This document shows, piece by piece, positions 1 to 64,000 of a DNA stretch of 64,000 nucleotides. A program made the translations under genes and the position numbers. Below the pieces are notes generated by a model, which was not told the origin of the DNA, searched no databases, and was given only the letters and a program-made list of their open reading frames with translations. Each line of letters opens with the position of its first letter. Positions within the stretch are counted from its first letter, which is position 1. Source of the DNA: Allobosea sp. ASV33 (GTDB lineage: Bacteria; Pseudomonadota; Alphaproteobacteria; Rhizobiales; Beijerinckiaceae); the NCBI RefSeq assembly GCF_016428755.1, contig NZ_JAELTI010000013.1, forward strand, positions 1-64,000, written 5' to 3'.

Positions 1-2487
1 GAGCCCGGACAGCGCGACGCCGCCAGTCGCCTGCTGCGCGGCCTCAACTTCCAGACGATGGCGTTCCGTGACCTGCTCCTCGTCGGGCCGGACGGCAGCA
101 TCGTCGCCGCCGCCAAGTCGAGCGGAGCGCGCCATGTGCTGCCGCTGGATGTCGCCATGGTCGGGCAGGCTCCGACGAACCTGATCGGCCCGCTGCGCAA
201 TGCCGTCACCGGAGACTGGTCGCTTTATATGGCGCGCCGCATTCCGGCCTGGCACGGGATCACACCCGTCGCCGAAGTGCCGCTGCACACGCTGATGAAG
301 CTGCTGGCCGAGGCCGGCGTCAGCCCCGGCACGCAGATTTCGCTGGAACGCGCCAATGGCCAGGTCGTCGCGACGCTGCCGCATGACGAATTGCTGATCG
401 GCAAGATTCGTGCGTCCGCGCTGCCGGAGAGGGTGGACGGCAAAGCTTTCCTGGTCGGGGACAGGGGCAGCGAGACCGGCACGCTGAATGTGGCCAGGAA
501 CACGCTCTATGGCGATATCCGCGTCATCCTGAGCGTGAGCAGCCGGGATGTCCTCGCAGATTGGCGCCAGGACCGCGACCGGACGGTGAGCGGCGCCATC
601 ATCGCGGTGCTGCTGCTATCGGCCTTCGCCGGGGCGATCTTGCTCGCCATCAACCAGCGCGAGCGGGCGGATGCCGAGCGGGCGCGGGCCTCCGCCGTCC
701 TCGACAATGCGATCGAGGCCATGTCCGACGGCTTCGTGATGTGGGACGAGAACGACCGGCTGGTGACCTGCAACCAGCGCTACCGCGATCTCTATGCGCT
801 GAGCGCTCCGTTCATGGTCGCCGGGGCGCATTTCGAGGACATCGTCCGCGGCGGCGCGCGGCTCGGCCAATATCCCCAGGCGACCGGGGATATCGAGGAT
901 TTCGTCCAGGAGATGTCTTCCTGGCACCGTCAGGCCCGCGGCTCGATCGAGCGCCTGCTGCCGGATGGCCGCTGGCTCCTGATCACGGAGCGGCGGATGC
1001 GGGATGGCGGAACCGTCGGCATCCGCACCGACATCACGGCGCTCAAAGCGGCGCTGACGGACCTCGCGGCTGCCAATATGCGGGCGAACGAGGCCGCCGA
1101 GGAGGCGCGCCAGCAGAACGTGGCCCTCATCGAGCAGGAGAGCCGCATCCGCTTCCTGGCGCATCACGATGATCTGACGAGCCTGCAAAATCGCTTCGCC
1201 TTCCGCAGCCAGATCGCGAAATCGCTGCGGCGGCCGGGGGACGAGACAGGAGCGGTCGCTCTGCTGTTCCTCGACCTCGACCGCTTCAAGGACGTCAACG
1301 ACACGCTCGGGCACCCCGTCGGCGATCTGCTGCTGCTGTCGGTTGCCGAGCGCCTGGCGACCTGCGTGCGCGACACCGACTGCGTCGCGCGGCTCGGCGG
1401 CGACGAGTTCGCAGTGCTCAGCGTCGACCGGAACCAGCCGGAGCAGGCGGAAGCGCTCGGAGCGCGCATCATCGAGGTCCTCAGCCGGCCCTACCTGATC
1501 AAGGAACGCACCATCTCGATCTCCGCGAGCATCGGCATCGCGGTGGCCGAGGGGCCGGATTTCGACGCGGATCTCCTGCTCAAGCAGGCCGATCTCGCGC
1601 TCTACCAGGCCAAGGCGCGCGGGCGCGGCGTCTATTGCGTGTTCACGGCCGAAATGGACGATCAACTGCGCGCGCGCATCGCGCTGGAGGCCGATCTGCG
1701 CAAGGCGATCGACGAACGGCAGTTCGAATTGTCCTACCAGCCGATCTTCGACCTGAAATCCAGCAAGCTCCGCGGCTTCGAGGCCCTGCTGCGCTGGCAC
1801 CATCCGGAGCGCGGCCTCGTGGCGCCGGCGGAGTTCGTGCCGCTGGCCGAGGAGACGCGATTGATCGTCGAGCTCGGCGAATGGGTCCTCCGTCAGGCCT
1901 GCACGGATGCGGTTCAATTGCCGAGCGACCTGCGGATCGCCGTCAATCTGTCGCCGGTGCAGTTGATCTTCGGCGATGCGGTCGCGACCGTGCGCGATAT
2001 CCTCGCCGAGACCGGGCTCGACCCGGCGCGGCTGGAGCTCGAGATCACCGAAACCGCGCTGCTCGCCAACGACAACCGCAATCTCGGGACGCTGAAGAGC
2101 CTGAAGGCGCTGGGCGTCCGCATCGTGCTCGACGATTTCGGCACGGGTTATTCGAGCCTCAGCCATCTCAGGCTCTTCCCGCTGGACAAGGTCAAGATCG
2201 ACCGCTCCTTCGTGCGGGACATGACCGCCCATTCCGACAGCGCGGCGATCGTCACCGCGATCGCCGCGCTTGCCGCTGAGCTCGGCATGACGACGACGGC
2301 GGAAGGCATCGAAACGGCCGACCAGCTCGACGCGGTCGACCGGGCGGGCTGCACGGAAGCGCAAGGCTATCTACTGGGAAAGCCGAAGCCGATCCTGCAG
2401 GCGATCCACACGACGCTGTTCCGCCGCTCGCCGCGCCGCAACGGACAGCGGGGAGGCCGCTCGCGCGACTCGTCCGATACGCTCTGA
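1..2487 (+). CDS. Membrane-bound GGDEF/EAL cyclic-di-GMP protein (5' truncated by window)
   Basis: The reading frame is open from base 1, so the true start lies outside the window; 828 residues are visible. Order: an extracytoplasmic sensor part, a membrane helix at about nt 571-650, a PAS-like segment (nt ~700-1050), GGDEF, then EAL. The GGDEF motif (nt 1396-1410) is intact and is preceded at the correct five-residue distance by RDTD, the product-inhibition I-site. The EAL signature is EALLR (nt 1780-1794), and the DDFGTGYSS segment typical of phosphodiesterases is present. Both catalytic halves therefore look competent for making and degrading cyclic di-GMP; which dominates cannot be told from sequence. 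It probably links an external or redox signal to motility, biofilm or secretion. The terminal ~25 residues are Arg-rich and unstructured. Confidence 0.93.
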   Translation, partial: EPGQRDAASRLLRGLNFQTMAFRDLLLVGPDGSIVAAAKSSGARHVLPLDVAMVGQAPTNLIGPLRNAVTGDWSLYMARRIPAWHGITPVAEVPLHTLMKLLAEAGVSPGTQISLERANGQVVATLPHDELLIGKIRASALPERVDGKAFLVGDRGSETGTLNVARNTLYGDIRVILSVSSRDVLADWRQDRDRTVSGAIIAVLLLSAFAGAILLAINQRERADAERARASAVLDNAIEAMSDGFVMWDENDRLVTCNQRYRDLYALSAPFMVAGAHFEDIVRGGARLGQYPQATGDIEDFVQEMSSWHRQARGSIERLLPDGRWLLITERRMRDGGTVGIRTDITALKAALTDLAAANMRANEAAEEARQQNVALIEQESRIRFLAHHDDLTSLQNRFAFRSQIAKSLRRPGDETGAVALLFLDLDRFKDVNDTLGHPVGDLLLLSVAERLATCVRDTDCVARLGGDEFAVLSVDRNQPEQAEALGARIIEVLSRPYLIKERTISISASIGIAVAEGPDFDADLLLKQADLALYQAKARGRGVYCVFTAEMDDQLRARIALEADLRKAIDERQFELSYQPIFDLKSSKLRGFEALLRWHHPERGLVAPAEFVPLAEETRLIVELGEWVLRQACTDAVQLPSDLRIAVNLSPVQLIFGDAVATVRDILAETGLDPARLELEITETALLANDNRNLGTLKSLKALGVRIVLDDFGTGYSSLSHLRLFPLDKVKIDRSFVRDMTAHSDSAAIVTAIAALAAELGMTTTAEGIETADQLDAVDRAGCTEAQGYLLGKPKPILQAIHTTLFRRSPRRNGQRGGRSRDSSDTL

Positions 2488-2599
2488 TCCGTTCGAATTA
2501 TCCCTCGCGGGGCACGCTTGCGAATACAGGGGCCTCCCGCCGGCTTAGCCGGGGCGACGCCGCGAGAGCGACTTCCGGAATGCGAGAAGACAGGGGAGA

Positions 2600-2673
2600 T
2601 GGAGCGGGTACCGGGAATCGAACCCGGGTATTCAGCTTGGAAGGCTGCTGCTCTACCATTGAGCTACACCCGC
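2600..2673 (-). tRNA. tRNA-Gly (anticodon TCC)
   Basis: Read on the minus strand, the gene begins GCGGGTGTAGCTC at 2673. It folds into a full cloverleaf with a TCC anticodon in the loop CTTCCAA, a GGTTCGATTCC T-arm and an acceptor stem closing with one G-T pair. The CCA end is encoded at 2602-2600. It stands alone and reads away from the upstream caspase-porin gene, which is on the same strand. Confidence 0.97.
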
Positions 2674-2683
2674 ATCGGGCGCC

Positions 2684-2712
2684 AAATTCCCTATCGGACC
2701 CGTCGGTGTCAA
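2684..2712 (-). promoter_or_regulatory. Candidate sigma-70 promoter of tRNA-Gly
   Basis: On the minus strand a perfect TTGACA (-35, 2712-2707) is followed after 17 bp by GAATTT (-10, 2689-2684). Initiation would fall a few bases before the mature tRNA end at 2673. The -35 match and spacing are seen directly; function is inferred. Confidence 0.5.
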
Positions 2713-2777
2713 GGGGCGCGGCGCGGTTGCCGGCCTAACGCGTGCGGCAGCTCATCGCAGCGGGCCCGTTGGCGGTC

Positions 2778-4934
2778 TCAGAAGCCGACATTGAAGCCGG
2801 CCTTGACGATGTCCCCGGCCGTGCGGGCGCGCATGGTCGCGTATTGCGTGGGGGCGAGCCCGGTATAGTCCTGCAAGGTCAGCTTCTGGTTGCCGAGATC
2901 GTAATGCGTGTAGTCGAGCCGGAGCGTCATGCCCGGCAGGATCGCGTATTCGACGCCGCCGCCGAGCGCCCAGCCGCTGGCGATGCCGGAGCGCGAGGCC
3001 GTGGCGCCGGAGGTCGTCGCCGGGTTATCGGGCGTGATCGAGCCCTTCTGGTCGACGAGGCCGTAGGCGTAGCCGCCGCTGCCATAGATCAGAAAATCGC
3101 CGAGCACGAAGCCGGCGCGGGCGCGGACCGTTCCCAGCATCGAAACCTCGTTCTCGGCCTTGGTCGTAAAGCGGGTTCCGCCCGGATTGGCCGCAGTCGT
3201 CTGGTTGCCGCCGAGCCGCGTCGCCGAGATGTCGGTTTCGGCACCGATGACGACCGCACCGATCTGGTAGTTGAAGCCGAACTGCGCGCCGCCGACCGCG
3301 CCGCCGCCGTCAGGCGAGAGACTGCGGGGTACGGCCAGCGGATTGATCGCGCTGGCGGCGAGGATCGGAGACCCCGCAACGGTCGTCGTCGTCGTCGTCA
3401 CGGTGGTGGTCGTCGCGAAGGTCAAACCGCCGGTCGTCGTGGTTGTGGTCGCGGTCGTCGTCGTCGGGGGCGGCGTGAAGGTCGGGCTGCCGAAAGGACC
3501 GGCAACGGTCGTGTTGCCGGTCTGCCGGCCGCCGCCGAGCGAGCCGCCGGCATAGAAGCCGGTCCAGCGCGGACGCTCAGGCAGAAAATTCGGCAGAGCG
3601 GGAGCCAGGGCTTGCGGCGACACGCCCTGGGGCGTCGTGGGCGGAGCCTGGCGCGGCGCGCCGGCATGCGCCGGGGAGACGCCGCGCGGCGTATAGTCGG
3701 CGCGGCGCGTGCGGGGCTGCTGGACGGCCGGGCAGACCGGGCAGGTCTGGGCGACCTGCACGCGGTTGCGGCTGGGCGCCGTCGCCGCCAGCCTCAAGGC
3801 TGCGGCGGTATGATCGGAGACCGGGTAGAGCCGCGCATAGAGCTTGAAGGATTCGGCATCGCCGGCGAGCACGGCCTCGGCCCAGGCGCGCTCGTCGGTG
3901 CGCTGCGCGAGGATGCGGTTCAGGCGCAGCGCGTTCTGGTCTTCCGGGTTGATGGCCAGCACATTGCCGTAGATGTCGCTGCGGTCCCAGGCGATCGCGG
4001 TGCGTGCGGCATCGGCCGCCGACAGCCCGCGCAGCGAGGCCAATGTCGGGCGCGCCGTCAGCGGGACGTTGCCGGCGGTTGCAGGCTGCGCTGCGGGCGC
4101 GCCGGCAGGGCGCTGGAAGAAGCTGAACTCGGTGATCAGCGAGGAGGTGTCCCAAGGAATCTGGGTGCCGTTGGTGGAATCGTAGACGGCAAGGCGGATG
4201 CGGCGGAAAATCTGCTCGACGGCCAGGCCCGGCTCGCGCGCCTCGCGCAGGAAGGCGGTGGTGAAGGGGCTGTTGGCGCCGCTGCCGTCCGCCGCGGTGG
4301 AGCCGGGCGAGGTGGCGAAGGCGACGAAGGTGCCGCTGTTGGAGTCGATGCGGGCGAGGCCGGCTTCGCTGCTGACACCTTCATTGGCGCCGTCGACGAT
4401 CTGGAGCGCGAGGCCGCGGGCGGCCTGGCGTTCCGCAAAGGGGTTGTTGCGGCAGGCGTCGAGGATCGCGATCTTGGACTTGGCGCCGGCGCCGTCGAGG
4501 CGCCGCAGGATATCGCTGAGGGACAGCGACTGCTCCGCGATATTGGAGCCGGCCTGCGGCCGGATATCGGTGGGCAGAATGTAGTTGGCACCGTCGAGCT
4601 GCACGGCATGGCCGGCGTAATAGACGAGCGCCGTCGCGTCGGGGCCGCCCCGGCGCACCTTGTCGACGAAGACGTCGAGCGCGCTGCGCAGGCCGGAGAG
4701 CGAGAGATCGAGCGCAGGCGTGATGTCGAAGCCCGCCTCCTGCAGCATCGCGCGCGTGGCATTGGCGTCGTTCAGTGCGTTCGGCAGCTTGGTGACATTG
4801 GCATAGCCGCCATTACCGACGACGAAGGCGAAGCGCTTCTGCGCGAGGGCCGGCGTCGCGCCGAGGCTCAGCGCCGCGAAGGCCGCCATCCATGCGGCGA
4901 CGATATACGCGTAGGCCCGGGCATGTAACCGCAT
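2778..4934 (-). CDS. Secreted caspase-like (C14) domain fused to an outer-membrane beta-barrel
   Basis: 718 residues. Residues 1-30 form a Sec signal peptide ending ATPALA. Residues ~33-275 are a caspase p20-like fold with the expected dyad: H109 in YYAGHA and C161 in LDACRNN. A linker with a CPVCP pair (398-402) and Pro-rich sequence follows. From about 457 (WTGFYAGGSLGGG) to the C-terminal Phe the protein resembles the Omp25/31-type porin-like barrels of rhizobia, with alternating aromatic strands and a terminal aromatic residue that serves as a BAM signal. A Thr-rich stretch (~491-518) lies in the first long loop or strand connection. Inference: a caspase-like peptidase held in the periplasm or at the surface by its own barrel. 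The substrate is unknown. The gene is single, with a dyad upstream at 4965-5009. Many bacterial caspase-like proteins occur, but this C-terminal barrel partner is unusual. Confidence 0.85.
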   Translation of the reverse strand: MRLHARAYAYIVAAWMAAFAALSLGATPALAQKRFAFVVGNGGYANVTKLPNALNDANATRAMLQEAGFDITPALDLSLSGLRSALDVFVDKVRRGGPDATALVYYAGHAVQLDGANYILPTDIRPQAGSNIAEQSLSLSDILRRLDGAGAKSKIAILDACRNNPFAERQAARGLALQIVDGANEGVSSEAGLARIDSNSGTFVAFATSPGSTAADGSGANSPFTTAFLREAREPGLAVEQIFRRIRLAVYDSTNGTQIPWDTSSLITEFSFFQRPAGAPAAQPATAGNVPLTARPTLASLRGLSAADAARTAIAWDRSDIYGNVLAINPEDQNALRLNRILAQRTDERAWAEAVLAGDAESFKLYARLYPVSDHTAAALRLAATAPSRNRVQVAQTCPVCPAVQQPRTRRADYTPRGVSPAHAGAPRQAPPTTPQGVSPQALAPALPNFLPERPRWTGFYAGGSLGGGRQTGNTTVAGPFGSPTFTPPPTTTTATTTTTTGGLTFATTTTVTTTTTTVAGSPILAASAINPLAVPRSLSPDGGGAVGGAQFGFNYQIGAVVIGAETDISATRLGGNQTTAANPGGTRFTTKAENEVSMLGTVRARAGFVLGDFLIYGSGGYAYGLVDQKGSITPDNPATTSGATASRSGIASGWALGGGVEYAILPGMTLRLDYTHYDLGNQKLTLQDYTGLAPTQYATMRARTAGDIVKAGFNVGF

Positions 4935-4964
4935 GCTGCTTCCCCTGCGCGAGAAGGACGACTC

Positions 4965-5009
4965 ACTGGAGTACCGGACTGAACATCGTATTCAGTCCGA
5001 TCCTCCAGT
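4965..5009 (-). promoter_or_regulatory. Large interrupted inverted repeat upstream of caspase-porin gene
   Basis: Outer arms ACTGGAG/CTCCAGT (7 bp), a symmetrical 3-nt internal loop, inner arms CGGACTGAA/TTCAGTCCG (9 bp) and a 7-nt loop. It ends 31 bp before the caspase-porin ATG and would lie in the 5' leader or overlap the promoter. It could be an operator or an RNA hairpin; nothing in the sequence tells which. There is no T-tract on either side, so it is not an intrinsic terminator. Confidence 0.55.
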
Positions 5010-5332
5010 CCTTGGTTTTGCACCGGCTTTTCCGAAAACCGCGCTCTACTTTTCGGGCCGATGCTCCAGACCCTGTCTGACGCCCGCGATTCGAAGAGGC
5101 GTCCGCCATATGATGGAGGTTCCCAGAAACGGGGCGGGCGTCGCAACACCAAACCGACACGGAAGAGCCCTGGTCGGGAGGGGCGGCCCAAAGCTTCATT
5201 CCTCAGCATCCGCCACGTGTTGGCAGCGTCAGCGGCAGCAATCCTTCAAGTATAATCCTCCGTGTGTGACTTAATTGTCGGCGTGTGGGCGGACGCGCAT
5301 CATGCTTGCCGGAGGCCGGCGTGGGCGCGACG

Positions 5333-5350
5333 CTCCTTCAAATGAAGGAG
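5333..5350. promoter_or_regulatory. Perfect 18-bp dyad upstream of methyltransferase gene
   Basis: CTCCTTCA and TGAAGGAG flank an AA centre, 57 bp before the ATG at 5407. Size and symmetry suit a dimeric repressor operator; as RNA it would form a 7-bp stem with a 4-nt loop. No T-run follows. Function is inferred only. Confidence 0.35.
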
Positions 5351-5406
5351 GCGCCAGGGCGGTGCTTCGGCTCGAATGACGAAGACGGAGCCGGGTGTGA
5401 GCGGCC

Positions 5407-6960
5407 ATGACGAACGATCCAGCCATCAACCCCTACGATGCGGTGGCCTATCCGGGCCACGCCTTCGCGCAGACCCACCCGTCGCGCCTGGCGACGATCG
5501 CCCATTTCCACGGGATGGACCCCGCGCCGCCGACGACCATGCGTGTGCTCGAATTGGGCTGCGGGCGCGGCGGCAACCTCATCCCGATGGCGGCGCAATA
5601 TCCCGGCAGCCGCTTCCTCGGCATCGACCTGAGCGGGGATTCGATCCGGCAGGCGAACATCAATGCCGCGGAGCTGGGCCTGACCAATCTCGCCTTCGAA
5701 CAGCGAGACATCCTCGCGGTCGGCGAGGAGATCGGCGCCTTCGACTACATCATCGTCCACGGCGTCTATTCCTGGGTGCCGGATGTGGTGCGCGAGCGGA
5801 TCATCGCCCTGTTCGGGGCATTGCTGGCGCCGCAGGGCGTCGCCTATGTCAGCTACAACGCATTGCCCGGCTGCCGGCTGCGCGACCTTGCGCGCGACGT
5901 CATGCTGTTCGCGGTGCGCGATATCGACGATCCGCGCGAGCGCGTCAGGGTGGCGCGGGCCGCCCTGAAGGAGATCGCCGAGGCCAGCGATCCCGACAGT
6001 TTCCACGGCGCCGCCCTGCGGCAAAGGCTGAAGCAGATCGACGAGGTGCCGGACAACGTCCTCTATCACGACGATCTCAACCCCGGCGCGCGCGCCTTCG
6101 CGCTGCACGAGGTGCTGTCGGCCGCCGAACGGAATGGGCTGCAGTTCCTGGCCGAGGCCTCGTTCCCGAATCTTTACGGCGCCGCGAAGGGGCCGGCGCA
6201 GCAGATGCTCGACAAGGTGCCGCTGGAGCAGATGGCCGTGCGCGAGCAGACGCTCGACCTGCTGATCGGACGGGCCTTCCGCGAGACCCTGCTGTGCCGG
6301 GCCGATATTCCGCTGAAGCGCGGCGTGCGGCCGGGCTCGCTCAGGCCTTACCACCTCGCCGCCAATGCGCGGCTGGCGCCGGCCAAGGACGGCGACAAGC
6401 CCGGCGTCCAGCGCTTCAGCTTCGACGAAGGCGTGCAGCTCGCCGTCGACCTGCCGCTCTGCAAGGCCGCGCTCGGGATTCTCAGCGCGGTCTGGCCGGC
6501 GAGCATCGCCTGGGACGACCTCGTGGAACGCTCCTGCCGCGAGGTCGCGGGCGAGCTCGGGCCGGACCGGGCCCATGAGATTACAAGGCTCGACGAAGCC
6601 CTGATCGCGATCTTCAAGGCCGGCCTGCTCGATATCCGGCTGGAGCCGCCGCCGCTAACGACGGCCATCAGCGAGAAGCCGGCTGCCAGCGAGATCGTGC
6701 GCTGGCAGGTCTCGACCACGGCCGAGGTCACCGATCTGCGCCACCGGACCGTCCAGCTCGACGGCGTCGTGGTGCGGAAATTCGTCAGCCTGCTCGACGG
6801 CTCGCGCGACCAGCGCATGCTGCTCGAGGCGATGAACGCCTTCCTCGACGAGACGCGGCGCTCCGGCATCGCCGTGCCCGGCCTGCCGGAGCGGGCGACG
6901 GCAGACGAGGTGGCGATGCATCTGAAGGATGTCGCGCGCCTCGGGCTGCTGCGGGCGTGA
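5407..6960 (+). CDS. Class I SAM-dependent methyltransferase with regulatory domain (PKMT-like)
   Basis: 517 residues. Residues ~40-180 carry the class I fold with motif I VLELGCGRGGN (47-57), the acidic ribose-binding FLGIDLSGDS, and the motif II-III region DYIIVHGVYSWV. The middle (~215-300) looks like the methyltransferase regulatory domain that follows the catalytic core in this family. The rest is a winged-helix-like C-terminus (LLDGSRDQRMLLEAM). This arrangement is known from rickettsial protein-lysine methyltransferases acting on outer-membrane proteins, and from many uncharacterised proteobacterial relatives. Substrate here is unknown. It is followed after 66 bp by the zinc-ribbon/transglycosylase gene in the same direction, probably one transcription unit, and is divergent from the caspase-porin gene. 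Confidence 0.85.
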   Translation: MTNDPAINPYDAVAYPGHAFAQTHPSRLATIAHFHGMDPAPPTTMRVLELGCGRGGNLIPMAAQYPGSRFLGIDLSGDSIRQANINAAELGLTNLAFEQRDILAVGEEIGAFDYIIVHGVYSWVPDVVRERIIALFGALLAPQGVAYVSYNALPGCRLRDLARDVMLFAVRDIDDPRERVRVARAALKEIAEASDPDSFHGAALRQRLKQIDEVPDNVLYHDDLNPGARAFALHEVLSAAERNGLQFLAEASFPNLYGAAKGPAQQMLDKVPLEQMAVREQTLDLLIGRAFRETLLCRADIPLKRGVRPGSLRPYHLAANARLAPAKDGDKPGVQRFSFDEGVQLAVDLPLCKAALGILSAVWPASIAWDDLVERSCREVAGELGPDRAHEITRLDEALIAIFKAGLLDIRLEPPPLTTAISEKPAASEIVRWQVSTTAEVTDLRHRTVQLDGVVVRKFVSLLDGSRDQRMLLEAMNAFLDETRRSGIAVPGLPERATADEVAMHLKDVARLGLLRA

Positions 6961-7026
6961 CGATTGTGAAGCGCCCCTCCGAGGGGTAACCTTGCGGCAG
7001 GGGGCGATGGAGCGCGGGCCAGCGGA

Positions 7027-8817
7027 ATGAGCGAGCGCTTCCGGCAATTCCAGGCGCTGTTTCCGGAGGAGGATTGCCTCGCCGCGCTGATGCGCCTGCG
7101 ACATGGCGGCACGAGCCTGACATGCTCCGCCTGTGGCCGGCCGGCACGGTTCGAGCCGCGCCCGAAGCTGCGCGGCTTCGCCTGCCAGCATTGCCACTAC
7201 ATGATTCATCCGGCGGCGGGGACGCCGCTGGAAAGCCGGCGTACGCCGCTGCAACTCTGGTTCTACGCGCTGAAGGTGGCATCCGAGAAGCCGGGAAAGG
7301 CTGCCGTCGGCGTGATCGCACGCGATACGAGCGTGCCGCAGATCACGGCGCAGCGGCTCGTCGACGACCTGACCACACTGGCCGGGCGCAGCGATGCCGG
7401 CTGGCTGGAGGCGCTGCGCAGCCTCGTGACGGGAAAGCCGGAGGCGGTGCCTGCGATGGCAGCTCCGCCGCCTCGGCCTCCAACGCCCGCTCCCAATCCG
7501 CCCGCTGCCGCGCCCATGCGACGGGAGGTGCCGGAAGCGCCACGAGCGATTCCGGCGCACCCGGCAGCCGCCATGCCGGTTCCGCCTCCCGCTTCACGGC
7601 CAGCGCCTGCGCCTCCGGCGACCGCGCCGCCTGGTCCGGCCAAGGCTGCGGATCTTGCCGCATCGAGCGATGTGCGACCAAAGAAGGCTTCATCTGGGCG
7701 CAAGGCGATCGCTGCGGTGGCGGCGGGCGTGGCCTGCGTCGTGGCGGCCGTGCTCGGCCTGGCCTATGCCCGGCTCCAGCAGCAGGAGAGGCCGGAACCC
7801 GAGCGCGGGATCGATATCGCGGCCGTCGAGGCTCCCGCCCTGAAGGATGCGCCGGCGCGACCCTCGCTGATCCTGTCCTCGGTCGAGCAGGATCTGGAGG
7901 GTGCGCGACAGGCGGCCCAGTTCGCGCTCGACAACGATCCGTCGCTGGCGGCGATCAAGCCGCAGGAGGAGGCGCCTACCCAGCAGGTGCCGGTGAACCA
8001 ATTGCAATTGCCGTCGAACATCCTGCTCGTGCCGCCGAAGATGCAGGGCGGCCCGCCGCCGGGGCCGGTCTCGGCCACCGGTGCGCCGCAGCCGCCGCCC
8101 CAGATCTCCAGCGGCGATCCCGACCAGGTGCTGACGTTCGGGCCGATCAAGATCCGCCGGCATCTCGTCGACACCATCGTGCGGGCCAGCAAGGTCGTCG
8201 GCGCGGACCCGACCCTGCTGATGGCGGTGGCCGACAAGGAATCCTCGTTCTCGACGGCGGTGAAGGCGCAGACCTCCTCGGCGACCGGGCTCTACCAGTT
8301 CATCGAGCAGACCTGGCTCGGCGTGATCTATGAGTTCGGAGCCAAGCACGGGCTTGCTGCCGATGCGAAGCTGATCGGCAAGTCCGGCCGTCAATTCGTC
8401 GTGACCGATGGCTCGCAGCGCCAGCGCATCCTCGACATGCGGCGCGAGCCGTATATCTCGGCGCTGCTGGCGGCCGAGATGCTGAAGCGCGACACGCTCA
8501 GGCTGGAGCGGGCGCTCGGGCGCCATCTCACCGGCGGCGAGATCTACCTGATCCATTTCCTCGGCCCCGATGCGGCGCAGACCTTCATCGAGACGATGGA
8601 GGAGCAGCCCGGCGTCAAGGCGGCCGAGCTGTTGCCCAAGCCCGCCCAGGCCAACCGCCCGATCTTCTATGCCGATGCCGGCGGCGAGACGAAGACGCTC
8701 TCGGTCTCCGAGGTCCACAAGAAGTTCAACGACATGATCAAGATCCGGCTCGACCGCTACAGCGCGGTCAGGCCGGGCGGGGGCGGGGGGATCGCCCGGC
8801 CGCAACCGAAGAAATGA
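7027..8817 (+). CDS. IS1595-type zinc-ribbon/HTH domain fused to membrane helix and SLT lytic transglycosylase
   Basis: 596 residues in one uninterrupted frame. Residues 1-~120 match the N-terminal zinc ribbon of IS1595-family transposases: CSAC (C33, C36) and CQHC (C53, C56), then the PLQLWFYAL segment and a helix-turn-helix. A Pro/Ala linker (~140-215) leads to one membrane helix (~227-249). A Gln/Pro-rich stretch precedes a lytic transglycosylase domain: E405 in ADKESSF is the catalytic acid candidate, followed by SATGLYQFIEQTW. Predicted topology puts the zinc ribbon in the cytoplasm and the transglycosylase in the periplasm. The transposase DDE core is absent. Role is inferred: cell-wall cleavage with a cytoplasmic nucleic-acid- or protein-binding sensor, perhaps serving the T6SS that begins 550 bp downstream. 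Confidence 0.85.
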   Translation: MSERFRQFQALFPEEDCLAALMRLRHGGTSLTCSACGRPARFEPRPKLRGFACQHCHYMIHPAAGTPLESRRTPLQLWFYALKVASEKPGKAAVGVIARDTSVPQITAQRLVDDLTTLAGRSDAGWLEALRSLVTGKPEAVPAMAAPPPRPPTPAPNPPAAAPMRREVPEAPRAIPAHPAAAMPVPPPASRPAPAPPATAPPGPAKAADLAASSDVRPKKASSGRKAIAAVAAGVACVVAAVLGLAYARLQQQERPEPERGIDIAAVEAPALKDAPARPSLILSSVEQDLEGARQAAQFALDNDPSLAAIKPQEEAPTQQVPVNQLQLPSNILLVPPKMQGGPPPGPVSATGAPQPPPQISSGDPDQVLTFGPIKIRRHLVDTIVRASKVVGADPTLLMAVADKESSFSTAVKAQTSSATGLYQFIEQTWLGVIYEFGAKHGLAADAKLIGKSGRQFVVTDGSQRQRILDMRREPYISALLAAEMLKRDTLRLERALGRHLTGGEIYLIHFLGPDAAQTFIETMEEQPGVKAAELLPKPAQANRPIFYADAGGETKTLSVSEVHKKFNDMIKIRLDRYSAVRPGGGGGIARPQPKK

Positions 8818-8874
8818 CGTTCCGCCGCCGCCCGCGGCCATCCGCTCCCAGGGAGCACCGAAAGGAGAAAGCCC

Positions 8875-9153
8875 ATGCCGGCCAACCGTTTCGAACAGGT
8901 CGACGAACCGCCGACCGATGCGATCACGCTCAAGCTGTCGCAGCGCGGCGGAGAGGCGTTCGGGCACGTGCTCTGCCCGGCCGACCTCGCCGGCGGGCAT
9001 CTGGTCAATGATTTCGTCAGCGATGAACTGGCGGCCAAGGACGCCTTCCGCACGGCGATCCGCCTAGCCAACGAGATCCAGGCGCCGATCGTGGTCGAGG
9101 ACAAGGCTGGCGTCTGGCAGGAGGAATGGGGCGTGCTGTACCGCGAGGATTGA
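8875..9153 (+). CDS. Small conserved-looking hypothetical protein (92 aa)
   Basis: Starts after a good ribosome-binding site (AAAGGAG) and follows the transglycosylase gene by 57 bp in the same direction, so it is probably co-transcribed. It is acidic, with no signal peptide, membrane helix or cysteine motif apart from a single Cys. It has an ordered alpha/beta look (DAITLKLSQRGGEAF, IVVEDKAGVWQEE). I do not recognise the family. A cytoplasmic partner of the neighbouring protein is possible but unsupported. Confidence 0.7.
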   Translation: MPANRFEQVDEPPTDAITLKLSQRGGEAFGHVLCPADLAGGHLVNDFVSDELAAKDAFRTAIRLANEIQAPIVVEDKAGVWQEEWGVLYRED

Positions 9154-9185
9154 GAGGCGGGGCCAGCCTCCGTCATGTGCCCTTT

Positions 9186-9313
9186 GTCATTCCGGGGCGT
9201 GCCGCAGGCGCGAACCCGGAACCCACGACGGGGCTGGACCTCCTGTAACGGTTTTTTATGGCTCACCCGGTCGTGGGGTCCGGGTTCTTCGCTGCGCGAA
9301 GCCCCGGAATGAC
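9186..9313. repeat. Intergenic palindromic repeat, copy 1
   Basis: Bounded by GTCATTCCGGGGC on the left and its complement GCCCCGGAATGAC on the right. An internal CCCACGAC/GTCGTGGG pair and GAACCCGGA/TCCGGGTTC arms give a near-continuous hairpin of about 128 bp. It lies between the convergent 92-aa gene and ppkA. Two relatives occur at 16688-16780 and 21549-21691. It encodes no protein. Confidence 0.8.
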
Positions 9314-9368
9314 AGCGGCGGAGCTCGAAGCCGCTTTGGCTCAGTGCCAGCGGTACCTATCGATCGCC

Positions 9369-11483
9369 TCACTCGATCCGGAAATACTTGATGCCCAGGC
9401 CGAGCTTGCCGCTCTGGCGGGCGAGGTCGAGCTTGAGATTGGCGAAGAACTCGCTCGCGGGTGACGGATTTGGCCCTGACAGTGCCGGCAGCGCCTCCTT
9501 CGTGACCAGTGCGAGCACGGTCTGCGGGCGCGCCGCGCCGCCGGTCGATTCGAGCTTGAGATTGAAGGTGACCTTGTTGCCCTCGCGCTTGGTGAAGCTC
9601 GCGAGATTGTAGACGAGCCCGTCGTCGCCGATCAGCACGACGTCGAGATTCTGGCCGCCGCCGGCCTCGACCGAGCCGTTGAGGATCTCACCGCTCTTCA
9701 TGTTGAAGGCGCCGATCTGGATTCGCGGGCTGCGGTCGATGCCGACGCCGGGCCGGCGCAGGAAATCGACCATCGGACACTGTGCCTCGGTCATCGGCCG
9801 CAGATGGATCTGCGCCTCGAAGCCCTGCGCGGCCTTGAAGGCACCGTCGAAGGCGACGAAGGGGGCCGACGCGCTGCCGAAGCCTTCCAGCGTGGCCTTG
9901 CGGTCGCCGATCTCCAGTGGCCAGAGGAAGAAGCAGGAGCCGCCGTCATAGTCGCGGACATAGCGCTCGATCCGCTCGGCCGACGTGCGCGGCTCGGGCT
10001 CGGGCACCATGGCGGCGACCTGCGGCGGCGCGACGCTCTGGCCGGGCGGAGGCGTCGGAATGACGACAGCGACGGGCGGCGGCTCCGGCGGCTTCACCTC
10101 GACGGCCGGAGGAGGCTTGATCGGCTCGGCTGCGGGCGGACGCGTCGGACCCTGTTGCTGGGGCGGCTCGGCATTTACCGCGACTTGCGACGAGCCGGAT
10201 GGGGGCCGTTGCGGTGGTCGTGAAGGCTGCTGCACGCCTTGGGATGGCGTGGCCGGAGGCGGCGAGGGCGGGTTCTGCGAAGCGGCAGGCCTCTCGGCGG
10301 CCGGAGGCGCAGCCGGCGCCGCGGGCAGGGATGGCTGTGCCGGCACTTGTGGCGGCGCAGCTGGCGCGCTCGTCGCCGGCGATTGCGTTGCAGGGGCCTC
10401 GGTCAGCGCGGGCGGCGCGCTGGTCGCGGGCTGTTCCGCAAGCGACGGCGGATCATTGGTCGCGATGCGCCCTGGTTCTTTGCCGCCGAGCGTCGTCCAG
10501 GCGTAGAAGCCGCCGCCGGCCAGCAAGGCAAGGACGGCGATGCCGGCGACCAGCGGCAGGGGCGAGCGCCCCGATTTTTCCGAAGGTGCCTTTCCGACTT
10601 GCGCCTTGGCGGCCGCCTTCTTGCCGCGAGCCGGCGCCTGCCAGTTGGCGACCTCGGCCATGTCAGCGGGGCGGTCCTTCGGATCGGGCGCGAGCATGCG
10701 CGCCAGCAGGGGGCGGATTCTGGCATCGACGCCGGAGAGATCGGGCAGGCGGCGGCGCTTGTCGATGATGTCGACCTGGGAGCCGCCCATGTCGATGGCG
10801 CGCCCGGTCAGGGCCTGCGCCAGCACCAGCGCGAAGGAATACATGTCCGAGCGGCCGGAAACCTCGCCGCCATAGAGGCCGAGCTGCTCGGGCGAGACAT
10901 AGTTGTATTTCCCGGCGAAGCCGGAGCCGATCACCGTGCCCTCGCCGAGGATGCTGGAGCGGGCGATGCCGAAATCGATGATCTTGGCGCGGGAGGGATC
11001 GGCGTCCGGCAGGATGATGTTGTCGGGCGAGATGTCGCGATGGATGATGCCGAGCCGGTGCGCGGCATGCAGGCCGGGTCCCACGCGTTGTCGCAGGATA
11101 TCGGCCTCCTCGACGCTGAGCGGCCCCTGCTGGATACGCTCCGAGAGCGGTTGTCCGTCGACGAATTCCATCGCGAGATAGGGCGTTTCGCTCACCGGAT
11201 CGATGGCGAAGACGTAGTAGCGGACGATGGCCTCGTTATAGAGGTTATGCAGGGCCGCCGCCTCGCGCCGGAACAGGGCGAGAACGGACTCGTCGCGGGC
11301 CATGTCGGGGCGGATCATCTTGATCGCCACGGCGTCGCCGGTCTGGATGGCGCGGCCCTTGTAGACCTCGCCCATGCCGCCGACCGCGATCAGGCTCTCG
11401 ATTTCGTAGATGCCGTTGAGCTTCGTGCCGATGCGGGCATTCGCACGCGGGGCGAAGACGGTGCGCTCGGAGTCGTCGCTCAT
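9369..11483 (-). CDS. ppkA: T6SS-associated membrane Ser/Thr protein kinase PpkA
   Basis: 704 residues from the ATG at 11483, chosen because it forms an ATGA overlap with the pppA stop. The kinase domain (~25-300) has the Gly-rich loop GGMGEV (35-40), K55, HRD (148-150) and DFG (170-172), with YVSPEQ at the activation segment end. The usual HRDxK lysine position is Ser (HRDISPDN), as in a bacterial subset. A membrane helix follows at ~315-335, then a long Pro/Ala-rich linker and a C-terminal periplasmic domain (RIERYVRDYDGGSCFF onward) seen in T6SS kinases. Known role: phosphorylates the FHA protein (TagH) to trigger assembly, opposed by PppA. It is last in the tssK-to-ppkA operon. Confidence 0.93.
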   Translation of the reverse strand: MSDDSERTVFAPRANARIGTKLNGIYEIESLIAVGGMGEVYKGRAIQTGDAVAIKMIRPDMARDESVLALFRREAAALHNLYNEAIVRYYVFAIDPVSETPYLAMEFVDGQPLSERIQQGPLSVEEADILRQRVGPGLHAAHRLGIIHRDISPDNIILPDADPSRAKIIDFGIARSSILGEGTVIGSGFAGKYNYVSPEQLGLYGGEVSGRSDMYSFALVLAQALTGRAIDMGGSQVDIIDKRRRLPDLSGVDARIRPLLARMLAPDPKDRPADMAEVANWQAPARGKKAAAKAQVGKAPSEKSGRSPLPLVAGIAVLALLAGGGFYAWTTLGGKEPGRIATNDPPSLAEQPATSAPPALTEAPATQSPATSAPAAPPQVPAQPSLPAAPAAPPAAERPAASQNPPSPPPATPSQGVQQPSRPPQRPPSGSSQVAVNAEPPQQQGPTRPPAAEPIKPPPAVEVKPPEPPPVAVVIPTPPPGQSVAPPQVAAMVPEPEPRTSAERIERYVRDYDGGSCFFLWPLEIGDRKATLEGFGSASAPFVAFDGAFKAAQGFEAQIHLRPMTEAQCPMVDFLRRPGVGIDRSPRIQIGAFNMKSGEILNGSVEAGGGQNLDVVLIGDDGLVYNLASFTKREGNKVTFNLKLESTGGAARPQTVLALVTKEALPALSGPNPSPASEFFANLKLDLARQSGKLGLGIKYFRIE

Positions 11484-12289
11484 GACGTGGGGCTCCCTGG
11501 CGTGGTGACACCGCGCATGGACCGGTTCGGCATCCACCGTGTCCTTTCGCTCGTGCCCTGTCGATAGCGCACGATGACGACGGTGACGTTGTCGCGCGCG
11601 CCGCGCTCCAGCGTCAGCGCCAGCAGGGCGTCGCAGGCTTCCTGCGCGCCGCCGGCCTCGACGGCGGCGAGGATCTCGGCGTCAGCGACATGCTCTGTCA
11701 GCCCGTCCGAGCAGAGCAGGAAGGTGTCGCCATCGGCGATCTCGCCGTTCTCGAGGTCGAGCTCGGGCGTCTCGTGCACGCCGATCGCATGGGTGATGAT
11801 GTGCCGGCGCGGCGAGCGCTTCGCCTCCTCGGGCGTCAGCAGGCCGCGATCGACCATGTCCTGGACCTCGGTATGGTCGCGCGAGACCTGCGCGATCCGG
11901 CCGCCGCGGATCAGGTAGATGCGGCTGTCGCCGGACCAGAGGCAGGCGAAATGGCGCTGGTGGATCAGCAGGCAGACGAGCGTCGCGCCCATGGTCGCGC
12001 CGCGCCGGTCGATCTCCGAGCGCAGGTCTTCGTTGGCCTTGAGCACGCCGGCTTCCAGCATGGCGAGGAGGTCCGGGGCAGAGCCTGCGGCCCCGACCGC
12101 CTCCAGCGCCGCGACCACAGTTGCGCTGGCGAGCGCGCCGTTCTCGTGCCCGCCCATGCCGTCGGCGACGGCCCAGAGGCCGATTTCCGGCCGCAGGATG
12201 AAATTGTCCTCGTTGGCCGTGCGGACCTTGCCGGTATGGCTGATGCAGCCGGTCTCGAAATCCGGGTTCCGGCGCGGGGCGTCGTTCAT
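11480..12289 (-). CDS. pppA: PP2C-family protein phosphatase PppA (T6SS)
   Basis: 269 residues, soluble. PP2C motifs are in order: GKVRTANEDNF, VADGMGGHENG (metal-binding Asp), SGDSRIYLIRGG, VSRDHT, LLCSDGLTEHV and RDNVTVVIV. It should remove phosphate from PpkA and TagH, resetting T6SS assembly. It is separate from TagF here; in some rhizobia the two are fused. Stop and ppkA start share ATGA (11483-11480), implying coupled translation. Ten bp separate it from tagF. Confidence 0.95.
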   Translation of the reverse strand: MNDAPRRNPDFETGCISHTGKVRTANEDNFILRPEIGLWAVADGMGGHENGALASATVVAALEAVGAAGSAPDLLAMLEAGVLKANEDLRSEIDRRGATMGATLVCLLIHQRHFACLWSGDSRIYLIRGGRIAQVSRDHTEVQDMVDRGLLTPEEAKRSPRRHIITHAIGVHETPELDLENGEIADGDTFLLCSDGLTEHVADAEILAAVEAGGAQEACDALLALTLERGARDNVTVVIVRYRQGTSERTRWMPNRSMRGVTTPGSPTS

Positions 12290-12299
12290 GGCATCGCCC

Positions 12300-13007
12300 T
12301 CATGGCCCGGCGCGCTCGGGCGCGAGATGGCCGTCGAAGCGGCCGGTGAGCAGGCCGGCGAAGAGATAGGGATCGGGCAAGGCGTGGCCGGTCAGGGCCA
12401 GCGGCTCGAAATTCGGGCCGCCGACCGTCCAGAGATAGCATGAATGGGCATAGGCGCGGGCATGGTCCTCGACGCGCAGGGCCGCGAGACGCTCCGGGAA
12501 GCCGGAGGCGATCGCGGCGCTGACGATGGTGCCGTCGGCGAGCCGGACCATATCCTGCGGCGGCGCTGCAAGGTGATGGTCGTGCGGGACGGGGAGTGTG
12601 GCCAGCCGCTGCGCCACGGCCTCGTAGCTCGCCTGGGGCTCCAGCGCCTGCAGCAGGAAATCCTCGATGGCCTCGAACCATGTGTCCTGAGGGTCGAGCT
12701 CCGGCGGCGGGATCGCGACGCCTGGACCGGCGGCGGCGAAGACCGTCAGCGGGAAATAGCGGCCGACGCCGTCGACCGAGGGCATGAAGGCGCCCGCGAC
12801 CGTCTGCCCGCCATGGGCGCCGCCCAGCCAGAAGCGCCAGATCGGGGCGTTGAGATAGGCCTCCTGCCAGCGATTGCCGAGTTCGAGCCGGCTCGCGGTA
12901 AGGCCGCCCTGCTGCCATTTCTCGTAAGGCCCGAGGAAGCCGGAGGGGGCGTTCAGCGCGATGAAGTCACGCTTGGCCGGAAGCTTGCCGAAAAGGCCGC
13001 AGCTCAA
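12300..13007 (-). CDS. tagF: T6SS accessory protein TagF
   Basis: 235 residues. The N-terminus CGLFGKLPAKRDF and the following WQEAYLNAPIWRFWLG and GRYFPLTVFA blocks are characteristic of TagF, a post-translational repressor that binds Fha in other species. The only workable start is TTG at 13007: upstream in the same frame stands the tssM stop TGA (13013-13011), with just GCC between. No Shine-Dalgarno is visible, so translation probably depends on reinitiation after tssM. Confidence 0.9.
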   Translation of the reverse strand: MSCGLFGKLPAKRDFIALNAPSGFLGPYEKWQQGGLTASRLELGNRWQEAYLNAPIWRFWLGGAHGGQTVAGAFMPSVDGVGRYFPLTVFAAAGPGVAIPPPELDPQDTWFEAIEDFLLQALEPQASYEAVAQRLATLPVPHDHHLAAPPQDMVRLADGTIVSAAIASGFPERLAALRVEDHARAYAHSCYLWTVGGPNFEPLALTGHALPDPYLFAGLLTGRFDGHLAPERAGP

Positions 13008-13010
13008 GGC

Positions 13011-16000
13011 TCAAATCCCGGATGGGCAGCGGATTTCCCGCAGCGCCGGCAGGATCAGGGGGTTCTTGAGCGAGCCGACGCCGAAGGAATAGCCGACCTG
13101 CCGGCCGCCGGCACTCAGGTTGAAGCCGACATTGTCGCCCTGTTTCAGCACTGAGCCGGCATCGAGCAGACGGAAGAAGGACCAGGTGCCGTCCTTCTCG
13201 AAGAGCTTGGCCTCGCCCTGCGCAGCGCTGCCGCTCTGTGAGCCCGAGGAGAAGAAGCCGCCGCTGAACATGCCGCCGGAATTGCTGCTGCCGCCGCCGA
13301 GCGTCAGCGTCACCGCCGTCTTGCCGACGCCGCCGCCCGGCCACATTACCGGGGCCGGCGTATTGACGCCCTGCTGGCTCGTCACGGTGAAGCCGTTGAT
13401 CTCCAGCTTGGCGTTGGACGCATCGGCCGAGAGTGCGGTCGGCGTCACCACCATCTGGAAGGAGGGCAGGTTGCCGCCGGTCGGGAAGAAGGCCTCTTTG
13501 ATCTCGCTGGCGCGCTGGAATTCGCGCAAGGTCGTCGGCGAGAGAGCGCGCGCGACGCGGCTGTCGACGCGCCAGCTCCATTGCGGCTTCGAGGTATCGA
13601 CGAAGGGCTCCAAACGCTCCTTGTAGAACTTGTCCATGATCTGGCCGGGCGCGAAGAGCCTGGCGAAATCGGCGAGCGGCACGTCGCGGGCGCTCGCCTT
13701 GGTGAAGGGGTAGCGGTTGGTGACGATCTCGTTGCAGACGCCGGTGACCTGTTCCGCCAAGGCCTGTCGCAGCAGGGCGACGGTGGCGCCAGTGGCATCG
13801 CCCTCAAAATCGTTGACCGCTTGCACGATCATGCCGTCGAAGGGCGCGGGGTAGCGCGAGGAATTGGCTCGCAAGGTCGCGATCAGAGGCACGAGCGCTG
13901 CATTCGCGGCCGCCGACTGGGACGGATTGGTCGCGGCGATGGCGAGGTTCTGGCTGATCTCCGAGAAGGTCTGGAGGAGCTGGTCGACCGGCCGGCGGCC
14001 GAGATCGCCGTCGACGAGGACGTGGTAGGGCTTGAACTGCGCCTCGATATCGGCGCCGAGCGAGACGTCGTTGCTGCCGGCGAGCACGCGGTCGACGCCG
14101 GCCGAGGCCATCGGCAGGTTGGCGCCGAGACGGCCGAGCGCCTGGCTGGCGCGCTCGTCCAGCGTCTGCGCCGCGTTCTTCGCGGCGGTCTGCGCGACGG
14201 CCTTCTTCGCGTTGGGGCGCTCCTTGGTGAGCTGCGTCTCGTCGCGCAGGGATTCCAGCACCTGCTTGAAGGGCGATGTCGCGGCCGAGATGGCGCTGAG
14301 CGCGACATAGCGCGGTTTATCGGCATTGAGCGGCCGGAGCTTCAGCCGCCGCAGCGTCTTCTGCCAGGTCGCGACATAGTCGCGGCTGTAGAGTTTCATC
14401 AGGTCCTGGAACAACGTCGCGTATTGCGCGGTGATCGCCTGCTGGTCGACGTTTTCGCCCAGCACCCAGCGTTCTTTCTCGATGCGGTCGCCGATATCGC
14501 CGAGCCGGCCGATGAAGGCGCTCTGGAAGCCGTCATAGGTGTAGAAATACGGCACGCGGACCTGATCGAGATCCTCGCCGCCGGTGCCTTCGAAGACCAG
14601 GCGGACATCGGAGCCGCCGCGCTGCGAGACGACCCAGTCCTTGGCGCTGTCGCTGCGGGACTGGGTGCGTAGCAATTCATAGGCGCGCTCGGCGATGCTG
14701 AGGCGGCGGAGCGTACGCTGGCTCTGCTCGATCAGCGACTGGTTGAGCTTCACCATCGGCTCGCCCGTGCCCTCGTCGAGGTCGAGCATGGCGGTCAGGT
14801 GCTCCTCCAGCGCCTCGCGGCCCTTGGCGTTGGCCGGGCCTGGGAAGAGGTTCTCGGCCCAGTCCAGTCGCATCCAGGAGGTGACAAGATCGCGGTCGAG
14901 CTTCGCCTGGCCGCCGATCATCATGTAGACCTTGAGCGCCTCGTAGACGAAGCCGGGATTGTTGGCCTGCTGCTCGAGCTGCTCCTCCAGGCGGAAGATG
15001 ATGCGGGGCCGCAGCATCCGCTCCAGACCCTGCTGGTAAGTGATCTCGCTCGCGTTCTGGAGGCGCTCGCGCTGGCTGAGCCCGAAGGTGGCCAGCGTCG
15101 GCGTTGGCTCGGCTTGCGTGGCGTAGCCCGCCGGCATGTTCCGGAGCTTGTGCAGTAGGGGCAGCACGCGGCTAAAATTGCGGTCGGAGATCGTGGTCTC
15201 CTGCAGCACGGGCGCGGCCGCGCTGCGATAGTCGGAAAGCCCGTAATTGGTCGCGGTGATCAGGTCGCTGTTGCGCGAAAAACTCGTCCACCACAGGCCG
15301 AGCGCGGCGAGCGACAGCAGCGTGACCGTCGCGAAGCCGGCGATGCGCAGCGCGGTGGTGCGGCGGGCGGCACCGAGATCGGTCGAGACCCAGCCGGATT
15401 CACCGATCACGACCTTCTGGATCAGCTCTGTCAGGAAATAGCTCTTGCCCTTGCCGGAGAAGGAGGCCGCGCCGGCATGGTCCGAGCCGAAATTGCGCGA
15501 GAGCGCGCCGATCAACTGGTCGATCGGGGTGCCTTCCTGCGTGCCCGAGGTGAAGTAGAAGCCGCGGAGCGTCGCGTTGGCGTGGTAGCGCGTCGGCTCG
15601 AAGACGCGGGTGAGGAAATCGACGATGGAACGCTTCAGCGTCGCCATCTGGCTGGGGAAGCCGAAGATCTGGGCGCGCGCGGTCGGGTTGTGCTCGTCCT
15701 GCAAACGATCGGGCAGGCGCTCGTTCAGGCGCTCGATCAGCGCGTCATATTCCGGCGGCACGTCGCCGATCATGTTGCGGGTCTTGTCGGCGGTCTGGAA
15801 GGTGTGGCCCCAGACCATGCGCCGCTGCGGCTCGGTCAACTGGCCGAAGAACTCGTTGAAGCCGGCGATCAGGTCCGCCTTGGTAAAGACGGCATAGACC
15901 GGGAAATCGACCTTCAGGCGCTCGTGCAGCTCAAGCAGGCGGGCGCGGATCGCGTCGGCATGGGCGGCGATCTCCTCCGGCGAGGAGGTCAGCAGGTCCT

Positions 16001-16643
16001 CGACGCTGATCGCGACGAGCACGCCGTTGATCGGCTGGCGCGGACGGTTGGTCTTGAGCAGGTCGAGGAAGGCAAACCAGCTCGATTTCTCGGCCTTGGT
16101 GTCGGTGTCCTGCGTGGTGTAGCGGCCGGCGGTATCGATCAGCACCGCATCCTCGGCGAACCACCAGTCGCAATAGCGCGTGCCGCCGGAGCCGGCGACG
16201 GCAGCTGGCGTCGCGCCGCGTGCCAGTGGGAATTTCAGGCCGGAATTGACCAGAGCGGTAGTCTTGCCGGCTCCCGGTGGGCCGATGATCACGTACCAGG
16301 GCAGATCGTAGAGATAGTCGCCGCCCTTGCCCCGCGCGCTCTTCAGGGTCGCCAGCGCATCCTTCATCGCGCTGGAGAGCGCTGCGCCGTCGCCGGTGGT
16401 CTCTTCCTTCTCCAACGCCTCGGTGAGGGCTGCCGTCGCCTTGCGGCGGCGGATGACGATGAGGGCGATCCAGGCGAATGCACCGAGCAGGAGCACGGCC
16501 GCAAGGGCTAAGCGGACCCAGAAAGACTCGAACGGTCGCACCTCGCCGAAAGCGACGAAGGGGCCGCCGAACCAGATCAGCGCGGCGAGCGCAAGCGCGC
16601 CGATCAGGATCGCGAGGATGCGCAGCCAGGTGGCGAGATTCAT
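13011..16643 (-). CDS. tssM: T6SS inner-membrane core protein TssM (IcmF)
   Basis: 1210 residues from the ATG at 16643, which has AGGAGGG at ideal distance; an upstream in-frame start (16679) lacks this. Two N-terminal membrane helices (~8-26, 43-64), a cytoplasmic GTPase-like domain with Walker A GPPGAGKTT (121-129) and DTAGRY, a third helix near 430, then a large periplasmic region ending in the IcmF C-terminal domain. It forms the trans-envelope channel with TssL. The usual partner TssJ was not found. The Walker A motif is intact, unlike some TssM. A repeat element separates it from tssL. Confidence 0.96.
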   Translation of the reverse strand: MNLATWLRILAILIGALALAALIWFGGPFVAFGEVRPFESFWVRLALAAVLLLGAFAWIALIVIRRRKATAALTEALEKEETTGDGAALSSAMKDALATLKSARGKGGDYLYDLPWYVIIGPPGAGKTTALVNSGLKFPLARGATPAAVAGSGGTRYCDWWFAEDAVLIDTAGRYTTQDTDTKAEKSSWFAFLDLLKTNRPRQPINGVLVAISVEDLLTSSPEEIAAHADAIRARLLELHERLKVDFPVYAVFTKADLIAGFNEFFGQLTEPQRRMVWGHTFQTADKTRNMIGDVPPEYDALIERLNERLPDRLQDEHNPTARAQIFGFPSQMATLKRSIVDFLTRVFEPTRYHANATLRGFYFTSGTQEGTPIDQLIGALSRNFGSDHAGAASFSGKGKSYFLTELIQKVVIGESGWVSTDLGAARRTTALRIAGFATVTLLSLAALGLWWTSFSRNSDLITATNYGLSDYRSAAAPVLQETTISDRNFSRVLPLLHKLRNMPAGYATQAEPTPTLATFGLSQRERLQNASEITYQQGLERMLRPRIIFRLEEQLEQQANNPGFVYEALKVYMMIGGQAKLDRDLVTSWMRLDWAENLFPGPANAKGREALEEHLTAMLDLDEGTGEPMVKLNQSLIEQSQRTLRRLSIAERAYELLRTQSRSDSAKDWVVSQRGGSDVRLVFEGTGGEDLDQVRVPYFYTYDGFQSAFIGRLGDIGDRIEKERWVLGENVDQQAITAQYATLFQDLMKLYSRDYVATWQKTLRRLKLRPLNADKPRYVALSAISAATSPFKQVLESLRDETQLTKERPNAKKAVAQTAAKNAAQTLDERASQALGRLGANLPMASAGVDRVLAGSNDVSLGADIEAQFKPYHVLVDGDLGRRPVDQLLQTFSEISQNLAIAATNPSQSAAANAALVPLIATLRANSSRYPAPFDGMIVQAVNDFEGDATGATVALLRQALAEQVTGVCNEIVTNRYPFTKASARDVPLADFARLFAPGQIMDKFYKERLEPFVDTSKPQWSWRVDSRVARALSPTTLREFQRASEIKEAFFPTGGNLPSFQMVVTPTALSADASNAKLEINGFTVTSQQGVNTPAPVMWPGGGVGKTAVTLTLGGGSSNSGGMFSGGFFSSGSQSGSAAQGEAKLFEKDGTWSFFRLLDAGSVLKQGDNVGFNLSAGGRQVGYSFGVGSLKNPLILPALREIRCPSGI

Positions 16644-16687
16644 AGCTTCGCCCTCCTGTTTTTCACTGCCTCGACGCAACTCGCGCC

Positions 16688-16780
16688 GTCATTCCGGGCT
16701 TGACCCGGAATCCATCGTAGAGCGCGGAGCCTTCCGATGGATTCCGGATCGGCGCTGCTGCGCAGCTTGTCCGGAATGAC
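16688..16780. repeat. Intergenic palindromic repeat, copy 2
   Basis: GTCATTCCGG at the left and CCGGAATGAC at the right, with an inner GGAATCCATCG/CGATGGATTCC pair. It is 93 bp and sits between tssL and tssM within one operon, so it would form a hairpin in the transcript. Same family as copies at 9186 and 21549. Confidence 0.8.
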
Positions 16781-16807
16781 GGTTGTGGTTCGAAAGCCCG
16801 ACATCGT

Positions 16808-18259
16808 TCAGCCCTGACGCTGGATCAGGATTTCGACGCGCCTGTTCTGAGCGCGCCCATCTGCGGTGTTGTTCGGCGCGATCGGCGTATCCGCGCCCTT
16901 GCCCTCGAAGCTGATCCGGTCCGGCTTGCTGAGCTTGGCCTTCAGGCCGTCGCCGACCGCCTTGGCGCGCGCCTGCGACAGCTCGACATTGGAGGGGAAG
17001 CGGGCGGTGCGGATCGGGACGTTGTCGGTATGGCCGACGACCTTGATCGCGCCGCCCTCCTGCTCCAGCACGGCGGCGATGCGCTCGATCAATGGCTGGA
17101 ACTCGGCGCGCACGGCGGCCTGGCCGGGCTCGAACAGGGTGATGCCGACGAGGCGGACGATGACGACATTGGGCGTCACCAGGCAGACGATCGGCGGCTG
17201 CACGGCCGCGCAGACCTTGGGCGGCTGCGGCGGAGGCGGGGGAGGCGGCGGCGGGGCCGAGAAGACCTTGCGCATGATGCCGATCTCGCCCTTGGGGTGG
17301 ACCGAGAGCAGGGCGGTCGAGGCCGCCTCGGCATTGCCGGCAAGCAGCGCGCGGAAGACGAAATAGACGCCGAGCAGAGCAATGGCCGCGATCGCCGCCA
17401 CCGACCAGACCGGGACCTTGAAGCCGGCGAGTGCCTGCGCGATCGCCTGTCCGCGCCAGCGTGGCGACAATTCGGGGTCGGGCTGTTTCACCCGGCGCAG
17501 CGTTTCGAACAGGTTGCGCTGGATCATCTGGAGATTGTTGGCGCCGCCCGCCGACGTCCGGTGGATGCCCTGGAAGCCGAGCGCGAGGCAGGCATGCATC
17601 AGTTCGAGCAGGTCATAATTGACCGACGGATCGGCCTTGGCCTTGTCGAGCATCTCAAAGAAGCGCACGCCGCCGATGCGCTCGCCGAAGAAGCGCGAGA
17701 GCATGCTGTACTGCGTCCAGACATGGCGGTCGTCGCCGGGGATATTCTGGACGATGTCGTCGGCGCTGGCCGCGATGACGTATTTCGCCGTCTGCGCGGT
17801 TTCGTGCGAGACGCCGGCAGCGCGGACCTCATGCTCGAAGGCCTCGATGGACTCGCCGACCTGGCCGAGAAGCTGGGCGAAGGGCGCGTTGGAGAGGTTG
17901 GCGCGCATCCGCCCGAGCAGGAGCAGGAGCGGACCCGCGGCGCGCAGCAGCGGGTTGGCGTTCGGCGTCAGGAGCTGGTCGCGGCGCGGCAGGGCCTGGC
18001 CGCCGCCGCCCGAAGGCGGCGGGGCCTGCTGCTGGCGTTGCGGGATCGGCGCCGGGTTCGACATCCACTCGTCGCCAGTGCCGGGCACGCCGGGCGAGGG
18101 CACTTGCGGTGGCTGATAAGGCTGTGGGGCCTGCGGCGCGGCCGGTGCCGGGGTAGCGGGAGCGGGCGGCAGGGGCGCGCGGCGCCCGCCAGGGTTCGGC
18201 CTGATGATCGTGCGCTCGGAGCGCCCGAACGGATCTGAGGGCGAACCCGGATCGCTCAT
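16808..18259 (-). CDS. tssL: T6SS protein TssL (DotU) with C-terminal OmpA peptidoglycan-binding domain
   Basis: 483 residues. A Pro-rich cytoplasmic N-terminus, the DotU domain (~90-265), one membrane helix (VWSVAAIAAIALLGVYFVF), a poly-Pro linker, then an OmpA/MotB domain (~355-483) with VVGHTDNVP and NRRVEILI. This 'evolved' TssL anchors the machine to peptidoglycan directly. Its ATG overlaps the tssK stop (ATGA at 18259-18256). With no tssJ or other TagL here, the OmpA extension is probably the main wall anchor. Confidence 0.96.
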   Translation of the reverse strand: MSDPGSPSDPFGRSERTIIRPNPGGRRAPLPPAPATPAPAAPQAPQPYQPPQVPSPGVPGTGDEWMSNPAPIPQRQQQAPPPSGGGGQALPRRDQLLTPNANPLLRAAGPLLLLLGRMRANLSNAPFAQLLGQVGESIEAFEHEVRAAGVSHETAQTAKYVIAASADDIVQNIPGDDRHVWTQYSMLSRFFGERIGGVRFFEMLDKAKADPSVNYDLLELMHACLALGFQGIHRTSAGGANNLQMIQRNLFETLRRVKQPDPELSPRWRGQAIAQALAGFKVPVWSVAAIAAIALLGVYFVFRALLAGNAEAASTALLSVHPKGEIGIMRKVFSAPPPPPPPPPQPPKVCAAVQPPIVCLVTPNVVIVRLVGITLFEPGQAAVRAEFQPLIERIAAVLEQEGGAIKVVGHTDNVPIRTARFPSNVELSQARAKAVGDGLKAKLSKPDRISFEGKGADTPIAPNNTADGRAQNRRVEILIQRQG

Positions 18260-19593
18260 CGCCTGCCCTCCAGAACGGCCCAGAGCTCGAGTTCGAGATC
18301 AGGCCAGTCACCGGAAAAATGCATGCCGATCGAACTCGCCGTGCTGAACTCGGGCCAGAGCGGCGAGGTGCGGTCGAGATAGAAATAGACATGATCCGTC
18401 AGCGCGCGGATCTGCGGCGGCGGCGTCGGCAGATGGACGAGATTGATGCCCGGCAGATGGGTATGGACGATCTCGTTCATCTTGGTGTTGGGGCCGACCT
18501 TGAAGAGCTGCGGGAACTGCGCCTGGATCTCGGTCAGCGGGCGGCGTGCGGCGACTTCCAGCACCAGTGTCGCGTTGCGCACGAGGCTGCGGTCGCGGAT
18601 CGTCGACATGAAGGCGTTCTGCGCCCGCTCGACGATCTCCAGCCGGATCGCCCGGCGGCCGAGATTGGCCGAGAGGAAGTCCTGGATGTCGCGGACGACC
18701 GGGGCGAAGCAGTTCTCCAGGTCGTCGTGATCATAGGCCGGGTAGTCGCGGGTGCGGCGCTCGGCGGTGGTGAAGGTGGCAAGTTCGCCGGCGAGCGCCA
18801 GGAAGGCCGAGAACAGCCGCTCGGGATGGACGAAGCGCGAGCGGCGCATGTGCTTGAGCACGGGGATGCTGCGGTTGAGAAGCTGGAGCACGAAATAGTC
18901 GGCGCTCTGCAGGCCGCCGCCGGCCGTTGGATCGGCGGCGTAGCGGGCGAGCTCTTCCAGCTTGTTGTCGATCCAGCCGATGACGCGGTCGAGCCAGCCC
19001 TCGATCACCGGATAGGCCGAGCAGACCAGCACCGGCGGGGCGAATTTCTCGTCGAACAGGATGGCGCGATCGCGCACTTCGAGGATGCGGCCCAGCGCCA
19101 AGCCGACATAGCCGGCCTTGGAGGTCTTGCGCAGCTCCAGTGTCAGGCGCGGATGGGCGACGTCGATCTCTTCTTCCGTGCGCAGCGAGGCGGTGGAATC
19201 GATCAGCATCTCGTTGGCGGGGACATAGCGGCTGGCTGAGCCGTTCAGCGTGTCCTCGACCTCGCGCGTATTGGCGGCGGCGAGCGGCAGCGAAAGCCAG
19301 ACGATCTGCCCGGCGGCGTTCTCCGGGACCTCGATCGCGGCCGGGAGCGGGCTGTTGTCGGGCAGCGCGAAGGGCGTGCCGTCCGGCATCACGCCGACGG
19401 CGCGGCGCAGGCCGATGCGGCTCTGTTGGGCGAGGTCGCGGTCGATCTCCAGCACCGAGAAGCCCCATGGATAGGGCGTGACGTTCCTGACGCGGCTTTC
19501 CAGCAGGTTTTCGAGATAGCGATCGCTCTGCTGGAAGTGATGCGGCCTGAGAAACAGTCCTTCCGACCAGACGACCTTGCTGTACCACGACAT
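18256..19593 (-). CDS. tssK: T6SS baseplate-membrane connector TssK
   Basis: 445 residues from the ATG at 19593 (MSWYSKVVWSEGLFLRPHHF is the family's conserved N-terminus). A GTG at 19608 would add five residues and cannot be excluded. Conserved TssK features run throughout; no signal peptide or membrane helix. TssK trimers link the TssEFG baseplate to TssL/TssM. It is first in the leftward operon, with a candidate promoter 30-60 bp upstream. Confidence 0.96.
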   Translation of the reverse strand: MSWYSKVVWSEGLFLRPHHFQQSDRYLENLLESRVRNVTPYPWGFSVLEIDRDLAQQSRIGLRRAVGVMPDGTPFALPDNSPLPAAIEVPENAAGQIVWLSLPLAAANTREVEDTLNGSASRYVPANEMLIDSTASLRTEEEIDVAHPRLTLELRKTSKAGYVGLALGRILEVRDRAILFDEKFAPPVLVCSAYPVIEGWLDRVIGWIDNKLEELARYAADPTAGGGLQSADYFVLQLLNRSIPVLKHMRRSRFVHPERLFSAFLALAGELATFTTAERRTRDYPAYDHDDLENCFAPVVRDIQDFLSANLGRRAIRLEIVERAQNAFMSTIRDRSLVRNATLVLEVAARRPLTEIQAQFPQLFKVGPNTKMNEIVHTHLPGINLVHLPTPPPQIRALTDHVYFYLDRTSPLWPEFSTASSIGMHFSGDWPDLELELWAVLEGRR

Positions 19594-19628
19594 TCCGGTC
19601 TCGCTCACTCGAAGGCAGGCGGGCTGAG

Positions 19629-19658
19629 CTTATACGGGCCTTGCCCAAGCGTCACCAA
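19629..19658 (-). promoter_or_regulatory. Candidate promoter of tssK-L-M-tagF-pppA-ppkA operon
   Basis: Minus-strand TATAAG (19634-19629) is preceded by TTGGTG (19658-19653) with an 18-bp spacer. Initiation near 19622 would leave a short leader before tssK. The -10 is good, the -35 is weak. Confidence 0.4.
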
Positions 19659-19771
19659 ACGAATGCTAGCGCGCCGTGCGACAGCCGCCATCATTGACTT
19701 GAAGGATGCGGGGGAGCGATTTTCGCGGCAGTCCTCGGAAGAGCGAATCCGTTCGAGCAGGGGAGGCCCGC

Positions 19772-20272
19772 ATGCCCAAGGGACCGGCCGCACGCGTGAT
19801 GGATCCGGTGCTGCACCCGCTCCCGGGCATGCTTCAGCCCGGGCCGGGCAGCCTGAACGTGATCATCGGCGGCATGCCGGCCTGGCGCGGTGTGCCAGCC
19901 GCAGCCGCCGCCGCGCTCCAGTCGGCCAAAGCCACGTCCGACACGACCCTTCAGGCGGCGCAGGCTGCGACATTGGCGGCTGCCGGAACGCCCGGCGCGC
20001 CCGCCGCCAAGGCGGCGGAAGAGGCGGCGAAGACGGCGGCGCTTTCCGCCATGAGCGCGGCGATCACCGGCGGAGCGGGGGGGGCGGACATCCATAACTG
20101 CCTGACGCTGATGCCGCCGCAGCCGCACGGGCCGGGCGTGGTAATCGACGGCTCGCAGACCGTGCTGATCAACAACCTGCCGGCCTGCCGGGTGGGCGAC
20201 ACGATCCTCGAGGCGCTGGGGCCACCCAACAAGATCATCATGGGGTTGCCGACCGTGATCATCGGCGGCTGA
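19772..20272 (+). CDS. PAAR-repeat spike-tip protein with Ala-rich insertion
   Basis: 166 residues from the ATG at 19772, preceded by GGGGAGG. The N-terminal PAAR half (VMDPVLHPLPGML, PGSLNVIIGG) is separated from the C-terminal half (GGADIHNC, VVIDGSQTVLINN, CRVGDTI, GLPTVIIGG) by an Ala-rich, probably helical, insert of about 55 residues. Candidate zinc ligands are the His and Cys of HPLPG, DIHNC and ACRVGD. PAAR proteins cap VgrG and can carry effectors. It is divergent from tssK and is followed after 68 bp by an unknown gene in the same direction. Confidence 0.88.
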   Translation: MPKGPAARVMDPVLHPLPGMLQPGPGSLNVIIGGMPAWRGVPAAAAAALQSAKATSDTTLQAAQAATLAAAGTPGAPAAKAAEEAAKTAALSAMSAAITGGAGGADIHNCLTLMPPQPHGPGVVIDGSQTVLINNLPACRVGDTILEALGPPNKIIMGLPTVIIGG

Positions 20273-20340
20273 TCGCAGATTGATTCAAGACAGCGGCGGA
20301 AGCCGTTGAGGCGGAATCGTTTTCTCGCTGGCGAGGTGCG

Positions 20341-21123
20341 ATGGCGAAGAGCAGGCGGACGGTCCCGGACCGGGCCGAGGCGAAGCAGGAGCGCTTCCGC
20401 CACAAAATGGTGCAGCGCTTTTCGTCCGATCATCAGCGGGCGATCAACCATGGGCTCGCCCGCAACGGGCGCGTCGCCGAGACGCTCTGCTTCATGGCGC
20501 TGATCCGTGACCCAGCCCGGCGCCAGCGCCCGATGCTGCCGATGCCGCATGTGAGTTGCACGGCGGCAGTGCGCCAGTTCTTCAGCGCCGACGACGGCGA
20601 GCAGGCGGCGCATCTGCTGCCGGGGCAGCTCTCGATCGACGGCGCCTTTCCCTGGCTGTTCCTCGCGGGACCGGCGGCGCAGCAGCTCGAAAATCTCTTC
20701 GCCTATGTCGAACCGCTGCGCGCCGACTACAACAAGGCCGATTCCGCGGCCGAGGCTAACGGATTGACCGAGGCCTTCGCCGATGCCTGCCGGCGGGTTT
20801 TGACGGGCAAGGGCGAGGCTCCCGCCGATATCGCCGCAGCCTATCAGCAGGTCTGGATACCTGGCGCGCTCGCGGCCTTCGCGGCGGCCGAGGCCCAGAA
20901 GCGCAGCAAGCCGACCCCGCCGCCGATCGAGCGCGGCGTCGGCATGGAATACGGCATGATCCTGAATTTCGAGGAGCGGATGGCCGCCTTCGAGGACGAC
21001 TCGATCTGGGCGACCTACGAGCAGCTCAGCATCCTCGGCTACTACAAGGTCGCGATGGACGACATGCCGCGCCAGCTCAAATTGCAGGCGATCCGCGAGA
21101 TCCTGTCGCTGCCGCCGGCTTGA
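20341..21123 (+). CDS. Unknown protein paired with PAAR; candidate T6SS effector or adaptor
   Basis: 260 residues, no signal peptide, no membrane helix. The N-terminus is basic (MAKSRRTVPDRAEAKQERF); the middle has MPHVSCTAAVRQFF; the C-terminus is helical (YEQLSILGYYKVAMDDMPRQ). I do not recognise a catalytic motif or a known PAAR adaptor family. Its position straight behind PAAR and inside the T6SS island suggests a cargo, adaptor or chaperone role, which is inference from context. No obvious immunity gene follows (next is ridA). Confidence 0.75.
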   Translation: MAKSRRTVPDRAEAKQERFRHKMVQRFSSDHQRAINHGLARNGRVAETLCFMALIRDPARRQRPMLPMPHVSCTAAVRQFFSADDGEQAAHLLPGQLSIDGAFPWLFLAGPAAQQLENLFAYVEPLRADYNKADSAAEANGLTEAFADACRRVLTGKGEAPADIAAAYQQVWIPGALAAFAAAEAQKRSKPTPPPIERGVGMEYGMILNFEERMAAFEDDSIWATYEQLSILGYYKVAMDDMPRQLKLQAIREILSLPPA

Positions 21124-21182
21124 CCAAGCCGGGTGGGCGGGCCAAGCGGGCGCTTTCCCTCCCGCGACAGGACTTGAAGCCC

Positions 21183-21536
21183 ATGACCATCGAACGCATC
21201 GGACTGGCCGCCCGCTACTGCGACGCCGCCATCTTCAACGGCATCGTCTTCCTGGCCGGCCATGTCGCCGAGAAGACCGAGGGCGCCTCGCTGACCGAGC
21301 AGACGCAGGAGGTGCTGGCGTTGCTGGAGGATACGCTGGCCCAGGCCGGCAGCAGCAAGGAGCGCATCCTCTCCGTCCAGATCTTCCTGACCGATATCGG
21401 CAAGATCGGCGAGATGAACGCGGTCTGGGACAAGTGGGTCGCGAAGGGCCATTCCCCGGCCCGTGCGACGGTGGAAGCGAAGCTGGCCTCACCCGGCTAC
21501 GCCATCGAGATCACGGCGGTGGCTGCGAAGGGCTGA
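21183..21536 (+). CDS. RidA/YjgF-family protein
   Basis: 117 residues from the ATG at 21183; upstream in-frame codons would only extend into the previous stop. Typical RidA features: FLAGHVAE, TEQTQEVLALLEDTLAQAG, the VQIFLTDIGKIGEMN segment and SPARATVEAKLASPGYAIEI. Family members hydrolyse reactive enamine/imine intermediates, with the Arg of PARATVE binding the substrate carboxylate. Cytoplasmic trimer expected. A link to the surrounding T6SS genes is not evident; it may be a passenger. Confidence 0.9.
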   Translation: MTIERIGLAARYCDAAIFNGIVFLAGHVAEKTEGASLTEQTQEVLALLEDTLAQAGSSKERILSVQIFLTDIGKIGEMNAVWDKWVAKGHSPARATVEAKLASPGYAIEITAVAAKG

Positions 21537-21548
21537 AGGATATCCCTC

Positions 21549-21691
21549 GTCATTCCGGGACATTGCAAAGCAATAGGCCCGGAATCCAGAACCGATGAGC
21601 TTTGTCGTCAATATTACAGGACACCGCCCCTGCGATCAGCGGCATCGGTTCTAGGTTCCGGGCTCAGGCCTTTGGCCTGCCCCGGAATGAC
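21549..21691. repeat. Intergenic palindromic repeat, copy 3
   Basis: GTCATTCCGGG on the left, CCCGGAATGAC on the right, with inner arms GAACCGATG/CATCGGTTC. The 143-bp element lies between the convergent ridA and tagH genes. It shares outer arms and overall layout with copies at 9186 and 16688, while the central loops differ. Confidence 0.8.
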
Positions 21692-21736
21692 GGTGTTCCG
21701 GAGACACCCCGGTCAAACCCGAGCATGACGGCGGCG

Positions 21737-23119
21737 TCACTTCCCGCCGCGGTCGTAGCACTCGGCGAAATAGATCATGAAGGCGTCGACGAGGCCGTTC
21801 TCGTAAGGCGCGGTCTTGGCGTCCCAGCGGGCGACATAGGCCTCCCACATCTTCGCCTTGCGCGAGCCGATCAGCCCGCCGAGCCCACCGACATCCTGTG
21901 CGGTCGCCTCGCTGATGGCCTGCGGATCGAGATCCTCGACCAGCATCTTGAGCGCGTGCTGCATCGCCGAATAGGTCTTGATCTGGTGGGCCTTGAGATC
22001 GCGAAAACTCTCATCGAAGGCGCGCTTGGCGTCGAGATAGCCGCTGCGCGGTTGCCCGAAGATCAGTTGCAGGGCGTCGTCGACCGTCGGCGAGAATTTC
22101 AGCGGGTTGTTGTCCTGCGCCTGGATCATCGTCTGGCTGGTGCTGCGAGCGATTCGCTTGGTTTCGGCGCGGGCGGCGAGCAGGCCTTTCAATTCCTCCG
22201 CGATGAGCCGCATCAGGCCGCCGAGCTGCTCGGCGAAGGCGCCGGGGTCCTGCGTCGCCAATGCCTGCGGCGAGACGCCGGCACCCTTGGCGAAACGCTG
22301 CATGAATTCGCCCATCGAGATCGGCGCAGGTGAGCCGGCTTGCGGCGTGGCGGGCTCGGCCGTGAAGGGCGGCGGCGCGTAGGTCGGCATGGGCGCGGGA
22401 GCGGGTTCTGCGGCCGGCTCGGGCGGTATCGCATCCTCGGCGGGCTCGTCCCAGGGATTGGCCCCGGCCGGGCTGCTCGCCGGCGGACGACGCGGCGTCG
22501 GGATCGGCGCGACCGGTTCCTCGGGCGGAAGGGGTTGCGGCTGCAGCGGCGCCCAGGCGAACTCGTCGCTCCGCGCGGCGGAGGGCGACCAGCCCCGTGC
22601 CGGGGGCGGTTCGGCGCTTGGGGTGGGGATATCGGCCGCCCAGTCGATGAAGCCGGCATGGACGGGCTTGGCGTGGTTCGGCGGCATCAGGTCGCGGCGC
22701 GGGATCGGCGGCGCAGCTTCCTCGCTCGATGCCCAAAGCGCTTCCGGCTGGGCCGCATAGGGCGGCGGGGCAGGGGGCGCGCCGGGGGCCTGCCCGGCCT
22801 CGTCGTCGATGGCGACGGCGACGATGTAGTGGCCGATCTCCAGCCGGTCGCCGTTCTGGAGCCGGTAGGGCGACTGGACGCGATGCTCCCCGCCATTGAC
22901 GAAGGTGCCGTTGGTCGAGATGTCGCGCAGCCACCAGGCGCCGTCGCGGAAGCGGATTTCGCAATGCCGGCCGGAGACGGCGCGCGAGGGATCGGGCAGC
23001 GCCCAGTCGAGATGCTGGTCGCGGCCGATATCGAGGCCGCGCCCGCCGCTGGTCGTCACGCTGAGCGGGCCGCCATCGGGCAGGGAGGTCTGGTTCTCGA
23101 TCGTCAGTGTCAGCGCCAT
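21737..23119 (-). CDS. tagH: T6SS FHA-domain protein TagH (Fha/ImpI)
   Basis: 460 residues. N-terminal FHA domain (~20-100) with the phosphothreonine-binding elements GRD, SGRHCEI and STNGTFVNG. A long Pro-rich linker follows, then the C-terminal helical domain (~265-460) characteristic of T6SS FHA proteins. In the threonine phosphorylation pathway PpkA phosphorylates it, promoting recruitment of core components; PppA reverses this and TagF antagonises. It is last in the vgrG-unknown-tagH unit. Confidence 0.94.
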   Translation of the reverse strand: MALTLTIENQTSLPDGGPLSVTTSGGRGLDIGRDQHLDWALPDPSRAVSGRHCEIRFRDGAWWLRDISTNGTFVNGGEHRVQSPYRLQNGDRLEIGHYIVAVAIDDEAGQAPGAPPAPPPYAAQPEALWASSEEAAPPIPRRDLMPPNHAKPVHAGFIDWAADIPTPSAEPPPARGWSPSAARSDEFAWAPLQPQPLPPEEPVAPIPTPRRPPASSPAGANPWDEPAEDAIPPEPAAEPAPAPMPTYAPPPFTAEPATPQAGSPAPISMGEFMQRFAKGAGVSPQALATQDPGAFAEQLGGLMRLIAEELKGLLAARAETKRIARSTSQTMIQAQDNNPLKFSPTVDDALQLIFGQPRSGYLDAKRAFDESFRDLKAHQIKTYSAMQHALKMLVEDLDPQAISEATAQDVGGLGGLIGSRKAKMWEAYVARWDAKTAPYENGLVDAFMIYFAECYDRGGK

Positions 23120-23152
23120 CGCGGACGTCCCGTTACGGCCTGGGCGGAAAAA

Positions 23153-23701
23153 TCAGCGCTTGCCGGCATCATCTTCAGCCAAACGAATGCATGCTTCGAT
23201 ACAGCCACGCAACGCAGCCTCGCGCTCGCGGGCCGGCAGGCGGTTGATCGCGTTGAGCACCGCGATGCGGGCCATCTTGGCCGTCAGGTCCGGCGGCGTG
23301 GGAATGGGGTGGGCTTCCGACATGCTGCCGCCGGAATAGCCGGCCGCCCAGGCGACGAAGGTGCCCGGCCGCGCGCTGTCGCCGGCCTGCGCCTGCCGCA
23401 AGGCCTCGAAGCGGGTGCGGTCGCCGGGCTCGCGCACCCAGGCTTCCGCTGCGGCGAGGCCGGGGTCCTGTGTGCCGGGGGGCTGCATCGAGCGCACCGC
23501 CTGGAGCGCCCACCACACCGTCTCGCGCCGGGGCAGCAGGAAGGCGCAGAAGCTCGCCGCCTCCGTCGGCGCGGGCCCGCGGATGAGGCGGCCGAGGAAG
23601 GCCAGCGGCGGCTCGGTGGTCGGCGCCATCGTCACGGCCTGGCGGGCCGCGGGATAGGTCTCGAACACTTCGCGGGCGGTGCTGAAGCGCAGGCGTGACA
23701 T
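23153..23701 (-). CDS. T6SS-locus hypothetical protein between vgrG and tagH
   Basis: 182 residues, soluble, no signal peptide. Tryptophan- and alanine-rich (ETVWWALQAVRSM, GTFVAWAAGYSGGSM), with a helical C-terminus (LNAINRLPAREREAAL). It starts after GGAGCC, 37 bp downstream of vgrG and 33 bp upstream of tagH, so it belongs to their operon. I recognise it only as a type of small protein accompanying FHA genes in rhizobial T6SS loci; the function is unknown. Adaptor or FHA partner are possibilities. Confidence 0.8.
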   Translation of the reverse strand: MSRLRFSTAREVFETYPAARQAVTMAPTTEPPLAFLGRLIRGPAPTEAASFCAFLLPRRETVWWALQAVRSMQPPGTQDPGLAAAEAWVREPGDRTRFEALRQAQAGDSARPGTFVAWAAGYSGGSMSEAHPIPTPPDLTAKMARIAVLNAINRLPAREREAALRGCIEACIRLAEDDAGKR

Positions 23702-23738
23702 GGAGGCTCCGGCCGTTCTGTCGCTGATGCTATCCGGC

Positions 23739-25598
23739 TCAGTTGATGTTCACCATCGGGGCGTTGATGACGAGCATGCCGTCGCTTCTCACCTCGGTCT
23801 TGGCCTGGCTGTGGATCGTGATGGTCGGCGATTTGATCTCGATGCTGCCGGGCGTCATCTTGATCGTGCTCTCGCCGACCTTGAGATTGATCTCGCGGAG
23901 CGCTTCGACATCGAGCTTGCCGTTCTGGATGTCGAGCTTGTCGTCGCCCTTCTTCAGCGTGGTCTCGCGTGAATAGCCGCCGTCCTGGTAGCGTTCGCCG
24001 ATCTCGCGGGTCTCGATGTTGTTGACCGTGATCTTGTGGTCCTTCTCGGTCCTGATCTCCAGCACCTCGTGGTCCTTGCGGTCCTCGAACTTGATCTCGT
24101 TATAGGTGTCGGTGATGCCGGCGCCGTCGGTCGATTCCGACTTGAGGCCCGACTGGGTCTTGTTCGCCGGCAAGTCGTAGGGCGGCTTGTGCTGGTCGTT
24201 GACGACGGCGCCGACGACGAGCGGCAGGTCCGGATTGCCCTCGATATATTCGACGATCACCTCCTGGCCGATGCGGGGGATGACCTGCCCGCCCCAGCCC
24301 TTGCCGGCCCACATCTGCGCGACGCGGGTGCGGCAGGAGGTCGAGCCGTCCTCGCGGTCCCAGTGGAAGCGCAGCCAGATGCGGCCGTATTCGTCGACGT
24401 CGATATCGCCTTCCTCGCCCTTGTTCTTCTCGCCGACGACCTTGGCGGTGTGCGGCCCGTAGACGGTGGGGCGGGGCGTGACGATCGGCGCGCGGAAGCG
24501 CCTGTCGCTTTTCTGGAGCTCGTAGGAGCCGTGATAGAGCGCCTCGTCCCGGCGCCCCGAGGAGCGATAGCTCTGGATGCCGAAGGCATGGGTCGCGCGG
24601 ACGACGATGTACTCCCCGTTCTCGGCGCCGGTCGGGTGCTCGGAGAGCTTCATCAGCGCGCCCGGATAGAGGCTCGCGGCATCGCCGCCGGCATAGCGGC
24701 GGTCGTCCTGCGCCTGCTCGGCCTGCGCCATCACGCGGGCGAAATGCTCGCCCTGGTCGCGCTTGGTATAGGCGGCCGGGTAGTCATAGGCCTCGTAGGA
24801 TTTCGCCTTGGGGAAGCCTTCCTCGGCGCGGGCGGTGAGATCGGACTCGGACTTCTCGAAATCATAGTCCTTGAGCTCGAACTTGCCGGTGCGCAGGCGC
24901 CGGATCGTCGACCAGTGCGTCAGGTGCTCGACGGCGCTGCGCGCGAGACGGTTGCCCTGGCGGACGAAGGCGTAGGCGGATGAATCGCCCTGGAAGCTCG
25001 GCTCGGCCGCGGCCGTGACTTGGTCATGGGCGGAACGGGAATCGCAGAGCACCAGCTTGTGGTCGCCGTCGCTGTGCTTGAAATAGTAGTAGATGCCGTA
25101 TTGCTCCATCAGCCGGAGCACGAAGTCGAGATCGGTCTCGCGATACTGGACGCAGTAGTCGATCGGCTGGAGCGTCTCGCTGGTGCGGTCGTCGACGCTC
25201 GCCGAGCCCTCCTTCTCGAAGATCTTCTTGATGATCTCGACCGCCGTCTTGTTCTTGAAGATCCGGCAGTCGGCCCGCTGCGAGAGCAGCCAGAGCCAGG
25301 GCTTCAGCGTGAAGCGGTAGATGAAGAGATCGTCCTGCTGGCCCAGCCACTGCGCGTCGACCAGCGTGCCGTTCAGGACGCGCTCGCTCTTGTTCTTGAG
25401 AGTGAACTTGATCGAGCATTTCTCGCTCATGATGCTCTGCAGATCAGCGTTCTCAGTTTTGCTGACTGCCTCGACGTTATAAGTAAATAATTCGCTCAAA
25501 GCTTCGTTGGCTTCGAACTTGATAAGTGTAAATTCGTCTTTCCCCGTTGGCGTCGAGAAAGATGCAATTCTTTGAGTTTGCCCAAGAGCGGATGGCAT
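23739..25598 (-). CDS. vgrG: T6SS spike protein VgrG (TssI)
   Basis: 619 residues from the ATG at 25598 (a TTG one codon earlier is less likely). gp27-like part (~1-370) with LSELFTYNVEAVS and the YRETDLDFVLRLMEQYGIYY signature, an OB-fold gp5 part (EGDIDVDEYGRIWLRFHWD) and a C-terminal beta-helix rich in GSIEIKSPTITIHS-type repeats. It stops right after the needle, so it is a non-evolved VgrG without a fused effector. The 5' end of the gene and its upstream region are noticeably AT-richer than the rest. Confidence 0.97.
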   Translation of the reverse strand: MPSALGQTQRIASFSTPTGKDEFTLIKFEANEALSELFTYNVEAVSKTENADLQSIMSEKCSIKFTLKNKSERVLNGTLVDAQWLGQQDDLFIYRFTLKPWLWLLSQRADCRIFKNKTAVEIIKKIFEKEGSASVDDRTSETLQPIDYCVQYRETDLDFVLRLMEQYGIYYYFKHSDGDHKLVLCDSRSAHDQVTAAAEPSFQGDSSAYAFVRQGNRLARSAVEHLTHWSTIRRLRTGKFELKDYDFEKSESDLTARAEEGFPKAKSYEAYDYPAAYTKRDQGEHFARVMAQAEQAQDDRRYAGGDAASLYPGALMKLSEHPTGAENGEYIVVRATHAFGIQSYRSSGRRDEALYHGSYELQKSDRRFRAPIVTPRPTVYGPHTAKVVGEKNKGEEGDIDVDEYGRIWLRFHWDREDGSTSCRTRVAQMWAGKGWGGQVIPRIGQEVIVEYIEGNPDLPLVVGAVVNDQHKPPYDLPANKTQSGLKSESTDGAGITDTYNEIKFEDRKDHEVLEIRTEKDHKITVNNIETREIGERYQDGGYSRETTLKKGDDKLDIQNGKLDVEALREINLKVGESTIKMTPGSIEIKSPTITIHSQAKTEVRSDGMLVINAPMVNIN

Positions 25599-25716
25599 CA
25601 ACTGAACCTTTCGATTCGGGCCTCTATTTTTATCTTGACGTAGGTGATTTCTGGAGTCATCCTTCCATCCCTAAGTCATCAACTGCCAGACGGCGAATTC
25701 CAGCGGGAGTGTTCCC

Positions 25717-26274
25717 ATGCGCAAGCAGCCCGGCTTCACTGCCTTTGTCGCTCTGAGCGGCGCCTTGGTTCTCTCCATGGCGAACGCGGCGCGCGCGCAG
25801 ACCTACAAGGCCGACGACATCGTCAAGCATTTCGAGCCGGCGGTCGTGCCCAAGGCCGGCGTCACGCGGGGCCTGTGCGTCGGCACGGAAGCCGAATGCG
25901 CCAGGGCCGGGCAGGTGGTCGAGCCGGCCAAGCCGGTCAGCGCCTTCGATCTCGTCGTGAAGTTCAAGTACAATTCCGACGAGCTGGAGCCCGAGGCCAA
26001 GCTCAATCTCGACGAGTTCGCCAAGGCGCTGAAGACCCCGCAGCTCTCGAAGCAGACCTTCATGGTCGAGGGGCATACCGACGCCGCCGGCAGCGCCTCC
26101 TACAACCTCAACCTGTCGCAGCGCCGCGCGCAGGCCGTGGTCCGCTATCTCGGCGGGCACGGCGTCAAGGCTTCCAACCTGGTCGCCAAGGGCTACGGCC
26201 AGAGCAAGCCGATCGCGGCCGATCCGCTCTCCGGCGACAACCGCCGGGTGGAGACCCGCCTGCGCACCGAGTGA
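25717..26274 (+). CDS. Periplasmic OmpA-family peptidoglycan-binding protein
   Basis: 185 residues. Signal peptide ~1-28 (cleavage after ANAARA), no lipobox. The OmpA-like domain (~80-185) has FKYNSDELEPEAKLNL, VEGHTDAAGSASYN and DNRRVETRL. It is the first gene of the tssA-H unit, 71 bp ahead of tssA. Possibly a wall- or outer-membrane-associated accessory of the T6SS, which has no TssJ; alternatively an independent envelope protein. Confidence 0.88.
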   Translation: MRKQPGFTAFVALSGALVLSMANAARAQTYKADDIVKHFEPAVVPKAGVTRGLCVGTEAECARAGQVVEPAKPVSAFDLVVKFKYNSDELEPEAKLNLDEFAKALKTPQLSKQTFMVEGHTDAAGSASYNLNLSQRRAQAVVRYLGGHGVKASNLVAKGYGQSKPIAADPLSGDNRRVETRLRTE

Positions 26275-26344
26275 TGCCTGACAAGAAACGGCCGCGGCGA
26301 CCCCGGCCGTGGCCGGACCGCCGCTTCTGCAAGCGGGGGAAGCG

Positions 26345-27814
26345 ATGGCGGGCCTGAATTTCGCCGAACTGACGAAGCCGGTCTCGGCTGACGAGCCCTG
26401 CGGGCCGGATCTCGAAGACGATCTCGATTTCATGAACGCCACGGCGCGGCTCGAGGTCGCGTTGCCGGCGTCGTATTTCCGCCGCGACGACGACGGGCGG
26501 CAGGTCGCCTTCGACCGGACCAGCATCGAGTTCCCCCCCGCCTTTGCCGAGCTCGGCAAGCTGCTGGAGCGCTCGCGCGACTTCAGGCTGTTCGTGCTCG
26601 CCGCCAAGCTCACGATCCTCAACCGCGACGTGGCGGGTTTCACGGCTTGCCTCTCAACCATGGCCGATCTCCTCGGCGCCTATTGGGAGGAGGTGCATCC
26701 GCGGGCGCTGGACGGCGATTTCGTGATGCGCGAGGTCGCCCTGCAGGGGCTCGACGAACTGGCCACCGTGGTCCTGCCGCTGCAGCACGCGCCGCTCTTC
26801 GTCAGCCGGCGGATCGGGCCGTTCATGTTCCGCAGCCAGCTCGTCGCGACCGGCGAGACCAAGCTGGTCGAAGGCGAGCAGCATCCCGATGCGAGCGCCA
26901 TCCAGGCGGCGCTGGGGGAGGTCGAAGTCGACGATCTCGTCGCGGTTCTCGGACAGATCAATGCGGCGCGCGACGCGCTCGCGCGCCTGCGGACGATCTG
27001 GCTGGAGAAGGTCGGTGTCGATCATCCCCTTGGCTTTCCGCGATTGGCGACGCTGCTGGACCAGATCGCCGCCTTCCTGGACGCGGCGGTCGCACGGCGA
27101 GTCCCGGGCCATCAGGCGGCGGGACCGGAGCTCGTGGCGACCGGTCCGCAGGGGTCGGCAGCAAACACCGCCAGCTTCGTTCCCGGCAGCCTGTCGAGCA
27201 TCCTCCATGTGAAGGATACGCTCTCTGCCTGCCTCGGCTACTTTCGCAAAACCGAGCCTTCGAGCCCGGCCGTCCTGCTGATCGGGCAGGCGCAGCAGCT
27301 GATCGGAAAGTCGTTGATCGAGGTCATCCAGATCATGTTCCCCGAGCATGTCGACAAAGCGGTGATCGAGATCGGCGACCAGCGCCGGTTCCGTTTGCCG
27401 CTCGAGCGGCTGCCGGCGCCGGACGGCTACGAGGCGGAGAGCGAATACCAGGCCGAGAGCGAGGCCGACGAGGGCTATGGCGACAGCTCGGGCGAAGCCG
27501 AGGGCGGCTACAACAGCGATGCCGAGACGGGCGAAGAAACGTCCGATGAGAGCGATGGCGAGACGGCTGCCGAGGAGGTGGTCGCGGCTGCTGCTGCGCC
27601 GGTCGTGGCCGTGCCCTCCGCGATCGTGATCGGCAGCCGCGCGGATGCGGTCAGCGCCATGAGAGCGGTCGCCGCCTTCTACCGCCAGGTCGAGCCGTCG
27701 CACCCGACTCCGCTTCTGATGGACAAGGCCTGTGCTCTGGCGCAGCATGATTTCATGTCGCTTCTCGGCAACATCCTGCCAGATGTCGCACCGTTGCCGG
27801 AGGCCGACAGCTAG
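26345..27814 (+). CDS. tssA: T6SS protein TssA (ImpA N-terminal domain)
   Basis: 489 residues from the ATG at 26345, which has GGGGGAAG upstream. N-terminal ImpA domain with SADEPCGPDLEDD and FTACLSTMADLLGAYWEEVHP; the middle is helical. An acidic low-complexity linker (~360-405, Glu/Ser/Gly/Tyr) leads to a C-terminal helical domain with PSHPTPLLMDKACALAQHDFM. TssA primes and caps the growing tail. It is followed by a 122-bp gap before tssB. Confidence 0.93.
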   Translation: MAGLNFAELTKPVSADEPCGPDLEDDLDFMNATARLEVALPASYFRRDDDGRQVAFDRTSIEFPPAFAELGKLLERSRDFRLFVLAAKLTILNRDVAGFTACLSTMADLLGAYWEEVHPRALDGDFVMREVALQGLDELATVVLPLQHAPLFVSRRIGPFMFRSQLVATGETKLVEGEQHPDASAIQAALGEVEVDDLVAVLGQINAARDALARLRTIWLEKVGVDHPLGFPRLATLLDQIAAFLDAAVARRVPGHQAAGPELVATGPQGSAANTASFVPGSLSSILHVKDTLSACLGYFRKTEPSSPAVLLIGQAQQLIGKSLIEVIQIMFPEHVDKAVIEIGDQRRFRLPLERLPAPDGYEAESEYQAESEADEGYGDSSGEAEGGYNSDAETGEETSDESDGETAAEEVVAAAAAPVVAVPSAIVIGSRADAVSAMRAVAAFYRQVEPSHPTPLLMDKACALAQHDFMSLLGNILPDVAPLPEADS

Positions 27815-27834
27815 GGAAGTTTTTCGTCATTGCC

Positions 27835-27864
27835 TTGAACCTTCCGTCGCGGTCGCGAGACTAT
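27835..27864 (+). promoter_or_regulatory. Possible promoter ahead of tssB
   Basis: TTGAAC (27835-27840) and GACTAT (27859-27864) with an 18-bp spacer lie in the only sizeable gap before the sheath genes. The -10 is poor; reported as a weak candidate. Confidence 0.25.
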
Positions 27865-27936
27865 ATCGATGACGGGTGAAACCGAATAGGATGTCACGTT
27901 ACGTCGGCGTGGCACGAATGCAGAGGGGCACGTCAC

Positions 27937-28467
27937 ATGGCCGGAGATTCTGGACAGAAGTTCATCCGCCGCAACAGGCCGCCTCGGGTCCACATCACCT
28001 ATGAGGATCCGTACAACGCGGAGCAGAAGATCGAGCTGCCCTTCGTCATGGGCGTGATGGCCGATCTCTCCGGCAATGCCTCGGCTGTCGACAAGCCCGA
28101 TATCTCGCAGCGCAAGTTCCTCGATTTCGACATGGACAATTTCGATCAGCGCATGGCCGCGATCGAGCCGGCCGTGTCCTTCAACGTGCCCAACAAGCTG
28201 GGCGAGGACAGCAGCGAGAAGCTCTCGGTGGCGCTGAAATTCTCGAAATTCGAGGACTTCAACCCGGCCGCGATCGCCCGCCAGATTCCGGCGACGGCGA
28301 AGCTGCTGGAGGCGCGCGAGCAACTCGCCAATCTCCTGCGCTACATGGACGGCAAGATGGCTGCCAGCGACCAGATCAAGGCGCTGCTGGCCGATCCCCA
28401 GCTGATGTCGGCGCTGAAGGACAGGCTCGGCAAGGCAGAGCCTTCGGAAGACAAGACGGCGAACTGA
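27937..28467 (+). CDS. tssB: T6SS contractile sheath small subunit TssB
   Basis: 176 residues. Starts with the conserved KFIRRNRPPRVHITYE segment, then IELPFVMGVMADLSG and the FDQRMAAIEPAV helix; the C-terminus interlocks with TssC. Together they form the sheath whose contraction drives Hcp/VgrG. The start follows a short GGCACGTCAC leader without a strong ribosome-binding site. Confidence 0.97.
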   Translation: MAGDSGQKFIRRNRPPRVHITYEDPYNAEQKIELPFVMGVMADLSGNASAVDKPDISQRKFLDFDMDNFDQRMAAIEPAVSFNVPNKLGEDSSEKLSVALKFSKFEDFNPAAIARQIPATAKLLEAREQLANLLRYMDGKMAASDQIKALLADPQLMSALKDRLGKAEPSEDKTAN

Positions 28468-28556
28468 GGGCAGGGCGCAGGCCCGCCCCGGAGCGCGCTG
28501 CGAGCGGTCGGGAGCCGACTTTCGCGGAAGCGGTGCTCCGGATCATCTGAAACGAT

Positions 28557-28574
28557 CCCGTCCGCATGGACGGG
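28557..28574 (+). other. Hairpin in tssB-tssC intergenic region
   Basis: CCCGTCC and GGACGGG surround a GCAT loop, 37 bp before the tssC ATG. There is no T-run, so it is more likely an mRNA stability or processing element than a terminator. Confidence 0.5.
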
Positions 28575-28610
28575 GCAGGGCCTGCAATCGGTTAAGCGAG
28601 CGAGGCGGCA

Positions 28611-30116
28611 ATGGCAGCGGAAGCACAAACCCAACAGCCCGGCGGGGCAGCAGTCGAGACGCGTGAGATCGACGATTTCTCGGCGATCCTGAAGCAGAGT
28701 TTCAAGCCCAAGACGGAACGCGCGGCGACCGAGGTCGAGAACGCGGTCGCGACCCTGGTCAACCAGGCGCTGGCGGACCAGACCCTGATCAAGGGCGACG
28801 TCATCGACACGATCGAAGAGATGATCGCAAGGCTCGACGCCAAGCTGACCGAGCAGATGAACGAGGTGCTGCACGCACCCGAATACCAGAAGATCGAAAG
28901 CGCCTGGCGCGGTCTCAACTACCTAGTCTTCAATTCGGAGACGGATGCGCAGTTGAAGATCAAGGTGATGAACGTCTCGAAGAACGAGCTCTATCGCAAC
29001 CTCAAGACCTATCCCGGCGCGCGCTGGGACCAGAGCCCGCTGTTCAAGCAGGTCTACGAGCAGGAATTCGGGCAGCTCGGCGGCCAGCCCTTCGGCTGCC
29101 TGGTCGGCGACTACCATTTCAGCCATGTCCCGACCGACGTGCAGCTGCTGCGCGACCTGTCGAAGGTGGCGGCGGCGGCGCATGCGCCCTTCTTCGCCGG
29201 CGCCGATCCGACCCTGATGGGCATGGATGCCTGGACTGAGCTGTCGAACCCGCGCGATCTCGGCAAGGTCTTCGATACGCCGGATTATGCGGCCTGGAAG
29301 GGCCTGCGCGACGCGGCCGACTCCCGCTATGTCGGCCTGTGCCTGCCGCGCGTGCTTGCCCGGGTCCCCTATGGCGCCAAGTCCGAACCGGTCGAGGAGT
29401 TCGCCTTCGAGGAGGATACCGACGGCCACAAGGGCGACAAATACGCCTGGATGAACGCCGCCTATGCGATGGCGGTCAACATCAACCGCGCCTTCAAGGA
29501 ATATGGCTGGTGCACGCGCATCCGCGGCGTCCAGTCGGGCGGCGAGGTGCTCAACCTGCCGACCCATACCTTCCCGACGGATGACGGCGGCGTCGACCTG
29601 AAATGCCCGACCGAGATCGCGATCAGCGACCGGCGCGAGGCGGAGCTGGCCAAGTCCGGCCTGATCCCGCTGATCCATCGCAAGAACACCGACAAGGCCG
29701 CCTTCATCGGTGCCCAGTCGCTCTACAAGCCCAAGGCCTTCTCGGGGCCGGACGGTGTGGCGGCCACCGCATCCGACAACCTGTCGTCGCGGCTGCCCTA
29801 CATGTTCGCGGTCTCGCGTTTCGCGCACTACCTGAAGTGCATGGTCCGCGACAAGATCGGCTCCTACAAGGAAAAGGAGCCTCTGCGCCGCTGGTTGCAG
29901 GAGTGGATCACCGATTATGTCGACGGCGATCCGGTCAATTCCAGCGAAGAGACGAAGGCGCGGCGCCCGCTCTCCGATGCGCGCATCGACGTTTTCGAGG
30001 ACGAGGAGAACCCTGGCTACTACTCGGCCAAGTTCTATCTGCGGCCGCACTTCCAGCTCGAAGGCATGGATATCGGCCTGAGCCTGGTCTCGCGACTGCC
30101 AGCTCCCAAGCAGTGA
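28611..30116 (+). CDS. tssC: T6SS contractile sheath large subunit TssC
   Basis: 501 residues. Family-typical blocks: ESAWRGLNYLVFNSETD, GCLVGDYHFSHVPTDV, FFAGADPTLMGMDAW, FMNAAYAMA-like region and the C-terminal FYLRPHFQLEGMDIGLSLVS. It forms the sheath with TssB and carries the ClpV-dependent recycling interface through TssB. A 139-bp gap with a strong hairpin separates it from hcp. Confidence 0.97.
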   Translation: MAAEAQTQQPGGAAVETREIDDFSAILKQSFKPKTERAATEVENAVATLVNQALADQTLIKGDVIDTIEEMIARLDAKLTEQMNEVLHAPEYQKIESAWRGLNYLVFNSETDAQLKIKVMNVSKNELYRNLKTYPGARWDQSPLFKQVYEQEFGQLGGQPFGCLVGDYHFSHVPTDVQLLRDLSKVAAAAHAPFFAGADPTLMGMDAWTELSNPRDLGKVFDTPDYAAWKGLRDAADSRYVGLCLPRVLARVPYGAKSEPVEEFAFEEDTDGHKGDKYAWMNAAYAMAVNINRAFKEYGWCTRIRGVQSGGEVLNLPTHTFPTDDGGVDLKCPTEIAISDRREAELAKSGLIPLIHRKNTDKAAFIGAQSLYKPKAFSGPDGVAATASDNLSSRLPYMFAVSRFAHYLKCMVRDKIGSYKEKEPLRRWLQEWITDYVDGDPVNSSEETKARRPLSDARIDVFEDEENPGYYSAKFYLRPHFQLEGMDIGLSLVSRLPAPKQ

Positions 30117-30141
30117 CCGTCACCTGATCACCAGGTGACGG
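30117..30141 (+). other. Strong hairpin between tssC and hcp
   Basis: CCGTCACCTG and CAGGTGACGG (10 bp, perfect) close an ATCAC loop immediately after the tssC stop codon. No T-tract follows. Position suggests an RNA 3'-end protecting or processing structure allowing unequal levels of tssC and hcp. Confidence 0.65.
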
Positions 30142-30255
30142 CAAGAACGAGGATCTTCAGCGCGCCGGCCGCTCAAGGGCGGCGCGACAGGAGAAGTGCG
30201 TCCACAGCGGGTCCGCATCCGCGCGCCCACATCAATCCCACCATTGGAGGTAGAC

Positions 30256-30738
30256 ATGGCTAGCGACTTCCTGCTCGAGATCGACGGCATCAAGGGCGAA
30301 AGCAAGGACAAGAAGCATCAGGATACGATCGAGGTCGCGTCCTTCTCCTGGGGCATCAGCAACCAGGGCTCGCATGCATCCAATGCCGGCGGCGGCGCCG
30401 GCAAGGCGAGCTTCCAGGACATCCACTTCACGAGCTCGGTCGGCAAGGCCTCGGCCAACCTGGCGCTCTCCTGCGCCAGCGGCAAGCACATCAAGAAGGC
30501 GGTGCTCTACGTCCGCAAGCAGGGCGAGACGCAGCAGGACTATTATGTCGTGACGCTGGAGGACCTGCTGGTGTCGAGCTACCAGTCCGGCGATCACGCC
30601 GGCGGCTCGAGCATCCCGACCGACCAGTTCTCGCTGAACTACGCCAAGATCAAATACGAGTACAAGCCGCAGAAGCAGGACGGTTCGCTCGACGCGCCCA
30701 TCACCATGACCTGGGACGTCAAGGCCAACCACAAGTAA
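30256..30738 (+). CDS. hcp: T6SS tube protein Hcp (TssD)
   Basis: 160 residues from the ATG at 30256, with a strong GGAGG seven bases upstream; an in-frame earlier codon is unlikely. MASDFLLEIDGIKGES, EVASFSWG and the beta-barrel strands through FSLNYAKIKYEYKP are classic. Hexameric rings stack as the inner tube and carry small effectors in the lumen. It is the only hcp in the window. Confidence 0.97.
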   Translation: MASDFLLEIDGIKGESKDKKHQDTIEVASFSWGISNQGSHASNAGGGAGKASFQDIHFTSSVGKASANLALSCASGKHIKKAVLYVRKQGETQQDYYVVTLEDLLVSSYQSGDHAGGSSIPTDQFSLNYAKIKYEYKPQKQDGSLDAPITMTWDVKANHK

Positions 30739-30791
30739 AACGAAGGAGATCGGCTCCGGCGCCCGCCGGAGCCGATGTCTAGAGGCTGCAA

Positions 30792-31346
30792 GTGGCCATG
30801 GTCGACCCGATCTCGAAGAAGCGGCTGCGGCCGCCCTTGATGTTCGCCTTCCGGGAGGCGCATCTGGAAAAGGATGCGAGGACCGCGCTCGACCTGAGGG
30901 ACGAGGGCGGCGAACGCGTGATCGCGCCGCGCCGGGCCGCGCCCCGGGCCGCGATCACCGAGCAGAAGCTGCGCCGCGAGATCGCGATCGATCTCGACGC
31001 GCTGGTCAACACCATCAATCTCGGCTCCTGCCTCGACCTGTCCGGGCTGGAATATGTGCGCCGCTCAGTGCTCAACCACGGCTTTCCTGATATGACCCGG
31101 CTGTCGATCGACGAGCACCGCGTCGATGCGATCCGCGAGGACCTGGCCAATGTGCTGGTCGGCTACGAGCCGCGGCTCATCCGCAAGTCGGTCGCCGTCG
31201 AGCGCGACGGCAGCCTCGATCCCGCCGAGCTGAAGATCCGCTTCCTCGTCCGTGCCGACCTGAATTGCGAACCGCTGAATATTCCCGTCCAGTTCATTGC
31301 CGATCTCGAGCTCGATACCGGCAAGATCGCCATCAAGGGCCGATGA
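30792..31346 (+). CDS. tssE: T6SS baseplate protein TssE (gp25-like)
   Basis: 184 residues from a GTG at 30792, six bases behind AGAGG; the ATG at 30798 is the alternative. The gp25-like domain shows INLGSCLDLSGLEYVRRSVLNHGFPD and the C-terminal YEPRLIRKSVAV. The N-terminal ~45 residues are basic and extra. The stop overlaps the tssF start (ATGA at 31343-31346). Confidence 0.94.
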   Translation: MAMVDPISKKRLRPPLMFAFREAHLEKDARTALDLRDEGGERVIAPRRAAPRAAITEQKLRREIAIDLDALVNTINLGSCLDLSGLEYVRRSVLNHGFPDMTRLSIDEHRVDAIREDLANVLVGYEPRLIRKSVAVERDGSLDPAELKIRFLVRADLNCEPLNIPVQFIADLELDTGKIAIKGR

Positions 31347-33310
31347 CGATGAACCAGGAGTTTCTAGACCTCTACAACCAGGAACTCCGGCTCTTCATGG
31401 AGCACAGCAAGGAGTTCGCGGAGGAGTATCCGGGCATTGCCGAGCGGCTCGGCGGGCTTGCCGGCGAGCGCATGGACCCGATGGTCGGCGGCCTGCTGGA
31501 AGGCGCGGCCTTCCTCGCCGCCCGCGTCCAGCTCAAGCTGCGTCACGAGTTCCCCGAATTCACCAACAACCTGATCGAGCAACTCCTGCCGAATTATCTC
31601 GCGCCGACGCCCTCGGCGCTGCTGGCGGGGATCGTTCCGACTTATTCGGACCCGGCGCTCCGCGAAGGCATGCGGATCGCGCGCGGCTCCTATATCGACG
31701 CGACCTATCTCGAGCGCGAGCGCCGGGTCGCCTGCCGCTACCGGCTGGGCGGCGACGTGACGCTCTGGCCGTTCGAGATCACCGCCGCCGAATACATCCC
31801 GGCGCCGGGGCCGTTGCAGGCGCTCGGCTTGCGCACCGGGCCGCGGGCGCTGGCGGGCCTGCGCATCTCGCTGACCCACCGGATGATGGCCGACCGGGAG
31901 CAGGAGCCCTCCGCGGCGCAGGCGCTGAAGAATCCGGCGAGCTGGTTCGCCGGTTGCCGGACCCGCGAATTGCCGTTCCATCTGCTCGGCAGCGAGGGTG
32001 ACGCGGTCGCGCTCTACGAGCAGCTCTTCGCGAACTGCATCGGCATCCATTTCCGCCATCTCGACGAATTCGGCGATCCCGTGGTGACGCCGGGCGATGG
32101 CTGCCGGCTCGAACAGGTCGGCTTCGAAGAGGACGAGGCGCTGCTGCCGGCCGATACCCGCGTCTTCCGCGGCTTCGACCTGCTGCGGGAGCTGTTCTGG
32201 TTCCCGCGCAAGTTCCTCGGCTTCCGGCTGGAAGGGCTCGGCGGCATCATGCCGAAGCTCAAGGCCAAGACGGTCGACATCATCTTCGTCTTCGACGAGG
32301 TCAATACGCGTTTGCCCGGTGCCGTGCGCAAGGAGATGTTCGCGCTCTACGCGGCGCCGGCGATCAACCTGTTCGAGAAGACGACGGACCGCATTCCGGT
32401 CAAGACGAACCAGCACGAATTCCATGTCGTGCCCGACCGCAGCCGCGTGCTCGATTACGAGCCGCACAGCATCCTTTCCGTCCACGCGCATTACGTCGGC
32501 GGACGGGAGAAGCAGCCGGTCCATCCGCTCTATTCCTCGCCGGAAGGCGCCTCTCCGACGCAGGGGCTGCATTACACGCAGCGCCGCCTGCCGCGGCGTC
32601 GCTCCTCGGCCGAGCGTCGGCAGGGCAAAGCTTCCGATTATACGGGAACGGAGATGTTCATCTCGCTGGTCGAGCCGGCGGGCGTTTCCGACACCGCTTC
32701 GGTGGCCGAGCTCAGCGTGCGGGCGCTCTGTTCCAACCGGCACCTGACCGAGCATCTGCCGACCGGGCAGGGCGGCGCCGATTTCCGCCTGATCGACAAT
32801 GTCTCGCTCGATATCGCCTGCCTGGCAGGGCCGACGCCGCCGCGCGAGCCGGTCGTCTCTCAGCTCAAGCTGCGCTCGGAGACTGCGAGTACCGGCGTCG
32901 TGACCTGGCGATTGGTCAACCTGATCAGCCTGAACCATCTCGGCCTCGTCCAGCGCGGGGCCGGCGAGAACGGCGAGGCGCTGCGCGAACTGCTCTCGCT
33001 TTTCGCCGATCTCGCCGATAGCGCGACCGAACGGCGCATCCGCGGCATCAAGGGCGTGGATAGCCGCGCGGTCGTGCGCCGCTTTCCGCAGCGGGCGGGG
33101 ACCGGGGCTGCGCGCGGGCTCGAAATCACCGTTCTGCTCGACGAGAAGGCCTTCGAGGGCTCCGGCGTCTTCCTGCTCGGGGCGGTGCTCGACCGCTTCT
33201 TCGCCGAATATGCGGCGATGAACCATTTCACCCAGACGGTGATCCGCACCGTCGAGCGCGGCGAGGTCATGCGCTTTCCGCCGCGGGCCGGCGCGAGGCG
33301 CATCCTGTGA
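31343..33310 (+). CDS. tssF: T6SS baseplate protein TssF
   Basis: 655 residues from the ATG at 31343 that overlaps the tssE stop; ATG 31349 is also possible. Signature elements: FLDLYNQELRLFMEHSKEFA, YPGIAERLGG and DPMVGGLLEGAAFLAARV at the N-terminus, and FVLPDRSR-like and HFTQTVIRTVERGEV near the C-terminus. With TssG it forms the baseplate wedge. The stop overlaps the tssG GTG. Confidence 0.95.
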   Translation: MTMNQEFLDLYNQELRLFMEHSKEFAEEYPGIAERLGGLAGERMDPMVGGLLEGAAFLAARVQLKLRHEFPEFTNNLIEQLLPNYLAPTPSALLAGIVPTYSDPALREGMRIARGSYIDATYLERERRVACRYRLGGDVTLWPFEITAAEYIPAPGPLQALGLRTGPRALAGLRISLTHRMMADREQEPSAAQALKNPASWFAGCRTRELPFHLLGSEGDAVALYEQLFANCIGIHFRHLDEFGDPVVTPGDGCRLEQVGFEEDEALLPADTRVFRGFDLLRELFWFPRKFLGFRLEGLGGIMPKLKAKTVDIIFVFDEVNTRLPGAVRKEMFALYAAPAINLFEKTTDRIPVKTNQHEFHVVPDRSRVLDYEPHSILSVHAHYVGGREKQPVHPLYSSPEGASPTQGLHYTQRRLPRRRSSAERRQGKASDYTGTEMFISLVEPAGVSDTASVAELSVRALCSNRHLTEHLPTGQGGADFRLIDNVSLDIACLAGPTPPREPVVSQLKLRSETASTGVVTWRLVNLISLNHLGLVQRGAGENGEALRELLSLFADLADSATERRIRGIKGVDSRAVVRRFPQRAGTGAARGLEITVLLDEKAFEGSGVFLLGAVLDRFFAEYAAMNHFTQTVIRTVERGEVMRFPPRAGARRIL

Positions 33311-34371
33311 GCGAGGACGCCGACACCCCGCTGGAGAAGGCCCCGAACTACCAGGTGCAGCTCGAGGCCGAGCCCTGGCGCTTCGACTTCTACGCCGTGA
33401 TGCGCCGGCTGGAGCGCAGCTTTCCGGACCGGCCGCGCGTCGGCGACGTCGCTTCGCGCCGCGACGAATATGTCGCGCTGGGCGAACAGCCCTATCTTGA
33501 TTTTCCGGCGTCGAGCCTCGCCGAAGCCGATCGCGACGGGCAGGGGCGGATGCGGCTCTTCGTCAAGTTCCTGGGCCTGCTCGGGCCGCAGGGGCCATTG
33601 CCGCTGGCGACGACCGAGGAAAGCTATCACTGGAAGATCGCGCGCGACGACGCGTTCCCGCGCTTCCTCGACATCTTCAACCACCGCTTCCTGCAATTGT
33701 TCTACCGGGCTTGGGCGGATTCCCGGCCGATCGCGCAGCATGACCGGCCCGACCTCGACCGTTTCGCCGCCTATATCGGCAGCATGATCGGGGTGGGCTC
33801 GAAGCCTTATCTCAAGCGCGACAGCGTTCCGGATGCCGAGAAGCTCGCACATGCCGGGCTGATCGGTGCGCAGGCGAAATCGGCCTCGCGCCTGCGGCGC
33901 TTCCTCGCCGGGTTGTTCAAGGCCGATATCGAGATCGAGCAGTTCGCCGGGATGTGGCTGGCCTTCGATCCGGGGGACCGCACGCGGATTGGGCAGGCGC
34001 ATTGCGCGCTCGGCAGCGACGCCTTGCTGGGCGGCAGCGTCTACAGCGTCGAGGACAAGTTCCGCATCAAGATCGTCGCCCGCGACCTCGAACAGTTCGA
34101 GCGCTTCCTGCCGAACGGGGATCGCTGCGAGCCGCTGGCGGATGCGGTGTTCTTCCACCTCGGCGAGCAGTTCGAATGGGATGTCGAACTCGCCTTGCCG
34201 GTCGGCGCGGTGAAGCCGGTCCGGCTCGGCCAGTCCGGCCATCTCGGCTGGACGAGCTGGATGGCGCCGAACTGGGATGTCGAGGAAGGCGCGCTACGCC
34301 GCGACGCCCGCTTCCATCCCGCCGAAAGCCTGCGCCTGAAACGAAGCCGCACCGCCGCCACCGGACATTGA
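33307..34371 (+). CDS. tssG: T6SS baseplate protein TssG
   Basis: 354 residues starting at GTG 33307, which overlaps the tssF stop (GTGA). Conserved blocks: EPWRFDFYAVMRRLE, FLGLLGPQGPLPLATTE, FLDIFNHRFLQLFYRAW and LGWTSWM at the end. Baseplate wedge partner of TssF. tssH begins 11 bp downstream. Confidence 0.95.
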   Translation: MSEDADTPLEKAPNYQVQLEAEPWRFDFYAVMRRLERSFPDRPRVGDVASRRDEYVALGEQPYLDFPASSLAEADRDGQGRMRLFVKFLGLLGPQGPLPLATTEESYHWKIARDDAFPRFLDIFNHRFLQLFYRAWADSRPIAQHDRPDLDRFAAYIGSMIGVGSKPYLKRDSVPDAEKLAHAGLIGAQAKSASRLRRFLAGLFKADIEIEQFAGMWLAFDPGDRTRIGQAHCALGSDALLGGSVYSVEDKFRIKIVARDLEQFERFLPNGDRCEPLADAVFFHLGEQFEWDVELALPVGAVKPVRLGQSGHLGWTSWMAPNWDVEEGALRRDARFHPAESLRLKRSRTAATGH

Positions 34372-34382
34372 AGGGGACGACC

Positions 34383-37118
34383 ATGGCCGATATCAGCCTC
34401 GAAGCCGTCACAGGCAAGCTCAACCGGGTCGGCTACGACACCTTCCTGCAGGCGCTGCGGCAGGCGAAGGGGGCGGGGAACCGCAATGTCGAGCTGGCGC
34501 ATTGGCTGCTGCAGATCCTGCAGGGCACCAGCAACGACCTGACCCTGACGGCCGACCATTACAAGCTCGACCGCGCCAAGATGCTGATGGAGCTCGGCGG
34601 CGTGGTTGAGGGCTTCCGCCGCAACGAGACGGAGATGCCGGGCATCGCCAACCACATCGTCGATATCCTCGACCGTGGCTGGCACTACGCGACGCTGTTC
34701 TTCGGAGAGACGCAGATCAGGACCGGCCATCTCCTGGTCGCGGCGCTGAAATCGACCGAACTGCGCCGGGTGCTGAGCGGGCTCTCCAAGGAATTCTCCA
34801 AGATCCCGGTCGAGGAACTCGCCGCAGGTTACGGCAAGATCTGGGAAAGTTCGGAAGAAGAGAACCTCCGGCCGATGGACGGCTCGGGCTTGCGCGCGGC
34901 GGGCACGCCCGGCGCCGAGCAGGCGGAGGGGGCGAAGGGCACGACCGCGCTCGACCGTTTCTCGCAGGATCTCACCGTCAAGGCTCGCTCCGGCACGATG
35001 GACCCGATCCTCGGCCGCGACGACGAGATCCGGCAGGTCATCGACGTGCTGATGCGGCGGCGCCAGAACAACCCGATCCTCACCGGCGAGGCCGGCGTCG
35101 GCAAGACCGCGATTGCGGAAGGCTTCGCCCAGCGCGTCGCGTCCGGCGATGTGCCGCCACCGCTCCGGGGCGTGCGGGTCTGCGCGCTCGATATCGGCCT
35201 GATGCAGGCCGGCGCCTCGATGAAGGGCGAGTTCGAGCAGCGGCTGCGCTCGGTGATCGACGAGGTGCAATCCTCGCCGACACCGGTGATCCTGTTCATC
35301 GACGAGGCGCATACGCTGATCGGCGCCGGCGGGCAGGCCGGCACAGGCGACGCCGCCAACCTCCTGAAGCCGGCGCTGGCGCGCGGCACGCTCAGGACGA
35401 TCGCCGCGACGACATGGTCGGAATACCGCCAGTATTTCGAGAAGGACCCGGCCCTGACCCGGCGCTTCCAGCCGGTGCAGGTCGACGAGCCGGACGTGGC
35501 GCGCTGCTGCACCATGCTGCGCGGGCTGATCGGGCCGATGGAGAAGCACCACAAGGTCCGCATATCGGATGCGGCGATCGTGGCGGCGGTCTCGCTCTCG
35601 CATCGCTACATCCCGGCGCGGCAGCTTCCCGACAAGGCGGTGAGCCTGCTCGACACGGCCTGCGCCCGCGTCGCCATCAGCCAGAGCGCGACCCCGGCCG
35701 CGATCGAGGATGCGCGTGTCGCGATTTCCTCGCTGGTGCAGGAGAAGGCGGCGCTGACGGCGGATGCCGATCTCGGCACCGATGCGACCAAGCGCCTCGG
35801 CGAGATCGAAGCCGAGATCTCTGAGCGGCAGGAGAAGCTCGCGGCGCTCGAAGGCGCCTGGGCGGGCGAGCTCGCCATCGTCGAGGAGATCAAGACGCTG
35901 CGCGCGAAGCTTGGGGAGAAGGCGCCTGGCGGGGAGGCGAAGACGGAAAACGGTAAGCCGGAGGCGAACGAGAACGTAGCCCCTGCGCCTGCTGAAGCGG
36001 AGGCCCCGGCCGCCGAACTCGCGGCTGATCCCGAGGATGCGCGCGCCGTGCTCAACGCCAAATTCGCGGCGCTGGGCGAGATCGATCCGGCCAACCGGAT
36101 GATCTACGCCCATGTCGACGAGCAGTCGGTCGCCTCGGTCGTCTCGGACTGGACCGGCATCCCGGTCGGGCGGATGGTCAAGGACGAGATCGAGACCGTG
36201 CTCAACCTTGCCGAGACGCTGAACAAGCGCGTCGTCGGGCAGGGCCATGGCATCGGCATGATCGCCAAGCGCATCGAGACCAACCGCGCCCGGCTCGACA
36301 ATCCCAACAAGCCGATCGGCGTGTTCATGCTCTGCGGCCCCTCCGGCGTCGGCAAGACGGAGACCGCGCTGGCGCTGGCGGAATCGCTCTATGGCGGCGA
36401 GCAGAACGTCATCACCATCAACATGAGCGAATTCCAGGAGGCGCATACCGTCTCGACGCTGAAGGGCGCGCCTCCCGGCTATGTCGGCTATGGCGAGGGT
36501 GGCCGGCTGACGGAAGCGGTGCGGCGCAAGCCCTATTCGGTGGTGCTGCTGGACGAGGTCGAGAAGGCGCATCCCGACGTGCACGAGCTGTTCTTCCAGG
36601 TCTTCGACAAGGGCCAGATGGAGGACGGGACCGGCCGGCGCATCGACTTCAAGAACACGCTGATCATCCTGACCTCGAATGTCGGCACCGACGAGATCAT
36701 GAGCCTGTCCGCCAACGGCGCGGCCAAGCCCGATCCCGAGGTGATGGCGGTGAGCCTGCGGCCCGCGCTGCTCAAGGTCTTCCCGCCGGCGCTGATCGGG
36801 CGGCTCGTGACCATCCCCTATTATCCGCTGTCCTCTGACATGCTGGCGGGGATCGTCAGGCTCCAGCTCGGGCGCATCGGCAAGCGTCTGGCCGAAAATC
36901 ACAAGGCGAGCTTCGTCTACGACGATGCCGTGGTCGAACACATCGTCGGGCAGTGCAACGACCCGGATTCGGGCGGGCGCATGATCGACAACATCATCAC
37001 CAACTCGATGCTGCCGGCGCTATCCCGCGCGATCCTCAACCTGCAACTGGAGAAGAAGCCGCTGACCGAGGCGAAGGTCTCGGTCGAGGACGGCAGCTTC
37101 GCCTATCACGTGGCGTGA
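34383..37118 (+). CDS. tssH: T6SS AAA+ ATPase TssH (ClpV)
   Basis: 911 residues from the ATG at 34383 (GGGGACG upstream). N-terminal Clp domain (~1-160), AAA-1 with Walker A GEAGVGKTA (K241) and VILFIDEAHTL, a coiled-coil middle domain with an Ala/Pro/Glu-rich insert (~515-550), and AAA-2 with GPSGVGKTETA (K658) and VVLLDEVEKAHP. It disassembles contracted TssBC sheaths. All nucleotide-binding residues are intact. Confidence 0.97.
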   Translation: MADISLEAVTGKLNRVGYDTFLQALRQAKGAGNRNVELAHWLLQILQGTSNDLTLTADHYKLDRAKMLMELGGVVEGFRRNETEMPGIANHIVDILDRGWHYATLFFGETQIRTGHLLVAALKSTELRRVLSGLSKEFSKIPVEELAAGYGKIWESSEEENLRPMDGSGLRAAGTPGAEQAEGAKGTTALDRFSQDLTVKARSGTMDPILGRDDEIRQVIDVLMRRRQNNPILTGEAGVGKTAIAEGFAQRVASGDVPPPLRGVRVCALDIGLMQAGASMKGEFEQRLRSVIDEVQSSPTPVILFIDEAHTLIGAGGQAGTGDAANLLKPALARGTLRTIAATTWSEYRQYFEKDPALTRRFQPVQVDEPDVARCCTMLRGLIGPMEKHHKVRISDAAIVAAVSLSHRYIPARQLPDKAVSLLDTACARVAISQSATPAAIEDARVAISSLVQEKAALTADADLGTDATKRLGEIEAEISERQEKLAALEGAWAGELAIVEEIKTLRAKLGEKAPGGEAKTENGKPEANENVAPAPAEAEAPAAELAADPEDARAVLNAKFAALGEIDPANRMIYAHVDEQSVASVVSDWTGIPVGRMVKDEIETVLNLAETLNKRVVGQGHGIGMIAKRIETNRARLDNPNKPIGVFMLCGPSGVGKTETALALAESLYGGEQNVITINMSEFQEAHTVSTLKGAPPGYVGYGEGGRLTEAVRRKPYSVVLLDEVEKAHPDVHELFFQVFDKGQMEDGTGRRIDFKNTLIILTSNVGTDEIMSLSANGAAKPDPEVMAVSLRPALLKVFPPALIGRLVTIPYYPLSSDMLAGIVRLQLGRIGKRLAENHKASFVYDDAVVEHIVGQCNDPDSGGRMIDNIITNSMLPALSRAILNLQLEKKPLTEAKVSVEDGSFAYHVA

Positions 37119-37155
37119 GCCGCCTTTCCGCAACATCCCAGCGAGGCGAGGGCCC

Positions 37156-37926
37156 ATGGTACCGGATCCGAGCAACCCGACCGATATCGCCAATGGCTCG
37201 CCGTCGCCGGCGGACTGGGTCGACCGCTACTGGAACGTGCCGGCGGGCGACACCCTGGTCTCGATCAACAAATACATGATCGGCACCCATAATTCCGATG
37301 CGGGGGCGACCAAGCGCAGCCTCGTCCTGCAGGAGGCGGCGAAGCGAAAGCTCAGCGTCGACAAGAAAGCCTTCACCCGCGCTAGCATGGGCAAGGTCAG
37401 CCCGGGCGATTGCGAGCATATCCTCAATCTCGCCCTCGACACCGGCAAGGCGACCGAAGACACGATCCAGGCCTGGGCCGACCAGAGCCTCGGCGTCGAC
37501 TGCACCGGCTTCGTCGTCGCCTATTACAACGAGATGAAGCGGATCAGCATCGACAAGTATTCGGGCGGCGCGGGCTGCCCGTTCCTCGTCGGGGCCGCCA
37601 AGGCGGGCAAGCCGCCGGGCCTTCCCAGCGCCCTGATCTGGGATTTCGACGAGATCCGGACCGGCGACATGGTGGTCTGGATGACCGACAAGATGCTGGA
37701 AACCCGCAAGCCCGGCCATATCGCGCTGGTGTCCTACACCAATGTCGTGCCGGACGCGCTGCTGATCGCGCATTCCAACGGCGCCAATGACGGCTCCGGC
37801 CATTTCGGCCCGAAGCACGGCAGGCTTGGCTGGGACGGGGTCAAGACTAGCAGCAACGGCAAGTACATCCAGGTCGACGGAACCGGCAAGGTGATCGTCG
37901 TCAGGCCGCCGGCCTGGATCCCTTGA
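37156..37926 (+). CDS. Putative T6SS effector with NlpC/P60-like Cys-His-His site
   Basis: 256 residues, no signal peptide, no membrane helix. The order GVDCTGFVVAYYNE (C116), GDMVVW, KPGHIALVS (H188) and LLIAHSNGA (H206) mirrors NlpC/P60 papain-like peptidases, where the Cys, the His of HVGIY and a third polar residue form the triad. The fold is inferred from motif order only. The N-terminal ~110 residues are unrecognised. It lies 37 bp behind tssH in the same direction. Cytosolic synthesis plus a wall-hydrolase-like site suits an anti-bacterial amidase delivered by the T6SS. No immunity gene follows: glpD is convergent 6 bp away. Confidence 0.75.
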   Translation: MVPDPSNPTDIANGSPSPADWVDRYWNVPAGDTLVSINKYMIGTHNSDAGATKRSLVLQEAAKRKLSVDKKAFTRASMGKVSPGDCEHILNLALDTGKATEDTIQAWADQSLGVDCTGFVVAYYNEMKRISIDKYSGGAGCPFLVGAAKAGKPPGLPSALIWDFDEIRTGDMVVWMTDKMLETRKPGHIALVSYTNVVPDALLIAHSNGANDGSGHFGPKHGRLGWDGVKTSSNGKYIQVDGTGKVIVVRPPAWIP

Positions 37927-37932
37927 ACGCGC

Positions 37933-39477
37933 CTAGACCGACGCAGCGTCCTGCATGAAGTCGTCGAGCGCTTCGCTCTCCGCCTTCGACAACCGCAAGC
38001 CGAGCTTGCCGCGGCGCCAGAGCACGTCCTGCGCCCGGCGCGCCCATTCCGCCTTCATCAGGTAGCGCACCTCGCGCTCGTAGAGATCGGCGCCGAAATG
38101 GCGGCCGAGATCGGCCACGCTCTTCGCGTCGCCGAGGATGTCGCGGGCGCGGGTCCCGTAGGCGCGGACAAGCCGCGTCGCCGTGCGTCGTTCGAGCCAG
38201 GGATAGGCAGCAGCAATCTCACCGACCAGCTTGTCGAAGCCGCCGACGGGGAAATCGCCGCCGGGCAGCGCGCCTGCAACCGTCCATTCGGCGCGGGCGG
38301 CCCAGGGTGCGAGCGGCGCGAGCTTCGCGATCGCGGCCTCGGCGAGGCGGCGATAGGTGGTGATCTTGCCGCCGAAGACGGAGAGCAACGGCGCTTCGCC
38401 TTCGGGCGCATCGAGCGTCAGCACATAGTCGCGCGTCGCTTCCTGCGCCTTGGATGCGCCGTCGTCATAGAGCGGGCGCACGCCCGAATAGGTCCAGACC
38501 ACCGATTCCGGCGTGACGGGCTGGCGAAAATATTCGCTCGCGGCAGCGCAGAGATAGGCGATCTCGTCCGGCGTCGCGACGACCTCGGCGGGGTCGCCGT
38601 GATAGTCGCGGTCGGTCGTGCCGATCAGCGTGAAATCCTGCTCGTAGGGGATCGCGAAAATGATGCGGCCGTCCGCGTTCTGGAAGATGTAGCAGCGGTC
38701 GTGCTCGTAGAGTCGGGGCACGACGATATGGCTGCCCTGGACCATGCGGACGCCAGCCTTGGCGTTGGTGTGGATCACGCCGTTCAGGACATCGCCGACC
38801 CAGGGGCCGGCGGCGTTGACGAGCGTGCGCGCCCAGATGATCTGCCGGCCTTCCGGGCCGTCGGTGTCGAGCTGCCAGAGCCCGTTCTCGCGCCGTGCCG
38901 CGGTGACGCGGGTGCGGGTATGGATCGCGGCGCCGCGGACGGCGGCATCCATCGCGTTCAGCACGACGAGGCGGGCGTCCTCGACCCAGCAATCGGAATA
39001 TTCGAAGGCCTTGGCCCGGTCGTCCTTCAGCGGCCTGCCGGCGGCGTCATGGGCGAGGTCGAGCGTGCGCGTCGCCGGCAGCAATTTGCGGCCGCCGATA
39101 TGGTCGTAGAGGAACAGGCCGAGGCGGAGCAGCCAGGCCGGGCGCAGGCCCTTGTGATGTGGCAGCACGAAGCGCAGCGGCCGGATGATATGCGGCGCGA
39201 TGGCCCAGAGCCGCTCGCGCTCCATCAGCGCCTCGCGCACCAGCCTGAACTTGTAATGCTCGAGATAGCGCAGGCCGCCATGGATCAGCTTGGTCGAGCG
39301 CGAGGAGGTGGCGCTGGCGAGATCGTCCTTCTCGAACAGCACGACCGAGGCGCCGCGCCCGGCCGCGTCGCGGGCGATGCCGCAGCCATTGATGCCGCCG
39401 CCGATGACGGCGAGGTCGTAGGGCGTGGTGGGGTCGGTGCCAAAGCCGGCTAAGGGCGATGTCGTTTCGGAAGCCAT
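37933..39477 (-). CDS. glpD: Aerobic glycerol-3-phosphate dehydrogenase GlpD
   Basis: 514 residues from the ATG at 39477; a longer in-frame start at 39585 would add a non-conserved tail. N-terminal FAD-binding motif DLAVIGGGINGCGIARDAAG (21-40), the STKLIHGGLRYLEHYKF block, and the C-terminal helical domain. It oxidises glycerol-3-phosphate to dihydroxyacetone phosphate, passing electrons to quinone at the inner membrane. No glpK or glycerol transporter is adjacent. Confidence 0.96.
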   Translation of the reverse strand: MASETTSPLAGFGTDPTTPYDLAVIGGGINGCGIARDAAGRGASVVLFEKDDLASATSSRSTKLIHGGLRYLEHYKFRLVREALMERERLWAIAPHIIRPLRFVLPHHKGLRPAWLLRLGLFLYDHIGGRKLLPATRTLDLAHDAAGRPLKDDRAKAFEYSDCWVEDARLVVLNAMDAAVRGAAIHTRTRVTAARRENGLWQLDTDGPEGRQIIWARTLVNAAGPWVGDVLNGVIHTNAKAGVRMVQGSHIVVPRLYEHDRCYIFQNADGRIIFAIPYEQDFTLIGTTDRDYHGDPAEVVATPDEIAYLCAAASEYFRQPVTPESVVWTYSGVRPLYDDGASKAQEATRDYVLTLDAPEGEAPLLSVFGGKITTYRRLAEAAIAKLAPLAPWAARAEWTVAGALPGGDFPVGGFDKLVGEIAAAYPWLERRTATRLVRAYGTRARDILGDAKSVADLGRHFGADLYEREVRYLMKAEWARRAQDVLWRRGKLGLRLSKAESEALDDFMQDAASV

Positions 39478-39647
39478 GCGCGTCTTCTGGAAAGGCTGGA
39501 AAAGGCTTGAGCGATGGCGCCATCCAATCCCGGCCGAGACCGCGCCACAAGTCTGCTCCTGCGGCCAATTCGAGGATGATGTCAATTCCGGCGGCTTGAC
39601 GGGGCGTGCCCGAGACCGGCAGACAACCGGACGGGGATGGCGGCGGG

Positions 39648-41498
39648 ATGAGCCAGTCGGACGATCGAGAGCGCGGGAGCCGTTTCCCGGAGCGGGCGGA
39701 GGCTGCCCTTCGCATGGTGCTGGAATATTCCGGCGCTGCGATCCTCGCCGCCCTGTTTCTCGTGGTCATGGCGGCGGTTCTCCAGCGCTATCTGTTCGGC
39801 GGCGGCTTCGTCTGGTCCGACGAACTCGCGATCTGGCTGAATCTGGCGCTGATCGCGGTCGGCGCGCCCCTCGCCGTTACCGGGACGCTGGCGATGCGGC
39901 TCGATGTGCTGGTGCGCCTGTTGCCGGCGCTGCCGCGCCGGATCGCGGCCGTGTTCGCGGATGCGATCGCTTTCCAGGGAGCCATGGTGTTGGCGGCTGG
40001 CGGGGCAAGCGTCGCCGGGCATGTCGGAGGGCATTCCACCGTGCTCGGACTGCCGGAAGCCTTGCGCTTCGCCGTCTTCGCCTGCGGCGGCGGGCTGACC
40101 ATTCTGGCGCTGTTCCTGCGGGCCGGGCAGGAGCGGGGCTGGGCGGGCGCCGTCGCGGCACTCGTTCTCGGCGCATGCCTCTACGCGCTGGCGCAGCTCG
40201 CCTTCGATCTGTTTCCGACGCCGAGCTTGGTTGCCGCGCTCGTCGCGGGGGCGGGGCTGCTGCTCGGCGCGCCGTTGCCCTTCGCCCTCTTGGCCGGAGT
40301 TTCGCTGACGGGCCCGTTCGGCGGGCTGATGCCGGAGCCGGCGATCGTGCAGACCATGGTCGGTGGCGTCGGCAAGTTCCTGCTGCTGGCGATTCCGTTC
40401 TTCCTGCTGGCCGGCGAATTGCTGACCGAAGGCGGGCTCGCCGAGCGCCTGATCCGCTTTGCCACGACGCTCGTCGGCCATTGGCGGGCGGGGCTGGCAC
40501 AGACGGCGCTGGTCGCGAGCGTGCTGTTCTCCGGGGCCTCCGGCTCGTCTGTGGCCAACGCCGCCTTCGGGGCCAAGGTGATGGCGCCGACTTTGGTGGC
40601 GCGCGGCTATCCGCCAGCGAACGCGGCGGCGATCGTCGCCGGCGTCTCGATGCTCGACAACATCATCCCGCCGTCGATCGCCTTCCTGATCCTGGCGAGC
40701 GCGACCAATCTCTCGGTCGGCTCTCTGCTGGTCGGCGGTTTCGTCGCGGGCGGCGTGCTGGCGCTGGCGCTGGCCGTCGGCATCCATCTCAGTGCTCGCG
40801 GCGTCGTCGATGCGGCGCCGAAGGCGAGCATGGCCGAGCGGGGCAGGGCGCTGATCGGCGCCATTCCCGCGATCGGGCTCGGCATCGTCGTGGTGGTCGG
40901 CATCCGTTTCGGCGTGGTGACGGTGACGGAGGCCTCGGCGCTCGCCGTCGCTTATGCCGCGGTCACCTGTCTCGCGCTGCGCAGCCTGGACGGGCACGGC
41001 GTCCTGGCGGCCCTGCGGAAATCGGCTGCCGAGGCGGCAGCGATCGGCCTGCTGATCGGAGCCTCGGCGCCCTTCGCCTTCCTGCTCGCGGTCGATCGCG
41101 TCTCCGAGCAGATGGCCGGGCTCGTCACGGCGTTCGGCGCCGGGCCCTATGCAGTGATGCTGCTCGCCAATCTCGTGCTGCTGGTCGCCGGGGTCTTTCT
41201 CGATATCGGCGCGGCGATCCTGCTGCTGGCGCCGCTGCTGCTGCCGGTCGCGGTGGCTGCGGGGCTCGATCCGATCCAGTTCGGCGTGGTGCTGGTCGTC
41301 AACCTGATGATCCATGGGCTGACGCCGCCGCTCGGCATCCTCGTCTATGTCGTCAGCGGCATCACGCGCGTGCCGGCGGGCGCGGTTTTCCGGGCCGTCC
41401 TGCCGCTGCTCGGCGTATTGCTGGTCGCCCTCATGGTGCTGTCGCTGGGCATGGCTGCGTGGCCCGCGCTTGCGCCGGGGCTCAAGGCGCTGTTCTGA
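39648..41498 (+). CDS. TRAP transporter permease, fused small (DctQ) and large (DctM) subunits
   Basis: 616 residues from the ATG at 39648 (a GTG at 39606 is in frame). The first ~165 residues are the four-helix DctQ part (YSGAAILAALFLVVMAAVLQRY, FVWSDELAIWLNLAL). The rest is the DctM permease with GASGSSVANAAFGAKVM, LDNIIPPSIAFLI and GLTPPLGILVY. Sodium-driven uptake of a carboxylate or sialate-like acid is typical. The substrate-binding DctP gene is not in the window, so specificity cannot be assigned. It is divergent from glpD. Confidence 0.93.
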   Translation: MSQSDDRERGSRFPERAEAALRMVLEYSGAAILAALFLVVMAAVLQRYLFGGGFVWSDELAIWLNLALIAVGAPLAVTGTLAMRLDVLVRLLPALPRRIAAVFADAIAFQGAMVLAAGGASVAGHVGGHSTVLGLPEALRFAVFACGGGLTILALFLRAGQERGWAGAVAALVLGACLYALAQLAFDLFPTPSLVAALVAGAGLLLGAPLPFALLAGVSLTGPFGGLMPEPAIVQTMVGGVGKFLLLAIPFFLLAGELLTEGGLAERLIRFATTLVGHWRAGLAQTALVASVLFSGASGSSVANAAFGAKVMAPTLVARGYPPANAAAIVAGVSMLDNIIPPSIAFLILASATNLSVGSLLVGGFVAGGVLALALAVGIHLSARGVVDAAPKASMAERGRALIGAIPAIGLGIVVVVGIRFGVVTVTEASALAVAYAAVTCLALRSLDGHGVLAALRKSAAEAAAIGLLIGASAPFAFLLAVDRVSEQMAGLVTAFGAGPYAVMLLANLVLLVAGVFLDIGAAILLLAPLLLPVAVAAGLDPIQFGVVLVVNLMIHGLTPPLGILVYVVSGITRVPAGAVFRAVLPLLGVLLVALMVLSLGMAAWPALAPGLKALF

Positions 41499-41566
41499 TG
41501 CGCCTTCCTTCGCCCGGCGCCCGCGCCGTTCCACCGCCTACGCCGTGAGCCGGCCCGGACTTCGAT

Positions 41567-42841
41567 ATGATCTTCACCGACATCGCGACGCGGACCTACA
41601 ACCACGGTTGGCGGCTCGACCCGATCATCCGCAGCCTGCTCGACACGGATTTCTACAAGCTCCTGATGCTGCAGATGATCCGGGCCTTCCATCCGGACGT
41701 GCAGGTCACCTTCTCGCTGATCAACCGCTCGAAGCATATCCGGCTGGCGGACATCGTCGACGAGGGCGAGCTCAGGGCGCAGCTCGACCATGCCCGCTCG
41801 CTGCGCTTCACCAAGAACGAACTGATCTGGCTCGCCGGCAACAGCTTTTACGGCAAGACGCAGATGTTCTCGCCGGATTTCATGGCCTGGCTCGCCGATT
41901 TCCAGTTGCCCGACTACGACCTGCGCAAGGTCGACGGCCAGTACGAGCTGCATTTCGAGGGACCCTGGACCCACAGCACGATGTGGGAGGTGCCGGCGCT
42001 GGCGATCGTCAACGAGCTGCGGGCAAGGCGCGTCATGCTCGGCCAGAAGCGCTTCTCGCTCGACGTGCTCTATGCTCGCGCCAAGGCCAAGATGTGGGAC
42101 AAGGTCGAGCGGCTGCAGAAGCTGCCCAACCTCAAGCTCTCCGATTTCGGCACGCGGCGGCGCCATGGCCATCTCTGGCAGCGCTGGTGCGTCGAGGCGC
42201 TGAAGGAAGGGCTGGGCTCGGCCTTCACCGGCACTTCGAACGTGCTGCTCGCGATGGATGCCGATCTGGAAGCGATCGGCACCAATGCGCATGAACTGCC
42301 GATGGTGCTGGCGGCGCTTGCCGATTCGGACGAGGAATTGCTGCGCGCGCCCTATCGGGTGCTCGACGAGTGGCGCCAGGTCTATGGCGGCAACCTCTTG
42401 ATCGCGCTGCCGGACGCCTTCGGTTCGCAGAGCTTCCTGCGCCATGCGCCGGACTGGGTCGCCGACTGGACGGGCTTCCGCCCCGACAGCGCGCCGCCGA
42501 TCCCGGCCGGCGAGACGATCATGGCCTGGTGGCGCGAGCATGGGCGCGACCCGCGCGACAAGATGCTGGTCTTCTCCGACGGGCTCGATGTCGACGCGAT
42601 CGAGCGCGTCTACCACCATTTCGACGGCAAGGTCCGCATGGCCTTCGGCTGGGGCACGGACCTGACAAACGACCTCGTCGGCTGCTCTCCGGACGGTTCG
42701 CGCGCGCTCGATCCGATCTCGCTGGTCTGCAAGGTCACCAAGGCGAATGGACGCCCGGCGGTGAAGCTCTCCGACAACCCAGAGAAGGTCTCGGGCGATC
42801 CGGAAGCGGTGAAGCGCTATCGGCGGGTGTTCGGGATCTGA
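41567..42841 (+). CDS. pncB: Nicotinate phosphoribosyltransferase
   Basis: 424 residues. [15 protein letters not shown], the [16 protein letters not shown] block, [23 protein letters not shown] and [10 protein letters not shown] are diagnostic of PncB. The enzyme makes nicotinate mononucleotide from nicotinate and PRPP in NAD salvage. It is 68 bp behind the TRAP gene and convergent with the choloylglycine-hydrolase gene. Confidence 0.96.
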
Positions 42842-42877
42842 TCGGCATCCGACCGGACGGGCCGGTACTCCGGCTCG

Positions 42878-43948
42878 TCAGCGCTGAAGGCCCAGGAACG
42901 GAAACGGCTTCGCGGGCATGAAACGCTCGGTGGCATCGCCGGCATAGACATGGTCCTGGTCAGGGCCGAGATCGAGCTTGCGGGTGCCGGCCGCCGCAAA
43001 CTCGATCTTCTTAAGGTCGACCCAGAAAGTGTTCGGCGTCAGCGCCGATTCGAAGAAATAGAGCTTGCGGGCGTGGTCGACGACGGTGCGCCAGCGCGTC
43101 GACGAGATATTGGGCTCTTCCGGCGTGTTCAGTCCGAACGGCACCGAGACGTTGCGGATCACGCTGAAGACGCTAGCGACGGCCCGGTTCGGGTCGTCGA
43201 ATTTCGGGATAGCGTTCGCATAAAAGGAGGCGCGGGCGAAACGGTCTGCCGCCCGGTTCGTGCCGGGTAACATCACCGTGCCACCGATCTGTTTCCAGTA
43301 GGCGTCGAGGGCGAGCTGCTGGTCGAAGATCGGCGAGTTGGTCATCACCTGATATTGCCGGCCGTGGTGGATGACCTGCTTGCCGCCGATATATTCGACG
43401 ATCGCGCTGTCGCCGGTCGCGTCCGATAGCGAGAGATGGAGCGTTGCCAGACGGGTCTCGCCGGGGACCGCGTCGGTGACGATTGTGAACGGCTCCTGGC
43501 GCAGCGCTTCCACGGCCTCGGCCACCGTGCCGAAATTGTCCAGCGCATATTGCGCCCAGGCGGCGATGGTCAGGCCCGGCTTCGCGCCGGCCTCGAATTT
43601 CGGATACTCCGATTCCACGAGCCAGAGCACATTGGCCGAAAGCCCGGCTTCGTTGACGCCGTCCGTGGTCGAGATGTCATAGCCCGAGGCGATGACGCTG
43701 CCGTATTTCGCGGTCCAGCGGATCGAGTTCGGGCCGGCTTCGCCGGTGCGCTCAACGCCGCGCGGCATGATCCAGAGATTGGTCGCGACATCGCTTTTCC
43801 AATCCATCGAGCGCGCCGTGATGACGCGGCCCTCGGCCCCGAAATAGACGAAGCGCGTGCAGGCCTGTGCCGCCTCGCCGGCCAGGACGGTGCCCGCTAT
43901 GGCAAGTGCTGCCAGGTGATGCCGTGCGGGGCGGGTGTTTCGGGGCAT
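42878..43948 (-). CDS. Periplasmic choloylglycine hydrolase/penicillin V acylase family protein
   Basis: 356 residues from the ATG at 43948 (GGAGG eight bases upstream); a longer frame from 44035 lacks support. Signal peptide 1-29 ends AAQA, exposing C30 as the new N-terminal nucleophile of an Ntn hydrolase (CTRFVYFG). Further family residues: [21 protein letters not shown] and [11 protein letters not shown]. Members cleave linear amides such as bile salts, penicillin V or acyl-homoserine lactones. In this type of bacterium a quorum-quenching or lactam role is more plausible than bile-salt hydrolysis, but that is inference. Confidence 0.9.
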
Positions 43949-43996
43949 CGCTCGACCTCCGATCTGCGGCGTTCTCGAAGCGCGGGAGACCGCGCC

Positions 43997-44025
43997 TTGA
44001 CGGCCTTCCATGACCAATCTTGCAT
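43997..44025 (+). promoter_or_regulatory. Possible tuf promoter
   Basis: TTGACG (43997-44002) and TTGCAT (44020-44025) separated by 17 bp lie 72 bp before the tuf ATG. The -35 is good, the -10 is modest. Confidence 0.35.
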
Positions 44026-44096
44026 CCCCGCGCAAAAACCCCTAATGCGACCCGCGTTTCTAGGCCCGAAGGGCCGCCTTCGAGGACAAGGGTGTC

Positions 44097-45287
<1,191 letters not shown>

Positions 45288-45313
45288 TCGTCCTGCACGA
45301 TTTGGTTTGGAAA

Positions 45314-45344
45314 GGGCGGTGGCGACACCGCCCTTTTTCTTTTT
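45314..45344 (+). terminator. Intrinsic terminator of tuf
   Basis: GGGCGGTG/CACCGCCC stem (8 bp) with a GCGA tetraloop, followed by TTTTTCTTTTT. Confidence 0.92.
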
Positions 45345-45478
45345 GCGACGGCTTTTCGGAGCCATGCCGTGAACGCAGAGGCGGCCAAGGCCAACTGAGC
45401 TGCTCGGGCTGTGCATTCCATGCTCTCAATCGCTGCGAGAGAGCGGACCAGCCGCTCCCGTTGCGGAGGAGCCAGTCC

Positions 45479-46378
45479 ATGCCGTTCAAGCCGCCGTTTC
45501 CAGGCATCCATTCGATCGTCTTTGCGCTGTTCGACGACCATGAACGGCTCGACCGGGCGGCGATGCGCAAGCAGACTGAGATCAGCCTCGCTCTCGACGT
45601 GCACGGCATGGCTGCGCTCGGGCTCGCCACCGAAGTCTCGAAGCTGAGCTTCATCGAGCGCTGCACCGTGATGGAATGGATGGCGGAGGATGTGGCGGGC
45701 AGGAAGCCGCTCGCCTTCACGATCTTCGGCTCCTCGGTGGCGGAGCAGGCCGCGCTGGTGAAGGTCGCGGAAAAGAACGGCGCCGACTGGGTGATTCTAC
45801 AGCCGCCGATGGTAGGCAGTTTCGGGGTGGCCGAGTATATCAATTTCTTCGGCCGCATCGCCGAGACGACGTCGCTGCCGGTCGCGATCCAGAACGCGCC
45901 GGCCTATATGGGCCGCGGCCTGTCGGCGGAGGATATCCGCGAGCTGACGCGGCGCCATCCGAACATCAGCCTGATCAAGGGCGAGGGCTCGGCCATCGAG
46001 ATCGAGCGCCTGATCGCGGTGACCGAAGGCCGCCTGCCGATTCTCAACGGGCGCGGCGGGCTCGAGCTCATCGATAATTTCCGTGCCGGCTGCGCCGGCA
46101 TGATCCTGGCGCCGGACACGATCGATTATGCGCTGCGCGCCTATGCCCGCTACAAGGCTGGCGACGAAGCCGGGGCGGATGCCGCCTATCGCGACGTGCT
46201 GCCGGCGATCACCTTCATCATGCAATCGATCGAGACGCTGATTTGCTACGGCAAACGCATCTTCGGGGCGCGGGCGGGCATCCCGATCCATGACCGCGGC
46301 CCGGCGTTGAGGCCCACCGAATTCGGGCTGAATCTGGTCGCGCGCTATGCGCGGGAGCTCGGCCCCTACAGCAAATGA
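45479..46378 (+). CDS. Dihydrodipicolinate synthase/N-acetylneuraminate lyase family aldolase (not canonical DapA)
   Basis: 299 residues from the ATG at 45479, with GGAGGA eight bases upstream. TIM-barrel class I aldolase; the Schiff-base lysine is in ISLIKGEGS. The catalytic tyrosine of DapA (in LYNVP) is replaced by Gln (VAIQNAPAYMG). The GTTGES substrate-carboxylate motif reads GLATEVS. It is therefore unlikely to make dihydrodipicolinate; a keto-acid lyase or dehydratase on a sugar acid is more likely. It has been inserted between tuf and trnW, has its own RBS and lies beyond the tuf terminator. Confidence 0.88.
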   Translation: MPFKPPFPGIHSIVFALFDDHERLDRAAMRKQTEISLALDVHGMAALGLATEVSKLSFIERCTVMEWMAEDVAGRKPLAFTIFGSSVAEQAALVKVAEKNGADWVILQPPMVGSFGVAEYINFFGRIAETTSLPVAIQNAPAYMGRGLSAEDIRELTRRHPNISLIKGEGSAIEIERLIAVTEGRLPILNGRGGLELIDNFRAGCAGMILAPDTIDYALRAYARYKAGDEAGADAAYRDVLPAITFIMQSIETLICYGKRIFGARAGIPIHDRGPALRPTEFGLNLVARYARELGPYSK

Positions 46379-46439
46379 GGATGATCAGCGATTTCGACTT
46401 GAAATGCGCCGCGCCTTGGGGCACATGACGCCCACCTGC

Positions 46440-46515
<76 letters not shown>

Positions 46516-46570
46516 GTCGTCCCACTGGCGACGTCAAGCCCGGATGCCCAAGCAGGTTGGCGAGGCATCC

Positions 46571-47332
46571 ATGACCCAGAACATCTACGACGACGAGACC
46601 TTCTTCGCGGGCTACAGCCAGCTGCCGCGTTCCGTGCACGGCCTGGACGGTGCGCCGGAATGGCCTGTGCTGCGCGGGATGCTGCCGGAACTCGCAAGCA
46701 AGCGCGTGCTCGATCTCGGCTGCGGCTTCGGCTGGTTTAGCCGTTTCGCGGCGGGCGAGGGGGCTGCGGGCGTGCTCGGCGTCGATGTCTCCGAGAAGAT
46801 GCTGGAGCGGGCGCAGCGCGAGACGCCCGATTCCCGCGCCGCTTACGAGCGCGCCGATCTCGAAACCTATGCGCCGCCGGCCGGTGCCTTCGATCTCGCC
46901 TATAGCTCGCTCGCTTTCCACTATGTCGAGGACCTCGCCGGGCTGTTCGGGCGGGTTCATGCGGCGCTGAAGCCGGGCGGCTGCCTCGTCTGTTCGGTCG
47001 AGCATCCGATCATGACGGCGCCCGCGCGGCAGGAATGGCTCGTCGATGCCGACGGCCGCGCGGCCTGGCCGGTCAACGGCTATCACGACGAGGGCAGGCG
47101 GGTCAGCAACTGGCTGGCGGAGGGCGTGGTCAAGCGCCACCGTACCATCGGCACCTATCTCGACCTCTTGCTGGGCGCTGGCTTCCGGCTGGACAGGCTG
47201 GTGGAATGGGCGCCGAGCCCTGAGCAGGTCGCCGACGAGCCGGGCTGGGCGAAGGAGCGCGAACGGCCGTTTTTCCTGCTGATCGCGGCGAGCCGGCACG
47301 AGGAGAGAGCTGCCCGAAAGGGGCTTGGCTAA
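46571..47332 (+). CDS. Class I SAM-dependent methyltransferase (UbiE/small-molecule type)
   Basis: 253 residues from the ATG at 46571 (GAGGC upstream); ATG 46544 is in frame but less supported. Motif I VLDLGCGFGWFSRFAA, LGVDVSEKML, FDLAYSSLAFHYVEDL and LKPGGCLVCSVEHPI. N-terminal IYDDETFFAGYSQLPRSVHGL is a feature of a common proteobacterial subfamily of unknown substrate. It lies between trnW and secE, normally adjacent. Confidence 0.92.
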   Translation: MTQNIYDDETFFAGYSQLPRSVHGLDGAPEWPVLRGMLPELASKRVLDLGCGFGWFSRFAAGEGAAGVLGVDVSEKMLERAQRETPDSRAAYERADLETYAPPAGAFDLAYSSLAFHYVEDLAGLFGRVHAALKPGGCLVCSVEHPIMTAPARQEWLVDADGRAAWPVNGYHDEGRRVSNWLAEGVVKRHRTIGTYLDLLLGAGFRLDRLVEWAPSPEQVADEPGWAKERERPFFLLIAASRHEERAARKGLG

Positions 47333-47365
47333 AGGCTGCAAGCGATGTAAGAGGCTAGCCATGAC

Positions 47366-47394
47366 GGCGCGCGACCCTCCCCGGGTCCCGCGCC
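47366..47394 (+). other. GC-rich hairpin between methyltransferase and secE
   Basis: GGCGCG-c-GACCC and GGGTC-c-CGCGCC pair with one mismatch around a 5-nt loop, 71 bp before secE. It lacks a T-run; it may weaken read-through or start the secE leader. Confidence 0.4.
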
Positions 47395-47464
47395 GCGAAT
47401 GTTTCAGGACGGCCGAATCGGCATCGCGCAGGGGCGCGGGCCGGATCGGAACCCGAGGTGGTTC

Positions 47465-47659
47465 ATGGCGAAATCCAATCCCTTCCAGTTCCTGCAGGAT
47501 GTGCGCTCCGAGGCGTCCAAGGTCACCTGGCCTTCGCGCCGCGAGACGCTGATCACCACGGGCCTCGTGCTCGCGATGGTCGTCCTTTCCAGCCTGTTCT
47601 TCCTCTTCACCGACACCGTCATTCGCTGGGTGCTCGGTCTCATCCTCGGCGCCCGTTGA
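47465..47659 (+). CDS. secE: Preprotein translocase subunit SecE
   Basis: 64 residues from the ATG at 47465 (GAGGTGG upstream). The conserved FLQDVRSEASKVTWPSRRET amphipathic segment precedes a single membrane helix (LITTGLVLAMVVLSSLFFLF). Short one-helix form usual in alphaproteobacteria. nusG follows after 14 bp. Confidence 0.97.
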   Translation: MAKSNPFQFLQDVRSEASKVTWPSRRETLITTGLVLAMVVLSSLFFLFTDTVIRWVLGLILGAR

Positions 47660-47673
47660 ACGGAATTACGAAC

Positions 47674-48207
47674 GTGAGCACCCGCTGGTATATCGTCCAC
47701 GCCTATTCGAACTTCGAGAACAAGGTCGCCCAGTCGATCCGCGATCAGGCGGGGCAGCGCAACCTCGCCGACAAGTTCGAAGAGGTGCTGGTTCCGACCG
47801 AGAAGGTCGTCGAGGTCCGCCGCGGCCGCAAGGTCGAGGCCGAGCGCAAGTTCTTCCCGGGCTATGTTCTGGTGAAGTGCGAGATGACCGACGAGGTCTA
47901 CCACCTCATCAAGAACACGCCGAAGGTCACCGGCTTCCTGGGCGCCGACAAGGCCAAGCCCATGCCGATCCCCGAGAGCGAAGCGATGCGGATCAAGGGC
48001 CAGGTCGCCGAGGGCGTCGAGCGGCCGAAGCCGACGATCGTTTTCGAGGTCGGCGAGCAGGTCAAGGTCGCGGACGGACCCTTCGCCTCGTTCAACGGCG
48101 TCGTCGAGGATGTCGACCACGCCCGTGCCCGGCTCAAGGTCGCGGTCTCAATCTTCGGCCGCGCTACGCCGGTCGAGCTCGAATACAGCCAGGTCGAGAA
48201 GCTCTGA
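47674..48207 (+). CDS. nusG: Transcription termination/antitermination protein NusG
   Basis: 177 residues from the GTG at 47674 (STRWYIVHAYSNFENKV). NGN domain with RKFFPGYVLVKCEM, and a C-terminal KOW domain (VGEQVKVADGPFASFNGVVEDV). It binds RNA polymerase beta' and S10/Rho. An intrinsic terminator follows directly. Confidence 0.97.
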   Translation: MSTRWYIVHAYSNFENKVAQSIRDQAGQRNLADKFEEVLVPTEKVVEVRRGRKVEAERKFFPGYVLVKCEMTDEVYHLIKNTPKVTGFLGADKAKPMPIPESEAMRIKGQVAEGVERPKPTIVFEVGEQVKVADGPFASFNGVVEDVDHARARLKVAVSIFGRATPVELEYSQVEKL

Positions 48208-48216
48208 AGCCAGATC

Positions 48217-48247
48217 AGCCCGAAGCGCGCTTCGGGCTGTTTTCGTT
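48217..48247 (+). terminator. Intrinsic terminator of secE-nusG
   Basis: A perfect 22-nt palindrome (AGCCCGAAGCG/CGCTTCGGGCT) ends nine bases after the nusG stop and is followed by GTTTTCGTT. Confidence 0.85.
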
Positions 48248-48310
48248 AGGTTAATCGGCTTTTAAGATCACTTGGGCCATGTTCTGCGCGGTCATCCGGC
48301 GCAGGGCACC

Positions 48311-49924
48311 ATGTTCCCCAGTTTCTTCAAGGCTACGGTGCGCCAGCGCCTCACGCTCTGGGCATTGATCCTGGGCGTGCTCGCCTGCGTCTTCGGCGCC
48401 GCGCAGTTCATCAGCTCGGTCAAGCTCGCCGGTTTCGCCCGCTCGATCACAGCGCAGGCGGGTGCCGCGGCGGCTCTCTCGGATACCGATGCCGCCTATA
48501 GCCGCGTGGTCGTGGCGATCGTTTCCGGTCAGGAGCGCGACCATCTCGCCGGCGATATCGAAACCCTGATCGCGGCGATGTCGATCGTTGCCGTCCAGAG
48601 CGGGGGCGAGGCTGCGGAGCAGGCGCGTCAGGCGGTGCTCGGCTTGCAGGAACTGGCCAGCAAAAGCGACGCCGAGAAGGCTGTCATGCGGGATGCGTTG
48701 CGCAAGGTTGCGACGCATCGCAACGAGTTGCGGGTGAGCCTCAACGGCGCGATTGCCGGCGTCAGCGACGCGCTCGGCACCCATGTCGAAAACTCCCGGC
48801 ACAACACGCTGCTGCTGGTGACGCTCGGGCTGGTGCTGGTGACCCTCATCATCTCCTTCGAGCATCGCTGGCTGGTACGGCCGATCGCGACCATGGCGAC
48901 GGCCCTGGGTGCGCCGGGGCAGGATTCCGGCTGGGTCCGCCGGCTCGCGCGCCGCGGCGACGAGATCGGCATGCTCGGCCGGGCGTTGCATGCGCATCTC
49001 TCGGACGAGAAGGCGAGGCAGGACGCGGCCGGCAAGCGATTGGCCTCGCTGGCCGGAGAGGTCGAGCGGCAGCAGGCCCTGCGGGTTCGCGGTCAGGCGT
49101 TCCAGGACGGGATCGCCCATATCGCCGGCGCGCTGGAAACCCATGCCGCGAGCATGACGGACGCGTCCAACGAATTGTCGCAGCTCTCCGGTTTCGTCGA
49201 CCAGCATGCCGGTGCGGCCGCGCAGTCGAGCCAACGCGCAGCCGTTCATGTCGACGAGATGTCCTCATCCCTGAATGAAATCGCCGAACTGCTCGCGATC
49301 ACGGCCGAGGAAGCGCGGCGGGCGTCGGGCATCGCCGGCGGGGCGAAGACACTTGTCGAGGAAGCCGCCGACGACAGCGTCATGCTGCGCGAGGCGGTGG
49401 GGTCGATCTCGGCCGTCGTCACGCTGATCAGCAATGTCGCCAACCAGACCAATCTGCTGGCGCTCAATGCGACGATCGAGGCGGCGCGCGCCGGCGAGAG
49501 CGGGCGCGGCTTTGCCGTGGTCGCGGCCGAGGTCAAGCAGCTCGCCAACCGGACGGCGGAGGCGACCGGCCATGTCCGGCGCGGACTCGATTCGATCGGC
49601 ACGGCGGCCGAGCGGATCACGGGGCGCATCGGGGCGCTGGTGACCTCGGTGAACGATGTCGAGACCGCAGCCGATGCCATCGCGGAGCTGGCCCGCCGGC
49701 AGGACGAGGCATCGCGCTCGATCAATGCCGGCACCGCCCGGACCGCCGGCGATGTGCGTGGCACGGCCGAGCAGGTCGAGCAGGTCGCCGGCATGTTCGA
49801 GGACTGGCGCAGGATGACGGAACGCATGGCCCGCACCTCCGCCGATATCGACGGCCAGGCCGCGGCCCTGCGGCAGGCGGTCGACAGCTTCATGGCCGAT
49901 ACGCAGGGAGCCAGGCAGGCATGA
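48311..49924 (+). CDS. Methyl-accepting chemotaxis protein
   Basis: 537 residues from the ATG at 48311. TM1 (~17-38), a periplasmic helical bundle of about 120 residues, TM2 (~168-190), a HAMP-like region ([26 protein letters not shown]), then a cytoplasmic coiled coil with the signalling hairpin [19 protein letters not shown]. No ligand-binding motif recognisable and no CheR-tether pentapeptide at the end. Its stop overlaps the cytochrome b561 start (ATGA). Confidence 0.94.
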
Positions 49925-50520
49925 CGATGACGGCCGATTCTCCGGCGATCGCGATCGCCCCTGCGCGGCGCATCGACGCGCATGCCTTTCCGCTGGTCGC
50001 GAAGGTGCTGCACTGGAGCACGGCGGTCCTCATCTTGGTGATGTTCTGCGTGGGCATCCTGATGAAGGAAATCGGCAGCGGGCCCTGGGCCGACGCGCTG
50101 ATGACCTTCCACAAGACGGCAGGCTTCGCCTTGCTCCTGCTGGTCATGGGCCGGCTGGCCTATCGCATCGTCCAGCGCCTTGCTGGCCGCTGGTCCCGGA
50201 GCGCGGGCGGGCGGGCGGTCCACCGCGTCCTGTATGGGATGCTGGTCGCGATTCCGCTGCTCGGGCTGGCCGGCATCTCGGATTTCGGGGCGCGCGAAAT
50301 CTATGGCGGGCTGTCGCTCCCGGCGATCTGGCCGAAAGGCGCAGGCTATGCCGATGCGCTGTTCCAGGGGCATGCCATCCTGGCCTTCGGGCTGATCGGG
50401 CTCGTCGCGCTGCATATCTGCCTCGCGCTCGACGACTATATCCGGCAAGCTCCGGCGGCCCATCCGAAAGAGCCGGCGAGCACCGAAACCTCTTCCCTTC
50501 CGCGTCCGGATATGCCATAG
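49921..50520 (+). CDS. Cytochrome b561 family protein
   Basis: 199 residues, four membrane helices. Histidines at positions expected for two b-hemes: H31 (KVLHW), H64 (FHKT), H151 (GHAIL) and H165 (ALHICL). Prokaryotic CybB-type proteins move electrons from quinol at the inner membrane, for example to superoxide. The overlap with the chemoreceptor gene implies coupled expression. The C-terminal tail is Pro/Glu-rich. Confidence 0.92.
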
Positions 50521-50602
50521 GCCCGGCCTCAACCGCGTGGGAGGCGTGCCGGTCGCCAGCCGGATCACAGGCGCCGCACCACGCACTGCAACCACCCCGG
50601 CC

Positions 50603-50619
50603 CCGATGAAGAGCATCGG
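50603..50619 (+). other. Hairpin in rplK leader
   Basis: CCGATG/CATCGG with an AAGAG loop, 59 bp before the rplK ATG. In other bacteria L1 represses rplKA by binding the leader; whether this hairpin is that site is not shown. Confidence 0.35.
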
Positions 50620-50677
50620 CAGGCGGGGTCGTCGTCGTTCCGGATAGGCATCGGAGCGGACGGCAGGAGCAGCCATC

Positions 50678-51109
50678 ATGGCGAAGAAGATCACGGGTTA
50701 CGTGAAGCTTCAGGTTCCGGCGGGCGCGGCCAATCCGTCGCCGCCGATCGGTCCGGCGCTGGGTCAGCGCGGCCTCAACATCATGGAATTCTGCAAGGCC
50801 TTCAACGCGAAGACCCAGCAGATGGAAAAGGGCATGCCGATCCCGGTGATCATCACCGCGTATGCCGATCGCTCCTTCACTTTCGAGATGAAGCAGCCGC
50901 CGGTCTCGTACTGGCTGAAGAAGGCCGCCGGCCTGACCTCGGGCTCGAAGACTCCGGGCAAGGGCGGCAATGTCGGCAAGGTCACCACTGCGCAGATCGC
51001 CGAGATCGCCGAAAAGAAGATGGCCGATCTCAACTGCGACACCGTCGAATCGGCTTCGGCCATGATCCGTGGCTCGGCCCGCTCGATGGGCCTGGAAGTC
51101 GTGGGCTGA
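50678..51109 (+). CDS. rplK: Ribosomal protein L11
   Basis: 143 residues. [29 protein letters not shown] is the L11 hallmark. GCAGGAGC is the ribosome-binding site. Binds 23S rRNA at the GTPase centre. rplA starts 11 bp downstream. Confidence 0.99.
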
Positions 51110-51119
51110 GGGGGCGATC

Positions 51120-51818
51120 ATGGCACATATCGGAAAGCGCGTCGTCAAGGGCCGTGAAGGCATTGACCGCACCAAGCTGTACTCGCTCGACCAGGCTGTC
51201 ACGTTCATCAAGGAACGCGCCAACGCCAAGTTCGACGAGACCGTCGAGATCGCGATGAATCTCGGCGTCGATCCGCGTCACGCCGACCAGATGGTCCGTG
51301 GCGTCTGCAACCTCCCGAACGGCTCGGGCCGCACGCTGCGCGTCGCCGTCTTCGCCCGCGGCGCCAAGGCCGAAGAGGCCAAGGCCGCTGGTGCCGATAT
51401 CGTCGGCGCCGAGGAGTTGGTCGAGTCCGTCCAGAAGGGCGAGATCAATTTCGATCGCTGCATCGCGACCCCGGACATGATGGGTCTCGTCGGCCGTCTC
51501 GGTAAGGTGCTCGGCCCGCGCGGCCTGATGCCGAACCCGCGCGTCGGCACCGTCACCATGGACGTGACCGCCGCCGTCGCCGCCTCGAAGGGCGGTTCGG
51601 TCGAGTTCCGCGTCGAGAAGGCCGGTATCGTCCACGCTGCGGTCGGCAAGGCCTCGTTCTCGGCCGAGAAGCTCTCGGAGAACATCAAGGCTTTCGTCGA
51701 CTCCGTCGCCAAGGCCAAGCCCGCCGGCGCCAAGGGCACGTACATTCAGCGTGTCGCCCTGTCGTCGACCATGGGCCCGGGCGTCAAGATCGAGCCGAAC
51801 ACCGTCATCGGCGGCTGA
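51120..51818 (+). CDS. rplA: Ribosomal protein L1
   Basis: 232 residues from the ATG at 51120. [39 protein letters not shown] and [14 protein letters not shown] are diagnostic. Forms the L1 stalk and probably autoregulates rplKA. Confidence 0.99.
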
Positions 51819-51862
51819 CAAGCTACGAGGGAAGGGCGGCCGGCTGACCGGTCGCCCACCCG

Positions 51863-51886
51863 CTCTTGATTTCGTGAAGTCAAGAG
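51863..51886 (+). terminator. Hairpin downstream of rplA, partial terminator or attenuator
   Basis: CTCTTGATTT/GAAGTCAAGAG folds to a stem of about 10 bp with a CGTG loop, 45 bp after the rplA stop. No T-run, so termination would be inefficient. Confidence 0.35.
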
Positions 51887-51891
51887 CCTAC

Positions 51892-51920
51892 TTGGCAGGA
51901 ACAGGCGAAGGCGCTATACG
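51892..51920 (+). promoter_or_regulatory. Promoter of rplJL-rpoBC
   Basis: TTGGCA (51892-51897) and TATACG (51915-51920) with an ideal 17-bp spacer. Matches five of six and four of six consensus positions, in the expected place for the major rplJ promoter. Confidence 0.6.
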
Positions 51921-52332
51921 CACGCCTGTTTCCATGAGTGAAGGGGCTCCGGCGTGCCTGGCACGAAGGGGTCTGTTTCGCGTTTTTCGGCGGTTTTCCG
52001 CTGAAGAATGGGTGATTGGGGCCGCGGAAAGTGATTTCCAAGGCCAGAATCATCCAGTCCTGTCTGAGACTGCAGGTGCTTTCCCGGTTCGTCCGGGAGC
52101 ATAATTTCGCCAAGAGGCCTGCATAGACGGTGCAAGAGCTTAGTCCCGGATCGCGAGATCCGGACAAGACGGTTCGAACCATCTCGCCCGATCGTGACCC
52201 TCAGGGGTCGGGAGCGGGGACAGGGCACCAAGCGTCGCTTTGCGGGACGCCGGTGTCAACCGGGGTTTCGGGAAGCGGCATTTGCAACCGGCGGCGAGCC
52301 CTCAAAGCTTGTCGCCTACCGGAGAGAGCCCA

Positions 52333-52848
52333 GTGGATAAAGCGGCAAAAAAAGATGCCGTCGCGTCGCTGAACGATGTGTTTGCGAACACGTCGGTCGT
52401 CGTCGTGGCCCACTATGCGGGTTTGACCGTGGCCCAGTTCCAGAAGCTTCGTCGCGAGATGAAGGCGAATGGCGCCACTGTTAAGGTCGCAAAGAACCGC
52501 TTGGCCAAGATCGCTCTTGAAGGCACCGACGTCGCGTCCATCAGCAAGCTGCTGACGGGTCCCACCCTGATCGCTTATTCAAACGATCCGGTCGCGGCGC
52601 CGAAGGTCGCCACCGCTTTCGCCAAGGAAAACGACAAGCTCGTCATCCTGGGCGGCGCGATGGGCACGACCGCCCTGAACCCCGATGGTGTCAAGGCCCT
52701 GGCCACGATGCCCTCGCTCGACGATATGCGCGCCAAGCTCATCGGCCTTATCCAGGCCCCGGCTACGAAGCTCGCGCAGCTCACGAACGCGCCCGCCGGC
52801 AAGCTGGCTCGCGTGGTTCAGGCTTATGCCGACAAGAATGCGGCTTGA
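52333..52848 (+). CDS. rplJ: Ribosomal protein L10
   Basis: 171 residues from the GTG at 52333 (GGAG upstream); longer frames are not L10-like. [34 protein letters not shown] and the C-terminal [14 protein letters not shown]. The C-terminal helix binds L7/L12 dimers. Confidence 0.98.
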
Positions 52849-52897
52849 TAGCCAGCAAACCCTTATCGTTCGAACCTCTTAAGACAGGAAGTTAAAC

Positions 52898-53278
<381 letters not shown>

Positions 53279-53282
53279 GCTT

Positions 53283-53302
53283 GGGCCGGCTGATGCCGGT
53301 CC
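53283..53302 (+). other. Hairpin after rplL
   Basis: GGGCCGGC/GCCGGTCC with a TGAT loop begins four bases after the rplL stop. It may protect the 3' end of the abundant rplL message. Confidence 0.5.
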
Positions 53303-53320
53303 GACCGTAGTCACTATCGA

Positions 53321-53352
53321 CAGTCCCGGGGCGGTTCACGCCTCCGGGGCTG
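53321..53352 (+). terminator. Attenuator-like hairpin between rplL and rpoB
   Basis: An 11-bp stem (CAGTCCCGGGG with CCTCCGGGGCTG, two wobble pairs) stands in the 281-bp rplL-rpoB gap. A short mixed T-run follows. Partial termination here would keep RNA polymerase genes below ribosomal genes, as established in enterobacteria. Confidence 0.5.
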
Positions 53353-53559
53353 TTGCGTCGTTTCCGCAAGGTGCGGCGAATCAGTGAGGCAGATCACAGG
53401 ATTTGCCTCGAACGGCTGACCCGGCGGCCTTGCAGTCGCTTCCGTCGGACCTCCGGGTCAGCCGTCTGCAACAGCGGTTCGTCGTCAGATGAATCTGCGC
53501 GGATGTGTCAAGGTTGGGCATGGCGTCCTCCGCCGGGCCCGAAGAACGCGAGGAACAAC

Positions 53560-57681
<4,122 letters not shown>

Positions 57682-57791
57682 GCCGCTACCCGACACCTTG
57701 AACAATGCCGGCGGCACTCACGCCGCCGGCTGACGGAATTGACGAGCCGGGCAGGGCGGCCTTTGCCCCCGCCGGCGGAAGGAGACAGGCG

Positions 57792-61976
<4,185 letters not shown>

Positions 61977-62010
61977 GAATCGGCAGCAAGCGAGCTTCGC
62001 AATCATCGGA

Positions 62011-62043
62011 AAGGCCGCCCCTCCCGGGCGGCCTTTTTGTTTC
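62011..62043 (+). terminator. Intrinsic terminator of rpoBC
   Basis: AAGGCCGCCC/GGGCGGCCTT (10 bp) with a CTCCC loop, followed by TTTTTGTTT. Confidence 0.92.
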
Positions 62044-62113
62044 AAGAAGGGTAGGGGCGTGACCTATCCGGGCGGATCGCTGCAAAACCCCGGCCTTTTC
62101 GGCCGTTTCGGGG

Positions 62114-62142
62114 TTGACGCGAATCTCCGTTCGAGTCATAAG
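62114..62142 (+). promoter_or_regulatory. Promoter of the str operon (rpsL-rpsG-fusA)
   Basis: TTGACG (62114-62119) and CATAAG (62137-62142), 17-bp spacer, placed after the rpoC terminator. Leader of about 260 nt before rpsL. Confidence 0.6.
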
Positions 62143-62409
62143 CGCGCCACTGTCGACGGTTGTCGGACACGTTTGTCGCCTGCGCATCGTTCGCAAGCGA
62201 GTTTCGCGACCGAAACTCCGTCGGAATTCCAGCGTCGATTGACGACATGGCAGGATGCATGAACGCGGGTTCCCGTGTTCCTCTGCTGGCGAACGCGCCT
62301 GAGGCCCCTGAAAGGGCGCCGATGGCGCGGCTTCGTTTATGTCATGGCTTTGCTCGGCCTGGGAGATTGACCAGGAATTTCCAAACGCTCAATGGGGCGA
62401 GAGGCCAGA

Positions 62410-62781
62410 ATGCCGACAATCAGCCAGCTCATCCGCAAGTCGCGGTCGCCCGTGAAGGCGCGCAACACCGCCCCGGCGCTTGAGAATTGCCCGCAGAAGC
62501 GCGGCGTTTGCACGCGCGTCTACACGACGACCCCGAAGAAGCCGAACTCGGCGCTCCGTAAGGTTGCGAAGGTTCGCCTGACCAACGGCTTCGAGGTCAT
62601 CGGCTATATCCCCGGCGAGGGTCACAACCTCCAGGAGCACTCTGTCGTCATGATCCGTGGCGGCCGCGTGAAGGACCTTCCCGGCGTGCGCTATCACATC
62701 CTGCGCGGTGTGCTCGACACGCAGGGCGTCAAGAACCGCAAGCAGCGCCGTTCGAAGTACGGCGCGAAGCGTCCCAAGTAA
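62410..62781 (+). CDS. rpsL: Ribosomal protein S12
   Basis: 123 residues from the ATG at 62410 (GAGAGG upstream). [28 protein letters not shown] and [13 protein letters not shown]. The lysines where streptomycin-resistance mutations occur (KKPNS, RVKDLP) are wild type. Confidence 0.99.
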
Positions 62782-62848
62782 TTTCGGCCTGACCGGCCGG
62801 GCGTCCTGCCTGGGCCGGTCCGCCGCGTTGAAGATTTACGGAGACTAG

Positions 62849-63322
<474 letters not shown>

Positions 63323-63355
63323 GCGGCGCGCTGACCCGAGACATAGAGCACGATC

Positions 63356-64000
63356 ATGGCCCGTTCCCATCCCATCGACCGTTATCGCAACTTCGGCATC
63401 ATGGCCCACATTGATGCCGGCAAGACGACGACGACCGAGCGCATCCTCTACTACACCGGCAAGTCCCATAAGATCGGCGAAGTCCATGACGGCGCCGCGA
63501 CCATGGACTGGATGACGCAGGAGCAGGAGCGTGGCATCACGATCACCTCGGCTGCGACGACCTGCTTCTGGCAAGACAACCGCCTGAACATCATCGACAC
63601 CCCCGGCCACGTCGACTTCACCATCGAAGTCGAGCGTTCGCTGCGCGTGCTCGATGGCGCCGTCTGCGTTCTCGACGGCAACCAGGGCGTCGAGCCTCAG
63701 ACCGAGACCGTCTGGCGCCAGGCCGACAAGTACGACGTCCCGCGTATCGTGTTCGTCAACAAGATGGACAAGATCGGCGCCGATTTCTATCGCTGCGTCC
63801 AGGACATCATCGACCGCGTCGCCGGCAAGCCCGTCTGCCTGCAGATTCCGATCGGTTCGGAGTCGAACTTCGCCGGCGTGATCGACCTCATCAAGATGAA
63901 GGCGATCGTCTGGAACGGCGAGGCGCTCGGCGCTTCGTTCGAGGAGCAGGACATCCCGGCCGACCTCGCCGACAAGGCTGCCGAGTACCGCTCGAAGCTC
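63356..64000 (+). CDS. fusA: Elongation factor G (3' truncated by window)
   Basis: First 215 residues from the ATG at 63356, running off the window in frame. G1 AHIDAGKT, G2 [16 protein letters not shown]3 DTPGHVDF and G4 NKMDK are all intact. GTPase for ribosome translocation, third gene of the str operon. Confidence 0.99.

Follow-up and report, generated by a model that had tools for sequence, protein, structure and literature searches.

A transposase-derived zinc ribbon fused to a putative lytic transglycosylase goes with one T6SS lineage in Bosea and other genera

What could be the function of a single protein in which a transposase-type zinc ribbon is joined, through a membrane helix, to a lytic transglycosylase domain, and whose gene lies beside a T6SS cluster? 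The question is raised by the gene at 7027-8817 (+) of the window (the whole stretch of 64,000 nucleotides that was analysed), and we use ZS as a working name for the zinc-ribbon/SLT fusion protein that it encodes. The initial annotation had offered two options: a T6SS-dedicated transglycosylase and a one-component wall-sensing regulator. The first is favoured here, on the grounds that ZS goes with one T6SS lineage; the second fared less well, since most of the transposase-conserved HTH positions and the positive charge of the HTH are lost in ZS and the catalytic motif is invariant. We consider it probable that ZS is a T6SS-dedicated peptidoglycan opener, anchored in the inner membrane and carrying a domesticated transposase domain in the cytoplasm.

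Layout and conservation of ZS

From its N-terminus onwards, ZS comprises a zinc ribbon flanked by helices, a linker, a hydrophobic helix, a moderately conserved stretch and the transglycosylase domain (Table 1). The start is well supported, M-x-(E/Q)-(R/H)-F being common to the 46 Bosea orthologues extracted (the pattern was itself used in the extraction). The reading frame of 596 residues, the CSAC (33-36) and CQHC (53-56) motifs and E405 had all been read correctly in the initial annotation; the membrane helix that it placed at about 227-249 corresponds to a hydrophobic segment at 224-251, with the best window from 227, and the ~550 bp that it gave as the distance to the T6SS island are 551 bp from ZS to the ORF of the PpkA-like kinase (from 9369).

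Table 1. Coordinates of ZS, of its parts and of the neighbouring genes in the window
Feature	Position	Strand	Basis or remark
ZS gene	7027..8817	+	zinc-ribbon / membrane helix / SLT fusion protein, 596 aa
Zinc-ribbon knuckles C33xxC36 ... C53xxC56	7123..7194	+	sequence; invariant among orthologues
HTH-like helices, residues 75-135	7249..7431	+	AlphaFold2 helices; alignment to IS1595 transposase HTH
Pro/Ala-rich variable linker, residues 136-223	7432..7695	+	0/87 invariant positions (136-222)
Single membrane helix, residues 227-249	7705..7773	+	hydrophobic peak; N-terminus predicted cytoplasmic
Predicted periplasmic SLT / phiKZ gp144-like transglycosylase domain, residues 371-565	8137..8721	+	sequence matches; 129/195 invariant
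Catalytic glutamate codon E405 (by homology)	8239..8241	+	aligned with the ESxF motif of gp144
PKMT-like methyltransferase with regulatory domain	5407..6960	+	upstream, 66 bp before ZS
Conserved 92-aa protein	8875..9153	+	downstream of ZS; no Pfam or NCBIfam match
PpkA-like Ser/Thr kinase (name presumed from position)	9369..11537	-	kinase domain match; T6SS cluster; convergent with ZS
PP2C phosphatase (PppA-like)	11480..12289	-	
TagF	12300..13007	-	
TssM	13011..16679	-	TIGR03348, 1117.8 bits
TssL (DotU + OmpA-like domain)	16808..18259	-	
TssK (VasE/ImpJ family)	18256..19608	-	

Beyond TssK lie a PAAR protein (+), a Fha-like protein and a VgrG-like protein. The PKMT-like methyltransferase gene adjoins ZS in 45 of the 46 Bosea loci, the remaining one being at a contig end, and the gene for the 92-aa protein, in which neither a membrane nor an export segment is evident by eye, adjoins it in 45 of 46.

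ZS is encoded in a single open frame in 46 of the 67 Bosea genomes, and since C33, C36, C53, C56 and E405 are invariant in all 46 of these orthologues, as well as in 34 aligned rows that include two Microvirga, the conserved pattern is more than chance. Invariant positions among the 46 amount to 129/195 in the SLT region, 16/60 in residues 1-60, 10/75 in residues 61-135 and 0/87 in the linker. Outside Bosea, the fusion was found in two Microvirga species and in G101, G114, G220 and G232, four genomes that carry four further genus codes and may include Microvirga. An assembly or frameshift artefact is ruled out by the single frame seen in 46/46 Bosea loci, in the two Microvirga and in the four further genomes. 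The fusion thus recurs as one gene in Bosea, Microvirga and other genera, mostly beside a T6SS, which settles whether it recurs at all, as the initial annotation had asked; homologues split into two genes, the sign of an assembly error in that annotation, were not what we saw, the frame being single throughout.

The search was also extended to more distant genomes. Among 81 genomes drawn from the whole order, 10 besides the window's own contain matches to the N-domain; none of the 12 matches lies in an open frame with room for a fusion, the frames being 163-325 aa long. In the 39 genomes by which the family draw (see below) was enlarged, fusions with a diverged N-domain were sought: the SLT frames of 19 stretches, together with L224 and L225, contained neither a CxxC-CxxC pair nor an N-domain match, by which four known fusions, included as controls, were recognized. 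One leftover match, in G033, belongs to a Bosea genome already counted in the genus survey.

The C-terminal half of ZS matches Pfam PF01464 (SLT) at 24.0 bits, above the cut-off of 21.3, and SLT is matched at E <= 0.01 by 34/34 aligned ZS members. In a phmmer search against the PDB, residues 388-562 matched the gp144 lytic transglycosylase (3bkh, which we take to be the phage phiKZ protein) with an E-value of 3.8e-21, E405 being aligned with the ESxF motif common to both. The likeness to gp144 covers the catalytic domain, that is, the C-terminal part of ZS only, the membrane helix and the zinc-ribbon domain not being held in common. Phage proteins were also recovered with PHROGs, in which ZS matched phage transglycosylase and tail families, and by tblastn, which matched 200 of 50,697 phage records; the 15 listed of these 200 matches involve residues 375-593 only and all come from Pseudomonas phages of 278-309 kb. 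Because the full-length AlphaFold2 model was poor (mean pLDDT 63.4, pTM 0.38, with residues 403-419 round the active site below 50), the catalytic fold rests on the sequence matches. The SLT domain with E405 of the initial annotation is upheld by the PF01464 score, the gp144 match and the invariance of E405, and the invariant catalytic motif gives the SLT half the look of an enzyme, not of a sensor that has lost its activity.

One hydrophobic segment was found in each of the 48 ZS proteins from the 46 Bosea genomes and the two Microvirga. The zinc-ribbon side of the helix is the more positive in 44 of them (3 ties, 1 against), which, by the positive-inside rule, predicts a cytoplasmic zinc ribbon and a periplasmic enzyme domain. 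A periplasmic ribbon with no HTH fold, the outcome that the initial annotation had named as adverse to its reading, is not what emerged: the ribbon is predicted on the cytoplasmic side and an HTH-like fold is predicted next to it.

Origin and fate of the N-domain

The N-domain of ZS is transposase-derived. The window ZS matches PF12760 (Zn_ribbon_IS1595) at 18.4 bits, below the cut-off of 25.4, which is exceeded by orthologues from G056 (30.1 bits), G058 (29.9 bits) and G101 (25.7 bits); at E <= 0.01, the family is matched by 18 of the 34 aligned ZS members. When the N-domain was compared with Bosea IS1595-type proteins by hhalign, residues 1-131 were aligned with a probability of 97.8 and an E-value of 9e-13 (a single comparison), and BLASTP gave 36.7% identity over 120 residues between the window N-domain and a DDE transposase (small database). 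Among plasmid records, the N-domain alone matches 11, every one of them annotated as an IS1595 family transposase. Closer relatives came to light when the family and the order were searched with profiles, and the five that were scanned (295-312 aa) all carry PF12760 together with the DDE domain PF12762. In conjunction with the tree described below, these matches bear out the transposon-derived module that had been proposed from the sequence.

ZS and the IS1595-family (ISXO2-like) transposases, for example L170, L172 and the plasmid-borne ISAcr1, have in common a zinc ribbon and an HTH, collinear over ~120 residues. They differ in that a DDE domain is present in the transposases (5/5 scanned), whereas a Pfam scan found no PF12762 (DDE_Tnp_IS1595) in ZS, and in that ZS is without most of the HTH signature. 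To judge by these domains, ZS is descended from the IS1595 family and is no member of it, the DDE domain being absent. Matches of residues 26-62 to the Cas12f TNB and C1 zinc-finger families were weak and under the Pfam cut-offs; they were set aside as reflecting the common CxxC pattern. Terminal inverted repeats of the related transposons, which were to serve in a search for old binding sites near ZS, were not found at 16/20 or better in 6 loci; 2 more loci gave no frame.

In an N-domain tree of 52 rows, for which 20 of the 50 ZS rows were used, the ZS rows form one clade (92/87, not starred) and are grouped with six transposase-type proteins, among them L171, a 163-aa frame too short for a DDE domain. 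ZS and these six rows are set apart from all other IS1595-type rows with a support of 100/99. The tree suggests that a single capture, from an IS1595-family DDE transposase and without its DDE domain, is the most likely origin of the N-domain; the support of only 92/87 and L160, a long branch inside the ZS/transposase-type group, are points against it.

What has become of the domain since? For residues 1-146, AlphaFold2 predicted a compact domain (mean pLDDT 91.5, pTM 0.85) with helices at 75-87, 91-101, 105-119 and 125-135, in agreement with the HTH-like region of the initial annotation, which had called for a structure prediction. A profile search for solved relatives gave nothing below E 0.12, and a Foldseek search of the PDB with the N-domain model gave no match at E <= 0.001. 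VIA-align of the same model against 403 chains gave Z <= 5.5, the weak matches being to the DNA-binding domains of homeodomain, MarR and DnaA proteins. An IS1595 transposase is absent from the best 50 matches listed in each of Foldseek and VIA-align, which says little. In BFVD, two viral proteins resemble the N-domain model, with E-values of 5e-4 and 6e-4.

We then compared 50 ZS rows with the related transposase-type proteins at the positions conserved in the latter (in at least 5 of the 6). The same majority residue is found in ZS at 8/11 of these positions in the first helices, 8/11 in the zinc ribbon and 5/7 in the next segment, versus 6/19 in the HTH, where the losses include basic and aromatic residues. 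Likewise, the mean net charge of the HTH core is -0.9 in ZS (48 rows), versus +3.0 in 12 longer IS1595-type proteins (including L145, placed with the short ones in the N-domain tree) and +4.7 in 7 short ones; net charge discriminated between ZS and IS1595-type proteins over this matched core, but not over longer HTH windows. The zinc-ribbon half is basic, with a mean net charge of +5.9 over residues 1-84, where IS1595-type proteins range from +2 to +7. The fold of the N-domain is thus predicted to be kept while transposase-specific positions have changed, and because most of the HTH signature and of the positive charge is lost, DNA binding by this domain is made less likely.

These data bear directly on the second option of the initial annotation, namely that ZS is a one-component membrane regulator whose HTH would bind a promoter (for example that of the T6SS or of the methyltransferase operon) while its periplasmic SLT domain would sense or trim wall fragments. 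Its layout is that of ToxR/CadC-type one-component regulators, which have a cytoplasmic HTH, one membrane helix and a periplasmic domain, but the HTH of ZS is of IS1595 descent and its periplasmic part is a conserved enzyme domain. Descent from the DNA-binding region of a transposase, the high confidence of the predicted HTH-like helices with their weak resemblance to homeodomain, MarR and DnaA domains, and the basic zinc-ribbon half would all suit such a regulator. However, few of the transposase-conserved positions are kept in the HTH (6/19, versus 8/11 in the zinc ribbon), the charge of the HTH core is reversed relative to the IS1595-type proteins, and an invariant catalytic motif would be needless in a pure sensor; we therefore hold this explanation to be unlikely. 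A variant in which the domesticated domain still binds chromosomal sites, such as the T6SS locus, and would thereby tether DNA to the wall opening or report the opening to T6SS transcription, seems quite improbable to us; if true, a single protein would connect a site on the DNA with the membrane and with the cleavage of peptidoglycan. For the N-domain, a function in docking or regulation seems likelier than one in the control of transcription.

Association of ZS with one T6SS lineage

Among the 67 Bosea genomes, ZS was found in 46 and TssM, over the cut-off, in 50: both are present in 45, TssM only in 5, ZS only in 1 (G031) and neither in 16. TssM lies 3.9-6.3 kb from ZS in 40 of the 46 ZS-bearing genomes, is on a separate contig in 4, is 262 kb away in G050 and was not found in G031, where the contig ends within ~140 bp of the kinase match. 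The T6SS kinase gene adjoins ZS in 44 of the 46 Bosea excerpts. A genome-contig scan, in which 80 loci were kept out of 508 relatives, gave a similar picture: the fusion with a zinc ribbon was present at 33 loci, 32 of which have the T6SS kinase gene, and none of the T6SS genes probed with Bosea queries was found at any of the 47 loci without a ribbon.

The same association was seen in a family draw of 99 genomes from 43 genera, in which the frames of other matches in the added genomes were read. ZS occurs in 7 of the 99 genomes, all 7 being TssM-positive, and TssM in 28 (P = 8e-5, ignoring kinship). ZS lies within ~7 kb of T6SS genes in the two Microvirga, with a few other genes in between, and in G114, G220 and G232; it is unlinked in G101 and G050.

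Since the P value ignores kinship, the TssM tree carries more weight. It comprises 32 of 56 rows, near-duplicates and the divergent L192, L193 and L195 having been left out, and the 14 rows of ZS-associated systems form one clade with a support of 100/100. This clade includes two systems that are not adjacent to ZS, namely one of the two of G050 (L048) and the only one of G101 (L182). Outside it fall G209, which has the highest TssM score and no ZS, and L196 and L198, each of which is a second T6SS in a ZS genome. A quick tree built before this one recovered the same group (25 rows, SH-aLRT 99) among 49 rows; of the 57 loci tried for it, three yielded stray translations and five contained no TssM within their stretch. 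ZS is present in the genomes of 14/14 rows of its TssM clade, like a core gene, and we conclude that ZS goes with one T6SS lineage.

Could ZS nevertheless be a general cell-wall transglycosylase that merely lies beside a T6SS, with no dedicated role? Unfused relatives exist (L223-L226, with 57-59% identity over the domain), near which no T6SS genes were found; ZS itself is away from the T6SS cluster in G101 and G050, and G031 has ZS and no TssM that we could find. However, every genome of the family draw with the fused form has a TssM of one and the same lineage, whereas unfused relatives also occur in TssM-negative genomes, and 65 of the 67 Bosea genomes (all but G034 and G046) already have a separate unfused SLT relative, so that we give this explanation only a small chance of being right.

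Another explanation is that ZS is a transglycosylase toxin which the T6SS delivers into rivals as an effector. The location of the gene in a T6SS neighbourhood would agree with this, and there is a precedent in Tse4, as lytic transglycosylase activity is known among T6SS effectors according to the available text of PMC10433429. ZS is nonetheless predicted to have an internal membrane helix and a folded N-domain, and its core-gene-like presence for 14/14 rows of its TssM clade is not that expected of an effector. Nor does the 92-aa protein resemble an immunity partner: no membrane or export segment was recognized in it by eye, and in G101 its gene has remained at the T6SS although ZS lies in another place. 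We regard delivery as an effector as very improbable, and retain a T6SS-dedicated opener of the cell's own wall as the preferred reading.

If T6SS lineages bring their own wall openers, what is found where ZS is missing? An M23 peptidase domain is encoded in 8 of 23 ZS-less T6SS loci, namely all five ZS-less Bosea loci (L049-L053) and three from other genera (L183, L189 and L191). A hydrophobic helix precedes the domain in the 7/7 proteins read at full length, L189 being known only as tblastn pieces. The M23 protein of L049 shows a weak second hydrophobic peak inside the domain, and that of L183 also has an SLT-like part. The ZS-bearing loci probed and the 64-kb window yielded no M23 gene, nor did L196-L201, six T6SSs that are second systems in ZS genomes. 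Neither gene was found in 15 of the 23 ZS-less loci and in 6/6 second T6SSs of ZS genomes (the stretches being mostly 5-21 kb), so a wall cutter encoded in the cluster does not seem to be a general feature. The distribution of ZS and M23 genes fits a lineage-specific wall opener, with an apparent swap of cutters.

Proposed role and comparison with known systems

We infer that ZS binds zinc, is active as an enzyme, takes part in T6SS assembly and has a docking role, all of which would be combined as follows. The gp144-like transglycosylase domain would be held in the periplasm by the one membrane helix and would cleave glycan strands at the point of insertion of the T6SS membrane complex. The cytoplasmic N-domain would most likely be a folded module, stabilised by zinc, that serves for docking or control and gives position or timing, its possible partners being TssM/TssL or the kinase/phosphatase/TagF/Fha switch encoded nearby. 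Docking would ensure that the cutter is active only at assembling T6SS sites.

Through its N-domain, ZS might offer a handle for control from the cytoplasm. It is also an apparent case of domestication in which the DNA-binding part of a transposase, not its catalytic part, is reused in a membrane enzyme, and it suggests that a part of a mobile element has been reused to place or control a wall cutter. The apparent swap between ZS and M23 makes the question of whether each T6SS lineage brings its own wall cutter directly testable within Bosea. T6SS-linked peptidoglycan hydrolases are already known; the architecture of ZS and the reuse of a transposase zinc-ribbon/HTH in a membrane enzyme appear to be new. 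Indeed, no description of a zinc-ribbon/SLT fusion was found in the open-access literature (subscription papers and preprints being outside the search), and the accessible text of PMC12474514 is unrelated to the fusion.

The opener role is proposed because of the analogy with TagX and MltE, the few systems for which the accessible accounts describe how a T6SS safely opens the wall of its own cell, and to which ZS would add a further, lineage-specific candidate. According to the available text of PMC5061870, TagX of Acinetobacter is an inner-membrane L,D-endopeptidase with a phage-endolysin-like domain, which is encoded in the T6SS cluster and needed for T6SS function. ZS is like it in being, by prediction, a T6SS-encoded and inner-membrane-anchored peptidoglycan hydrolase with a phage-endolysin-like domain. 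The two differ in their chemistry, a pfam13539 peptidase in TagX versus SLT glycan cleavage in ZS, in which no pfam13539 or VanY-like peptidase domain was found among Pfam matches up to E 1; moreover, that text does not mention a transposase-derived zinc ribbon for TagX. In the T6SS of EAEC, MltE is a housekeeping lytic transglycosylase that is recruited to the membrane complex and stimulated by the C-terminus of TssM (Santin and Cascales, as described in the available text of PMC10433429). In its proposed role ZS would resemble MltE, as a lytic transglycosylase that opens the wall for the T6SS membrane complex; unlike the housekeeping MltE, it is T6SS-linked and has a membrane helix and a cytoplasmic domain of its own.

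Genes flanking the fusion gene

A 92-aa protein gene is kept downstream of ZS, the zinc ribbon–transglycosylase fusion, in 45/46 Bosea loci; the protein encoded in the window has no Pfam or NCBIfam match. This gene is also present at the T6SS (L182) of G101, a genome outside Bosea whose ZS lies elsewhere, and is a candidate T6SS accessory gene. In Bosea, as in Microvirga massiliensis (L083), ZS is accompanied by the PKMT-like methyltransferase gene; that gene was not found beside ZS in Microvirga pakistanensis (L085) or in the non-Bosea genomes G101, G114, G220 and G232.

Coordinates of genes in the window and at relatives' loci
Feature	Location	Strand	Remark
Caspase-like (Peptidase_C14) and outer-membrane beta-barrel domains, one protein	window 2778-4934	-	
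PKMT-like methyltransferase with regulatory domain	window 5407-6960	+	next to ZS in Bosea and M. massiliensis
92-aa protein, 3' of ZS	window 8875-9153	+	conserved after ZS in Bosea
Membrane-anchored M23 peptidase	L049:2909-4354	-	ZS-less Bosea T6SS locus
Same	L050:2309-3772	-	same
Same	L051:14929-16383	+	same
Same	L052:14489-15961	+	same
Same	L053:16141-17601	-	same
M23/SLT-like protein	L183:1977-4430	-	genome G102, 818 aa

Unfused relatives of the two halves

Four unfused transglycosylases (L223-L226), which lack the zinc ribbon and near which no T6SS genes were found, are 57-59% identical to the ZS SLT domain; the enzyme half of ZS may have come from housekeeping enzymes of this kind. Bosea genomes also encode proteins of 223-234 aa (L144, L147, L151-L154) that carry a zinc ribbon and an HTH of the IS1595 type; apparently too short to accommodate a DDE domain, these possibly represent a second, independent domestication of this module.

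M23 peptidases at other T6SS loci

All five ZS-less Bosea T6SS loci found carry, close to the T6SS genes, a membrane-anchored M23 peptidase gene, which may replace ZS there. In G102, whose T6SS (L183) belongs to a lineage other than the ZS-associated one, a gene flanked by Fha-like and TssK genes encodes an M23 peptidase domain (Pfam) and an SLT-like part (our own profile, E 8e-17) in a single chain with one hydrophobic helix.
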